Below are positions 1-64,000 of a stretch of DNA of 64,000 nucleotides, piece by piece. How positions within the stretch are numbered: the stretch's first letter is position 1; every line of letters begins with the position of its first letter. The translations under genes were made by a program, and so were the position numbers. This stretch comes from Tribonema minus (taxonomy: Eukaryota; Sar; Xanthophyceae; Tribonematales; Tribonemataceae): positions 186,001 to 250,000 of the forward strand of contig JAFCMP010000290.1 of assembly GCA_017506865.1 (NCBI GenBank), read 5' to 3'. The notes below the pieces were generated by a model. It was not told the origin of the DNA. It searched no databases and worked only from the letters and a program-made list of their open reading frames with translations.

Positions 1-1299
1 AACACAGCCCAGCATTCGCGCTCCACGTGTGTACGCCATGACGCGCTCCGCCAACTCCCGCGCCAGCGATATGCTCAGCTCAATGAGGATCTGACGCTTA
101 GCTAACCCGGCCTTGCGTAACACATCTGCCTTCCCCCCCCCTGAGCACAGTGCTGAGTGCATTGCCAACTCCTTAACAAAAAGGCTTGTCTGCTTGCCCA
201 GCCGTCCGTACGACTCCTGCACGAATGGCACAAAAGCCCAAGATGACGTCAAGGTGCCGGTGTGGTGCTTGACCTTCGCGTCCTCCCCCACCCCAGCAGC
301 ATAGCCGTCCGTGTTCGAGGCATTTGTTTTGCCTGTCAGGTACGAGCTCGCTGTGGGCGCGCGCACACTTGTGTCTAGCACTATTCCCTTGTTACGGTAT
401 GCACTGCTAAAGTGCAGACACCCTGGGTCAATGACTGTGTCCGCCCGATACCCCGGTACCTTGAAGACGCTAGCGTCCTCATTGCGGACAATAGAGACAT
501 GGTGCTGTCTCAAGATGCGCTGCAGGCACCGCTTTTGGGCAGTGTGTGTCGCGTTGTGCCCCCGTATGTGCTGGCTGGGGCAGCTGATCGCATGCGTGGA
601 GGTGGGGCTCACATCACTGCACCGCCATGGGCACACCTCGCCCTGTATGCCCCACCCGTCTATGAAGATCGCAATCAAAATCATCGTGGCTGCTGCCATA
701 CTGGACATGGGCGCCGCACCCGGGCGGTCATTGGCAGTGGGTGGCACGCTCATCCACGCCATTGCCCCGGACGCACGCTGGCTGCGCAGCTGCGCCAGGA
801 CCCGTGCGCTAGCCTGTTGGCGGCGGCGGCTGGTGTCGCGCGAGTCACCAATAGGTGCAGCCTGCGTCGGCTTGCCCACGGCACCAGCCGAGGCAGCCTC
901 TAGGTCCTCCACCAGGCAATCCTCGTATTGACGTCGAAGAACATTTGAAAGGCCGGCTTGTAGTCCGTGCGTGAAGTGACCGCGCCGGCGGCGGGGCACT
1001 ACCTTCCTGCAGATCTCGTCAGCATAGGCCTCCCAGTCGTCGTCGTCGTCCTCCTGCCCGCCGCTGCAGCTGCTTTCTTCCGCGCTAGTTTGTGTTTTAG
1101 CGGGCGTGGAAGGGGCAGCCGCGGCAGCGGCTTGAGGGCCAGGTACGGTCGCCGCCGCAGCGGCCGCCTCGGCGCCAGGCACAATGCCGTGGGTGTGTGG
1201 GGCTGGCTCAGTGGTCACTGTCTCCGTGACGGCAGTTGCGGCGTAGATCGCTTGCACCGCAGTGGGGAGCGTCGACGCTGCGGCCGTCGTATCTACTGC
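1..1299 (-). mobile_element. 5'-truncated RLE-type non-LTR retrotransposon, copy 1 (3' part)
   Basis: This stretch matches 20362-21660 with only scattered substitutions and is the C-terminal half of the same element's reverse transcriptase polyprotein. The minus-strand frame is open from 1299 to the window edge. It encodes the Ala-rich linker, an acidic patch (DDDDDWEAYADEI), a Cys/His segment and a restriction-like endonuclease region. Similarity to the second copy stops abruptly after base 1299, inside the coding region, which is the 5' truncation expected of target-primed reverse transcription. The 3' end lies outside the window. The plus-strand open frames here are antisense shadows. What is seen: the duplication and the open frame. 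What is inferred: the mechanism of truncation. Confidence 0.8.
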
Positions 1300-1836
1300 A
1301 ACGGGGACTTGAGCATTGATGCAGATGGATTGATGTATGCGCGGCAGCGGTCGCTATCCCCGTCGTATGGAGGCACTGCTGTGCGTGTGGGGTTTGAATC
1401 TACTCGCGAGGCAGATGCTCAGTTGCCGCGGCCAGAAGAGCTGGGGGCGCTGGCAGCAGCCAATGACATGCTCAACTATGGCGCGCTGGTGAGGCATGAC
1501 ACTGTGTTGAATTGTACAACTGTTGTGATGTGGTGCCTCGTTGCTGTTGTGATGTCGTGCTTCGGCGCAACAGGAGTTAGCGCTGTGCACAAGGGATGCA
1601 ATTGCGGTCTGTGTGTTTAACTGTGCAGATCAGTATTGGCCTTTTTTATCTCGTGACATGCCGAGAGCATGCAGACCAGCCAAGTGTGTACATGTGCATA
1701 CATTCAGACATGTACACAGGGCAGTGTTGTGTTGCTTGTGCATCATAGGCTGCTGTTGACCTGATTCAACCTGTGCATGCGTGCGTGCCACCTGTGCAAT
1801 GAATGATATAACAGTATTTTCATCTCCACCACATTC
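1300..1836. other. Intergenic, no gene seen
   Basis: Unique-looking sequence between the retrotransposon truncation point and the MITE-like repeat. Short open frames exist on both strands, but none has recognisable motifs or exon signals. Confidence 0.5.
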
Positions 1837-2259
1837 GAATTACGAAAAACGGGACCTGAATTCAAAACGGGACCCACAGGGGTGAACTCTGCTAATGGAC
1901 TTCTCCCAATTGTGATGGCGTGGGTGTACTGTTCATGCATAGAAACAGATAATTAGATAAAAACAATCGTTTCTGCGGTCAGGATCTTGACACATACCAT
2001 GTTGAACTTGGGCTTGAACATTAACCTCAACTGTGACCTTTGGCTAAGTTCAGAAGTTCAACTTTAAATTGAAGTTTAAAAAGTGCTCAGTGCTCATCAT
2101 GGCATCCTTCCCAGCTTCAGCACTGGTCCTCTTACCTAATGACCTCAACATCATGTTGAAATTCAGCAGGGAACGCTGGCAGGGTTCAACCAGACTTCGC
2201 CAAAGTGGTTTTGATGCTGGGTTCCGTTTTCCCAATTCAGGTCCCGTTTTTCGCAATTC
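1837..2259. mobile_element. MITE-like element, copy 1
   Basis: About 420 bp with imperfect terminal inverted repeats of roughly 40 bp. The left end reads GAATTACGAAAAACGGGACC and the reverse complement of the right end reads GAATTGCGAAAAACGGGACC. Both continue into AATT and an AAAACGG-ACCCA block. A related copy lies at 48298-48704. No transposase frame fits inside, so this is probably a non-autonomous DNA transposon. I could not settle a clean target-site duplication. Confidence 0.6.
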
Positions 2260-3443
2260 AATCCTCGGGTGACCCTTTAAACCTTTCAAAGCAGCTGCTG
2301 ATGCTTGTGCTAACCAAAGCTGCCCAGCCTCTCTCCACTTCTGGACAGAGACTCACATGTCATGCACCACTCACTTGCGCAACACCCCTGTCTCTGCCGT
2401 CCTCAGATGTGGGTACTGATTATCACTGCTACATATTGATTGTCACCTGTCTGCAGGGTCCGTGCCCTCTGCGAAGCGGCCTGCTCGGCGGCACGTACTA
2501 GTATCGCATGCCAGTGCTGAAAACGCAGCGAGGGAGGCCATGGACGACGCCCGCATGGTCATTGCACAAACGTGTCTCTGACATTGACATGCATGCATGC
2601 ACTACACACTATCTGAGCAGGCAGTCAAGAAGGGTTCACAAGGGTTCACCGTATGGCACCCTCGTGTCTTGAACGATGCTGTGTGATGTTTCAATGCTGT
2701 GAAACCTGTGCAGTTGTCGCTGCATGGTTGTGGTATGTGGCTGATGGCACACTGGTGTTTGTGGGTTTTGGTCCATGGTTGTGTGAGTTCAGGCCGCGTG
2801 GGCTGCTCTGAAAGTGGTGATGTAGCAATCACTACGCTAACCACCATCAATCTTTGAACCATGTATCAGCTGCCTCTTTGCTGCCATACAATAGTGCTGC
2901 CTTTGCAAAAGCCTTCGCGTTGGCTTCACGTCTGTGTTTGCATGGGCTCTGCTGATGCCCACATTGATGCCTAGTAATTTCAGGAACATTACAGTTGCCT
3001 GTTGCAAGACTCAAATGGTCACATTTGCACTCTACCGTGTGATGTTCCACCATTGTGCAGACACAGGCGCCTTAAAGCATCATGGATACCATGGCGTCTA
3101 CAGTGAGAAGTAGGGACGTGCCAAAACACTACACGGCCAAATCATATAAGGCGTATGAGCTTAGAGCTTAGAATAGGGCTCAGAAGCTGAGAACAGGACT
3201 TAAAAAAATTACATGGAGCGTCTATGTGCCGCTACGTCCGCTACGTCGGCTACCATGGCGCAAGTTGAAGTTTGCCGACCAGCACTGACGCACATAAACA
3301 ACAGGCATGCAAAGCGGTGGTTGATCACATTCTGTGCATGTCTTGTGTGTATGCAGCATGCTACAGTATGTATAAATTGTACATATGTGTGTGTGTGTGC
3401 GCGCGCTAGTCCGCAAACTCAAAACTTGAACGCACAACTGCTT
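2260..3443. other. Intergenic, no gene seen
   Basis: Nothing coding recognised. It contains a short TG/CG microsatellite around 3388-3408 and, near 3160-3200, repeated GAGCTTAGA-type words that could belong to the end of the neighbouring hAT element. Terminal inverted repeats of the hAT could not be established by eye. Confidence 0.4.
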
Positions 3444-6092
3444 TTAAGCCTCCCGTGAGAGCAGCTCCAGCAGCTCCTGCTCCGCCGCGGCAGCGGGAGT
3501 GCCCGTGCTGCTGGTCATGATGGTCACAAGCTTAGCGGCGCGCTCAAGCACGCGCCTGTTGGTGGTTTTGGTGCAGAGCCTACCCCAAACGGACCAGTTG
3601 CGCTCGGTAGCGCAGCTGGTGACGTGGAACGACAACAGCTGGATGGCGGCGGCAGCAATATGCGGGAAGTGTGCGCTGTTCACGTCCCACCACCCCCTGC
3701 GCAGCTCCGAATCAGAGACCTTTACCACTCCATCCTCTTGCTCTGTGCGAGCGGTGAGAGAGGGCAGATCCACTGCCATGTCTGCAGGCAAAGGAAAAAG
3801 TTTGAGGCGCGAGAACTCCGCCTGCACCGCAGCTGCATTGCCAGCCAAGACCTTAATGAAGGCCAGCGCATCAGCCAGCTTTGTGGCATTCAGCAAGTCT
3901 CTGTCTTTGAACAGATACCACCCCTGTGCGCCCTCCGTGGCGAACATGGGATCTATCAGGTACGCCGCGGCCCATGAGGAGTCGTAATGAGTATCGAAGC
4001 TTCTTGACTGTATCGACGAGGCTCAAGCTGCTGCCGCTGATGATGTCTTGTCGTCGTGCTGCTCCTCAAACGCCCGCACTTGGCAGACGATCTTGACCCA
4101 TGTAGGGAGCAGCCAGCTGAGCAGCGGCTTGTCGGCCTCTAGCTGGTGAATGGCGTCGCACATGGGGGAGATGAGTGCGGTGGCCAAGCCCATTGCCAGC
4201 CACACCTGAGCCTGTTAATGGAAGCAGAAGATAGCATGGAAGCAGAATATAGCATGGGCGCCGAGACGGATGCAAGATAGTAAGCTGAGCATAAAGCGAT
4301 AGGTCTGCACATATGCCGATTCAGAAGATGCAGCATGCACGCATTGTTGCCGCAGCGCTGTCAGAGCAAACATCAATCAACTTGTTCATGATGGTGAAGA
4401 CAACCGCGCAATTGTACCTGTCCAGCCGCGCCCAGAGCGGCGTCCTTGAAGCTGATCTTATGCTCGCAGTCTTTCGAAACTGCTGCCCAGCTTGGTGCGA
4501 GCTCCTCCCTGTCGCCTTCATCGCTGCCGCCGTCTTCATCGCCAGCAATCACCATTGCCTTGATGGGCGCGCGCTCGCGGTAGAGATTCTTGCAGACGAA
4601 GTGCATTGTGCCGAAGCGAGTGGGGGTATGCCTGCTGATGGCCCTGGCTTTGCCATCACCACAGCGCTGCTGGTGGAAGTCGAGAGCTGCTCGCACCTTG
4701 TCAGCGTTGTTGATGGTGTTGGACATCTCAATGGCCGTGTCATAAACCTTGACCAGCCACGGATGCGCGCTGCGCTTGGCGCTGGCGAGGTCCTTGATGA
4801 GCAGGTTGAGGTGGTGCGCGGTGCAGCCAAGCATGATCCAGCCCGGGTGATCAGCTTTCAGAAGCTTGATGGCGGCCCTGCTTTGCACCAGCAATAGCAT
4901 ATACGCAGAAGCAAGGAAAATCTTGGCAGGTCAGCTATCATACTGCAGCAGTCCAGGAGCGCCGTGCAATTGAAATACAACAAACACCTTCTACTAGCAA
5001 TGCATATACGAAAACAATCTCAACATGTGTAAATACTTACATGTTCGCTTTGGTGTTGTCCATGACAAAACCCAACACACGGCCGAGCTGTCCGCCAGTA
5101 GTGTCTTCGGCTATGTCCAAATGGCGCGCTGCAATCCAGTGCTTATCCTTCACCTCACCGGCCGCTGATGTCACCTTCAAGAAAATGGGCCTGCCCATAG
5201 CTAGCAGTGCCAGAAAGTTGAGCAGCGGCTTTCCGCCCACAGCCGCCCTGCGCTGCCAGCCGTCTGACAAGAACTGTACCAGCCGCTGCAGTGCAAGCCT
5301 GGCTTTGTCCTCCGCGAGAACCACATTGTACTCCTCATCCAACAGTTTTTTTAGAAAGCGTCTTGCGGCTAGGAGGGAGCAGATCAACGTGCGCCACAGC
5401 TTTCCGCAGATCGGGGTGCTCTACAAGCTGCAGCGGTATGCTGTTCTTGAAGAAGAACCGCGCTAGGTCCTTCTCAAACGGCTGCTGTTGGTCTGCTGTT
5501 GCGCACATGATGAAGCTGCTCCCGGCCTTGCGTTTGCCGGTGGCAGAGCCGCCACTAATGCTAGTGTTGATGGTGTTGCTGCTGCTGCTGCTGCTTCGGC
5601 CTCCTCCTGCAGATGCTGCTGCTGCTGCTGCCTCTGCAGCAGTCGCTGCAGGCCCTTGCAAGGCTGTGGGGTGAGATGAGTTTTGAGGGTCTGGAACGGA
5701 TTGGACACGCAGAAGAGGTTGTTGCAGTGGTTGCACTTGAGCCTTGGGATCTCCGACGCTGCCTGCCCCACTGTGCACACCGTCATCTGAATCCAACGAT
5801 CGCTGCTGCTGCCGCGCTGTATTTCCTTCAGCTGGGCAACCGCGGCCTGGCATGTGTACGTGATGCTGTTGACCTTGTACATGGGCACTGCTGGTGCGGC
5901 CCGCTCCTCTGCCACCAGGTCAACGAGAACGACAGGCTGTGCCGCCATGGCAAGCTTTTCTGTTGTATCCACACGAAAAGCAGGAGGCGACTTAACTTTT
6001 GAAGTTGATGGTTGCGCCTGCCAGAGGAGGCCACCATACACAGTGCACAAAGCAACAGGTGCTTCAGGCATGCCAGGAACAGGGGCAGCCAT
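3444..6092 (-). pseudogene. Decayed hAT-family transposase (BED finger, DUF659-like core, hAT dimerisation domain)
   Basis: hAT transposases cut and paste DNA using a split RNase H-like core. Read on the minus strand, the order is family-like. A BED-type finger (LKCNHCNNLFC then a HL..C pair) lies near 5750-5660, then a Gln/Ala-rich simple repeat, then FFFKNSIPLQLVEHPDL. Next come a DUF659-like block with SDGW and VMDNTKAN (5387-5037), GCTAHHLNLLIKDL and TRFG (4900-4420), and the C-terminal dimerisation motif CATERNWSVWGRL, with a stop at 3444. Plausible introns begin with GTAAGT after 5039 and GTACAA after about 4422. Damage: a frame change in the CAG/GCA repeat (about 5577-5640), a one-base slip at a run of seven T/A (5346-5352), and an in-frame TGA at 4025-4023. 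It is therefore probably inactive. Sequencing errors in the homopolymer cannot be excluded. Confidence 0.75.
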
Positions 6093-6987
6093 GTAAGCAC
6101 CTCAGAGCCTCAGGAGCTCAAAGCGTGGTTTATCAGAGAGCTTATATATAAGCTTAGACGGCCATCTCACATACGCCGTGATTTTCCGTCATTTGCATAT
6201 ACGTAGATACATTCGTCTAAGCTTTGGCACATGCCTAGTGAGAGTGACCCCTAAGCCCACCCCAATACTAATTTTTTTACCCAAGACGAATGCAGTTGTT
6301 GCCTTGCTGGCACTGATCTGTTGCAAGCTTGTACGAAGCGTGCCAACTACTATGGCAACTGCTATGACTGCACAGGACTGGAGTTAGGGCCAAACCGAGG
6401 CTTGGGCCTTGCAATCAAGTGTGTACTTGATTGGAAAGAACTTGGACGCGCACGGGTGCACCTTTGAACAGTCTGTGGTTGCTGTGATCTGCTGCACTAC
6501 CCTACAGCGTGTATGACAAGAGGAGTGGCCTGTAAGACCACGTCTGCACCTGCGCGCCTCCTCGTGGCTTCTTTGAAGGTCGAAACCAGAGGTCGGGGCG
6601 CGTGGCCGTTGCCTTACGACAAGGTTACCAGGTTCAAAGCAGCTTGCAAGCTTGCGACGCTAGGAGGACATGCCCCAGATGCGCGGCTGCCAGTATCGTG
6701 AACCTTGGTGCTTTCATCATTGACACAAATGAGGCGGAGCTCGCTGGGGACCGCTGACCTTGTCATTTGATTGGGCTGAAGAGCTTCGAGCGCGAGCTTG
6801 CGGCACGTGCCGCACAAGCGCTTAAGCAGCCGCAGCCGCTCCGTTTGAAGAGCATAGCGCACGCGGCGGTCACGGGCTGACGAATTGCGCTAGCTCGTCT
6901 TGTCATCCTGACAGCCTGAGGCCGTCCCTAGCGGGCAGCGTCGTACCTGAGTTCTCATACTCACTGACACTGCCAGGCTGCAGCGCT
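6093..6987. other. Region upstream of the ferric reductase gene
   Basis: About 0.9 kb between the start of the hAT remnant and the reductase start codon. No conserved coding segment recognised. It must hold the promoter and 5' UTR of the plus-strand gene, but I see no unambiguous TATA box or iron- or copper-responsive element. Confidence 0.4.
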
Positions 6988-9900
6988 ATGACCGCACTTA
7001 CAGTTGTCGACGTGCTTCACTGGGGAGCAGTGATCACTGTGTGGTGGGTCATGTTCTGGCTCTGCGCCTACCTATTTGAGTGGTACGACGTCGAAGTGAC
7101 CAAGGAATCGGCAAACTACGACAGGTTCAACATTGTTTTTCGCTACGCGGACGACGGATCTCCCAAGGTGCAGCTCTACTCGTGGTACAACTCTGTGGTC
7201 ATGCACACCGTGGCCCCAGTGTACTTCCTCGTGATAGCTGGCGCACTATATGAGACATCATTCGTCAAGCAGCGGCGTTCATGGCTCCTATCAGTGGGCA
7301 GTACTGGCACACCTCAAGGCGCGACCAACCTCAAGAAGTCCGAGTCGCACCCGTCCAGGATCGCTGCGGTGCTCGCGGCGGTCCGCAGGCTTATCACTAT
7401 CAAGGTCAAGATTGCCTCAGACACGTAAGTGGTGTGTACATTACCAGTGTACTCATTGCCAGTAGTTTACCAAAGAAATTGCTGGTACTTATGGTCTTGT
7501 ATTTATAGCAGCCCCAAGGTGGGCTTGGTTCGTTGGACGAGAGAATCAGTGCAAAAACTAAAATCGGACGGGCACTTAGAGCCCTGCGTTGCAGGCTTGT
7601 GCTAGACTCAAGGGGGGCAGACACAGCGGCACCCAATCTGAGCCACACCTATCGTAGCCGATGTCTCCATCTCTTGAGCGAAAACGCCGGAGGACCGTGG
7701 TTATGCCTCCAGTATACATTTGGGCCAGAGGCGCCCGGTCCTCGATTCCTTGCCTAAGCACGCCGCTGACGTGCCTGGCCGAGGTTCTCTGTCTTGCGTG
7801 TTCAAGCAAACAATCAACGGTGTGCCCTGATGCTATCCGCATCCCCATGTTCCAATATCCCCTGCTGCTGCCCAAAGCTGTATCCTACCACATGCGACTT
7901 CGCAACTCCTGCTCGCAGCCAGAGCTAGCATCTCCTCTCCCCTTGCTGCCTGTTGTACCCTTGCCAGCATCAGCGCCACCACGAGCGCTGCCGCACCTCT
8001 CGGTGCTAACGAGCTTAACCCATGTACAAAAATTGCTGGTACTGACCCCTCCCCCCGATAACAGTTGTTTGTCAGCTTCAAGATCACCAGCAAGATTTAT
8101 GAGAACAATGAGTGTTGGTTGGCAGCCCGGTGACCACTCAGTCTCAGCGGCGCTGCCACTGGCACCAACTGAGGAATCAGGCCTATTCGTAATCTCTTGA
8201 ACTCAACACCACTGCAAGTCGCAAAATCCTCATCCCCAGAAACTTCAAGCTACTAGTGTAAGAGCCAGGGTACTACTAGTACTACTAGTAGTTGTCTTAT
8301 GATGAGGTCTCAGGACAAGCAGATTGTTAAAGTTGAGGCACTCACGTTATTGCCTCACTCCTGCCCTTACTGACACATTTAGGCTACTATTGTTGAAGTT
8401 GACAAGCCTTAGGATTAGGGTTGACAACCTTGAGCCGTGTTCAACTATTGCATGTGAGCAGTGATGCTGGAGTTGAAATTGACTTGTTGAGGTTGAAATT
8501 CACACCATTGGAGTTTGACAAGAGACACCACCACTGGCAGACAATGGTCTCGTTTGCTTCTTGACTTCAAGTTTCTGCAGTACCTTTGCCCAGATGTCAT
8601 CCGATGATCATTGAGACTCTCGGAGTTAGCAACGATTCGTCAATAAATGGACAATCAGTATGTTAATCCTATAGTACACGACTAATGCAATAATTCTCAG
8701 GCTGCTTCAGATGGTTGAACTTGCAAGTTGCATGCGGACAGGCTGAGCCATAAATTTGACATGATGCCAACTCATGAGTGCACTGACAGTGTGACATGCC
8801 ACAATATTATGTTACAAAGTAGTACTCTCAGACTGGCTTCAAGTTTGAGTGACTGAGTTTTGGCAAAGTATGAAACTCGACGAACTTACATCTTATGCCA
8901 ATGGCATCATGACTGCTGCAGTGATCGTGTGTCACAGCTGCTGCTGCAGCAACATTCGAACACTGCGACAATCGTTATGCCTCAGGCTCTCGTAAAAGTA
9001 TAGTATAGTATGCGCTATGATAATCGCATTAACATCTTACTAAGTTAGACTATTGTGGTATGATTCTTACTAACTGTTTGACACCTTCTGACTGAATTTG
9101 AGCCACAATGATAGTATTGAACATCAAGTTAAGCACCGCCGCGGTGATTTACCCATTATTTGCACCTCGTTACAATTTACTGTTGCACTGGCAGTTCAAT
9201 AACTGTACAAGAATGTGCGGATGCTGGACTGTGTTGCAGCGGCGGTGTTCAGAATGTGCGGGTGCAGTGCAGACTAAGCTGCTGCATAGGACCCTATAGG
9301 AGCATATGGACACCTGCCGGCAGCCTGCCCGGGGCCAGGCGCCAGTGCCATGCCTTCTCCATGTCGTCAAAGAGAAGTTGATAAGTCAGATAGTCGTATT
9401 ATGTTCTGCGACTACCATCAGTCACAGGCTATGAGGTCAAAGTAAATGAAATGTTGAGTCTTATGAGTACTGCAGCGAAGTGGCGCAGAATACTGAGTCA
9501 TTATGATAATATCTTGCTGGTGCTGCCAGCCTGCAAGAGCAATCTCAAGGACCTTCAGGTTGCCCTGGAATCCAATGTTGCGTACCATCAGAGTAAATGT
9601 TTCTTCAATGCAATTTCGCCCTGTTGCAGCAGCTGATAGGCACCTAGGCCGCGGCAGCCACATGCATTTGTTCATGTAATCATTATGTGCTACAAAACCC
9701 ATGAAGAAGTCAGAATTTAATTTACAAAGTGCCACTGGGCAGACTGTCACAGCGCTCAACATCAGACTTGCTGTACTATTGTATACTAGGCTGTTGCGTT
9801 GACGCAAACTTCTCGATTGCATAGGCAACCCGGCCTCCCTTGGGTCTTTATAAATATAAGATACTAGGCTGTTGCGTTGACGCAAACTTCTCGATTGCAT

Positions 9901-12900
9901 AGGCAACCCGGCCTCCCTTGGGCCTTTATAAATATAAGTCCATAAGTACAATTGTGTACAGACATCATATGAAAACAGTATTGAATACTGGACACTGAAT
10001 GTAAACCTAGAAAGGTCACTGCGACAGCAACTGCTGTTGGTATCACTGGCGTTGACTGCAGCAGCCCGAGACTGCTGCATGTGATAAGCACAGGGGCAAT
10101 GCCGCTGTGGTTTTATGTTTTCGCTAAAGTCTGAGTCAACTGAGCTTCAAATACCACAATGCCTGTGACCACCACAATGTCATCTTTACCTTCATGAACT
10201 ATCACAATAAGCAAATGCAGCAGACTACCGGACTTTGTCAGTGTATAGCCCAACATGCATGTAAATTGTTTCTGAAGCTGCCCAAGCCAGCTCTACAAAG
10301 TGCTGACAGCCTGTGTGTCATGAAATTCGATGCAGTTTCTCTAAGTGTTGGACGTGAAGGCGTGATGATCCATTGACAACCATTTCCTTACGCATCGTCA
10401 ACCGTAGTACCCCTAACCGTAATTCTCAGACTCTGTTAATACAGCAGCAGCCTGAGTGCTTTTGAGTGCTGCAGCTGCTGCAGCAGCTGCCAGGCAGACA
10501 GAGCCATTCACTATCATATTCAGTGTCATCGAGTCACTGCGGCACATATACTATTAGAAACTTCATAATTCATTATTTACTCATGGCAATTGGCGTTCAT
10601 TGCTCAGTGTGCCTGGTTTTGCCGCGTCACACTGGCAGGTGGGCTTCCTTTGGCGAGCTTACCGTCTTCGCTGCTTGGGTCGTCAGCCACGTCACCGGCA
10701 CCTGGGCCGCGACAAAGTGGGCTGAGGACCTGCCAGACTACATTGAGCCATGCCCCTTCGATGTCACCAAGACATGCTGGAACTACATAGACTCTGGGGC
10801 TGACGCGCCTGAGCTTGCACCCAACATGGCGCAATACAAGCTGTACATGGCGGCTCTGGGCATAGGCTTCTTGGCGACAACAGACCTTGCATTAGTGCTC
10901 CTACCGGTCTCGCGCACAAGCCGACTCTGGGCTGCATTGGACGTGCCTTTTGAGCGCGCCGTGCTGTACCACAAGATAATCGGCCACACCTTCTTCTGGG
11001 ATGTAGTGCTGCACGCCTTTCTGTGTTGTGTGTACTGGATCTGGTTTCAAGGTGAGCTAGCATTGACACATAATGAGGGTTGCCGACCAGTGTACACTAA
11101 GATTTCAAAAATGGTGTATTAAGTACAATCATAATGTATGTAAGGAAACGAATCAATAGATCGTAGAGCTCTAGGTGACAAGGAGTGGTTAGCCGCAAGT
11201 GCCTTCCACCAGTAAACGTGTTGGCCGCTGCTGCAGTCATTGGCCACGAGTCAAATATAATGCGCCCCGCGTAGAACAACATATAGTAATTAGACAAGCT
11301 GTGAAGGCACTGTCGGGCAGCCTGCATGATCATCATGTTGACAACCTCCGATTGAATGTTTCTAAGACACAACATTGTCAATCTTTAAGACTTGAGAGTC
11401 CAGGACACCTTCAAGAGTCCATGACACCTATGACATTCTACTAGTGCAAGCATACCTGGCAATTAGCAAAGTGCCACTTCAGAAATTTCTCTCTTGATGC
11501 CATATGAAACAACCAGCATTCGATTGACTCGAAGTCCATGCATGCACCCACGCATCCAGTGTGCGTCACGAGCTCCAAACATGCTCGATCCCAAGTCAAA
11601 GTTAAACAGTCATGTTCACCGACCACCAAGCGCAACACATAATAAGTCCCTGCTTATCGACTGCATAGTTCAAAAACTCAACCAGTTTCCAGAGGTGTAT
11701 GAATAAACAAAGTTCGGTGGTCGTTTGGGCAATGTCAACATCAGAAGTTGTCGCTAACTAATATCTTTAATGCTTTTCATCATTTTCGTTAAACTGTATA
11801 TACCTGTAACGCATCATCACTGTCATATGCAGTTGGCAACCCTACTAAAAATGCCAGCGTTGCATGACGTCTGGCGCCCATATCGCCTATTGACTGTGCA
11901 GTCACTGACTGACACGGCTTGTTAAAATGGAGCAGCTGCACTGGTGTAAGTAAGGTCCAACTAGGGTTTGTGATAAGTGACAAATGCCCATTTCAGGCTC
12001 ACTTTCACTATGGCTCAGGTATGACATACCTTGACCTGCCACTATATAAGCTTGCGGTTTCAAGTCCCATTGCACTCCCCTTCTGGTGTTCTTTTCAGCT
12101 TGCCCCAATGGTACTGTTTCACTGTTGGTCATTCAACAGCACTTAGGGCAGCATATGAGGTAGTCCTCCTGGATTTATTGGATTTTGTACCTCAGTGCCA
12201 CAGTAACGGTGTACAGCAACTTGAAGCAAGTCTTAGATGCTGACACTTGCCATATCTGCAACGTTGTTAAGAACGAAGTTCAAAGCTGCACTAGGCCATC
12301 GCGAGGACCACACCGTAATGTAGCAACCGGTCAAATGACGTAGCAGTGCCAGTCAGTATCCCGCACGATTCACGTTGAGCATTGCCGTATCATGTTGCAC
12401 CACACACACTCAGGCTGTCAGCTGCCCGTCGGCATCTGAGATTTACCTTCATGATAACTCAGGGAGTCATTGCACCTAACAAACACACTACTATTGTATG
12501 CTGTAAGTCAGCTCTCTCCCAGCTGCCCGTCGGCATCTGAGATTTACCTTCATGATAACTCAGGGAGTCATTGCACCTAACAAACACACTACTATTGTAT
12601 GCTGTAAGTCAGCTCTCTCCGGGTCCAAGACTGACAGGTGCATGACATTCTACTACGGTGGTTCCTCTACCAGTATAAGGAGGATCTCTCAGAGTGAACA
12701 ACGACATCATTGACCCAGTGACACCTGCATATTTACCATTGACCTGCATGCTTACAGGCTGGGACTACATGTGGAGCGAGTCGGTGACGTGGGATGGCTC
12801 GTCAGACTCGGTACGCATTTCAGCTTGACAGGGTGACTTCATGCAGAGTATTAAGACTGTAACTGGCAGGTATGAGCCAGAGGCTTTAAGCACATAATAG

Positions 12901-15900
12901 GATTGTTCTCACGGACAGCTATAGTCGCCAGTGTGAAAATCTGGCTAGAGCATGCTGCAGCTGCAGAATGTCATTGAGCAAAAGGTTATCCTAATGCATG
13001 CTGGCAAACTTGAGCATGTGCCTTGCGTTTACTGAAATTATGGAGTGCCATGACACTGCTTGGATCTGACAGTGATCGTTTAAATTTGTAATCCATCGGC
13101 CATGAGCCTCAGGCCTTAGGCTGGACAACGTTAGAGTGCAATCTAGTACGCACTGATGTTGAAGTTGCTGCAGTGACTCAGGCCTCTTTTCTAACAGAGG
13201 CACGCGCAAAACGGTCATTGGGTGGCCTCAAGCTTCCATCCTCTGATGCAGCCTGAGTGACTCAGGCTTCTTTTCTAAATCAGAGTCAAGAGCAAACTGG
13301 TCATTGGGTGGCCTCAAGCTTCCATGCTCTGATGTAGAACAATGACAAACTGGCAGGCGCGAGTATTATTTTAAAGTGCCATGGACAGACAAGCTGAACG
13401 GCCTGCAGGTATGGACCAGCAACTGGTCAGCTGTATATTCAAAGCAGGCACTGTTCTCTGCTCGTCGCTGTGCGTACATACTGCCCCTGATGGTGCACGA
13501 ACAGTACAGGCACAGTAGGTCCGTGCTGGAGCGACAGGCACCTGATGTTGTCACTGAGCCCCTGGATGGCGTCAAGGTTGCGCTAACATGTAAAAATTGC
13601 CAGTATTTGGCTGCAACAAGTCCTACTAGTATCATAACTGTTGAGTGCCATGGGGCACGCGCATGTTCGTGCAGCCTGAGGCATGGCAGAGCATGATGCT
13701 GCTCAGAAAGTTTGTTGCAATACAGTAGGACCTCTCCTTCCAAATGCGACCCAGAAAGCTATGAAGCAACCGAGTTAGTTATGCTATAGTGAGGTTTCTG
13801 CCAGGACAAGCAGAATGTTGAGGTCGAATGCTAACAGGGTGTTGGTCTCACTCAGGCGCACCTGCCGACATTTTCATTGAAACTGATAAAAATGGACCTG
13901 TGATACAGCACATTCAAGTTGGGCAGTGATGGAGTTGAGGTAAGCTTAAGTCAAAGTTCATATAGCACCATTGAAGCGACATATCAGCATCAACGTCCAA
14001 GTTTCACATGTGAGTAGCTGCTGATATAGGGCGACAACATGACATCACCCATTGTCAACTTCAATGTTGCTTCTGCCCTGGTGACTCACTACTTAAAAAC
14101 GCATGTTTATGTTGTCAATTGCTTTGCGCGTCCAGGCGTATCCACGCCTGTACGACATCGTACAGGTGCTAAGACACGTGCACATGACACATGTGTCGAC
14201 AACACCTGGATGCACAGCTTCTTGGTGCTTTGGGGTACATTTCAAGACGAGACGTAGCTCATCAAAGGCCGCGCCTCTGACGATATCTGTTTCTGTTCTG
14301 ACTTCACCTTGCCCCCCCCCCCCCCCTCCCCCTCCCTGCGCGGCGACGTCTACCCTAATGTGCAGCACATCTCCATTCCTGCAGGGTGGATGGCGCTGCT
14401 CTTTGGGGTGCCGCTGTGGATCACCTCTACAGGCTACGTTCGCCGCCACTGGTACAGTCTCTTCAAGGCGGTGCACTGGATGTGTGTGCCCGTTCTGTAC
14501 TTTTCCGTTATGCACTACTATGGCGTGGCTGCCTTCCTCATTGCGCCCGTTGGCCTCTACGCGGCGCACATCGCCACGCGCCTCGCCTCGTGGCAGCGGT
14601 GGCGACTGTGGCAGCGATGGACAGGGCCCGCAGCTGAGCGCAGCAGCAGCGCTCCTGTGGCTGAGGGCGCATCGAAGAGTGGACCAGAGTGCAGCTCTGT
14701 GGGAGACAACATCGCCATCAATCAATGCAGGGCACTATTTGTGCAGCAGTGCGCCGGTTATGCGTTACTAGTGCTGCAAATGCCTGGCCCAGCGCGCAAA
14801 TCGCCCGTCCACGGGGGGTCCTTCGTCTACATGAGTGTACCTGGTGCCATGGCTCAGGTAGGCAGTGTTTCAACTGGTCTCTTACTAGGTGCCCATAGGC
14901 GTTGCACTTTCTGCACACTTGCGCTATCATCCTGTGTTGCTTGGAAGCTGTACCTGCAGTTTTGTAGATTTTGCAGCTGGGTGAATCTGATTTAGAGCAT
15001 GCAAGGGTAGATATCAGGCCTAACTCCATTGTGCATATGCTGAACACCTCTGCCGCCTGTGTGAGCGCATTCAATTTGCTCTGTTGTGACTGCAACGAAA
15101 GGTTACTACTCATTAGTAGTGACACTCCTTAATTACCAGGCCATGCTAGGTTACAAATAGTCTCAGAGCATCACTCTCAGTCTGATTGGAATTTATTGCT
15201 CTTGTGATTTGGCACTCACAGTCTGATTAGAATTTATCGCTCTTACAGTAGTGCTACTACAGGCATTGCTTACAACACTATGTACTATGATTCTAGTGTT
15301 ACTTTGATTGCTTTGTCCTTACGCTTTGAGGTACTCCACATAATCTCAACAATGTCCCAATGGGTATTTTGTTGATGTCATGCACTGCCGCCTCTGATGA
15401 AGTGCACACCATTCTTCTCTGGTTTTGGCCTTGCCTGCAAGTTGAAAACGGTACAATGTCTGCTAGTAACATGCAGCTTCGGCGACTCAATATCTCATGC
15501 TTCTCTGTGCATGATGGTGCACCCAGGCCAATCTCAATAGTGAACCCCCCTCCCCCTGTTCAGATGAAACAAAAGTAAACCTGAAGTATCTGAGCGGTGA
15601 ACCCCGCTCCTCAAAGCAAGTACCCCGGGTTCTTTCTAATTGTGGTAAGGGTCACCTGTATGCAATCTTGTGTGCCTCAACGTCGTCACCTTTGACTGGC
15701 ACATCTGCTGCAGGGCGCCAACGAGGCCCACGCCATCACAGTCGCGCTCCGTGGTGCACCTCCCGCAGTTCCGGGCTGCGGTGCTGCCGATCGGTGCTCC
15801 TTTTACATCAAGGACAGCGGTGCATGGAGCGGCGCCGTCGTGCGAATGGCCGGACAGATGGGCCTTGATCCTCAGGTGCTGCGAGTGTCAGTCCGTGTAG

Positions 15901-18900
15901 TACATGATGACTGTGAAGCACACTTCAGGGCTTTTTCAGGTTCTGCGCATCGGTATTTCATACGCAGTTGATGTTACCATCAAGTTGACAAAAAGTAGCA
16001 AAACTAGTGAAGACGCACACATCGAATGATTATTTTTGGAAGACTGCCAATGCTTGAAGCGCAAGGGATGTCTTTCCTCCGGTGACGATGAGTACCAGCC
16101 CGACCAGTCAAACTATTGCCCTCTGTGATTCAGCGATTCAGAACTTGAAGCTTGCTCAGTGAGGTGAGGAGAGAATGACCTCCAGCAGGTGGCACCTGTG
16201 CTTGTAGCGCAGTGTGCAATTCCTCCATAACTAATAGATCCAGCGCACCTGAGCTACACCATGCAAATCGGCGACAATCTTCTTTTTTTAGTCAAATTCA
16301 TCACAACATACATATCTTCTGTCTGTGTGCCGGCAGCAGCTTGGGAGAGGGGTGGTGCACAGTAGTTGGCGAGGGTACTTGCGATTACAACGCGAGCCTG
16401 CACCTCACAGTGCCAGTTAGTGATGGATACTGCAAGTGGCTGCTGCTGCTGCTTGCTGGTGAAGGCACCGCTAGCAACTCTAACGTCATAGCTTGCTGGC
16501 AAACATGCGGAAGCACCGCAGCTTTTATCGTTCCGCTCGGAACTGGGAGCAGGTGCAGCCTCTGGTCACTAATTTCCTGCAGCTTTAAGTGTATCGAGTC
16601 GACATCTTGCTGCTGTCCAGTTCTGTAGCAACTAACCAGGATGCCAAGAAAAAATGCTTGACATGCATGTCCAAACGGCAATGAGCTTGCTGGTCTTTCC
16701 TTCTGCATGTACTGTGGATCCTGTGCCAAAACTAGTTGCATGCTGCAATAATGCGCTACATATGTTGTGTGATCATCACACAATGTGTCACGATGTGTCT
16801 AGCGACTGACGCACTTGTGCAAACGTGAGTTTGCGGAACGACGCTGCCGCTTTGCAACTTCAAGTCGTTGACCCCCTTGCTCATCCTCCATGTATCATTG
16901 CGCAGGCTCTGATTGTAGACACTGATGGGCCCTACATCCGCTGCGCCACCATGCTCACGCTGAGCTGCGGTGCCGCTGCCTCCGGCACCCCCCCCCGCGT
17001 GCTTCTCGTCGCCGGAGGTGCGGGATTCACGTCATTCATGGGACTGCTGCAGGACTGGGGCACTGCCGCACGTTCCAACCAAACGTCACCAGGTGTGTTT
17101 TAACTTTTCCGCAGAAGTGTTGAAACTTGTTTCAGATGTGCACTCCACTGGTGACGGCATGTCTGCTCTTTGTGAGCGTACAGTGCCCAGACTTTGAGGC
17201 GCTACCGTGAAACAATCACAATAACAGTAACTGTTGTCATGAGTGCCACTCAGGAGCAGCTCATTCTTGTGTGGTCCCAGAGACCCTCAAGCTCCACCTC
17301 TGTCTGAAGGAGTTCTCGCTGGATGCAGCAGCACAACATTCAACACTAACTTACCCAGAGGACCTTGACGTCTGGTCTTGAGGGCTGTGGGAGCTGTGTG
17401 CCAAACAACAGCATACCCCTGCAGTTTGCTGCAGCGTTTGTGCTGCTATTCATGACAACAGCCAGATGGGCACTTGTGCCAATGCTCTCTCTGAGTCATT
17501 TAGAGGCGTTGTCACCGCGATGTTAGGTCCAACTGGGGTAATAACGACCTGAATGCTAGAAAACGACACGGGTCTGCAGCGAACAGTACTGAGCGATCTG
17601 CCCAAGCGACACAGGTTTGCAGCAAACATTATTGACTGATGCCCGATAACCCTTTCAAGTAGCCACATTATGTTCAAGTCACCAGAACTTTTGATTTGCC
17701 AGTTGTGCTGCTGATGGTGACCAACTGTTGTTGAGTCGCACCGATTAACATATGTGGAACATGTGTGGAGCCTCAGGAGATAATTGAGGATGAACTACAG
17801 TTGGTCTGAAGAAGTTACCTAACTTGCGTGAATGAACTTCAGTTTGAACTTCCAAGTACATCACTCAAATCCTGCGGTTTCTTGAATGCAATGGTGTGAT
17901 TCACATTGACGTACGACATAAGTAAGGCTGTTTATCCGTGCCTGCTCTTTAGCATCAGCACAGTGTTGCGCCAGTTGCGGCCTGTTCAAGTAGATTGCTA
18001 ACTTACTACATGAGGACTTATTAACTGCAAGTTACGGCTGGTATAACGGTGCGGAGTAGGGGGAATGTAGAAGCGCCTTGTCACTCTGTTGTAGACGCAG
18101 CTGTAGAAATTGCCAGAACCGAGGTGAGCCCTTGAGAATCCTCTCCGCTGGCATTGCATTTTCGTTCTCTCCGAGACGCCACACAGCGCCTTGCACAGTC
18201 TCCCATGTCTACCGTTGGTGCAAGAGCACATTTGCCTCTCCCGCGAAGCTGATGCTGCTGAGCCCAACGCCAAATTCAAGCTGAGCCGACAGCAGCACGA
18301 TCTCCTTGCTCGCCTACAATTTTTCAATTGAGGTATCTGCACACTGGAACAATCAACAATGTACTGGAGATTGCGCACATGATTGTCAGGCAGTGCTGCT
18401 GCAAGGCTGCTGAAACCCTCACTGCGCGGCCCGCACATATAGTTTGTGCCCTAGTATGCGTTTTGGTCATACCTAAGTCATTTGTATGCCACTTTGTAGG
18501 TGTATTCAAGTGTTGCAAAGGGCCTCACTGTAGTAAATCAACATGACGTGTGTGTGTGGTGGTGTGTGTATTATGTTCAGGTGTTGTATGTTCATGTGCT
18601 GCATACAGCTTGAAGTTCATAAAAATTGATACATTGTAGATATGCATACATATAATATCCATATATGGTTGCATGTACATATATTCATGTATATGTTTGT
18701 GCGCGTGGTATACATATATGATGCCCTTGATGAACCAGTGACCTCAACTTGAGGATGCTGCAATACTTCTCTGCATACACTATTGGGCCATGTGTCATGA
18801 TGCTGGCGTTGAAGGGCTGCACCTTCTGGAGTTCACAGACGTTACGTTAAGCCGTCGTATTGGCAGCTCGAACTGTACAAATTTATGTGCTTCATACAGC

Positions 18901-19772
18901 TGTTCTCAGGTATCTTGGCCATCGCTTACCACCAGGCAATGTTTTTTTGTTTCCGCCTGTTTCTGGCAGAGGTGCACCTGGTGTGGGTGTGCCGCAACAT
19001 CCAGGAGCTTACGTTTGTAGGTGCCGCTATCCCATCCTTCACCGCCGGCAGCAAGGCGTCCTTCACCGTTGACCTCTACTGCACAAGGCTCCCTGCCGCT
19101 AACCCCAGCAGCATTGCACACGTCACATGGCCAGCCGCAGATGCAAGCCTGTGCAGCCCTACCAATGTTGCCTCCCGGCGCCTTTGGTGGCCCGCCTTAA
19201 ACGACGTGGTACTCACCACAATCGCCCTGGGCGGCACATACTGCGGTTATCTCCTGTTCTGGGAGATCGACGCGCAGAACGAATACGGGGGGTGGTTTAT
19301 AAATGGCCTGCACTTCATCTTCATCGCCCTCGGCGCCCTGCTTGCGCTGATGGCATGGCACCTCGTCCTCATCTGTGCCTCCTGCGTGGCGCGCCTGTGG
19401 CCCAGCCATGCCTGCGCCTCCAGCACCCTTGCCTGCGGGTCTGACGCGTGGGGCGGCAGTTCACGCACAAACAGCAGCAGTGGCACCTCGCCTGGTCAAG
19501 AGCTGCCTGCCAACGCAAAACTTGAGGCCGGCGGGGAGACGTGTCAGTTTCCCGTGACGGCCGGCCGCCCTGACCTGGCGGCACTGTTCTGCGCCGAGAA
19601 AGAGCGCGGTGTGAAGAACGGCTGGTTCAACGGCAGCGAATTGTCAACGAGCGAAGCACGGGTTCCTGTGCTGGTTAGCGGGCCCGCAAAGCTGGTGCAT
19701 GACGCCTTCAAGCATGCCAGACAGGCTGGCGGGCGCAACTTTGATGTCCACGAGTACTCTTTTGAGTTCTGA
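6988..19772 (+). CDS. Ferric-chelate reductase / NADPH-oxidase-family flavocytochrome, seven exons
   Basis: Membrane flavocytochrome that passes electrons from NADPH through FAD and two hemes to extracellular ferric iron or oxygen. Deduced exons: 6988-7424, 10639-11051, 12758-12810, 14366-14857, 15714-15875, 16906-17092, 18970-19772. All junctions are GT-AG and every phase matches, giving 848 residues. Exon 1 has membrane helices (ITVWWVMFWLCAYLF). Exon 2 has the heme-type pair H-K-I-I-G-H...VLH, and exon 4 a second pair spaced 13 (AVH...VMH). The FAD side shows FVYMSVPG (exon 4) and AHAITVA plus FYIKDSGAWSGAV (exon 5). The NADPH side shows DGPYI and VLLVAGGAGFTS (exon 6), VHLVWVCRN (exon 7) and the C-terminal VSGPAKLVHDAF...FDVHEYSFEF. 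Introns reach 3.2 kb. FRE/FRO and RBOH are the alternatives; the lack of EF hands favours a metalloreductase. A missed upstream exon is possible. Confidence 0.85.
7485..7600. repeat. Diverged retrotransposon-tail-like repeat in intron 1
   Basis: The words CTTGTATTTATAG followed by CCCAAGGTGGGCTTGGTTCG resemble the antisense of the RLE retrotransposon tail at 20246-20300 and a third relative at 51470-51640. Similarity is only partial, so this is a weak repeat-family call. Confidence 0.35.
9783..9952 (+). repeat. Tandem 3' tails of the RLE retrotransposon inside reductase intron 1
   Basis: Two units of 79 bp begin at 9783 and 9862 (TACTAGGCTGTTGCG...). Each ends in CTTTATAAATATAAG. The reverse complement of the same sequence follows the retrotransposon ORF at 20330-20246 (ACTAGGCTGCTGCG...CTTTATAAATACAAGTCC). 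This is therefore a very short, 5'-truncated insertion with a duplicated tail, in sense orientation within the host intron. Confidence 0.7.
12419..12620. repeat. Direct tandem duplication, 2 x 101 bp, in reductase intron 2
   Basis: Unit CAGCTGCCCGTCGGCATCTG...CAGCTCTCTCC occurs twice head to tail (12419-12519 and 12520-12620) with no difference that I can see. This indicates a recent local duplication or an assembly duplicate. Confidence 0.85.
13174..13334. repeat. Imperfect tandem repeat, two units of about 80 bp, in reductase intron 3
   Basis: The blocks GACTCAGGCCTCTTTTCTAA...GGTCATTGGGTGGCCTCAAG and GACTCAGGCTTCTTTTCTAA...GGTCATTGGGTGGCCTCAAG follow each other with small indels. Confidence 0.75.
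13760..14095. repeat. Dispersed repeat related to 48858-49030
   Basis: The words AAGCAACCGAG...TATGCTATAGTGAGGT and ACAACATGACAT...CTTCTGCCCTGG recur in the same order near 48858-49030. Their spacing differs because one copy carries internal gain or loss. No coding content seen; possibly a non-autonomous transposon. Confidence 0.45.
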
Positions 19773-20234
19773 GTAGAACTGCAGCCTCACGATGTGTGTT
19801 GCGGAGCGGGGCGGACACAGGGGTGCTGCTGCCCTTTAGCTGAGCCTCTGAGCCTCCTCATTGGTGCTTGCTTAAAGGTGCCTTTCAGTGCCAACTAAGC
19901 ACCTTCTTGATGCAGTTACACACGGTACTTATGGACTTGTAAGCACACGGTACAGCTGTGAAATGACACATTGGTGTTGCACACTCTACTCGTAGTGAAA
20001 CGACCCTCGGTGGAGCAGTATGCTGTTGTTAAAGTAGGGCTGTTTTCAAGACCCCTCTTCTTGTGATATACATGCATGCATATGCCTGTTTGTGTTTTCG
20101 TATATGAATATTTCTGACATCATGACCTCCTGACAGGACTTCTTTCTGCCTTGGCTGCTAGCTATGCTTTCATCTGAATGGGCTTGCTCACGGAACACGC
20201 GCATGTTGAGATCGAGGCCTCTGGAGTGGTGAGG
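19773..20234. other. 3' flank of the reductase gene
   Basis: No gene seen. It should contain the 3' UTR of the reductase and then unique sequence up to the retrotransposon tail. Confidence 0.5.
19938..19942 (+). terminator. Possible UGUAA polyadenylation signal for the reductase
   Basis: TGTAA lies 166 bases downstream of the stop codon. UGUAA is the usual poly(A) signal of volvocine algae, so this is plausible if the organism belongs there. A five-base match alone is weak. Confidence 0.35.
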
Positions 20235-22690
20235 TTTGTACGTATGGACTTGTATTTATAAAGGCCCAAGGGAGGCCGGGTTGCCTATGCAATCGAAAAG
20301 CTTGCGTCAACGCAGCAGCCTAGTCTGCGCTGTGCCCTAGGAGCTTGGGAGCCGGCGCCGCAACACAGCCCAGCATTCGCGCTCCACGTGTGTACGCCAT
20401 GACGCGCTCCGCCAACTCCCGCGCCAGCGATATGCTCAGCTCAATGAGGATCTGACGCTTAGCTAACCCGGCCTTGCGTAACACGTCTGCCTTCCCCCCC
20501 CCTGAGCACAGTGCTGAGTGCATTGCCAACTCCTTAACAAAAAGGCTTGTCTGCTTGCCCAGCCGTCCGTACGACTCCTGCACGAATGGCACAAAAGCCC
20601 AAGATGACGTCAAGGTGCCGGTGTGGTGCTTGACCTTCGCGTCCTCCCCCACCCCAGCAGCATAGCCGTCCGTGTTCGAGGCATTTGCTTTGCCTGTCAG
20701 GTACGAGCTCGCTGTGGGCGCGCGCACACTTGTGTCTAGCACTATTCCCTTGTTACGGTATGCACTGCTAAAGACAAGACACCCTGGGTCAATGACTGTG
20801 TCCGCCCGATACCCCGGTACCTTGAAGACGCTAGCGTCCTCATTGCGGACAATAGAGACATGGTGCTGTCTCAAGATGCGCTGCAGGCACCGCTTTTGGG
20901 CAGTGTGTGTCGCGTTGTGCCCCCGTATGTGCTGGCTGGGGCAGCTGATCGCATGCGTGGAGGTGGGGCTCACGTCACTGCACCGCCATGGGCACACCTC
21001 GCCCTGTATGCCCCACCCGCCTATGAAGATCGCAACCAAAATCATCGTGGCTGCTGCCATACTGGACATGGGCGCCGCACCCGGGCGGTCATTGGCAGTG
21101 TGTGGGAGGCTGATCCACGCCATTGCCCCGGGCGCACGCTGGCTGCGCAGCTGCGCCAGGACCCGCGTGCTAGCCTGTTGGCGGCGGCGGCTGGTGTCGC
21201 GCGAGTCACCAATAGGTGCAGCCTGCGTCGGCTTGCCCACGGCACCAGCCGAGGCAGCCTCTAGGTCCTCCACCAGGCAATCCTCATATTGACGTCGAAG
21301 AACATTTGAAAGGCCGGCTTGTAGTCCGTGCGTGAAGTGACCGCGCCGGCGGCGGGGCACTACCTTCCTGCAGATCTCGTCAGCATAGGCCTCCCAGTCG
21401 TCGTCGTCGTCCTCCTGCCCGCCGCTGCAGCTGCTTTCTTCCGCGCTAGTTTGTGTTTTAGCGGGCGTGGAAGGGGCAGCCGCGGCAGCGGCTTGAGGGC
21501 CAGGTACGGTCGCCGCCGCAGCGGCCGCCTCGGCGCCAGGCACAATGCCGTGGGTGTGTGGGGCTGGCTCAGTGGTCACCGTCTCCGTGACGGCAGTTGC
21601 GGCGTAGATCGCTTGCACCGCAGTGGGGAGCGTCGACGCTGCGGCCGTCGTATCTACTGCCCACCGTAGCAACGATGCTGGGAGCTGCTCGGCCACAGCT
21701 GTGCGTGATTTTTCGCCGCTAACAGCTGTCAGCGCTCGCGTAGAGCGTTGCACGGCCTCGATGATTGGCGGCAGTCCCTGGTCCTCGCGTATTGCGCATG
21801 AGTGCTGCGCGAACCAGGTGACTGCGCCGTGTTCGTCAGTGCCGAGCCTCAGGGCCCCTGCTGCCACAGTGGCATGAATTTTTGCCGGCCGCAGTGTTGT
21901 GCATGCCTGGGCCGTGTATGCGGCTGGTGCCAGTAGCCCCAAAAGCGGCATGCCCAGACCGCCTCGTCGCTCCGGCAACCGTGACGCCCGCAGTGGCACT
22001 GCGATGTCCGTGAGTTCTGGCGGGCCCAAGCGCGGCAATACCAGCATGCTGCCACTGCTGGCTTCCTCTTTGTCACCAGCAGTGCAGGCGGCCAGCAGGT
22101 GTGACTTCATGGCTGCCGCGGTAGAGCAGCCGTGCAGATGCAGCATGCGTTCGAGCGTCCATGCACAGAACCCGTCAAACGCGTGCAACCATGTCTCACT
22201 CAAAGCCGTGTCAACGACCCGAGCTAAGAAGCCCATGCACTTCGTCAGTGACCTGCGCAGAATGAACTGTGCTGCCTGTAGGTGATGCCGCGCCATTCCA
22301 GCTAGCTGCCACGACAATCGCCATGTCCCTGCGTCGACAAGATGCTTGCTCATGGCAGCATGCACATAGGCTGGGTGCCCTACCGGTACCCCGACCGACG
22401 TAAAGCCCTGACTGGATTCTGGCATGGTGGTGTCCACAAACGGTATGTCAAGGGCGCGCAGGCGTGCTCTGGCCGCTTCATCAAACACTGTGCCGCGCAT
22501 GGCGATGGCCAGCGACTTGTCTGGTCGAACGCGTAGGCCCCCTGCCGCCAGCCGGCGGATCACCTCTGCCACCCCAGCGGCCGCTGCATCGTCGAAGTAG
22601 GCAGCTTGCAGCACGTTGAGGTCATCCAGGAAAGCGCAGTGCGGGGCTGGCGGTTCCGCTGTGCTGTGGCCATAGGCCGGCATACCCAGA
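20235..22690 (-). mobile_element. RLE-type non-LTR retrotransposon, copy 2 (5' truncated, with 3' tail)
   Basis: The minus-strand element comprises the ORF 22683-20320 followed by a short 3' tail (about 20330-20235) of the same sequence as the intronic tails at 9783-9952. Its 5' side stops just before the catalytic FLDD box, and the preceding in-frame sequence soon meets a stop, so the fingers/palm part is missing. It lies immediately upstream of gene X, probably in an intron or flank of it. The shared part with copy 1 (20362-21660) is nearly identical, so both insertions are recent. Confidence 0.75.
20320..22683 (-). CDS. C-terminal part of reverse transcriptase with CCHC-like segment and restriction-like endonuclease
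   Basis: 787 open codons. The start region carries CAFLDDLNVL, a variant of the catalytic [F/Y]xDD box of reverse transcriptases. Next comes GFTSVGVPVG and the thumb-like stretch QAAQFILRRSLTKCMGFLAR. A long Ala-rich linker and an acidic block (about residues 395-435) follow. The C-terminal third has C...C...HAISC...RGHNATH, then YRADTVIDPG...GIVLDTSV and a distal KQTSLFVKE. That order (Cys/His knuckle, then a PD-(D/E)xK-like nuclease) is characteristic of R2/CRE-like elements, which nick target DNA and prime reverse transcription there. The N-terminal RT domains are absent, so the protein is incomplete. The family assignment beyond 'RLE-bearing' is inference. Confidence 0.7.
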   Translation of the reverse strand: MPAYGHSTAEPPAPHCAFLDDLNVLQAAYFDDAAAAGVAEVIRRLAAGGLRVRPDKSLAIAMRGTVFDEAARARLRALDIPFVDTTMPESSQGFTSVGVPVGHPAYVHAAMSKHLVDAGTWRLSWQLAGMARHHLQAAQFILRRSLTKCMGFLARVVDTALSETWLHAFDGFCAWTLERMLHLHGCSTAAAMKSHLLAACTAGDKEEASSGSMLVLPRLGPPELTDIAVPLRASRLPERRGGLGMPLLGLLAPAAYTAQACTTLRPAKIHATVAAGALRLGTDEHGAVTWFAQHSCAIREDQGLPPIIEAVQRSTRALTAVSGEKSRTAVAEQLPASLLRWAVDTTAAASTLPTAVQAIYAATAVTETVTTEPAPHTHGIVPGAEAAAAAATVPGPQAAAAAAPSTPAKTQTSAEESSCSGGQEDDDDDWEAYADEICRKVVPRRRRGHFTHGLQAGLSNVLRRQYEDCLVEDLEAASAGAVGKPTQAAPIGDSRDTSRRRQQASTRVLAQLRSQRAPGAMAWISLPHTANDRPGAAPMSSMAAATMILVAIFIGGWGIQGEVCPWRCSDVSPTSTHAISCPSQHIRGHNATHTAQKRCLQRILRQHHVSIVRNEDASVFKVPGYRADTVIDPGCLVFSSAYRNKGIVLDTSVRAPTASSYLTGKANASNTDGYAAGVGEDAKVKHHTGTLTSSWAFVPFVQESYGRLGKQTSLFVKELAMHSALCSGGGKADVLRKAGLAKRQILIELSISLARELAERVMAYTRGARMLGCVAAPAPKLLGHSAD

Positions 22691-23117
22691 GTACACCAGT
22701 GATCACGAACACAACAACTTCACCGACTGTCTTTTCAACTACCACTGATGTACTGTATTGTACCGCCTCTTTTCTGCCTTTGCAGCGGCTGCAGTCGTGA
22801 CCCCTAGAAGTGCATACAGCAGCGGCGGGCAGGGTGGTGGGGCATCAGGAGGCTCATGTGGGGGAAGTTCTACGCCCCCTGCCAAGCACGGCCGGGCCAC
22901 ATTGCGGACCTCATACAGCACAACCGCAACACCCATCGCTACGCAGGGCGGTGGGGTCTCAGGGGACATCCTTGACCTGATACCGATCATTCAAGGCCTG
23001 TCGTCCAGTGCAGAGCAGGCCAAGCTATTGCAGACCATTGCAGAGGAGAAACTCACCATTGCGCAAGCACGCAAGGCCACCAAGGACGGCGCCGCCACAT
23101 CCGCCGTCATCGCAGCC

Positions 23118-23399
23118 TGACGGAACTATAACACCGTGGCAGAGTAGGACACCCAAGGTGGACCCAATGCAAAGTGCAGAACAGCACTAGACCAGGGCAG
23201 GCTGGTATTGCAAAGAAGTGATTATTGTGCAGGAGCGTGAGCAAGCGGAGAAATAGCCCTGAGTCAGGGGCGGAACAGTACCGGACTGGTGCTGGAACAT
23301 GCAGTGGTGGACTAACAAGAGAAACTCCCAGAATGGGGAGAAACCTGTGTAGGTATGCATGCACATGCAAGTAGGGTATGTAGGTATCATACTCCGTCA
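23118..23399 (-). repeat. Copia 3' LTR
   Basis: 282 bp, matched to 27938-28219. It is preceded (minus-strand sense) by the polypurine tract and flanked by CAGCC. Confidence 0.93.
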
Positions 23400-23799
23400 C
23401 CCTCCCTCAGTACGAAAGCCGTGTGCTGAAGTACTGAAATGCAAACATGCAGGTATGAGCCGGGTGTGCTCCTTGATGTGCAACGGTGTGCATGCTAACT
23501 GGTGTAGCAACCAGTGTGTACTCTGAAAACCTGGATTAGGCACCAGTGTGTACTGCAAGTGCGAACGGCGTGCTGCCGTGTGAAACTTGAGTGTGCGCCG
23601 CTTGATCCCTGCGGTTGTAGCTGCTGTTGAAGCTGAGCTGATGGTGTTTGACGAAGCTGATGAAGCTGTCGTTGAAGTTGTTGTTGAAGCTGAAGTTGAA
23701 GCTTGACATTAAAGCTGAGGTTGCTGCCTAGATGCCCATGATGAAGGCAGTGTGTGTGCGGTGAGCCGGCTTGGGCAGTGGCTTGGTGAAGCCGTCCGC
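23400..23799 (-). other. Copia 3' untranslated region with GTTGAA/GCTGAA simple repeat
   Basis: Between the ORF stop and the 3' LTR. It contains an imperfect triplet-type repeat of GAAGTT/GAAGCT words (about 23619-23705) and the polypurine tract next to 23400. No ORF supported. Confidence 0.7.
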
Positions 23800-26700
23800 T
23801 TACTGCTGCTGTGTACACACGGCCGTGACATCGATGACTTTGGCTGCCACTTGCTGTCTGGTGTAGTGGTATTTGACGCCAATGTGTCTAGTACGCTGCT
23901 GCGCGTAGGGGTTGGACGCCAGCTGTAGCGCCCCGGAGTTGTCCTCGTACAAGGGCATGGGCTGCTGGCCACTCACCCCCAGAAAGGCAAGCAGGCCCAG
24001 AAGAGGAACCGCCTGTTGTGACGCGTGGTACAGCGCCACATACTCCGCCTCTGTCGTAGAAGTGGTGACGAGGCCCTGCTTCTTGCTGCACCATGCGACC
24101 GCCGCTCCCGCCAGCATAAACACAAAGCCCGATGTTGAGCGCCTGTCAACCGGGTCGCTGGCGAAGGATGCGTCCGCATAGCCGATCAGTCGAAGCTGCT
24201 GGCTGGGTCTGAACGTGAGATTGTAGTCCTGTGTGCCCTTGAGGTACGCCAGTGCGCGTTTGGCGTTGCGCATGTGATGCTGGCAGGGGCTGCCCATGTG
24301 CTGAGCCAGTTGAGCAACTGTGTAGGCGAGGTCGGGGCGCGTGCTCGTTGACAGGTAGAGCAAGCCCCCGACCATGCTCCTGTAAAGCTCAGCTTGTGCA
24401 GGCTCCAAGGCTGCTGAGGTGATGAGCTTGTCACCTTGGTAGACGGCCGGTGTTGGCGCGGGGTTGCAGTTAGTCATGTTGAACCTGCTGAGCAGTGTGG
24501 CCGCATAGCTGTGCTGGCCAAGGCTGATCATCATGATGGTGTGGCTGGTGGTGTTGTGAGTGATGTTGATGCCCAAGAACCACTTGAACTCTCCTAGATC
24601 CTTGATGGAGAATCGCTGCTGCAGCTTGCTGGTGATGCTGGTGATGAGCTGGCCGTTGCTCGTGCCGGTGAAGAAGATGTCATCGACGTAGATGAGCAGG
24701 ACGACGCCGGTCTCGGCGTCGAACAAGACGCACGGGTCGTAGTCGCAGCTGGTGAAGCCCTGCTGTAGCAGGTAGTCTGACACTGTACGGTGCCAGGTGC
24801 GGGGACTCTGCTTGAGTCCGTAAAGGCTCTTGTTAAGCCGTAGCACAAGTTGAGTGCCGTCTGCTGCGTGCTGCTCGTACCCCTCAGGCTGCTTGACGTA
24901 GACCTCCTCCTCCATGTAACTCTGGACGAAGGCGTTGTTGATGTCGATATGGCGAAGCTGCCAGCCGTTGTGAGCTGCCAAGGCGATGACGGTGCGCAGC
25001 GATGCCATGTGCACTACTGGCGCGAAGGTATGCTGGAAGTCGACGCCGGGCTGCTGTGAAAAGCCCTTTGCTACGAAACGAGCTTTGTGTACCACTACCT
25101 CCCCCAGCTCGTTGCGCTTCTCCTTGAACAGCCACCTAGAGCTTACCACGTTCATGCCGCTGGTCCGCGGCACCAGCTCCCAGGTGTTGTTGTCGATGAG
25201 GGCGTCGTACTCCTTCTGCATGGCTGCACGCCACTGCTCCGATACTACCGCCTCGCCGTAGCTGCTAGGCTCCGATGAGCTGGTTTCAGCTGCTGCTGCG
25301 AACGTTTCGAAAGCGGCAATGGTACTGGGCTCCTCGGAGCTGACGCCAGCAACAGCTGCGAATGCCTGAAAAGCATTGAGGTCGGCGCGCTTGGCCGCCA
25401 GCTCGTCGCGGAGGGCTGTTCGCGTCTGGGCGCGAGTGACCGGCCCACGTGCGGGCGGCAGTTGAGGTAGCTGCGGCTGAGGATGGTCGTTTTGCTGCTG
25501 CTGCGGCGGCGGCGGTTGCAGTGGCGGCTGCGGCGGCGCTGCGGGCTGCTGCGTCGCGTCTGCAGGCTGTTGCTGAGGTAGCGGCTGCTCTGGCTCTGGC
25601 ATACCGATGGTGATGTACTGCTGTTCAAGCTGCACGTCGGTGGGAAGTGCAGGCGCGTCGCGAGGGTCCTCGATGAATGTGACATGACGCGTCTCGATGA
25701 TGCGCCGCGTAGACTCGTTGTAGACGCGGTAGGTGTTGCTCTGCTCCGCGTAGCCGACAAACCTCCCCCGCCATGCCCTAGGGCCAAGCTTACCCTCCCT
25801 GGCGCCTGGCTCCAGGTGCACGTACGCATGCGCCCCAAACACCCTGAGGTGCGCAAGGTCCGGCACCTCGTTTGTCCATGCCTGATAAGGCGTCATGCCG
25901 CCGAGTGCCCGCGTTGGAGAGCGGTTGCGGATGTAGTTGGCGGTCTGCAGCGCCTCTGCCCACAGAAATGGGGGCAGCGATGTGTCGTACAGCATGCACC
26001 GAGCCATGCCGAACAGGGTGCTCCACGACCGCTCTGCGACGCCGTTCTCCTGCGGCGTGTACGGCGCTGAGTAGTCTGAAGTGATACTTGCGCTGTTGCA
26101 GTAGTGGATGATGTCCTCGCTGATGAACTCGCGAGCGTTGTCGAAGCGGATGCCGCGAATGTGGATGCCCTGTTTTGCCATGGCAAAGACGAGCTTGTGC
26201 GCGTTGTCGGGAGCGTCGCTCTTGCGCTTGCAGCAGTAGATGAAGCTGTAGCGCGTGCTGTCGTCCTTGAAGCCTTGCGCATAGCTGTAGCCTTGTAGCG
26301 ACGCAGGCGTGATGGGACCTGCGAAGTCAGAGTGGAAGTGACTGCCGCGAGTTGAAGTACCTGCTGGCTTCGATGCTGCTGCTGCTGGCGGCTGATGACG
26401 CGACTTGGCGAGGGCGCAGGTCGAGCAATCCGGAAGCTGCGCCTTGCTGACTGTCGTGCTGATGCCTGTGCCGCGGTCCTTGGCCAGGGCCTGTACGTCC
26501 CTCCAGTTGAGGTGACCCAACCGTCGGTGCCAAAGTTGAGCTTCGGCAATTGTAAGTACTGCCGCCAAAGTCTCGATCGGCTGCTTGCGGCGAGACGGAG
26601 GACGTAGGCTGATGTAGTATAGGCCGTTGCGGAGCGTAGTAGGGATGAGCACCTTCCCTTTGCTGATGCCTTGAACCTTCTTGTTGCTGAACTCGAAGGT

Positions 26701-27933
26701 GCCACCTGCAGCCTCGAGCCGCGAGTAGCTGATGAGGTGCGAGCCTGCACCTGCTGCGATGACCGAGTCGGTGAACTTGACGTCGGTGTAGCGGCCGTTC
26801 TTCGTCCGTGCCGACAGCGTGACATCTGCGATGATGTCAACTTCGCACAAACCTCCGACTCCTTTGATCTTCTCGCTGCAAGGCCGCTTGTTGGACAGGG
26901 CGATGCTGAAGTCCCAAGGCAGGAGTAGAGGGTCGAAGACGTACCGATTGCTGCCTGTGTCGATGGCAGCTTGGAAACCGTGCTGATCGCCATTGGGGTG
27001 GCTGCTGTTGATAGCGAATCCGAGTGGGCCATCTTGTCCAGCCGAAGAGGCACCGTGACTCTCCGATCGTCGCCCGTTGCGATTGCGCCGCTCACGAGCG
27101 AGCAGCTCGCATTCGCTGGTTGAGTGCGTGTCACTCTTGTGTCGATGACACCACTTGCCGCTGGCACCAGCGCTGCTGCTGGGAGTGCTGGGGCGATGGC
27201 GCTGGCCCTTCTGCTGCTTCTTGGCGTGGCAGCTGCTGGCCTTGTGTCCGAACTTGCCGCAGGAGCGGCAGGAACCTCGGAATGCCGGCGTCGAGGTTGA
27301 GAGGGCTGTGAGAAGCCCCTGCTCCCGCTGGCTGTCATACTCCGTCCGGAGCGCTTGCTGGATGTCTGCAAAAGACATGGCGCCGTTGACCATGATGATC
27401 TTCTTCACGGTGTCGTAGGCGCTAGGCAATCCCCGGAGGATCTGCCCGATCAACGTGGTGTCCGTGATCGTTTCTCCTAAGGCGGTCAGCTTCGCCTTCA
27501 GGTTCTGCAGCCGCATGAGGAACTCGTCCGTGTCCTCGCCTGGCTGGAGGGAAGTGCGTTGGAACTCGCTGGTCAGGGCCATGGTGCGAGCCCGCGTGTT
27601 GCCCTCGTACTTGGCGGTGAGTGCCCGCCATGCTCCGCGACCATCTGCTGGTGGCCCTGCGGATTGCCGTGTCACTGCGTGCGCAGCGCTGGCTGTGAAG
27701 CTGATTGATGCCACCAGACAGCCGAAGAAGTGTTGAATCATCTTGGCGTAGTCGTCCTTGGCCTTCAGCTGCGTCTCCTCTGTGTCGGAGAGCCGGAAGT
27801 TGAGAAACTCTCCGGAGAGCCCCTTTGATGCCATGATGGCTAAGAAGAGGTAAGAGAACTGGTCCCAGTTCTCGTGCTGCCCATCAAACTGTGGCAGCGG
27901 CACCTTGGTGTCCATCCGCATGGAGGCCATCAT
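23800..27933 (-). CDS. pol: Copia Gag-Pol polyprotein
   Basis: 1377 residues in copia order. The UBN2-type Gag (VPLPQFDGQHENWDQFSYLF) is followed by a CCHC knuckle (CRSCGKFGHKASSC, about 225-238). The protease has AIDTGSN. The integrase HHCC region (LWHRRLGHLNW...CSTCALAK) precedes the core Asp residues (HSDFAGP; IRFDNAREF) and YTPQENGVAERSW with the catalytic Glu. Reverse transcriptase shows SRWLFKEKRNELG and IYVDDIFFTG. RNase H shows GYADASFASD, STTEAEYVAL and YEDNSGALQL. All key catalytic residues I checked are present. The first ATG (27933) is only four bases inside the 5' LTR boundary, leaving almost no leader, so the primer binding site must overlap the start of gag. Confidence 0.95.
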   Translation of the reverse strand: MMASMRMDTKVPLPQFDGQHENWDQFSYLFLAIMASKGLSGEFLNFRLSDTEETQLKAKDDYAKMIQHFFGCLVASISFTASAAHAVTRQSAGPPADGRGAWRALTAKYEGNTRARTMALTSEFQRTSLQPGEDTDEFLMRLQNLKAKLTALGETITDTTLIGQILRGLPSAYDTVKKIIMVNGAMSFADIQQALRTEYDSQREQGLLTALSTSTPAFRGSCRSCGKFGHKASSCHAKKQQKGQRHRPSTPSSSAGASGKWCHRHKSDTHSTSECELLARERRNRNGRRSESHGASSAGQDGPLGFAINSSHPNGDQHGFQAAIDTGSNRYVFDPLLLPWDFSIALSNKRPCSEKIKGVGGLCEVDIIADVTLSARTKNGRYTDVKFTDSVIAAGAGSHLISYSRLEAAGGTFEFSNKKVQGISKGKVLIPTTLRNGLYYISLRPPSRRKQPIETLAAVLTIAEAQLWHRRLGHLNWRDVQALAKDRGTGISTTVSKAQLPDCSTCALAKSRHQPPAAAASKPAGTSTRGSHFHSDFAGPITPASLQGYSYAQGFKDDSTRYSFIYCCKRKSDAPDNAHKLVFAMAKQGIHIRGIRFDNAREFISEDIIHYCNSASITSDYSAPYTPQENGVAERSWSTLFGMARCMLYDTSLPPFLWAEALQTANYIRNRSPTRALGGMTPYQAWTNEVPDLAHLRVFGAHAYVHLEPGAREGKLGPRAWRGRFVGYAEQSNTYRVYNESTRRIIETRHVTFIEDPRDAPALPTDVQLEQQYITIGMPEPEQPLPQQQPADATQQPAAPPQPPLQPPPPQQQQNDHPQPQLPQLPPARGPVTRAQTRTALRDELAAKRADLNAFQAFAAVAGVSSEEPSTIAAFETFAAAAETSSSEPSSYGEAVVSEQWRAAMQKEYDALIDNNTWELVPRTSGMNVVSSRWLFKEKRNELGEVVVHKARFVAKGFSQQPGVDFQHTFAPVVHMASLRTVIALAAHNGWQLRHIDINNAFVQSYMEEEVYVKQPEGYEQHAADGTQLVLRLNKSLYGLKQSPRTWHRTVSDYLLQQGFTSCDYDPCVLFDAETGVVLLIYVDDIFFTGTSNGQLITSITSKLQQRFSIKDLGEFKWFLGINITHNTTSHTIMMISLGQHSYAATLLSRFNMTNCNPAPTPAVYQGDKLITSAALEPAQAELYRSMVGGLLYLSTSTRPDLAYTVAQLAQHMGSPCQHHMRNAKRALAYLKGTQDYNLTFRPSQQLRLIGYADASFASDPVDRRSTSGFVFMLAGAAVAWCSKKQGLVTTSTTEAEYVALYHASQQAVPLLGLLAFLGVSGQQPMPLYEDNSGALQLASNPYAQQRTRHIGVKYHYTRQQVAAKVIDVTAVCTQQQ

Positions 27934-27937
27934 AACC

Positions 27938-28219
27938 TGACGGAACTATAACACCGTGGCAGAGTAGGACACCCAAGGTGGACCCAATGCAAAGTGCAGA
28001 ACAGCACTAGACCATGGCAGGTTGGTATTGCAAAGAAGTGATTATTGTGCAGGAGCGTGAGCAAGCGGAGAAATAGCCCTGAGTCAGGGGCGGAACAGTA
28101 CCGGACTGGTGCTGGAACATGCAGTGGTGGACTAACAAGAGAAACTCCCAGAATGGGGAGAAACCTGTGTAGGTATGCATGCACATGCAAGTAGGGTATG
28201 TAGGTATCATACTCCGTCA
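27938..28219 (-). repeat. Copia 5' LTR
   Basis: 282 bp, partner of 23118-23399, directly followed (minus strand) by GGTT and the gag ATG. It carries the promoter of the element by family knowledge; no individual element is distinguishable. Confidence 0.93.
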
Positions 28220-28815
28220 CAGCCCAATCGGACGCCGACAGTCGCAAACTCCAGGAGAGGGCGCAGGTTGCCAAGAAGCTGGCCGACGACGGCGTACATG
28301 AAAGCGTAGCCTGTGCCGTGCTCTCCGGCGCCGCACCTCCTGCGGCGCCCACCACCGCTGCTCCTGCAGGCACCAAGCGCGGCGCCAAGGGTCCTGCCCG
28401 CCCTGTTGCGCCCCGTGTCAAGCGCGTAAAGCCTTCCAAGGCCGGCCCCCACACCGCCGATGCCAGCATCCCCCCTGGCCCCAATGCTGCTGTCGTCGCC
28501 ATGCCTGCCGGTTATCCAGCGCCAAGCAGCATCGGCTTTTATCAAGCTAGCAATGCGGTGCGTGCTTTCATGCAGCACTTCCGCATTGATGCACTGCCTA
28601 CCGACAACCCCGTGCGTACTGCTAAGGAAACCGAGAGTGTGCTCTGCGGGAGAGTCTTGTTTGTTTACAACAAACGAACGCAGAAGAAGAAGGGCGAGAG
28701 AGGTTTCCCAGGCGGCTCCTTTGCCGCGCACATGTTTCCCGTCATGCAAGCAGTGTTTAAGGATGCGATAGACACCAAGGAGGCTAAGAAGAGAGACGGT
28801 GGCCCTCCCCTCTGA

Positions 28816-29638
28816 GCGTAGCTGCTCTGAGATCATCTGCGGGGGACATGGAGAGCGTCCAGCAGACAGACATGTCCTCACCTTTACAGGGGTTGACACA
28901 TTTCTACGGGACACTGAGGGTATGCAGTGGGGGGTACGGAAGGCGTTTGCCAGTGCGCGTTTGAGGTCCGAAGTGACGGCATCTAGAGTTCTGTACAGTG
29001 TTGCGGACCTTGATAACTTGTGTGAAGATTTGCGTCAGTGTGTTAATGTGTGTGCTGCCGATATGCGGTTAATGCACAAGGGCATCATCTCTAATCGCTC
29101 TGACTGTGTGCTGTGACTGTTGTTGGCATTGCGATCAAACACGCACTTGTCTGCAATGCTTCATTTGTCAGTACATGATGATGCAGTCTTTGTGAGCACC
29201 ACATGCGTCTGCTAATTTGCACAGCTTGCCATATTCTATTGATTTCTCAGGCGCTTTCAGGCTAGTGCATCCACAGAGTCAGCTCTACCACACAGCAGTA
29301 TTGCGTTATCATCAGTAGCTATAGATCGAGGGTGAGGCAGATCGATCCCGGTGCTTGTCGTTCATTAAATTTCAATGATGCTACTGAGTATTGGCTATGA
29401 GTTGGCGTCCTGCTGTGCCTAGACTGGAAAGAACAATTAGATGCAACACTGCTGAATTTGTGCAGTGTAATGTGATGCAGCATATCATAGTATGCAGACT
29501 TGGTTTCGAGAGCAGGCGCAGGCGTTATAAAAGACAAAGGAGGTGCACACATTGCAGAAGGGCAGCTGACACAGACCGTATGAGGCGTTTTGGAATGTTG
29601 CATTCAAGGTGACAAACTCCTGCTGGTGGCTGTCCAAC
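28816..29638. other. Gap between gene X and the coiled-coil gene
   Basis: A 105-codon frame at 28799-29116 shows no recognisable domain and I do not call it. The rest is AT-richer, with no coding evidence. It should contain the convergent 3' ends of the two flanking genes. Confidence 0.4.
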
Positions 29639-30768
29639 TTATCGCGAGCAAGACTTGCTGCTTGAAAACTGGGTCCCTTGCGAATAGTTGGAGAGCCTAG
29701 AGCTGTATGCATTCTCGTCCCAGCCCACTTCGGGCGATGTATTGACACCGCCGTGGCGTTGGAGGGGTGTGACTTGCACGGGCACCTTATACACAGCAGT
29801 GTCACATTGTGTCGCTGCGCTGTTGTACAACACTGCAGTGCGTCCACCACTCCTTGCCAGCTTGATTTCTGTATATGCATTTTGCAAATCCTGCTCAGCC
29901 TTGAGCCTTGCTTGAGTCTCAGCCTCTGCCTTTGCTTCTGACCGCCTCACGAGGGTATTGAGATGCTTGTTTGCAAACACCATACCTTTTTCCTTATGCT
30001 TACTCCGCAACTCTGCCATTGCCTCAATGCTGGCCTCCACATGCATCAGCTTTATTTGTGCCTCTTCTGCACTTGTCTCCGCCGCAGCTGCCCTCATCTC
30101 CGCCTCTGCTACCCGCTCCTCGGCCATAGTCCTGGCCGCAGCTGCTCTCCTCTCGGCTTCTGCCGCCCGCTCCTCAGCCATATCCCTGGCAGCTTCTGCA
30201 CTTGCCAGCAGTCTGTGCGCGCCAGCAATCTCCTCCTCAGCAAAAGCCAGGTCATCTGCATGAGACTGCTCTGCAGCACGGAGGCTCATGACCTCTGCTG
30301 TAGCACTGCGCAGAGCGGCATGCAGGCGCGCAATCTCCCCCGTGGCATCATGCAACGCATTGCCCAGCGCATTCTGCTCGCCTGATGGCGGTCCCACTGA
30401 TGCCTGCAAGTACAAAAAAAATGCGTAAGAACAAGCAGCAATAGCGGTGGCAACACCGAGTACGGACAACCTGCAGTCCACTTACTCACCGTGGTACCCC
30501 GTGCCTCGTAGTGGTGAAGTGGTGGTCGTTGCCGCTGAACTGCGCTGAGTCGTGCCTTCTTCTTAGTGTGCTTGACCTGCAGTGCATCTCGTTCAGAAAC
30601 CAAGGAATCTATCTCTTGTTGCACAACTGTGATGGCGCTGTCCTCTGCACCGTGTCCGTCAGCAAAGAGCCGCTTTATCTTGGCGTACCGATCTGAGATC
30701 TTTTTGCTGATGCTATCGTACTTGCGCTTGAGAGCGGTCTTTACGGCGCCGGTATCGCTGCCAGCCAT
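29639..30768 (-). CDS. Coiled-coil protein, two exons
   Basis: Exon 1 runs 30768-30490 (93 codons, ATG in AGCCAT context) and exon 2 runs 30403-29639. The 86-base intron has GTGAGTAAG at the donor and a T-rich tract ending TTGCAG, and the phase is preserved (phase 0). The product has 347 residues. Exon 1 is Lys/Asp-rich and helical (KRKYDSISKKISDRYAKIKR). Exon 2 is a long Ala/Glu/Arg heptad-like coiled coil with repeated AEERAAEAERRAAAA-type units. A Ser-rich tail with TQCDTAVYKVPV follows. No enzyme motif and no membrane segment. The function is unknown; a structural or scaffold role would be a guess. Gene X, another coiled-coil basic protein, is its convergent neighbour. Confidence 0.65.
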
Positions 30769-31532
30769 GCGGGCGGCATGGGCCATGCCAACGGTGAGCA
30801 CCCGCAGTAGCAGCGGAAAGGTTGCCCGAGCAGCAGTAGGTGCAGTTGGCGATGGAAGCTTTGTCCATGGTGGACAGGTGGCGGACCGATTGCTTGCAGT
30901 AGCGCTTGTGTCAGAATAGCATGCTATCCTAGGTCTGCAGCTGTTTAGTTGTACCATGCAGGGTCTGACTGGCTATAGTTACCGAGCAGGGTCACAGCAT
31001 TTTCCCGAGACAATTCCGGGTCTCTCCATATTTTCTTCGTCTTTCCATGGTTGCTCTCCAGAGCACGTTTCCTTCTCAGGGCATGCTTCCCTTGCCCATC
31101 TATATCAATTCACTTCTTCTTACACGGTCCTACAGCCGGAGTCTCTCTTCCTCCTTTGTGCCTTGCTACATTGGCTTGGCATCCTCATGGAGCTCTAGCT
31201 GCACTCTAGTCATTCCGACATGGTCACACCGATGGCCTGAGGAAGTCCGCACAGCACCAGTGCGTTACCAAATACCGCACAGCACAAGTGCGTTATCAAA
31301 TACCGCACAGCACCAGTGCGAGACCAAATACCGCACAGCATCAGTGCGACAACAAATCCCACAGCAACTTCAAGCACGCGTGGTCACATTGAGCTGGGAA
31401 GCACGTAAGTAGAGCTAGGAACTACAGGGACAGTACTGCGGAGCATCCTCACATAGGAGCACGCGGGAATAGGGGAAAGCCTGACCTGAGTACAGCATCT
31501 CAATACACGGCAATCAGCAATCCATCGTCGAC
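30769..31532. other. Upstream region with 28-bp tandem repeats
   Basis: Non-coding stretch between the coiled-coil gene and a copia gag remnant. The part next to 31533 is probably the leader (and perhaps an LTR remnant) of that copia. The only clear structure is the tandem repeat at 31248-31359. Confidence 0.5.
31248..31359. repeat. Four 28-bp tandem repeats with a small palindrome
   Basis: The unit CGCACAGCACCAGTGCGTTA plus CCAAATAC occurs four times with point differences. Each unit contains the imperfect inverted pair CGCACAGCA / CAGTGCG, so each could fold as a hairpin. Confidence 0.85.
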
Positions 31533-31982
31533 ATGGGCGACAGCGGCAGAAGCACATCTGCGGATCGCTACACATTCGCCAGCCTTCACAGGATCACTCG
31601 GCTGCCCTTCGACGGCAAGAACGAAGCATGGACATCCTGGAAGTTGAAGTTCACGTCATGGATCAAAGTCATCGGCGCCTACGACGTCATGACCGGCAAG
31701 ACGGAACCACCCTCCGAAGACGACTCAGCACGAGCCGCATACAACATCACCAACAGCATGGCCTACACGCTCATTGTCACTAACGTCACTGACACAGCCT
31801 TCAACATAGTCTCCCAAGCACCAGAGGACGACGGCAGCAAAGCATGGCAACTGCTTCTCAACAGGTACGAAACCAAGACCCGAGCACAGAAAATACGCCT
31901 TCTCAGCGAACTCATGCGGGTTAAGTTGGACACACAAGATCCAGAGGAGCTCTTCACCACGATCAACGACATCGTGAAGCAC
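31533..31982 (+). pseudogene. gag: Truncated copia-type Gag fragment
   Basis: ATG at 31533 opens a frame with a UBN2/copia Gag signature: LPFDGKNEAWTSWKLKFTSW, then AWQLLLNRYETKTRAQK and LDTQDPEELFTTINDIV. It stops being copia-like exactly where the gypsy LTR begins (31983). It is unlike the gag of the intact copia at 23.8-27.9 kb, so it belongs to a different family. No matching downstream part exists beyond the other LTR (47867). Confidence 0.75.
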
Positions 31983-32282
31983 TGTTTTAGGAGAGCTCAG
32001 CGGTGGGCTACAGCATGCTAACTTACCTTGTTGTTGGTGGAGGCCTGTGGAGGTGGGGGTGTCCTCAGCTATAGCTGTCTTGTGCCGAGACCGGAGGTAG
32101 AGAAAGAAGTGAGTGCGCAGCTGCCTTTTTTTGGCAAGTTGCAATTGGATCCTCGGCACAATCCAGGGGATCTGATTCAGGAGTAACATGTATGAAACCC
32201 TGCATCATCACCCGACATACCAGGGGTATGCCCTAATAATGGCATCATCAGACACGGATCCGACAATGTACAATCCGTAACA
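31983..32282 (-). repeat. Gypsy 3' LTR
   Basis: 300 bp. It matches 47567-47866 except for scattered substitutions and a few small indels around 32090-32130, so the copy is not brand new. Confidence 0.9.
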
Positions 32283-32296
32283 GCTCCCCCTTCTTC
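32283..32296 (-). promoter_or_regulatory. Gypsy polypurine tract
   Basis: Minus-strand GAAGAAGGGGGAGC directly abuts the 3' LTR. It is the expected primer for plus-strand DNA synthesis. Confidence 0.8.
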
Positions 32297-32475
32297 GATT
32301 CGTCGTCGTCCTCGACGGCGGTCTCAGGGATCAGCGCTGCAACAGAGGCACATTGGGCCCATAGGACTCGCACGCTAAGACTCTACATGACACATGGAAG
32401 GCTGGTGTCAAGCTAGCTGTTAGAGTCAAAGCGGTAGGAGGGATGGCGAGCCCCACAGGGTGAATCCGGGGGCGG

Positions 32476-33960
32476 CTATAGCACAACACGGACGTAGGCC
32501 AAGGAACTCTCAGTGGACATGGGTGTGTCGGCTTGGTCGACAATGAGGTTCCAAGTGCTATGGGGGGGATCTGTCAGTGGAGCGTTGGCGTCTTGCTTGT
32601 TGACTTTGTAGTACCCCTCACGCAAGCGCAGGCGTCGTGGCCGTGCTTCGCCCGTGAACAGCACATCGAAGGTGTGCCGTGAATGGCGAGGGTGGTACGC
32701 TACAAGGCGGCCGCGAGACCAACCAGTGCAGCTGCTGTAGTATCGGATCACATCACCTACGTTGTCTGCACCGAAGTTGCGAGGTAGCAGAGGGCTGGTG
32801 ACAAGAGTGATCTGCGGCTTGCTGGCGGTGATGCCGTGTTTCTGGGCCTTGCTCTTCACTGCTTCAGCCAGGGCAATGGCGGCCTTGACCTCAGTTGCGT
32901 TGAGCTCTTCCCATTCGCCATCGTCGTAGCGTGCGCGCCAGTACGGGTGGAGGTAACCGCTGATCGCACCCCAGATATACTTGCGTGAGCCGGAGGGGGT
33001 GGTCACCTCGCGCGCCACTGTCGTGCCGCGTGGAAACCGCTGTAGGGCCTCCTCGACCGAAAGCCGTCGCGTGGCTGGAGGCTCGGGGCGGCGCGCGTAC
33101 AGGGGTATGGAGTCGCCATGACGCAGCTCATACATGGCGTGGAACGTGTCAAGTACCCACGGCTGCGTCATTTCGAGCATGGCAGCTTCGCCGGTGAAGT
33201 CGATCTGCTGGCCCGTTCTGTCGATGTAGCGGTACTGCCACTTACCGTTGGGGCCGACGCGTCTGTCGACTATGCGTTCGAGCCATTCCTCATGGGGCAG
33301 GTCTCGGAGTTGCGCTGCTGTGAGTTGCACGTGTGGGGACGTGTGCTCAAAGTGGCTGGGGCGGAGCCGAAAGGGCTTCATGTGCGTGACGTGTATAGAT
33401 TTCTGTTTGGTGCGGCTGCCCATCATTCGACATGTGAAGGAGAGCCCTGAGTCACCTGCTTTTTCCATCACTTGCCAGGGCCCAGTGTACTTCTCGTCCA
33501 TCTTGCGTGCGCGCTCTTCGACCGGTTCTCGTCTGACGAGGACCCAATCTCCGATGGCGACGTTGACGGAGCGTTTGATGATGTCGTTGTGCTTTGCCAC
33601 TTTGGCGGCACGCTTGCCGAAGGCTTCACTGATGACCTTTTCGGCCAACAGCCGTGACTCAGCGCGCTTCTCGACCTCCGTGTGTAGGTCCATGGGACGG
33701 TCCGAGCGGTGGAACGCGTCGTGCGGCAGGGTGGCTTCACGTCCGTAGACGCAGAAGAACGGTGACAGGCCCGTTTCGTCGCGAGGCGTTGCTCGCAATT
33801 GAAACTGTAGTGCTTCGAGGCCTTCGTGCCAGTTGTCTTGGCGGTCGTTCACCCACAGGCGGAGTGATTGCAAGACGCGAGCGTTCATGCGTTCGGCGAC
33901 GCCGTTGGTCTGGGGGTGGTAGCCACTGGTCTGGATCTTTTCACGCCCATGCTGGTGCAC
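32476..33960 (-). CDS. Integrase C-terminal half with chromo-like and Tudor/agenet-like modules (frameshifted from pol)
   Basis: The frame opens with KIQTSGYHPQTNGVAERMN, which carries the third catalytic residue (Glu) of the DDE integrase. The two Asp residues sit in the pol frame upstream. A one-base loss in an A run near 33943-33950 separates the frames. Beyond the integrase core there is a GPY/F-like region (EKYTGPWQVMEKAG), then WLERIVDRRVGPNGKWQYRY, which resembles the start of a chromodomain. Two YDDGEWEEL / GWSRGRLVAYH-type segments follow and look like Tudor or agenet folds (about residues 300-345 and 395-450). Chromodomains in gypsy integrases read histone marks and steer integration. 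The Tudor assignment is inference from pattern only. Confidence 0.7.
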   Translation of the reverse strand: MHQHGREKIQTSGYHPQTNGVAERMNARVLQSLRLWVNDRQDNWHEGLEALQFQLRATPRDETGLSPFFCVYGREATLPHDAFHRSDRPMDLHTEVEKRAESRLLAEKVISEAFGKRAAKVAKHNDIIKRSVNVAIGDWVLVRREPVEERARKMDEKYTGPWQVMEKAGDSGLSFTCRMMGSRTKQKSIHVTHMKPFRLRPSHFEHTSPHVQLTAAQLRDLPHEEWLERIVDRRVGPNGKWQYRYIDRTGQQIDFTGEAAMLEMTQPWVLDTFHAMYELRHGDSIPLYARRPEPPATRRLSVEEALQRFPRGTTVAREVTTPSGSRKYIWGAISGYLHPYWRARYDDGEWEELNATEVKAAIALAEAVKSKAQKHGITASKPQITLVTSPLLPRNFGADNVGDVIRYYSSCTGWSRGRLVAYHPRHSRHTFDVLFTGEARPRRLRLREGYYKVNKQDANAPLTDPPHSTWNLIVDQADTPMSTESSLAYVRVVL

Positions 33961-36900
33961 AAGTCATGCACTACCCCAGCAATGAACTCTCCTCCCTGAT
34001 CAGTGACTATCTCTTCCACGAGGGCGCCTGCCTCCAGGAGGACAGTGTAGAGGTGCGCTGACACCTCGTTGGAGTCTTTGGACTTGAGTGGAAAGAGCCA
34101 CACAAAGCCAGACCGTGCCTCAACCACAGTAAGGATGTACTCAAACCCTCCTGCCCTCGAGCCCGGCGAGACTAGATCTGCATTGAGCCGTTGGAACATG
34201 TGAGTGGGGGGAAAGAGGTGCGTCCTGTACCGCGATGTATTGGCCTTCTTGTTCAGCTGGCACGCCAGGCAGCTGGTCACATAGGTGCGGACGTCATGGG
34301 CCATGCCAGTCCAGTAGTAGCGCTCGAACACACGGATGTGGGTGGCGCTAACGCCGGAGTGGCCTGCGCTGGCGTCGTCGTGACACAGACGAAGCACCAG
34401 GGTGCGTAGCGCGGCGGGAACGACCCATTGGCACAGCACTTGTCCGCGTTTGGGATGGCTGCTTGCGAAGTGTGCGAGGAGACCATCATGCTCAAGATTG
34501 TAGCACTCACGTGCCACCATCAAGTGCACGGCAAGGTCTTTGTCCGTGGGCAGCTCGTTGTCCGTCAACAAGCGAGTCACTGCACAGCAGAAGGGGTCTC
34601 GGCGCTGGAATTCGATGAAGGTCTCTCGGCTCAGCATGGCAGGTGTAGGCAGCGGTCCATCAGCCTGAGGCTGAGCCTCTGGCTGCGCGGTAAGAGGTAT
34701 GGGCTTAGGCCGCGGCAGAGTGCGCTTACGCGGGCGCTCACCGTGATTACGTGCAACGGCGTCAGCGGGGTCCGCGTCGTCTGTGGTGGCGGTGGTGGTG
34801 GCCACCTGGACGGCCTTTCCTGCGTTGCTGCGACGCTTCTTGCTCTGACGCCAGGGCTCGAAGTCGCCCAGGCCGAGGCTGTCCCTCTCCCCTTTGAAGT
34901 GTTCGTCAAGGAGAGCGTTCATGTGCATATCCATGGTGGCCGGGGTGAGCAGCGTGGTGGCATCACCTAGAGCGACCTCACATGGGGACTCGTCTGCGTG
35001 CATGCGGAGCAGCTGCTTTGCTTGCTCTGAAGTCACCTCGCTGAGGGACTGCGCGATGCCTCCAAAGCTGGCCAGACAGGCAGCAAGCTCGTTGAGGCGG
35101 AAGGGCGTGCCCTTGGAGTGCTGCACGACGTAGCCTTTGTAAGAGGCCACAGTGGCGACGCGCTCGTCAGAGGGGCGCTGTCTGGGCTCCGTGGTGTCAG
35201 CTCGCTCCACAGCGTGTGTGGTGGCTGGGTCGTCTGCGAACTGCACACCTGACGGCGGCGCATCAAAAGTGGCAACGGAGTCGGGCCAATCCTCGTCGGC
35301 GTGATCGACACGGCGGGGCGCGTCAAGCTCTGCCTGCTGAGGCAGCCGAGAGGGTCCGTCAGCGTTGGAGTTGACCTTGCCAGGCCGGTGCTGGACGGTG
35401 ATGTCGTACTCTTGTAGGCGCATGGCCCAGCGGAGCAGCTTGCCGTCATTCGATTGAAGTGTGAGGAGCCAGCGGAGGGCGGCTGCGTCGGTGATGACGG
35501 TGCATGGCCTGCCCCAGACGTAAGGTCGGAAGTGGTTCGTTGACAAAACTACTGCAAGACACTCAAGAGCTGTGGCTCCCAGCCTGGCGTCCTGAACAGA
35601 GTTCATCTTTGAGAAGTAGCCCACCACGACCTCACGCTGCAAGGTCCCCTCAACCAGGCTAGTGCGCCCAGTGCAGGTTGGCGGTTTGGCTCTCATGAGC
35701 GGGCTGTCAAGCTCCGTGACTGGCCGGAATTGCGTGAGAACACCGGCAGTGGCGACCTTGGAGCCGGCCGTGTAGAGCACGAAGGGCAGTGAGAAGTCGG
35801 GGTGCATCACTATGGAAGCGCTACACATCTCCTGCTTCAGCCGCTCAAAAGCGTCTCTGCGGCGTGCGTTCCACTCCATGCTCGCGCCATCCTTGGTGAG
35901 CTCGACAAGCGGGGCTGCGATGGCGCTAAAGTTGCGCACGTAGCGGCGGTAATAGTTGAACACGCCTAGAGCGACTTGTACGAGCCGCTTGTCTGCGAGG
36001 CCCCTAGCGTTGAGGGGTGCGCTCATGTCTGCCATTGCCTTCACCTTCTCAGGGTCAGGGCGAATGCCACCTGCACCAATGATATGTCCAAGGAACTTGA
36101 CCTCAGAGCGGAAGAGTTGGCACTTCTTCCAGGCCACACTCATGCCTGCAGCCTCTATGCGCGTGAGAACTGCGTCAAGGTGCTGGAGGTGGGCCTCCAT
36201 GTCGGTGTCATAGACGAGCACATCATCCACGTACACGGTTGCGTAGTCCTTCAGGGCTTCCTCGCCCAGCACACCGTGCATGAGTCGCGTAAATTGTGCA
36301 GGCAAGTTCACCAGGCCAAAAGGGGCCACAGTGTACTGCCAGAGTCCACCATCAGGCGTGCGGAACGCCGTTTTGGGCTTTGCGGACGCGGTGAGGGGCA
36401 CCTGGTGGTAGCCAGCAGCCATGTCCAGCGCGCTGATCACCTTGGTGCCTTGCACTTTGTGCAGCATGTCACCTATGTTGCCCAGCCCGTGGCTGTCGCG
36501 CTTGGTGACGGAGTTCAGCTTGCGGAAGTCGATGCAGAAGCGAATCTTGTCACCCTGTCGGGCGAGAACGGGGTTGCAAGCCCAGGGGCTATTGGAGGGC
36601 TCGATCTGCTTGCGTGCGTGCATCTGAGCCACCTGTTGCATGATGTACTCAGCCTCTGCGCGGGCCCAACGTCTGGCTCTGTCCGCCATGGGCAATGCAT
36701 CACCGGTGTCAATGTCGAACTCGGTGGTGTCTGTGACGTGCGGGTTTCTTGGGTCAGCCGGGAAGCAGGCGCGATGCCGCTTCAAGACGTCAAAGACTCG
36801 GTCTGCCCATACTTGCCCCTTCGAGTCCTTCTCCTTGAGTATGGGGTTGAGTTGACCATCGGTCATGAGCATGGTGCGCAGCTCCTCATCCCCACAAACG

Positions 36901-38666
36901 TCTGAGACAGAGCTGTATGCATTCACTCGGGCGGCGGCGCCAGGTGAGCGCTGCGGACTGTGTGCGCCTGGCACAGTGCTGGGGGAGTCTGACGCGGAGT
37001 CATGTGTGGGCGGTTCGGAGGCTAGGGCTTTGAGTGCAGCGTCTGCAGCCTGCCTGAACGCCCTTGACTGGTGGTGTCTGACTGCATATTCCAGCACGCG
37101 CTTCTGCAACTCGCATTTGAGCTGCTCTGTATTCCGGCTGGTCTGCTCATCAAGCTCAAGGATGTCCTCCTCTGTGGCAGGAATGGCAGTGCCCACAAAG
37201 GTGTTCTTACGAAGGAGGACAGGCAAGGAGCAAGTGTTGACGAGTTTGACCATGACAGGGTTGTTGGGTGCGACTGTGACCGCAGTAAAGGCTACACGAA
37301 GGCCTTGTGCAGCTAGGCTCTCCATCATCTGGTCATGGCTTGCGTGAATCAATGCAGTGTGCTCTGGCGTATCCTTGGGAGGCGGGAACAGTGCAAGTTC
37401 GACCACTTGCTCTGAAAATGGTGCCATCACTACCTCTTCTAGGAGGCGTGCACTGCGCTTGGCAGTGGGCGTGGGAGCAGGGACTGCGACGACTCTGTCC
37501 ACCAGGCCCTTGAAGTTGCACAACTTCGATGCCTTGTCGTCTTGCTTGTGCCGCATAGGGATTGCGACACTGGAGTCTGGTGTGGGGAAGAACTCCATTG
37601 TAGAATACGACAGGCTACTGCCGAAGCTCCCAAAGAAGTCGCCGCCGATGATGGCAGGCATGGGTATGTCGGTCACATAGAACCGATGGCGTACGAGGGT
37701 CTTCTTGAACCGGAGAGTCATCTGCACCGCGCCGGTGATGGGGATGCGCGTTTTGCTGTCTGCCAGTTCGATGGCGGTGAAGTCACCCTGTCGCAACGGT
37801 TGTACGCTACCCTCTGGGAGCCGTCTGCTCTGCTGTATGCTCAGCAGGCTCGCCGTGGCTCCGTTGTCCAGCATGCACTCCATGTTCAGCTCTTTGATGT
37901 CTCGCTGGTGGGGCATGCGTGTGATGAGGTTAATGAACCGTTGAGCGCTGGGGCTGCCTGTGGCGTAGGCCACCTTCTCGCGTGGCTGCACAGGCACGTG
38001 AGAAGAGCTAAGCGCTGCGAGATTCGCAAGAGGCTGCTGTTGTTGAAGTTGAAGTTGGGGTTGGAGTCGTTCTCCCCCTTCTTCTGAGCAGTCCATGGGC
38101 TCAGCGTCAGAGCCAGCGTCTGCAGAGACTGGGTCAGGTGCTGCATCTCTGAGAAAGCTGCCAGTGGGCGCGACCGCGTCTGTGTCGCTCTCCTGCTCAC
38201 CAGTGTTGTCTGGCACTAAGTCGACTGCGGACAGTTTGGCACGTGCTGTGCTCTCACTGTCGCGGGAGATGCGTTGGACAGCGTTGATGCAGCGTTGCAC
38301 GAGCGTGTGTTGCGTCTCTCGTGAGGCTGTGCCGTCTGTGTGCTCAAGCGCGGCAGTGCTGTCAGCGAGCCACTCAGGTGTGGGCGAGTTACGATCCAAT
38401 GACATTGCAAAGCCATCGTCAGAGGGGCTGGACTCTTGCATGTCAAAGATCCCACTGCACCATGCAGCAAGCAAGAATGCGTGCGCGACATCAGGCATGA
38501 CAAGGTTGGCCAGCCAAAGCTGCAACTGCTCTTGGCTGCCCGTTGGCAAGTCAGACCTGTATGTCAGCATGAGCGCCATGTCGCGGGGGGTGACAGTCAT
38601 AGCATCACGTACATCACATGCGTCATCGGGGGATGGGATGTAGAGAGCAGGGTTCGCAGGAGGCAA
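33885..38666 (-). CDS. pol: Gypsy Pol: protease, reverse transcriptase, RNase H, N-terminal integrase
   Basis: The protease shows CMLDNGATASLLS (about 264) and AIIGGDFF. Reverse transcriptase shows KIRFCIDFRKLN, SALDMAAGYHQV, FGLVNLPAQF and VYVDDVLV (about 810). RNase H has ALECLAVV and VITDAAALRWLL, but the first catalytic position reads LYTAGSK where the family has TDAS, so an essential Asp is missing. The integrase has HDDASAGHSG and CLACQ (HHCC), LNADLVSPG and IVTDQGGEF. The protein then runs into nonsense and a stop because of the downstream frameshift. It overlaps the methyltransferase ORF (stop at 38597) in the -1 frame, so expression would need frameshifting or a separate start. The order protease-RT-RNase H-integrase is that of Ty3/gypsy. 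Confidence 0.92.
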   Translation of the reverse strand: MPPANPALYIPSPDDACDVRDAMTVTPRDMALMLTYRSDLPTGSQEQLQLWLANLVMPDVAHAFLLAAWCSGIFDMQESSPSDDGFAMSLDRNSPTPEWLADSTAALEHTDGTASRETQHTLVQRCINAVQRISRDSESTARAKLSAVDLVPDNTGEQESDTDAVAPTGSFLRDAAPDPVSADAGSDAEPMDCSEEGGERLQPQLQLQQQQPLANLAALSSSHVPVQPREKVAYATGSPSAQRFINLITRMPHQRDIKELNMECMLDNGATASLLSIQQSRRLPEGSVQPLRQGDFTAIELADSKTRIPITGAVQMTLRFKKTLVRHRFYVTDIPMPAIIGGDFFGSFGSSLSYSTMEFFPTPDSSVAIPMRHKQDDKASKLCNFKGLVDRVVAVPAPTPTAKRSARLLEEVVMAPFSEQVVELALFPPPKDTPEHTALIHASHDQMMESLAAQGLRVAFTAVTVAPNNPVMVKLVNTCSLPVLLRKNTFVGTAIPATEEDILELDEQTSRNTEQLKCELQKRVLEYAVRHHQSRAFRQAADAALKALASEPPTHDSASDSPSTVPGAHSPQRSPGAAARVNAYSSVSDVCGDEELRTMLMTDGQLNPILKEKDSKGQVWADRVFDVLKRHRACFPADPRNPHVTDTTEFDIDTGDALPMADRARRWARAEAEYIMQQVAQMHARKQIEPSNSPWACNPVLARQGDKIRFCIDFRKLNSVTKRDSHGLGNIGDMLHKVQGTKVISALDMAAGYHQVPLTASAKPKTAFRTPDGGLWQYTVAPFGLVNLPAQFTRLMHGVLGEEALKDYATVYVDDVLVYDTDMEAHLQHLDAVLTRIEAAGMSVAWKKCQLFRSEVKFLGHIIGAGGIRPDPEKVKAMADMSAPLNARGLADKRLVQVALGVFNYYRRYVRNFSAIAAPLVELTKDGASMEWNARRRDAFERLKQEMCSASIVMHPDFSLPFVLYTAGSKVATAGVLTQFRPVTELDSPLMRAKPPTCTGRTSLVEGTLQREVVVGYFSKMNSVQDARLGATALECLAVVLSTNHFRPYVWGRPCTVITDAAALRWLLTLQSNDGKLLRWAMRLQEYDITVQHRPGKVNSNADGPSRLPQQAELDAPRRVDHADEDWPDSVATFDAPPSGVQFADDPATTHAVERADTTEPRQRPSDERVATVASYKGYVVQHSKGTPFRLNELAACLASFGGIAQSLSEVTSEQAKQLLRMHADESPCEVALGDATTLLTPATMDMHMNALLDEHFKGERDSLGLGDFEPWRQSKKRRSNAGKAVQVATTTATTDDADPADAVARNHGERPRKRTLPRPKPIPLTAQPEAQPQADGPLPTPAMLSRETFIEFQRRDPFCCAVTRLLTDNELPTDKDLAVHLMVARECYNLEHDGLLAHFASSHPKRGQVLCQWVVPAALRTLVLRLCHDDASAGHSGVSATHIRVFERYYWTGMAHDVRTYVTSCLACQLNKKANTSRYRTHLFPPTHMFQRLNADLVSPGSRAGGFEYILTVVEARSGFVWLFPLKSKDSNEVSAHLYTVLLEAGALVEEIVTDQGGEFIAGVVHDLCTSMGVKRSRPVATTPRPTASPNA

Positions 38667-40828
38667 GCCAGGCCAGCGACGCGTGGGCTGCCAAACAGTC
38701 CATCAAGGTCATGCACGCCTTTGGAGGAACGCACGCGAGGGCGCAAGAAGCAACCGCGAACACGGCGTGGAACCTTCAGAACGTGTCTCATGGAAAGTGG
38801 AATTCCATTATTGCACATAGCATTGAGGACTGCGCAGAGGCGCTGGAGCGCGGCCTTGACACCAAAGCGGTTGCGCACAATGAGAACAAGCGCGCGCGTA
38901 CGCCTGCAGCAGGTGTCGAGCTCCGATGCCTTGATGACTGTCTCGAGTACTGCGTACCCGTTGGCCAACAGGTGGGCCTTCCCCCTACCCCAAGCTTGCG
39001 ACTTGAGCATCTGCGGAACGTTCTCTGACAACACCAACTCAAGCTCTGCCTCCGTAACCACCTTGGCCAGCTTGTATGTCAGCTCCGCCCCCTCTCCCTC
39101 CACTCCCTCCCCGTTTGCAAAATCTGTGCAAGGGGTAGAGGACGTAGTGAGGTGAGGGCGCAGCTTGCGCAGTTGGTGGATGATGCGAGGATCATCAATT
39201 GACATGCACTGGGGTGCGGCAGACGTAGGGTGTGTCTCCCTATACGCGTCACACGTCTTCGCGCAGTTGTCAACAGCGAGCACTGTGTTGACATGCAAGC
39301 CAAGTTTACTTGCCTGCGCAAACCCTTCCTCCCAACCACCTGTCCCGCAGCACAGCGACGCGTGCGTGAGATGGCGCTCCGTCGCCTGCTCCCTAGCACG
39401 CTCACTCGTCTGAGGCGCGGCAGGAGTCGCAGCAGCAGGGGAAGGGGGAACAGCCACGTGAGGGCGCGCATGGAAGGGTGCCGGCGGTGCAGTCATGCCA
39501 GCGTCAGTAGGCGCTGATGCAGCAGAGGCACGCGCAGCATGCGGTATCACCGGTGCCGCAGGGGCCATCGCAACAGGCGTAGATGCCGATGCAGCACGCG
39601 CAGCGTGCAATGTCGCAGGTGCAACAGGGGTACTTGCAACAGGCGTGGGTGCAGACAAATTGGCAGGCTGGGCTACAGCGGACGACATGACGCCCAGCGC
39701 AGCAAGCATTGCGGTTGCGCAGCGGGGTGCGTGAACGCTTAAGCGGCTGTCGAGCACTGACTCACTGTGTTTGGTGGCCATGGCAGCGGCGATGGCTGCC
39801 TGGATGTCGGCCGTCCACGGCTGCACTGCGGCAGCAGCCGCAGTGGGGGCTGGGGCTGGTGCCGGCGCCGCGGCAGCAGGTGCCTGGTACACGGTGGGCC
39901 AGGAGGGCGCGGGGCCGGCACCGTGCATGGCAGCGAGCTGCGGGACAATTTGCGGCGGCATGGCATAGATGGGCGCTCCCTGCATCGCGAAGACAGGCGC
40001 GGCAGAGGCAGGCGGCGCAAGGTCGCGGCTGCGACTGCGCGACGGGGCGCGGCGGTTGTCCCGACACTCAGAGCTTGCGTGATGATCGGCATACCGTTCG
40101 CCAGTGGTAACCATCACACCACAGCGCTTACATGTCCAGTTGTTGAACGGCTTGTAGGTCAAGCCGGGCTTGGGGTTAGAGGCCGGCTGGCCGTCCTGCG
40201 CTGCTTTGCGCTTGCCGGGATTGAGAGGCGTGGAAGGCGGCGCAGCAGCAGGGGCGCCCTTGCCATGGAGCACCGCAAGCTGCGCAAACGCCAACTCCGT
40301 GTTATCCGCCTCCAGCGCAGACCGGGCTGCTTGGATACACTCTTGCCGCTTAGCCTCCTTGGACGCCTTGCGCCGGGGAAGGCTTGCAACATCAGGCGCC
40401 TGCGTAGGGGTGCCTTTAGGGGGAGTGACAGTGGCGGCGACAGCGGAAGTGTCGTGAGCGCCAGCGCTGTCTGGGAGCGGGATCCCATGCTCTTGCAAGT
40501 GAGTGCGCCAGACGGCGGCGGCATGGTTCACACTGACTGTGAGGGGGTCCTGCCAGAAGTTGTCGCGTCTGTCTTGCTGAACCTTAACAAAGTCAGGCAT
40601 GCAGCTGTAAAACTTCTCACGGCGAGTGGCCTCGTTAGAGCCCCCCTCTACACGCCGGCCATAAGTGTCAAGCCTGTTGACAAAGTCACGCGGGGACTCA
40701 GCATGCCAGTCGTATACGAGGCGAGACCACTCATCGCGCGCAGTGTGGCGTGCAGTCCAGTTGTGCGCCCAGGTGGTCAATGCAACGCATTTCGACCTGT
40801 ACGACAATTGTGGTGGTGTGCCAACCAC
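38597..40828 (-). CDS. Gag C-terminal region with zinc finger fused to a C5-cytosine DNA methyltransferase
   Basis: Native codons start near 40757; the first few come from the nested insertion. A Gag-like helical part (FVNRLDTYGRRVEGGSNEAT) is followed by a C-x2-C...H-H-x4-C finger (CKRCGV...HHASSEC, residues 233-255). A long Ala/Pro-rich linker follows, and then a methyltransferase from about residue 485. Motif I is LCCGTGGWEEGF (492-503, S-adenosylmethionine binding). Motif IV is STPCTDFANGEG with nucleophile Cys567. Motif VI is SENVPQ (E602, N603, V604). Motif VIII is RRTRALVLIVRN (about 641-652). A target-recognition-like stretch (RGCFLRPRVRSSKGVHDLDG) follows. I do not see a clear motif X (GN.V), so the C-terminus may be divergent or truncated. 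The family methylates cytosine C5 in DNA. It sits between gag and pol in the same orientation as the element, so it is element cargo and not a flanking gene. Confidence 0.85.
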   Translation of the reverse strand: MVGTPPQLSYRSKCVALTTWAHNWTARHTARDEWSRLVYDWHAESPRDFVNRLDTYGRRVEGGSNEATRREKFYSCMPDFVKVQQDRRDNFWQDPLTVSVNHAAAVWRTHLQEHGIPLPDSAGAHDTSAVAATVTPPKGTPTQAPDVASLPRRKASKEAKRQECIQAARSALEADNTELAFAQLAVLHGKGAPAAAPPSTPLNPGKRKAAQDGQPASNPKPGLTYKPFNNWTCKRCGVMVTTGERYADHHASSECRDNRRAPSRSRSRDLAPPASAAPVFAMQGAPIYAMPPQIVPQLAAMHGAGPAPSWPTVYQAPAAAAPAPAPAPTAAAAAVQPWTADIQAAIAAAMATKHSESVLDSRLSVHAPRCATAMLAALGVMSSAVAQPANLSAPTPVASTPVAPATLHAARAASASTPVAMAPAAPVIPHAARASAASAPTDAGMTAPPAPFHARPHVAVPPSPAAATPAAPQTSERAREQATERHLTHASLCCGTGGWEEGFAQASKLGLHVNTVLAVDNCAKTCDAYRETHPTSAAPQCMSIDDPRIIHQLRKLRPHLTTSSTPCTDFANGEGVEGEGAELTYKLAKVVTEAELELVLSENVPQMLKSQAWGRGKAHLLANGYAVLETVIKASELDTCCRRTRALVLIVRNRFGVKAALQRLCAVLNAMCNNGIPLSMRHVLKVPRRVRGCFLRPRVRSSKGVHDLDGLFGSPRVAGLACLLRTLLSTSHPPMTHVMYVML
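40761..40808 (-). repeat. 48-bp extra piece outside the terminal LTR
   Basis: Exact copy of 41583-41630 inside the element, appended beyond the 3' LTR end. In element sense, its internal copy starts just after a second GGGGGCG purine tract. Confidence 0.85.
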
Positions 40829-41090
40829 AGAGGGTGAATGTGTGTGAGACCCAGTCTCAACCTTGACTTGAAACAGCCGGAAATGCCCACTGCCTGGTGC
40901 CGTGGGAGGTGGACCGGAGCGCCCTCCCCAAGTGCAATATCACCCTGATATGCAAGCGTGGCTAAACAGGTAGAAGCAGAAGAAGCTGTGCCATGTTGAA
41001 GGTTAAAGTCGTGTCTGATTACTGCACAAAAGGCATTCGCAATGCAAGCCCTACTTCAACTACTGCTCCACCTAGGGTTGCCTCACTACA
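40809..41090 (-). repeat. Nested element LTR 1 (3' LTR of unit A)
   Basis: 282 bp, TG...CA ends, a few substitutions from the other two copies (for example GGTGAATG where the others have GGTGAAAG). Confidence 0.9.
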
Positions 41091-41734
41091 ATCGCCCCCT
41101 GCATGGCTCTTCCACTCCACAAGTCGAAAGCCATGCACTCATGTGAGGCGCCCTCGATACTACACATGCAATACTGCTACAAAATGCAATGCAAGCACGG
41201 CTGTCATCCACGACCGCCGAAACTCTCAAATAACACGGGCATATGGCATATACCAGCAAACCTCCGCCACCAACAAGTCTCAGAAAGACTGTGGCGCGTC
41301 TGGCTGGAGTGGCAACTACATTGTTGCAAAACAACACATGACCTAACGCTGCAACAGACAAACTAACGAGCAAGCAACTGGCTCTGCTGCTATATGCGCC
41401 CCCGACATGTTGGCACTGCGCAACCAACGCAAGCAAGCGCACCACCATTCTACAACTACTGTAGTATGTACGCCCCCGACATGTTGGCACTGCGCACTTA
41501 TCCCCCCCCCCGCGTTTGTGTAACACACGCAAAAGAAGTGCGCATGTACAGCTGAAACAAAACTAAGGGTGGGCGGGTGGGTTTGTGCGCCCAGGTGGTC
41601 AATGCAACGCATTTCGACCTGTACGACAATCGCCCCCAGACACTACACTGCTGATGGTATGTAAGCGGTGTGGTGTCTAAACGTACAGGCTCAACAGTGA
41701 ACCTGCAAACAAGCGCCCCCATGAGCCAAACCGC

Positions 41735-43087
41735 TCAAGATGCACTGGTAATACACATGGCGCATAAAAGAGCTGCTGCCGTCTGTGTCTCACAAATGTC
41801 AGCGCAATATGCGCTAAGCACAGCCCGATTGCTGGTGGGAGACAATGCTGTGCTAATGTCAGCACCGCCGCGCCTCCCCGCTGTTGCTGAGTCTGGCGGC
41901 TGCGCGCCATCGCCACGCCTCTCCTTGCTCGCATGCCGCCTGTGCAGCGCCTTATGCCGCGCCTGCCAGTCGCGGAGGCGCTGCCGCTCCTCAGCCGTAT
42001 GCGCCGACCAGTACTCCCGCCGCTTCTGCTGCCGCCGCGAGAGCGGCCGTCCCAAGCTGCTGCCTGCGGCGCGCATGCTGCGCCGCGCAGCGCTGATGCC
42101 GGCGCGCTGTTGCATCGGCACCGTCGCCGTCGCCGAGCTCGCCGCACCAGTGCCGCCACCCTGGTGGCGTGCGCCGCCGCCGCCGCCTTGATGGCGTGCG
42201 CCGCTGCCACCGCCTCGCGCGCCGCCGCTGCCGCCCCGCGCGCCGCCGCTACCGCCGTCGCGTGCGCCGCTGCAGCCGCCGCCGCTGCCGCCGCCGCGCG
42301 CGCCGCCGCTACTGTCGCCGCCGCCACTGCCGCGCGCTGGGAGCGGGGCCGCAGTGTCGCCACTGTCACACGCGCCACTGCGTGCGCGCAGCGGTGAAAG
42401 CGCCGCTGTCGCCGGGGCCAAAAGCGCAGCTGCGGTGCCGCCGCTGTTGTGCCCGCCGATGTCGCATGCAGGCACAGCTGCATGCGCCGCCGTTGTCGGC
42501 GCTGAGAGCACGACTGCAGTGCCGCTGCTGCCAAGCGCGCCACTGCTGCATGCTTGCGATGTTGGAAGCGCCTCCGTCGGCGCTGAGCGTGCGGCACATA
42601 CGCCGCCGCTGTTGTTGGCGCAGCTGTTGGTGCCCGCGTTGCCATCGGCTGCGCGCGCCGACGCCAGCACTGTAGCCATTCTCGCAGCATCCTCCTCCAG
42701 CTCCGACACCCGACTCCGCAGCTGCAACAGCGCTGCTGAATCAGCAGCGCATTGCCGCTCCAGCTCTCGCTGCGCTGCTGCCTCAGCCTTCTTGCTTTGC
42801 TGTAGCCGCTCTTGCAGGATGCTGACTCTCTGCTGCTCCTCAGCGACTCCCTGTGTGGCTTCTGCAAGGCACGTGCTGAGCCGGCGTCGCTCCTCCTGCA
42901 GTTTGACCTCCGCAGAGACAAAATAGGTCATTGCGCTGAGCACCTCACCAAGCTTTTCCCCCACGTCCCTGTCTCCGGTGATGTAAAACCATTCCGAGGC
43001 TGAGCCCCAACGTCCCTTCTTGAGCAGCCGGGTGTACACGCTAAGCGCTTCAGCCCGACTCGCAACAGCACGTTTCCCCCCCACCAT
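41735..43087 (-). CDS. Coiled-coil, Gly/Ser/Ala-rich ORF of the nested element
   Basis: 450 codons from an ATG at 43087, about 0.4 kb inside the 5' LTR of unit A. The N-terminus is folded-looking (WGSASEWFYITGDRDVGEKL), then a strong coiled coil (LQEERRRLSTCLAEATQG ... LQERLQQSKKAEAAAQREL, about residues 55-130). A low-complexity Gly/Ser/Ala region follows, and a basic stretch (REYWSAHTAEERQRLRDW). No protease, RT or integrase motif. The position and coiled coil fit a Gag-like structural protein of a non-autonomous element, but similarity to known Gag is not visible. The high GC and reciprocal open frames on the plus strand are shadows. Confidence 0.6.
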   Translation of the reverse strand: MVGGKRAVASRAEALSVYTRLLKKGRWGSASEWFYITGDRDVGEKLGEVLSAMTYFVSAEVKLQEERRRLSTCLAEATQGVAEEQQRVSILQERLQQSKKAEAAAQRELERQCAADSAALLQLRSRVSELEEDAARMATVLASARAADGNAGTNSCANNSGGVCAARSAPTEALPTSQACSSGALGSSGTAVVLSAPTTAAHAAVPACDIGGHNSGGTAAALLAPATAALSPLRARSGACDSGDTAAPLPARGSGGGDSSGGARGGGSGGGCSGARDGGSGGARGGSGGARGGGSGARHQGGGGGARHQGGGTGAASSATATVPMQQRAGISAARRSMRAAGSSLGRPLSRRQQKRREYWSAHTAEERQRLRDWQARHKALHRRHASKERRGDGAQPPDSATAGRRGGADISTALSPTSNRAVLSAYCADICETQTAAALLCAMCITSAS

Positions 43088-43493
43088 TTTGCTTCCAGTA
43101 AAAGGTGTTAAGGTGCTGCTGAATAGTAGATGAGCACGTGCTGCCAGAAAGGTGGCAGTATGCTGAAGCAGCAGCTGCTGCTGCTGCTAAGTAGTGGAGA
43201 GCCGAAGGGCGCCTTACGACGAGCACGCCCCCAGCTATAGAAATCCCGAAAACTCTGCTGTCGCCGTTTACAGCTGCTGCTGCTGACCGGAACTCCGTGT
43301 GTGGCTGGTTCTGAAGCCCCTGGATCCACCGAGTGCTGTAAGTGGCCCCTTAAGGACGCCAGTAGACGGCACAGCTAATGGTGCAGAAGTTTGAACCCCA
43401 GCCACCTCAGGTTGCGTGCAGCAGAGGTGCCGACGGAAACAGCGAAAGCCGTGTGTTGGAGCACTATCCGAAATAGTACTGGACAGGTCAGCA

Positions 43494-43510
43494 CCTGCCG
43501 AGATCAGCCA
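43494..43510 (-). promoter_or_regulatory. Primer binding site of nested unit A
   Basis: TGGCTGATCTCGGCAGG, one base inside the 5' LTR of unit A. It begins with TGG, as expected for pairing to a tRNA CCA end. Unit B lacks it. Confidence 0.7.
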
Positions 43511-43511
43511 T

Positions 43512-43793
43512 TGTGGTGGTGTGCCAACCACAGAGGGTGAAAGTGTGTGAGACTCAGCCTCAACCTTGACTTGAAACAGCCGGAAATGCCCACTGCCTGG
43601 TGCCGTGGGAGGTGGACCGGAGCGCCCTCCCCAAGTGCAATATCACCCTGATATGCAAGCGTGGCTAAACAGGTAGAAGCAGAAGAAGCTGTGCCATGTT
43701 GAAGGTTAAAGTCGTGTCTGATTATTGCACAAAAGGCATTCGCAATGCAAGCCCTACTTCAACTACTGCTCCACCTAGGGTTGCCTCACTACA
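43512..43793 (-). repeat. Nested element LTR 2 (shared by units A and B)
   Basis: 282 bp, between the two internal regions, so it serves as the 5' LTR of unit A and the 3' LTR of unit B. Confidence 0.9.
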
Positions 43794-45388
43794 ATCGCCC
43801 CCTGCATGGCTCTTCCACTCCACAAGTCGAAAGCCATGCACTCATGTGAGGCGCCCTCGATACTACACATGCAATACTGCTACAAAATGCAATGCAAGCA
43901 CGGCTGTCATCCACGACCGCCGAAACTCTCAAATAACACGGGCATATGGCATATACCAGCAAACCTCCGCCACCAACAAGTCTCAGAAAGACTGTGGCGC
44001 GTCTGGCTGGAGTGGCAACTACATTGTTGCAAAACAACACATGACCTAACGCTGCAACAGACAAACTAACGAGCAAGCAACTGGCTCTGCTGCTATATGC
44101 GCCCCCGACATGTTGGCACTGCGCAACCAACGCAAGCAAGCGCACCACCATTCTACAACTACTGTAGTATGTACGCCCCCGACATGTTGGCACTGCGCAC
44201 TTATCCCCCCCCCCGCGTTTGTGTAACACACGCAAAAGAAGTGCGCATGTACAGCTGAAACAAAACTAAGGGTGGGCGGGTGGGTTTGTGCGCCCAGGTG
44301 GTCAATGCAACGCATTTCGACCTGTACGACAATCGCCCCCAGACACTACACTGCTGATGGTATGTAAGCGGTGTGGTGTCTAAACGTACAGGCTCAACAG
44401 TGAACCTGCAAACAAGCGCCCCCATGAGCCAAACCGCTCAAGATGCACTGGTAATACACATGGCGCATAAAAGAGCTGCTGCCGTCTGTGTCTCACAAAT
44501 GTCAGCGCAATATGCGCTCAGCACAGCCCGATTGCTGGTGGGAGACAATGCTGTGCTAATGTCAGCACCGCCGCGCCTCCCCGCTGTTGCTGAGTCTGGC
44601 GGCTGCGCGCCATCGCCACGCCTCTCCTTGCTCGCATGCCGCCTGTGCAGCGCCTTATGCCGCGCCTGCCAGTCGCGGAGGCGCTGCCGCTCCTCAGCCG
44701 TATGCGCCGACCAGTACTCCCGCCGCTTCTGCTGCCGCCGCGAGAGCGGCCGTCCCAAGCTGCTGCCTGCGGCGCGCATGCTGCGCCGCGCAGCGCTGAT
44801 GCCGGCGCGCTGTTGCATCGGCACCGTCGCCGTCGCCGAGCTCGCCGCACCAGTGCCGCCACCCTGGTGGCGTGCGCCGCCGCCGCCGCCTTGATGGCGT
44901 GCGCCGCTGCCACCGCCTCGCGCGCCGCCGCTGCCGCCCCGCGCGCCGCCGCTACCGCCGTCGCGTGCGCCGCTGCAGCCGCCGCCGCTGCCGCCGCCGC
45001 GCGCGCCGCCGCTACTGTCGCCGCCGCCACTGCCGCGCGCTGGGAGCGGGGCCGCAGTGTCGCCACTGTCACACGCGCCACTGCGTGCGCGCAGCGGTGA
45101 AAGCGCCGCTGTCGCCGGGGCCAAAGGCGCAGCTGCGGTGCCGCCGCTGTTGTGCCCGCCGATGTCGCATGCAGGCACAGCTGCATGCGCCGCCGTTGTC
45201 GGCGCTGAGAGCACGACTGCAGTGCCGCTGCTGCCAAGCGCGCCACTGCTGCATGCTTGCGATGTTGGAAGCGCCTCCGTCGGCGCTGAGCGTGCGGCAC
45301 ATACGCCGCCGCTGTTGTTGGCGCAGCTGTTGGTGCCCGCGTTGCCATCGGCTGCGCGCGCCGACGCCAGCACTGTAGCCATTCTCGT
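43794..45388 (-). pseudogene. Truncated internal region of nested unit B
   Basis: Almost identical to 41091-42687 of unit A, but it lacks the A segment from about 42688 to 43511. That missing part holds the primer binding site and the start of the coiled-coil ORF. Only the Gly/Ser-rich C-terminal 314 codons remain (45382-44438). The join to LTR 3 lies at CGAGAATGG. Confidence 0.85.
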
Positions 45389-45670
45389 TGTGGTGGTGTG
45401 CCAACCACAGAGGGTGAAAGTGTGTGAGACCCAGTCTCAACCTTGACTTGAAACAGCCGGAAATGCCCACTGCCTGGTGCCGTGGGAGGTGGACCGGAGC
45501 GCCCTCCCCAAGTGCAATATCACCCTGATATGCAAGCGTGGCTAAACAGGTAGAAGCAGAAGAAGCTGTGCCATGTTGAAGGTTAAAGTCGTGTCTGATT
45601 ACTGCACAAAAGGCATTCGCAATGCAAGCCCTACTTCAACTACTGCTCCACCTAGGGTTGCCTCACTACA
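45389..45670 (-). repeat. Nested element LTR 3 (5' LTR of unit B)
   Basis: 282 bp, directly followed in element sense by truncated region B. On its outer side it abuts the interrupted gag. Confidence 0.9.
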
Positions 45671-46872
45671 CAGTCATCATATTTGGTTGTGAGGGCAGCT
45701 ACGCGCTGGTCATAGGTGAGGGTGTCCCAGCCCGTGGTAACTCCGTCAATAGTGGCAGAGAGCCCAGACACCTCAGAACGCTTGTCTGCAGGGATGGCAG
45801 CATCAAGAGCAACAGACCAATACTCCCTCTTCACGCCCCACTGCTGCCACATGCGTTCACGTGAGGAAAGCGCAGATGTCAGCTGCAGCGGTTCAAGGCA
45901 TCATGTGGAGGGGAGTTTGGCGATGATGTTCAGCTGTGCAACGCGCTCCCTGTCAGGATCGCGGGAGGGTGCGTCGCGAGGAGCGTCGTGGGCAGGCAAG
46001 GGGTTAGCAATACCTGCGCGAGCGTTGCGCTTGGCGGCGATGGCGTTTACGACCTCTTCAGCGGTAGCGCCACCGTTGAGGAGGTTTAGGGCGTGAGTAG
46101 CTAGCTCGCGTAAGATGACCAGCTGAGCGCTGCTGGCCTCGCGGGGTGCCCTGTAAGTGACCAGCGCAGCGTCGAACTCTGACTTGTCAGCAGAGAGAGC
46201 AGTGAGCTGCTCGCGGATGTCGGCACGCTCAGCGTCAGTGGCGGCCTTGACGAGAGACTTCTGAGCGCGCTGGATGTCGGCGTCCACGCACATCAGAGCA
46301 ACCTTGAGCCGGTTCACGGCGTCAGAGGCTTGGCGCGACTCCTCTACGAGGGAGGTGTGCTCAGCGCGCAATGACACAAATAGCTCTTTGACCGCCACCG
46401 GAGCGTCTGTTGGGGGGCCGGGGATGAGAGCAATGGCCTGGGATGCGCGAACAAGCTCCCTGATGGTGGTGTCCTGTGCGCGACCAGGAGCGGGAGGAGT
46501 GGAAAGTGTATCTTTGCTGCGGCTCACCGGGTTTCGCGCGGTGCGCTCGCTGCGTCCATCACCCTCCGAGGCGGAGTTGTCCGCGCCAGAGCGTGCACGG
46601 GGACGGCCAGCGGCTTCCTCCGCCTGCTTGGCAGCGGCTTCAGCGGCGGCAGCGGCAGTGGGCGAGCGCGAAGTGGTTGCAGGGGCTGCGGCTCTGGCGG
46701 CGGCGGCAGCGGCACGCCTGCCATTGCCCCTGCGCTCGGCTCCCTGGATCCCAGCTGCATTACCACTCTCATTGTTTGCCATCTGCTGAGGTGAGAAAGT
46801 AGGGAGAGGGTGAGCTCCAAGACTTTGGTGCATGTAGTCAGTGGTGGTTTTAATGCTCATGCGTGTGGTCAT
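45653..46872 (-). pseudogene. gag: Gypsy Gag N-terminal part, with in-frame stop and nested insertion
   Basis: Starts at 46872, or more likely at the ATG before ANNESGNAAG (about 46782). It runs through an Ala-rich region, SQAIALIPGPPTDAPVAVKE and a long helical segment (KSLVKAATDAERADIREQLT). An in-frame TGA at 45903-45901 interrupts it. The same frame continues through REYWSVALDAAIPADKRSEV to KYDD, where the nested element sits. The next gag codons are at 40757 and below (WTARHTARDEW). In combination this is a typical helix-rich capsid-like Gag followed by the zinc finger in the methyltransferase ORF. The stop could be a dead mutation or a sequencing error. Confidence 0.7.
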
Positions 46873-47566
46873 GAACCAACAGGAGCAGCGGGCACAGCAT
46901 CACATGTGCACTTTGCTGCCAGTAAACCACTCCTCCCCCCATTGCGATATGATGCTGGGGTCGCTGCGAGATGAATGGTGCATGTGAAGTCCACAGCCCT
47001 ACCACCAAAGCCGTGGCGGCGTCATGACATGCAACACGGGTGGCCACCTGTACGCCTCGCATCTTGAGCGTGGAGAGGGCAGTGCCAGCGTCCGACGGCA
47101 GCTGGCGCGGCAGACAGTCTCTGTCAGGGCTGCCCTACTGACTACATCACGTCAACATTCAAGGCTCGTTGAGTCGATCATGGCAATGTGCGAGCACCTG
47201 GGTGCTGTCGGGACACACATGTGCGCATGCCTGCTTGAGCAACACATGAGAGCAGCCGCGGGAGACTGCACGAGCCAGTGAATGTCGTCTGCTTCGCGCA
47301 AACACACACACACACAAATAACTAGTGCCGCTTCGCTTCGAAGGCGGAGCGTCCTACTTGAGGTTAGCTGGCCACGAGAGGCGGCCACGATGTGTACGTT
47401 TGTGCTGTTCTACGCTACGCTGTGCTAACCCTTAAGCCTACGGAGGGCGGTCGAGCTTAGCGTGGCTCCGCCATTGAGGCAGACGACCGTGCACAACGCT
47501 GTCAAGCGTTGCGAGGCCTCGCAGCTAAGGCGGAGGACACGCACAAGCGCCTGCTTCGAGTGCCAC
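46873..47566 (-). other. Gypsy 5' untranslated leader
   Basis: About 0.7 kb between the primer binding site and gag. No coding evidence; it should hold the packaging and leader functions. It contains a short CA microsatellite (around 47303-47316). Confidence 0.6.
47550..47565 (-). promoter_or_regulatory. Gypsy primer binding site
   Basis: TGGCACTCGAAGCAGG, one base after the 5' LTR. The TGG start fits pairing with a tRNA CCA terminus. The specific tRNA is not identified. Confidence 0.7.
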
Positions 47567-47866
47567 TGTTTTAGGAGAGCTTAGCGGTGTGCTACAGCAT
47601 GCTAACTTACCTTGTTGTCGGCGGAGGCCTGTGGAGGTGGGGGTGTCCTCAGCTATAGCTGTCTTGTGCCAGGAGGGAGAGATGAGGAGAAGAAGTGAGT
47701 GTGCAGCTGCCTTTTTGGCAAGTTGCAATTGGATCCTCGGCACAATCCAGGGGATCTGACTCAGGAGTAACATGTATGAAACCCTGCATCATCACCCGAC
47801 ATACCAGGGGTATGCCCTAATAATGGCATCATCAGACACGGATACCACAATGTACAATCCGTAACA
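47567..47866 (-). repeat. Gypsy 5' LTR
   Basis: 300 bp, partner of 31983-32282. It adjoins an unrelated minus-strand coding fragment at 47867. Confidence 0.9.
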
Positions 47867-48222
47867 GATATTCCTGGTGCACTTGATGCGTCGCCAAAAA
47901 CCGAGCTACCTGCGACGCGCTGATCCCCCAGTTTTTTGTGCGCATGTACGACAGCAGCCGTTGGCGCCCCAGCGATGCTGGCATGGCGGCGAATTCTCGC
48001 TCCAGCACATCAAAAACCAATGGCTGTTCCACGACGACTCTACCCCTGTACAGGGGGATGCCGTCCTCGATCTGCAGTCCGTCGAATGGAAAGCGAGCTT
48101 CAATGTCGGCGAGGTCCCGGAATTTGAATCGGGCCAGCGTGAAGTCTCTGCGCTGCTGCTCCGGGTCGGCAGATGGCCTGTCGCCGCTCAGGTCTCGCGC
48201 TTTTGCTATCGCCTCTTCGGCC
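47867..48222 (-). pseudogene. Integrase-like N-terminal fragment cut by the gypsy LTR
   Basis: Reading from an ATG at about 48222, the frame gives MAEEAIAKARDLSGDRPSAD, then FRDLADIEARFPFDGLQIED and LLSYMRTKNWGISASQVARF followed by LATHQVHQEY, ending at the LTR boundary. The helix-turn-helix-like segment and H..HQ ending recall the zinc-binding N-terminus of retrovirus-like or Polinton-like integrases. This is a pattern impression only. The rest of the gene is not found on the other side of the gypsy element. Confidence 0.35.
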
Positions 48223-48297
48223 ATGGATCTGTCATGGCTTGCACAACAAAATAATTTGCAAGATGCCTCGCGCAACCATGAGCTGCCAGAAGGTTTG

Positions 48298-48704
48298 AAT
48301 TGCCTAAAACGGGACTTGAATTTAAAACGGGACCCACAGGGGTGAACTCTGGAATTGGACTTTCCTCAGTTGTGATGATGTGAGTGTAATAGTCATGCCT
48401 AGAAATAAATAATTAGAAGAAAGATTTTTTTTTACGGTCAGGATCTTGAGATATACCATGTTGAACTTGGACTTGGACATTAACCTCAACTGTGAACTTT
48501 GGCTAAGTACAGAAGTTCAACTCTAAATTGAAGTTTGAAAGTGCTCAGTGCTCATCACGGAACCCAAAACAACTTCAACACTGGTCACTTCACCTAATAA
48601 CCTCAACAACATGTTGAAATTGAGCGGCGAACGCAACCAGACTTCGCCAAAGTGGTTTGATGCTGGGTCCCGTTTTCCCAATTCAAGTCCCGTTTTAGTG
48701 AATT
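48298..48704. mobile_element. MITE-like element, copy 2
   Basis: About 80 percent similar by eye to 1837-2259, with the same AAAACGGGAC-type terminal inverted repeats and the same interior words (TTAACCTCAACTGTGA, AGACTTCGCCAAAGTGG). GAATT is present at both ends and may be the target duplication or part of the inverted repeat. Confidence 0.6.
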
Positions 48705-49956
48705 CAATCCTCAGACTGAGTGTGCAATGCAACCCGGCGGCGCAGCGCTCCAAGCGTTGCTGCGGCAACCTGGCCAGTTCAGGTTTGCAGCCCTGCGTTC
48801 ACTTCTATTGTGTCCCAATGGGATCCACTCCTCTCATCCGCGACCCTGAAAGCCAAAAAGCAACCGAGCACCTATGCTATAGTGAGGTCAGTCAAGACAC
48901 CCAACTTGATCAGGATCAATATCAACTTCAACAAGTGAGTAGTCAGCAGATGCCCCTGACATACGGCTACAACATGACATAACCCAACTTCAATACCACA
49001 GTGACTTCTGCCCTGGAGACTTTACTACTGGACAAGGTCCTCGGTTGCTTTTGGCTTTCAGGGTGGCGGACGGGCGGAGCGGATGCTACCATGATGGCAT
49101 GATGATGGCATGCTTGTTAGCGCGCTAGCCATGCAGCACCCTCCTTGCTCAAGTTCCTGCAGCCGCTGGGGACCGCAACCAGCGTGTGCGCTGTGCCACT
49201 GCAGCCCGCTCAGCGCTGCACGACGAACGCGATGGCCATGTTGCTACAGGCAAGGACAAGACCATGCTTGCGCAGGCTGCGACAATCTGTCAGTCTGAGA
49301 AACGTGCAGTGCATGTTCAGTGCAGACACGGCGCATGCACGCAGTGCATGTGACTTCAGTCACAGACTTGTCAACTATGATAATCGTATAAGCATGGGTC
49401 AAGCACTTCACCTTTCCGCGCACAGCTCTGGGCACAACATTCCAGTACACCGGTCGACTTCAGTCACGTCCTCTTTGTATGCTGCATGGTAAACGCACCA
49501 AAAACAGGTAGACAAACTACCGCGTCCATGCCGTTTGTAGGAAACAATGTCTGACTCGCCTGAAATCCGACCTGTCAGCTGCAGCGCACCGGACGAGTGG
49601 CGCAATTACCAATGTGCCTCACACGGTTGTGTGAAACCGCCGGCATAGCTCCTTGTCGCCGGCCGTCCACTCTGCAGCTGCTGCTGTAGCCTGAGTACGC
49701 GCATCGGCCTCGCGCAACGGCCGTCTGTGCGGCAATGGTCACCGTGCACCTGGTTGCCATCCGGTGGTGACGCAAGCTGCGCGGCAAGCGGCGACGCAGC
49801 CGGCGACCTCACCGGGAGCGTTGCACCAGAGTGTCGCTTCGTGCCACTAGCGCGTTAGCGGTGCGGCGGGCAGCTCAAAACCACGGTCGGTCAACATGAA
49901 ATATTATATGTTGCTGCTGGCATCACTGACAGAGTCCACAGGCTGAAAAATTTAAA
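48705..49956. other. Intergenic with a dispersed repeat at 48858-49030
   Basis: Relative of the repeat at 13760-14095 in the first part; the remainder shows nothing coding. This should contain the promoter of the KilA-N-like gene, but no element is distinguishable. Confidence 0.45.
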
Positions 49957-50940
49957 ATGGAACTGGCTGATATCCCCGCCGCCATTCGCATCGATCTCGC
50001 TTCGGGGATGGGCAGCGTGCTTGATGTCATACGCCTCGTGAATCCTGAGATACCCTCAAACCAGGCGTCTTCCACCTTCAAGAGGCTGGCAACAGAGTTG
50101 CCAGACGTGGCGTCGTCCTGCTGCCAACTCCGACTCAACGGCAGTGGCAAACTCACTCCGTGCGCTGACGCACGAACGCTGGTGGAAATTGTTTGGTCGC
50201 TGCCTGGCAAGCCAGCCCGCGCATATCGGCGTACTTCGGCGACGATTGTGTGCCGCGTTCTTGGCGGGGATGTCAGCTTGGTCGATGAGGTTGAGGGGCG
50301 GTGCCGTGCGCTGCAGGCGACAGAAGTGGGTCGCGCCGCGCAAGACTTCCTGATCGGTGACGGAAGCGTCGAAGTGTCGAGGGAGCTGTCTGCGGAGCTA
50401 CAGTTGGCCACTCCCGAGCAGCGGACCTTGTTTGTTGCGAGTTGGATGCATGAGCGCAGACTGGCGCTGATCGACCGTGAGAAGACTCAGCAGCTGGCTT
50501 TGATCAAGAATGGTTTTGACCTCCTCGGCAGTTTCGGTGTCGCTGACGCGCGTGACAGGATCGCCTTCGGAGACCTGGTGCGCCGTGTTGTACAGCCCCC
50601 TGCACATGATGACGGCGCACTCATTGTCGCACGGCCGATGAGCGAGGATGACCCGAGCGTGGCGACGCCCTTGGCGCAGGTTGCGCACCGAGGCCCCGAA
50701 ATAAGCATGCACTCGGTCGCAGCCGAGATGGGTGTCCGCATCAAGGCAGGCACCGAGTGTTTGATCGGGAAGAAGGTGAAGGCTTTGTACGCCATCAAGT
50801 ACGGCACCGCTGCGGCTGCGGCGATCCCAAAGCGAAATATTCCTTTTCGGGGCCAGATATTCGCTGAGAACACATACTGGAAGCGCGACCAGGACCTCAT
50901 GGAGGAGGCGATCCGCACGGTAACCATGCTGAACCGCTGA
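49957..50940 (+). CDS. KilA-N/BRO/MSV199-like DNA-binding protein
   Basis: Single-exon 327-residue protein; ATG after an A/T-rich GAAAAATTTAAA. The central block LVEIVWSLPGKPARAYRRTS followed by ATIVCRVLGGDVSLVDEV (about 75-112) matches the helix-rich core seen in KilA-N/BRO/MSV199-family proteins of large DNA viruses and in algal genomes. A helical linker (ERRLALIDREKTQQLALIKN) and a conserved-looking end with KYGTA...PKRNIPFRGQIFAENTYW (about 275-310) follow. The family binds DNA and is usually of viral or mobile-element origin. The downstream neighbour is the protelomerase-like gene on the same strand, 1.4 kb away. TGTAA at 51241-51245 may be its poly(A) signal. Domain identity is from pattern recall, not from a search. 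Confidence 0.65.
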   Translation: MELADIPAAIRIDLASGMGSVLDVIRLVNPEIPSNQASSTFKRLATELPDVASSCCQLRLNGSGKLTPCADARTLVEIVWSLPGKPARAYRRTSATIVCRVLGGDVSLVDEVEGRCRALQATEVGRAAQDFLIGDGSVEVSRELSAELQLATPEQRTLFVASWMHERRLALIDREKTQQLALIKNGFDLLGSFGVADARDRIAFGDLVRRVVQPPAHDDGALIVARPMSEDDPSVATPLAQVAHRGPEISMHSVAAEMGVRIKAGTECLIGKKVKALYAIKYGTAAAAAIPKRNIPFRGQIFAENTYWKRDQDLMEEAIRTVTMLNR

Positions 50941-52330
50941 GACACAACAAGTGCCGATTGTCGACTCTGTCAGGTTGCCTGTGCAGGGCGGGTCGTCCTG
51001 GTGCGCCGCTGCCACCGCTGCTTCTGCTGCAGCAGCTGCTGCTGCTTGACAGTGTCGAGCATGATGTATCCATTCGGGCTGGCACTCGCACTGTGATAGT
51101 CGCTCTGTTCGTGCTGTGGCTTGAGCACACGGATGACACTCGCCCGTCAGGGCTCAGCCCAGTACTGGGTAGAGCCTCCGAAGCCATGATGGCAATTGTG
51201 GCAATAAATGCAGTGCGCCTGACTTGTTTGTGTGTATTGGTGTAAACATTCTTCATCAGATTCTGCAGCTGCTTGCGCAGTGCACGCCTGTGAGGTGGTC
51301 ACTCTTGTGGGGCGCCACATCCATGTTTTGCCAGCATGATACTGTTGCTGTTATGTTGTTTGCCTTCAAGTTGTCTCCACCCACACACTGTCACTCAGGC
51401 TGTGCTGAACAGTCACTGTGGACGACTACTTCAGCTGTTTGCATGAGGCTGAGTGTGTTTGATGAACTGATGGTCTTGTATTTTAGCGACCAGGGTGGGC
51501 CCGGTTTGTGGGACGTGTTCAATGGACCGGTAATACAGAACAATGTGCAGGCTAGGCTGCTGCATAGAAGTGAACCAGAGAATGCATAGGACACCATGCC
51601 TCCGTAGGTGCCTTTACAAATACAAGTCATTCAGTATGTGCATCATCGGGAGCGGACTAGATACACTGCCAGTGTGTGACAGTCGTGCCTGCTGTGAAAC
51701 GGACGCAAAGACTGCTGAGCTCAGCACGGTCGCAGGTCAGCGCACATCTCACACTGCTGCCGCTGATTATGATGCTGCAACAAGTGCTGCATGCATGCGC
51801 TGCTCCTGAAGGGCCACTGTGCAGCGACGCAGCTGGCACGGTCTCAGCGGGCCCTCTCTAGGGCTTTTCGCGCCCTGGTCACTGAACAGGGCGAGATGGT
51901 GCTGTTGGTGCTTCTCATCTGGCGCCCCTTCTTCCCGGCGGAGGGTTGGCCAGCGCTGATCAGTGCCGCACTGCGTGGAATGCATACTTGTCGCTCTCAA
52001 AAGGCGACTAACGCCCCACTGCTGGTAGCCGCACCTTCTCGCCCGTCCGGGCTGATGCCTAACGCAGAGCCCGCTAATGCCCAACAGCAGCAGTAGCAGC
52101 CTTATTGCAGGACCGTGCACAAGCCACCTCACTCAGTCTTTGGCAGGTGCACATGGGAACATGATGGTGAAACACTGTCGACTTCGTTGATGCCCTTACA
52201 GGCCCCGTTGTACTACGCCGGGTCCTTCAGAAGGCAACTGCGTCTGTGCCGTGCAGGGCAAGCACACCTGTGCTGCAGCGCACCGGACCAGTGGTGCGAT
52301 CACCACTTCCATCCTCAAAAAAATGTTGGT
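50941..52330. other. Gap between KilA-N-like and protelomerase-like genes
   Basis: No confident gene. A short plus-strand frame at 51791-52096 is Ala/Leu-rich without motifs. 51470-51640 resembles the retrotransposon-tail repeats (CTTGTATTTTAGCGACC, GCTAGGCTGCTGCATAG). Confidence 0.4.
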
Positions 52331-53582
52331 ATGCGATCAACACGGCACATGACTTCACTAGCGCTCGCCGAGTTGCTGCGGAAGGATAGTCTAAGGGACC
52401 CCAAGGGAGTAACCGGTTGCCTGCAGCAGCACCGCCCCGACATCTGTCACAATGACACGCTGTGCGTGAGGCGCACATGGCGCAAGACCTACGGCGATGA
52501 CATGGTCAAGAACAGCAGCACGTACAAGGCGGGACTGAACGAGGTCATCGAGCGCGCAGAGCAGATGACGCGCGGCGCCACAGGCCGTGAGGAGAGAGCA
52601 TGGGCAGGGCGGGTCAAGGAGCGCGTCATCGCCTTCGACGAGCTCAGCATTTGCGATCAACGCCACCTCAAGGCGAGCGGACGCCTTGAGCAGACCGCGG
52701 CAAGGTCTTACACCGGCAGCGTCGTCGTGGACCGCATGTTGGCGGACCTCGTGCAGATGCCCGAGTCGGCAGAGCTGCCTGGTCCGCCGGCAGGCACGAC
52801 GGCGGCAGCGTCAGCGTCAGCGCCAGCGGGCCGTGACCCAGCTACGGCACAGCAGCTTCACACGCAGGGTAATGGTTGTGCCGCCGACAGATTGAGTGCC
52901 GCAGCGCGAGCTCTGATGGACGACATGCTGGCAACTGTCAGACTACTCTCGCCCCAAGGTGTTTGAGCTGGTGTGCGCATTGGCGTTCATGTGCGGCCGC
53001 AGCCTGGCCGAATTGATGGCAACGGGCCAGTTCAGCGCTGCGGAGAGGGAGCGCGAGCGTGCACCATACCCGTGGGTACTCTTCCAGGCCAGCCCAAGCA
53101 GCAAGCCGGAAGTGATTCTACTGCTGTGCGGATCCCACAGCTTCCTCATCGGGCTGAAGCGGCTACGGAGCATGAAACAGGTGGCGTCAGCGGCGTCGTG
53201 CAAGAACATTAACTCGCGCTTCTGCAAGAGCGCAAACACTGCGGCCAAGACTGTGTTGGGGGTGGCCTCCAGTGCCTTCTCTGACGTCAGGGCTCTCTAT
53301 GTGGGGCTCACCCTCGCTCTGTACGGCAGCGCCAAGACCACCAGCAAGCAGATGAGTGAGTGGACGCGGCGGTGCGTACCGAACTCAAACCTTCCCTCTA
53401 CAGCAAAGTTCCTGGCCGCGTGCAACGTCGCTTACGCAGATGCGCTCCCCCGGCCGCCGGCGCCGGTGCCAGTTCAACCAGCCACGGCAGATGTCGCTGC
53501 GGCGGAGAGCGAGGAGAATGAGATCGAGGACGTCAAAGCGCGTGCAGGCGGCAGCTGCGCTGTGCACGCAGACACCGTATGA
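52331..53582 (+). CDS. Telomere-resolvase (protelomerase) / tyrosine-recombinase-like protein
   Basis: Exon 1 is 52331-52868 (start uncertain; ATG also at 52349). A 73-base GT-AG intron (52869-52941) restores frame with exon 2, 52942-53582, giving 392 residues. The upstream half is helical (TWRKTYGDDMVKNSSTYKAG). The catalytic-like half reads KVFELVCALAFMCGRSLAEL (CGR as the first Arg box), PYPWVLFQ...SSKP (hairpin Lys), FLIGLKRLRSM, INSRFCKSANTAAKTVLG and FSDVRALYV (second Arg box). This order is that of ResT/TelK-type resolvases, which turn replicated ends into closed hairpins. A nucleophilic Tyr and the His are not obvious; VAYADA is a candidate. Without the intron the two frames meet by a one-base shift, so a frameshifted pseudogene is the alternative. 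Confidence 0.5.
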
Positions 53583-56500
53583 CGCGACCGCACCATTGAA
53601 TATTTTGAGGTGCGCACGTGTGCACAGAAGCCAGTAGGCATGCGTGAAGTTGAGAGTTTTGCACGACATGCGTCATCATGACGTGGATGCTTGCTGCACG
53701 ACGGCTTCATTTCCATAGTCTGGAGGAAAGGCACTTCAGCAATGCTGGCCTGTGTACACAGCAGTATCACTGTCGGTGAGGCGCAGCGGTGTTCAGCGCT
53801 GTGCTGCTGCACTGCGCGGCGCATAAAGGTCTTGCTAGTCTGCTCTACGACGACAAGCTGGAATGCGCGATACGTTGTCCACGCTGTGAAAGCGGTTCAG
53901 GCATGATGCGGCGGGTGCAGCAGGGCAGGTGCGCAAGCGTGTCACAACAAGCAATTGCTGCAGCGTCAATGCCATCTTGCGCGCAGCAGCCATTAGCGCA
54001 TTCATCACGCACCCTTCCATTCATCGGGTTTTATGGGCACACGCACCAGCGGCTGTGCTCAGCGGCTGTGCTGCGCTCTGTTCCCTGTTCCACTGCGATC
54101 CCAGCGAATAGAGAATGCACTACAACGGTTTCACAATAATATCAAAACATCAGCAATACTGCTTCTCAGCAATGATACTCATTGGCGCCAAATGATGCAA
54201 TGCACATATGAAACTGCGGACTGAACCCCATTTCTTCTCCCCTGTCCCCCTGCTCAACCCCCTCTGCACCGTCTACATCCGGGTCCTGTTTTGCATCACC
54301 AGCCAGATGCGTCGAGGAGGCCACGGGGAGGGGGCCAACGGCACGCGCTACGCACACACGCGAGCGAGTGGTCATGCGGATGGCGCTAGCAGCGTCGGGA
54401 TGGCGGTGACACAATGTTGTGCTTCTGAAGTAGTTGTTGTTGAAGTTGCAGGAGGCATCGCTTGGTGTGTCCTGGGGGCGCCGGCACTCTCAGCCTGCAC
54501 AGTGGCACACGATTTTGTGGTATTGAGTCAGGCGCTGGATGTGTTTGCGGCGCATTTGCGGTAAAGAAACGCAGTGTGTTTGAGGTCAGAGCTGCCAATC
54601 TGCTCTGCAGAGGTGACCAATCACATTGTGTAATTTGCTCCAGCGCCTTTCAAGTGCGTGGGGGACAGAGATCCGGTCAGACAAGCAACTTTGAGCTCCC
54701 GAGGGCGGCACTGCTAAGGAAAGAGGTCGGACACACGGTCCTTGCAACTTGACACAACTGGATCGATTGGACATGCCCTCAAAGCTAGAATGTGAACGAC
54801 AAATAGTCATGCACTCAAGCAGTCACTTGAACGAATGACGCTTATAAGCCACTACTCACATCTGCAGGGCGCGTTTGACCACTGGGCCTGCGATGGCCAT
54901 CGCAATGTCGACCGCATCGCCAGTGACCTGCACAAGGATGCAGCAGTCTGAGAGGGCGTGACGCTCACCAGCTGTCTGCCAGACTTACTCGACAGTATTG
55001 ACTAGCCTCCGCAAGTCGCATTGTCCGGGTAGCGTTGTGCAAGCGGCAGTTGCGCCGCTGAGTCTGAAGCCGTCACGCACTCTCGCGGATGAGTCTGCTC
55101 ACCGACATGAAGAGGTTGTAGTACTGTGACTGTTGGTACTTGAGAACCACGCTGCCGTTCAGGTCACTATACCGAGGATAAGCGAGAGCTCATTTAGTCC
55201 CGGTGAGTTATCACTGCCGAGTCTAAAGTGCGCTGTTGCCCGCGGGTCATGAGGTGTGGTCGTGGTTGAGTCTGTTGATGGTGGTTTGTATCAGATGGCA
55301 CTTGTGCACACTGCGGCTGCTGTTAATACTTTCTCAGTGACGAGAAGCGTCGTCGGTCGCAACATTGCACACATGGGATGCATGGAGCAGGTGAGAGCTC
55401 TATCGCTGGCATGTGCGTGATTGCTTGGCTTGACTGCAAGTCGTTCTGATGCAAACCAAGGGGCGTTTTAAATACGGGCACTGGGCATTTCACACAAACA
55501 GCACTTCATGCCGTTTCTGCAATTGCATCCATGCATCCATTGATCCATGGACTTAACACGTTAGGACAATGAACCATCTCGGCGTGGAGCACTGGAGCTC
55601 CCCCGTGCGGTCCGCCGTGCCGCACTTAGTGCGGTTGTTGTAATGATCTATGCATCGTGACGAATTCAGCTGCGGAGCTGCACCGTGCACGACAATAGAC
55701 AGGTTTGCGTGCATAACAACACAAGAGTCAAGGGCAGGGCAGCGCAGCTGGCAAAACACGCACATGAGCCCGATCGATGTGCAGCGAGCATGCAACAACA
55801 AGACTATTGGTGTGGCTATCGAGCGTGGCGCAGCGGCCTCACTAAAGCACCTTACGAATGCGCTGCTGGAATTGCAATGCCAATACGTTGGATGTTCACA
55901 CAGCAGTGCAGCATACGAATCTTGCAGTGGTTGCGGCAGTAGAGCAATCATGTTCATGAAAGAATACAAATTGCAGGCACTGACTCCATGGACTTGAGCA
56001 CAGTGCGCATCGACCTTGTCTCATTTTGACTTGCTGTCTTATGGTGTGTTTTCACACGTGTGTCTGAGGCCCGATGATTATGTTGCTACCACTGTTGTAC
56101 ACCTGAGAGCTGCTGGCACCAATCACACTGCATAAGCTGCTGGCACCCTTTGCACGCTTGCTTCGATTTTGCTGACACTACTTCGCCTAGTGTCTAGCAC
56201 CGTGATACAGGTGCATGTTTGCTGGCACGTGTGCACGCGCTTTTAGATTGCCATTGTCATTTGTCACCACTTGGCTCCGTGGATGCTGGCCTAGTGGCAT
56301 GGGGAATGGTTGAGACTGTGGAAAGCACCTGTGTACAACTGCATGTGCGTGTAAGTGTGTGTGTGGGGTGGGGGATGGGGGTGACAGTTTGAGAAGATCG
56401 TGGCTATTGGGTAATCCATGCATGACCATCACCTTTATGATCAATCAGTTGCGAGACTGAGCGCCTCAAGCCTGTGTACCAGAGGCCAGACAAAGGGCAA

Positions 56501-57943
56501 AGCATAGCGCTTTTGCTGAACGCGTTGTCCTCATCTACCAGTCGTGATGCCTACACTGAGAGTTTGACACGGTGTACCTGAAGAATATGACATGTGCCGC
56601 GGTGCGTGTGTGGCAGAGGAACAGCTGTTAGACTTGTGGCTTGCAACTAGTGCCCGGACACATGCTTGGGCGTCCTGACGCGTAGTGTTTTCGCGGTGCT
56701 CCGCAGCATAGTCTGTATCCCACAAATGGGTTGGGGATGACTGATGTTAGCGAGCGCCACTCTGGCTGAGTTGAGTCAATTCTGCATGCCGCCGCTGTGC
56801 TCCCTGTTTCTGCGCAAAGATCAGTCACGCGTTGAGCGACTGCGTCATCAGTATGTGAGCAGTCGCACGTGCCGCTGGCGCAGAGCAGTTCTATGCCAAC
56901 AGGTGAAGTACAAGCGCTGCGTCTGACTGGAATACAAGCCGAAGCACACAATATGGCACCCGGTCCGGTAGACGCTGATCTGTGACAAATCGAAACGGTG
57001 CGAACCTGGCTGGCTGCCTGCTGTTTCCACAACAGGTCAGACGTGACGTGCGGCGCTAATGGCGCAGCGGCGGTCGTGGCGCGGGACTCCTTTCGAAGGC
57101 TAGCGCTGTGCCCAGCGCCATGATTAAGGCGGATGACTGAGTGCCCTTGATCACTTGTGTGGATGCAGTCCCTTCACGGCAACAAAGGAAGCGTCGCTTG
57201 ATGACCTCTCTGCAACTTGAAGTCCAGACTGTATTGGTCCCACCGGCACCAAAATATCCATGTATACATGCATGGCAGGTGATGCGTCCAACTGTGGCAC
57301 TGCCAGGCTGCACCTGGACTCAGCCCGGTGAGACATAAATCCGCATTATGATCACACGCGGAGACTCTGGATGCGTTGCTAACTGATGACGCGCAAGTTG
57401 AAGGTGTGCGATCGCATTGCAGCGTACCACTTGAAGTGGTATGCCCTGGGACCGTCCCCTTCATACACGCAGCAGGTGCGAAGTCGCTTCTACCAACCAG
57501 CTACCATGCCACAATGTACATGATGCCCATGATATTAATATACTACTGAAGTGAAGGTACTCAGCACTGTTGCTCTGTAGCCACTGCGCACAGTCCAAGC
57601 GCATGGCCTGGTAAAAAAACACTTGGATGTAATCAGCAGTAATTGTAGATAGTACTTGAACTTGACGTTGAGTAATACTGTTTGCTTCACACATGCGCTG
57701 CTGATGGTCGCGCAGCACCATGTTCAAGCGTTGCATCAGATGCGGACTTTGATGTGTTGGCGTTAGGACTTGTGGCACTTCGAGGCACGCGTCTGATATG
57801 GCACAGCAGTGGCAGCGCTCATGAGCCTTGCATCTCATCAACCTGTGGTTTTTATCACTGTGTGTGACTGTTGCACAATTGTCATTTCGCTCATGTTCAG
57901 CATTGACCCATGAGCGGTTTGCACTACAAAGGAAGTAAAGGCA
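53583..57943. other. 4.4 kb without a recognisable gene
   Basis: Many short open frames on both strands, none with motifs, consistent splice phases or sustained codon bias. A GT microsatellite lies near 56348-56378. Introns of an unrecognised gene or old transposon debris are both possible. Confidence 0.4.
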
Positions 57944-58243
57944 TTGCCAGACCAAGCTTCGCTGCTCGACGAAGCTGGACCATTCATGGCGTTCCTCAAG
58001 AAAACGGTGCAATGTCCACGTTCGTATCTGACTACGAGAGTGATGCTGCACGCATATTCGGCTGCACGCTTGTTCGACCGCACGCCCCAGGACCTGGTGC
58101 ACCACTTCAGTGTGGGGCTCGACGAACGGCTGGTGGAGGGCACCATTGTTGCCATTAGCTTTGTACACAAGCACGGCGGCCGCGACGCTTACGCGGTTCC
58201 GCTCAGTGACTTGTGCTGCATCATTAACCAAGCAGTGCACTAA
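57944..58243 (+). CDS. Coding-like exon, unknown product
   Basis: The frame reads FMAFLKKTVQC, TRVMLHAYSAARLFDRTPQD and VHHFSVGLDERLVEGTIVAI before GGRDAYAVPLSDL and a stop at 58241-58243. Composition and the amphipathic pattern look coding, and CCAG near 57954 could be a splice acceptor. The 259-codon minus-strand frame across it (57461-58240) is Cys/His-rich and looks like its shadow. No family recognised. Confidence 0.3.
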   Translation: MPDQASLLDEAGPFMAFLKKTVQCPRSYLTTRVMLHAYSAARLFDRTPQDLVHHFSVGLDERLVEGTIVAISFVHKHGGRDAYAVPLSDLCCIINQAVH

Positions 58244-61200
58244 ATTATGCTTGGCATTCAGTGCGCAAAGGGCCTGATGTCCTTGAACGAGATTGGTTCA
58301 AAGTTTGCAAATCAATTACGCAGCCTATGACGCTCGGCTGCACTTGGTAACAGGTAGGGTTAGGGCTAGGGCTAAAGGCTAGCAGTGCACTTATAAATTG
58401 ATACACGCGGCGAGACTTGCTGAGCACTCTTGTAAAGAAGATGATGCCATGCCATGCAGGTGGCATGCAGGTGGAATGAGCTGAGCTGTATGCTCATCAT
58501 CTGTCGCTGAACCTTCAAACCGCGTCTTGTGGTACTGATAACCACAGTGTAAGACACTGGGTTTGTACCGCCAGTCACCAAAGACCACTGACAAGCCCAT
58601 AATTGGTATGAAACACATCTCACCTGATGCTGGTAGGGCCATCAATCGCACTGGTCCTGAAAGCTGCACTGTCTTTGGTCCGATCAGTTGACATTGCCAG
58701 TTAGATCCTTGCACCGTTGGTAGCATTGGCACTGCAAGATCATCAGCCATGATTCTGCGGCACCTGCAATAACCATTGACCACAACAAACATCAGGTAGG
58801 GATATCGCGTCCTGCACCATATAAACTGAAAGTGCACTTTGATAACATAGGTACCGGTACCGGCACATGGAGGTTCCGTGCGCGGCACCTTTCAGGATGC
58901 ACACAGGATACAAGTGCAGAAGCTGGCCAAAAACACAAACTGCAAGGGCAGCTGCATCGGACAGTTGATGCATGCCGAGAATTCGCGCACTTGTGCAGCC
59001 AGTCCATTACAAGGGTTCAAGGAAGGCGAGCACAACAAGACTGTGGCAGAGGTAGTGCAGGGAAGCACCGGCGCCCCGCATACATAGCATGAGCCCGCAA
59101 TTGCGAAGGATCATACCAACTTTACATGGGAGTTCAGAATGAAAGAACTACTGAAGTGTCAGGAGCGCTTATGCTCATATATGGGGCGAACCGAAATTGA
59201 ATACGTGCCTGCAAGAGACGTTGAAAGGGATTGTGTCAAAGCGTGCTTTTATTCAGACACCACCACCGCCGCGTGCAACCCTCATGTGCAACTTGCGAAT
59301 CCTAGTGTAAGCCTGTACAGGAGCGGAACGGTGCTGCATGGCTACACTCACGCCTGGCATTTAGTGATGGTAGCTTTCTACATCCTTCAAGTATCACGCT
59401 CAAATCCATTCATAAGATGTAATACACTAATGAGTGCCTTTGCCTAATCAGGAGTCGCTGTTTGTGACAAGTCCTGGGTTATGAACCTACCACAACGTAT
59501 ACATCTGCTGCTGTTCCGTTTTGGTGCAGAGCAGGATGTGCCAAATATAATGACATACCGCACTACCCGAGAGCTGTGCGTCTCATGGCGGAGAACAGCA
59601 GATCCTGAAGGACATCAGTGGCGTTGACGGGCCCTTTCAGGTAGATCTCAGCGTGGTGCGAGTCCATACATAGCTCATCGTAAAGGCTGGCGTAGGCACA
59701 ACACTTTTTGACACTGAAGTGAGTGCGCACCATTGAACCATGGCGCTACAACCACAGCCTACCACGGATCGATGACGTCATGGTAAAGCACTACACAGCG
59801 GGGTTTAACGAAAGACCATGGCAGGAGCAGCTACCGGCATATGCATTGCATCTGATCACCTGCCCCTCGGCACGCAGGTGCAGATCATCGGTGTGGAAGC
59901 CGTAGAGGAGAGAGCATGCTTTGTGCCTGACTTCCAGATGCCAAAATGGGACGCAGGTGACACCCGTGACAGGCGTTTCTACTTCGAAGTACGTGAACCC
60001 CCACGCTCATCGCTGCTTGTGACAAACAGCACAAAACTTCTCAATGTCGATGTCAATACATGTGTGATCAACTGAGCAGATGGCAGCCACTTGCTACTGG
60101 TTGACTACCGTTCAGCATTGACTGCTTGCATTCTTCTAGACTGGGTTTGAGCACTCACTGCCGCCATTGAGCAATTGGTCATTTCGTCCATCTTTGTGTA
60201 ATCATGAATGCGCAGAAACAGAAATCTCAAGGCTGCTTGATTTACTGTAACTGCTGGGCTTGGCTGACGCGCGCATCTCAGGGTGTGCGGTGTGTACTAC
60301 CTGAAGGTGCTTGCCTTTGTATGAGAGCAGCAACCTCGCTGGTGTGTGATCTTCGTCACTCCAGTCATGACTGCGCCGTCCATCGCCAGCAGTGCTTGAG
60401 CAGTTCCTAGCGGCTCCTGGACCTCAGAATTAAGGTGGGAGAGGTGCGTGCTGAGCTGCACACGATCGACTGGCGTGTAACCGCACAAATTCACTGCTCT
60501 ATAGGCAATGTGCGGAGCGCAGGGCGAGCGGCAGAAATCACCCAAAGTGCAGTCAGTGCAGCTGCAGACACGATGGTACAGCGACATGTATCGAGTTATA
60601 TGCATGTGAGTGGCAACTGATCTTGAAGTTTCCGGCAGTAGCTGTGCGCTTCCTAGCAGCTTCCTGTCCTGAGAAAGGTGGGACATGAATAATAAGCTGC
60701 GACCAAGACAAATTCACTGCTCATTGGGCACTGTGCGGAGCGCATCAAGCTGTGGCAATCATGTCCAGGCAGAGGTAATACGTCAGATGCGCAGGAGATC
60801 AGCAGGCACCCAAGTTGTACTGAATTACCCGAGCCTTGAAGTTGGTATATGCAGTGCGGGCCGAGCGGCGGAAAGGCAACTGATCTTGAAGGTGCGCGAA
60901 GAGCACAACGGGCAGACTGCTACTTTCTCGTCTCAGTGGCATGCAACCTCACTGCCGCATTTTGCGACGTACCTCACTGGTTTTGGTCGTGCACGTGCCT
61001 CACGCTGTTGCCTGATTTTTCAAAAGCCATCTGGTGCGTCGCAGTGCAACGCACAGGGCGCATCAGCGACCATTCTGCACTATCGCCGCGCCGCCACCCC
61101 CCCGGCGCCCCCCCTGAACCGTTCAAGCAGACCCAGTGCACAAAACGTGCAGGGGAAGCATCGGGGCAGTCACGGTGGTGTTGCAGAGGCTTGCAAGAGT

Positions 61201-61372
61201 GAAAGCACGAACGCAGCACGCGCCGGCAGCAGCACGCAGGATGCAGTCGACAGCAGCGCGAGCGGCATCGGAGGCGATGCAGTGTGGGCCCCTCAAATAA
61301 TACGCGCCAGCATGCCGTTCAGACCATCAACATGGCAGCGCCAGCGCCGCAGTTGCTCACCTCTGTGCCTCC
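58244..61372. other. Mostly non-coding, with weak coding-like patches
   Basis: Patches with protein-like composition on the plus strand occur at 58895-59087 (DAHRIQVQKLAKNT..., after a possible TTTCAG acceptor) and 59139-59447 (YVPARDVERDC...). They cannot be joined into a gene with confidence. A short telomere-like TAGGGTTAGGGCTAGGG lies at about 58353. Confidence 0.35.
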
Positions 61373-62301
61373 GTGAACATGGCAGTTGCTGGCGGCGTTG
61401 GCGGCGGCGCAGGCGCAAAGCCGCCTCGAGCGTACGGCTGCGAATCGCGGCAGTGGCGGCGGGCGGCGGCAGTGACGGAGCTGCTTTCTGCAGGGGTTCA
61501 GGCGGCTGCTGAGCTGCTCGCGAACGCCAAGCAGAGACAGCGCGTCGAGGCCAGCAGGGCCATGATGGACGAGATGCAGCAGACGCTGGGGCCCTCGCGT
61601 AAGCTGCTCCTGCGCCGCGACATGGCAGAGCAGCGCATGCTCCATGAGGCAGCAATGCTCAGGCGGTGGATGCTGTCTAGCGCGAGCTGGACACTATCAA
61701 GGCTCAGACATTACAGCAGGAGAGCGCTGCAGGCGCTGCCGCAGCTGCTTGTGAATATGGATGACAAGGTGGACCGCGCGAACAACCGGTCAAGGTGTAA
61801 GGCCTAGCCCACCAGCAAGCGACACGCATGATGAGCCTCGCCCAGCGGCAGGGGGTGCAGTGACAGCCGATGCAGATGCAAGTGCAAAGCGGCATGCAGA
61901 AGCTGCTCGGCGATGTGCGTCGTGAAATAATCCGCCTCAGCTCACGCTTTAATGCGCAGCAGCAACGGCAACTGCCAGCTGCAGTAGGCACGCTGGTGCC
62001 TGACGCCGAGACAGCTGTACGCTTTGACGGTGATCAAATGGCAGTACAAGTCGCCAGTGACCAGCTCGCGATTGCGCAGAGGGCACGGCGCGAACAGCGC
62101 CTGGCACAGACAATCAATGATGCTCAGTCCGCGATCCGACCCAACGCGCAGCACGGAGTGCTGGACGAAGTACCGGTGCAGCGCTTGGTCGTCGCGCAGA
62201 ACAGGCCCAAGCATAATCATAGCAGCTTCGGTCTATCGCTGTACATTGCATGGAGTTTCTTGACCCTCTCTACATTTCTAATGCAAGAGCGATATGCGTA
62301 A
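61373..62301 (+). pseudogene. Degraded Gln/Ala-rich helical coding region
   Basis: Two frames carry coding-like helical sequence: VTELLSAGVQAAAELLANAK and QRVEASRAMMDEMQQTLG in 61373-61807, then QMQVQSGMQKLLGDVRREII and ASDQLAIAQRARREQRLAQT in 61870-62301. Between them a third frame briefly looks better (RELDTIKAQTLQQE) and stops intervene. This fits an old gene broken by frameshifts, or exons that I cannot join. No family recognised. Confidence 0.35.
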
Positions 62302-62493
62302 ATGACGGACGCCAACACGCGCAAGCGCGCGGCCGGAGAGTTTGCATATGACAACAAGCAGTCGGATGCACACATCCGTACAAAAGCTAAAGAGCCAGCC
62401 GCACTGGACTCGTTCAAACGACAGCAGCTGACCGCGATGTGTGCCATGCAGGACTCCGAGCATGTAGACATTCTCTTGAATAACTATTGGTGA
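62302..62493 (+). CDS. Small basic hypothetical protein
   Basis: 63 codons from an ATG directly after the stop of the preceding frame: MTDANTRKRAAGEFAYDNKQ and KAKEPAALDSFKRQQLTAMC. Hydrophilic, no motif. It may be a continuation of the degraded region upstream and not a gene of its own. Confidence 0.25.
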   Translation: MTDANTRKRAAGEFAYDNKQSDAHIRTKAKEPAALDSFKRQQLTAMCAMQDSEHVDILLNNYW

Positions 62494-63002
62494 TTTCTCT
62501 ACGCCAAAGTAGACTTCCACATTCAGAATCAATGTACTCTCCACATGTATGCGCATTGTCCATGTGACACTTTGGGGTTGCACGGGGCGAGACATTCGGG
62601 ACAGGCTATTCCCACTGGTTGGTGTCATGAAAGATTTCACTCAACCTCGTTGATGAGTTCCCCAAGTACTCTTTACCGACGTTCTAAGACAAGGGGACAA
62701 CAGATTCTACTTGAACACAGAAATGACACAACCAAGTCAAACACCAAATGTCTCACGAAGACAGGCAACAGGGCTGACCCACTGTCCCAAAACGTGAAAC
62801 TTGCACGTCTGACCTCGGCAAGACAAGGGCAAGTGAGCAATTACCGATTGTTTACGGTCAGACCAAGCTTGTCCCAGCCGTGTCCCGCGGTCTCGCTCCT
62901 GGCCAGGTCCCCGCCACCCGCCAGCCGTCGCCCTCCATCCGCACATAGAAGAAACAGCTGCACAATGTTATGTTGAAGTTCGCACTTTGCCGTAGTTCAA
63001 CT
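62494..63002. other. Intergenic, nothing seen
   Basis: No recognisable coding or repeat structure before the minisatellite. Confidence 0.4.
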
Positions 63003-63470
63003 GCCTAATCGCAAATCGCAAATCGCAAACGACTGCAGTGCTGTACCATTGATGTATACATGGTCTTACAGCAAATCCCAAACGGCAATGAAGTTTAGTG
63101 CTTTACTGTCCTCACGCAGTTTTGGAAGGACTGAGGTCTGATCGCAAATCGCAAACCGCAAACGGCGTACAGGGTATTGCTATTTAAGTACAGGGAGCAG
63201 TACCTGGAAGCTTGACCGCAAATCGCAAATCGCAAACGACGTAGAGTGCTATGCGGTCTACCGCAGGTACAGGACTGGAGGTCTACTCGCAAATCGCAAA
63301 CCGCAAACCGCAAATGCCGTACAGCGCTTTGCTGTCCTCACACAGGCCTGCAAGCACTGAGGTCCCAAATCGCGAACCGCAAACGACGTATAGGGCCTTG
63401 TTAGTCAGATACAGATCGCAGTGCGGAGGCCTTCGGCAAACCGCAAAACGTGCCGTTAAAACCTTCGCCT
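63003..63470. repeat. Minisatellite, period about 72 bp, built on CGCAAAT/CGCAAAC heptamers
   Basis: Six to seven imperfect units start near 63007, 63070, 63143, 63217, 63289, 63366 and 63437. Each begins with two to four heptamers CGCAAAY, followed by a GACGTA-AG-GCT-type spacer of about 50 bases. It ends about 90 bases before the ATG at 63561. Confidence 0.85.
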
Positions 63471-63560
63471 AAGCGCAGCAAAGAACATGCACCGATGTTC
63501 TTGGGGTTCTCGGATGTTCTAACGTCTTTTGTGCTAATTTTCACGTCTCACACACCAGGC

Positions 63561-64000
63561 ATGGCGGCTGCACAGCGTGTTAGCGAAGCGGCCTTTACAG
63601 AGCAGCAGCGGTATGCCGCGGCGGTCCAACAACTTAGAGGAGCAGGCCTGATCAGCGGCACTCAAACCGACAGTAGCCAGTTCAAGAAGTGCGCCCTGAC
63701 CTGTGCTTGGAATGTGTGGCCGGACGGCGACAGCTTTGATGGCGGCGCAGAGATGATCCTGAGCGCTCTGCAGCAGCACCAAGATGACCACGGCAACGGC
63801 ACCTTCTCATCAGCGAGTGTTTGGTCTCAGCTGATCGAGAGAGATGCAGCTCAGCTCAACATTACCGTGCCCTGCGATCGCTTCAGCAAGGTGTGGATTC
63901 GTGCTTCAGCGGAGGATAAAGGTGTCATCTGGCGCACGCTCATCAAGGTTCTGCAGCGGACTCCTTTTCTGGTCGGCTACAGATTCCTGCGACTGCTGCC
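63561..64000 (+). CDS. Unrecognised ORF, runs off the window
   Basis: ATG after CACACACCAGGC opens a frame with no stop to the window end (146 codons). It reads MAAAQRVSEAAFTEQQRYAA, then TSDS-free helical sequence with KKCALTCAWNVWPDGDSFDG, SASVWSQLIERDAAQLNITV and KGVIWRTLIKVLQRTPFLVG. The composition is good for coding and it is soluble-looking, with no membrane segment. I do not recognise the family. The minisatellite upstream may lie in its promoter. The 3' end, and so the domain content, is outside the window. Confidence 0.6.
   Translation, partial: MAAAQRVSEAAFTEQQRYAAAVQQLRGAGLISGTQTDSSQFKKCALTCAWNVWPDGDSFDGGAEMILSALQQHQDDHGNGTFSSASVWSQLIERDAAQLNITVPCDRFSKVWIRASAEDKGVIWRTLIKVLQRTPFLVGYRFLRLL

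Follow-up and report, generated by a model that had tools for sequence, protein, structure and literature searches.

DNA methylation is usually regarded as a weapon of the host against its transposons. The locus described here raises the question of whether a retrotransposon may carry such an enzyme itself: in a 64,000-nt stretch of DNA (the window; positions 186001-250000 of contig C290, from a genome of 158 Mb in 554 contigs), motifs of a C5-cytosine methyltransferase (MT) lie beside a Gag zinc finger, upstream of a pol region. The original prediction took this for a Gypsy element encoding its own C5-MT, an interpretation that is well supported. Neither of the findings that would have refuted it was made: there is a significant profile match, and other copies carry the domain at the same place. 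Reverse transcriptase (RT), RNase H, and integrase follow downstream in the same orientation. The further questions are how the enzyme came to be there and what it does for the element.

The window contains a whole Ty3/Gypsy element (31983..47867, minus strand, as are all of its parts given below), a broken copy of a family designated F1; this and the other family labels were coined in the present analysis. Its ends were set by LTR comparison with another copy, and its DNA is 93-95% identical to that of an F1 relative, L039. The 3' LTR (879 bp, 31983..32861) is 94.8% identical to the LTR of a copy elsewhere on the contig (C290:610981-622587); of the 5' LTR, LTR comparison finds the last 301 bp (47567..47867), the remainder being missing. 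The first half of gag (45901..46872, identified by comparison with relatives) has no match in a Pfam search of its ORF, and is severed from the rest by a nested insertion (approximate ends 40807..45687) that is absent from a relative otherwise 93-95% identical to the window copy. This insertion, also in minus orientation, is a tandem array of three near-identical LTR-like repeats (starting at 40807, 43510, and 45387; 98.9-99.7% identical) and two internal units (99.7% identical); its ORFs are low-complexity only, and it is perhaps a non-autonomous LTR element. Beyond it come the CxxC-H-C zinc finger of Gag (40064..40132, by motif), the MT domain (38436..39379, by Pfam and alignment with relatives), and an aspartic-protease-like region (approximately 37584..37895), this last called from position and motif; the window ORFs and the relatives examined have no Pfam protease match. 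RT (RVT_1, 98.6 bits, 36078..36551), RNase H (RT_RNaseH, 72.2 bits, 35406..35798), and the zinc-binding domain (H2C2) and first part of the core of integrase (33933..34421), all recognized by Pfam within ORF 33885-38666(-), complete the Ty3/Gypsy order of protease-like region, RT, RNase H, and integrase. The remaining integrase and C-terminal region (32476..33960, by ORFs and Pfam) is in another frame and extends into the 3' LTR; the second frame change of the window copy thus falls inside integrase. The predicted pairing of LTRs with a primer binding site and polypurine tract held for the LTR pair, with its 5' member a remnant. In the window family a stretch starting TGG follows the 5' LTR, with no tRNA match made, and neither a convincing polypurine tract nor a clear target-site duplication was seen at the element ends, so that neither priming site was confirmed. 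Because of its frame changes, its gag split by the nested array, and its shortened 5' LTR, the window element is a dead copy of a family whose polyprotein runs Gag, zinc finger, C5-MT, protease, RT, RNase H, integrase.

A weak Tudor-like match (PF21743) follows the integrase of F elements at the C-terminus of L040:1104-9998 and at window positions 32476-33960 (E 0.002 and 0.044, respectively, below cut-off). The window also holds a Copia-type element (23103-28220, minus strand), with a 1377-residue ORF containing gag, integrase, and RVT_2 and LTRs of ~295 bp that are 98.6% identical, and a ferric-reductase-like transmembrane stretch (10466-11122, plus strand; PF01794, 35.3 bits) that is probably part of a host gene.

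The 743-residue ORF 38597-40828(-) gives a significant match to Pfam DNA_methylase over residues 489-655 (50.7 bits, E 2.3e-13; curated cut-off for PF00145, 22 bits). Elsewhere PF00145 scores 50.9 bits in L039, 45.2 in L040, and 68.4 in L043, a member of a second lineage discussed below. Motifs I (39352-39335), IV (39139-39119), VI (39028-39011), and VIII (38905-38882) are present as predicted, together with the Gag finger. The MT is not confined to this ORF as had been thought: motifs I-VIII are there, with the C-terminal part, including motif IX-like and X-like sequence (38594-38478), at the head of ORF 33885-38666 in another frame, and open relatives translate straight through at this point. 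Nor is the start of this ORF a native 5' end; it lies in the nested array, from which its first 7 residues derive, and the first half of gag is the separate ORF described above. Alignment shows the catalytic Cys, ENV, and RxR to be invariant across four F families at 31-44% identity, and among the F1 and F2 loci motif IV is intact in 24 of 26 and motif VI in 25 of 26. Family F6 retains the catalytic Cys and has lost the preceding Pro, and the F clade shows degenerate versions of motifs IX and X. Structure comparisons of models of the F enzyme and of its counterpart in the second lineage (G) both find the C5-MT fold, the F1 model being weak at residues 204-259.

Compared with the sequences of solved structures, the F MT has DNMT2 among its best matches (E 5e-8), as also among its top Foldseek matches; the DNA enzyme M.HhaI equals or outscores it. 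No DNMT3 chain is among the 26 solved-structure matches of the F MT at E up to 1, and DNMT3 is not among the best 50 entries of two structure searches, although such a listing excludes nothing. The G MT is nearest in structure to M.HaeIII and DNMT1 (best 50 entries). The MT of the window family is probably an active methyltransferase.

If the enzyme belongs to the element, it should recur with it. A genome search with the window MT protein gave at least 144 matches (386 candidates, 143 scored). Seventeen loci belong to F1, 14 of them (window included) covering almost the whole query at 95-100% identity and three partial. Alignments of the other F1 loci end at query residue 240 or 241, the point of the window frame shift, which is therefore not common to them; only the locus on C79 has a short piece beyond it, at 76%. 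The F1 copy at C290:610981-622587 is 11.6 kb long. Its direct LTRs are identical over 881 bp, and its reading frame stays open for 3129 codons, ending inside its own 3' LTR; F1 has inserted recently. In this single frame the F1 order is gag, finger, MT, protease-like region, RT, RNase H, integrase, and an identical order is found in 10-kb stretches of L040, L041, and L042 (families F2-F4). Relatives are open for 3000 to 3500 codons across gag, MT, and pol, and in other copies the domain occupies the same place as it does in the window. The F1 frame enters the 3' LTR by ~380 bases (L039; L067, C290:621707-622587), the LTR encoding the C-terminus of the protein, and a copy on contig C311 has an open frame of 6208 codons.

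Searching with the F1 RT gave 151 matches, 150 of them listed, and for 121 of these 150 an F-type MT lies 1-5 kb upstream in the same orientation; none of the 150 has one downstream at that distance. The median RT-MT distance is 2.76 kb (111 pairs, from an earlier count with fewer MT places). Of the other 29 RTs, six have a contig start too close by; for the remaining 23, no contig end explains the lack of a listed MT, and these may represent nested insertions, decay, MTs beyond the matches listed, or true absence. Conversely, 79 of the ~200 F-type MT places are without an RT among the matches listed; this set of places was compiled manually, with G-type and other-type entries and most second pieces of one copy excluded. 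Identity among F1-F4 is 33-51% for the MT, 20-27% for gag, 36-44% for protease, and 55-73% for RT. The conservation pattern of the MT, and the outermost position of F4 for MT and RT alike, would fit a single acquisition in the ancestor of F with co-inheritance since. That the domain is a C5-MT inherited along with the element is close to certain.

Outside the present genome, relatives occur at 68-78% identity. JGI proteins P0002 and P0003 are two pieces of an F1-like element, and P0010 is a protease-MT fusion of the G type.

The MT is under purifying selection. Within families, pN/pS on the MT is 0.33 for F1 (13 copies, 9 distinct, window copy left out) and 0.29 for F2 (12 copies, 7 distinct), with no stop or gap in either. 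In comparisons between families, the F clade gives dN/dS values of 0.14, 0.14, and 0.22, and the G clade 0.25, 0.11, and 0.09, with dS saturated for the last of these; a near-identical F4 pair gives 2.0 from a handful of changes. By these sequence ratios the MT is shown to be selectively maintained in both lineages.

The G lineage, represented by L043, is arranged differently: protease, MT, RT, RNase H, integrase, and chromodomain (PF00385, 29.2 bits, cut-off 25.1, residues 2184-2239, after the integrase matches). Copies related to L043 have the protease motif DTGA. L043 is 29-37% identical to F1-F4 in RT and 22-28% in MT, and its MT as query gave at least 95 genome matches (406 candidates, 92 scored). 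For RT-MT pairing, 142 of 150 RT entries were used (three second pieces and five F-clade entries were left out), with an MT set of 75 of the 95 matches (second pieces left out) and six more places. Among the matches listed, a G-type MT lies 1-5 kb upstream of 62 of the 83 RTs at least 60% identical to that of L043, and of 52 of the 59 at least 84% identical. A third Gypsy group (RTs 36-39% identical to L043) has neither a G-type nor an F-type MT upstream of any of its 59 RTs among the matches listed. This absence is provisional, since it rests on those matches. With no detected MT in this group, the enzyme would not be required for Gypsy spread.

Are F and G then products of one capture or two? 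An MT tree of 35 sequences (first ~175 residues, no DNMT3 included) supports an F clade (0.892) and a G clade (0.991). F, G, and two other types jointly receive 0.668, with a node inside at 0.162; the tree supports each of the two clades but not their placing. The odds are about even that two Ty3/Gypsy lineages of one alga captured different C5-MTs independently, at two points of the polyprotein, each keeping its enzyme through diversification into several families, with a third group spreading without one. Alternatively, there may have been a single old capture, the MT moving later.

Further MT types fall outside the F and G clades (L073, C509:276960-278160; L077, C59:210840-212050). Stand-alone MT ORFs of ~370-390 residues (L001, C223:937874; L002, C223:702740; L003, C181:39962) are the top three PF00145 matches in the genome, with M.HhaI the nearest solved structure to L002 (E 1e-13). 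For a possible viral origin, two pattern scans over viral contigs produced 35 and 15 matches with no confirmed relative among them, and a viral structure search with the G MT returned phage, herpesvirus, and giant-virus enzymes that are 8 to 22% identical (best 50 entries).

The host had been predicted to be a chlorophyte, a candidate rejected on a fragment of rbcL in a nuclear contig. Two such fragments were found (L056, C334:714136-714324; L057, C112:516888-517037), probably plastid DNA moved to the nucleus. L056, the one compared with solved structures, has nine best relatives at 114-117 bits, the next at 95 and less, and 1gk8 at 65.5; we take the nine to be red-type Rubiscos, and 1gk8 to be green-type. 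Because the red-type fragment is on a contig of over 1.8 Mb (C334) that also holds a light-harvesting gene match, the host is judged from its sequence to be an alga with a red-lineage plastid, not a chlorophyte. Its light-harvesting proteins pointed to no particular group, and a pattern for an 18S stretch had no match.

As to function, the MT is an in-frame block beside a nucleic-acid-binding finger. It would for this reason be translated together with Gag and Pol, and enter the particle alongside the RNA and cDNA of the element. There it could methylate cytosines in newly made cDNA of its own element, at integration or earlier; the copy would then arrive marked like host DNA, either shielded from whatever attacks foreign DNA that lacks methylation or placed in a particular chromatin state. 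This is the simplest role, because the RNA and cDNA of the element are the nearest nucleic acids in the particle; self-methylation has also been proposed for other elements by De Mendoza et al. (PMC5890265), who showed CG methylation in yeast for SymbioDIRS-Dnmt3; the KnitGypsy and SymbioLINE enzymes gave no methylation in yeast and were inconclusive there. The account as a whole, self-methylation of element cDNA by the MT in the particle, is given a probability of roughly 0.55, and the chances that own cDNA is the main substrate are likewise slightly better than even. A benefit to the element itself is suggested by the second, chromodomain-bearing Gypsy lineage, which carries a different MT between protease and RT. 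Weighing against this reading are the third Gypsy group, which spread with no MT detected, the negative yeast results just mentioned, the departures from intact motifs in the F clade and in F6, the weak stretch of the F1 model, the 23 related RTs for which no MT is listed, the ratio of the near-identical F4 pair, and the scant depletion of CpG.

Sequence differences between copies suggest CpG methylation, by whichever writer. In pairwise comparisons, which are non-independent, C/T differences between the 14 F1 MT loci number 13.7 per 1000 at CpG vs. 5.8-7.3 elsewhere, and those between 12 F2 loci 9.2 vs. 0.7-2.2; the comparison covers MT-bearing copies alone, without an MT-free control, and CpG is hardly depleted in them (o/e 0.82-0.88).

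The same enzyme might act on other substrates. It could target host chromatin, methylating the insertion site or neighboring genome and so steering silencing, integration, or tolerance; effects on the host epigenome are discussed by De Mendoza et al. (PMC5890265). In the second lineage, where the L043 polyprotein holds both chromodomain and MT, it could place methylation close to the marks recognized by the chromodomain. But Pfam finds no chromodomain in the window copy or its F-clade relatives, and the MT is a block of a particle polyprotein rather than a separate nuclear protein, which leaves this reading unlikely. RNA is a still more doubtful substrate, whether genomic RNA, the tRNA primer, or an RNA-DNA hybrid: the resemblance of the F MT to DNMT2, a tRNA methyltransferase, and its position adjoining the Gag finger would favor it, as would the suggestion of an RNA substrate for SymbioLINE-Dnmt (PMC5890265), yet M.HhaI scores as well or better and the G enzyme is structurally closest to M.HaeIII and DNMT1.

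There is a marginally smaller chance that the MT lacks catalytic activity and serves to bind nucleic acids as a structural module within Gag or Pol. The degenerate motifs IX and X and the Pro lost in F6 would be expected of such a module; the invariant Cys, ENV, and RxR, the motifs preserved in 24 to 26 of the 26 loci, and the low dN/dS would not. A host MT gene, contamination, or chance placement beside an element could be imagined from the stand-alone ORFs L001-L003, but is ruled out, to a vanishing residual probability, by recurrence at ~200 places, 121 of them at a fixed distance from related RTs among the matches listed, selection, frames joining gag, MT, and pol, and relatives outside this genome, including the protease-MT fusion of the second type. 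Self-methylation of element cDNA remains the preferred reading.

These elements themselves, then, carry a cytosine-methylating enzyme under purifying selection, in ~200 places and in at least one copy with identical LTRs. Its benefit could be examined inside a single organism, with the two MT-bearing Gypsy lineages set against the Gypsy group in which no MT was detected. The range of such elements is extended to an alga whose plastid is of the red lineage, and that of their enzymes to ones with no Dnmt3 match. If there were two captures, self-methylation would have evolved repeatedly as a means of survival for LTR elements, and one of the lineages would unite a methyl writer and a chromatin reader in a single polyprotein.

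Chromodomain-bearing Ty3/Gypsy elements are known as chromoviruses. L043 resembles them in its protease, RT, RNase H, integrase, and chromodomain, and differs by the C5-MT of ~330 residues between protease and RT. Precedents for MT-bearing retrotransposons from 2018, named in the original prediction, are real (PMC5890265). In that report, KnitGypsy-Dnmt3 of the charophyte Klebsormidium nitens is likewise an LTR Gypsy element with a C5-MT inside its polyprotein, conserved residues, and purifying selection; its enzyme, however, is Dnmt3-class and within Pol, whereas the F-clade MT is between Gag finger and protease with no DNMT3 among its 26 structure matches, and its repeats are DIRS-like where F1 has plain direct LTRs. 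SymbioDIRS-Dnmt3 and SymbioLINE-Dnmt of dinoflagellates, described in the same report, are also C5-MT retrotransposons with very many copies in one algal genome, but are DIRS and LINE rather than Ty3/Gypsy elements, with Dnmt3 or orphan dinoflagellate enzymes. Other reports describe DNMT3s in retrotransposons and orphan DNMTs (PMC12344493), and Ty3/Gypsy and DIRS elements bearing DAM and DCM in several groups including stramenopiles and red and green algae (PMC6338049). Sola1-1 of Ectocarpus, a DNA transposon with ParB and an N4/N6 methylase domain, is another methylase carrier for which self-marking has been proposed (PMC12477816), although its methylase chemistry and transposition machinery differ from those of the F and G elements. 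A search of titles and abstracts, with most subscription journals outside its scope, found no Gag-MT-protease Gypsy clade, no protease-MT-RT chromodomain Gypsy, and no genome with both. MT-bearing retrotransposons as such are already known (PMC5890265). The novelty here lies in where the MT sits, in its lack of a Dnmt3 match, in the presence of two architectures within a single genome, and in the lineage of the host.
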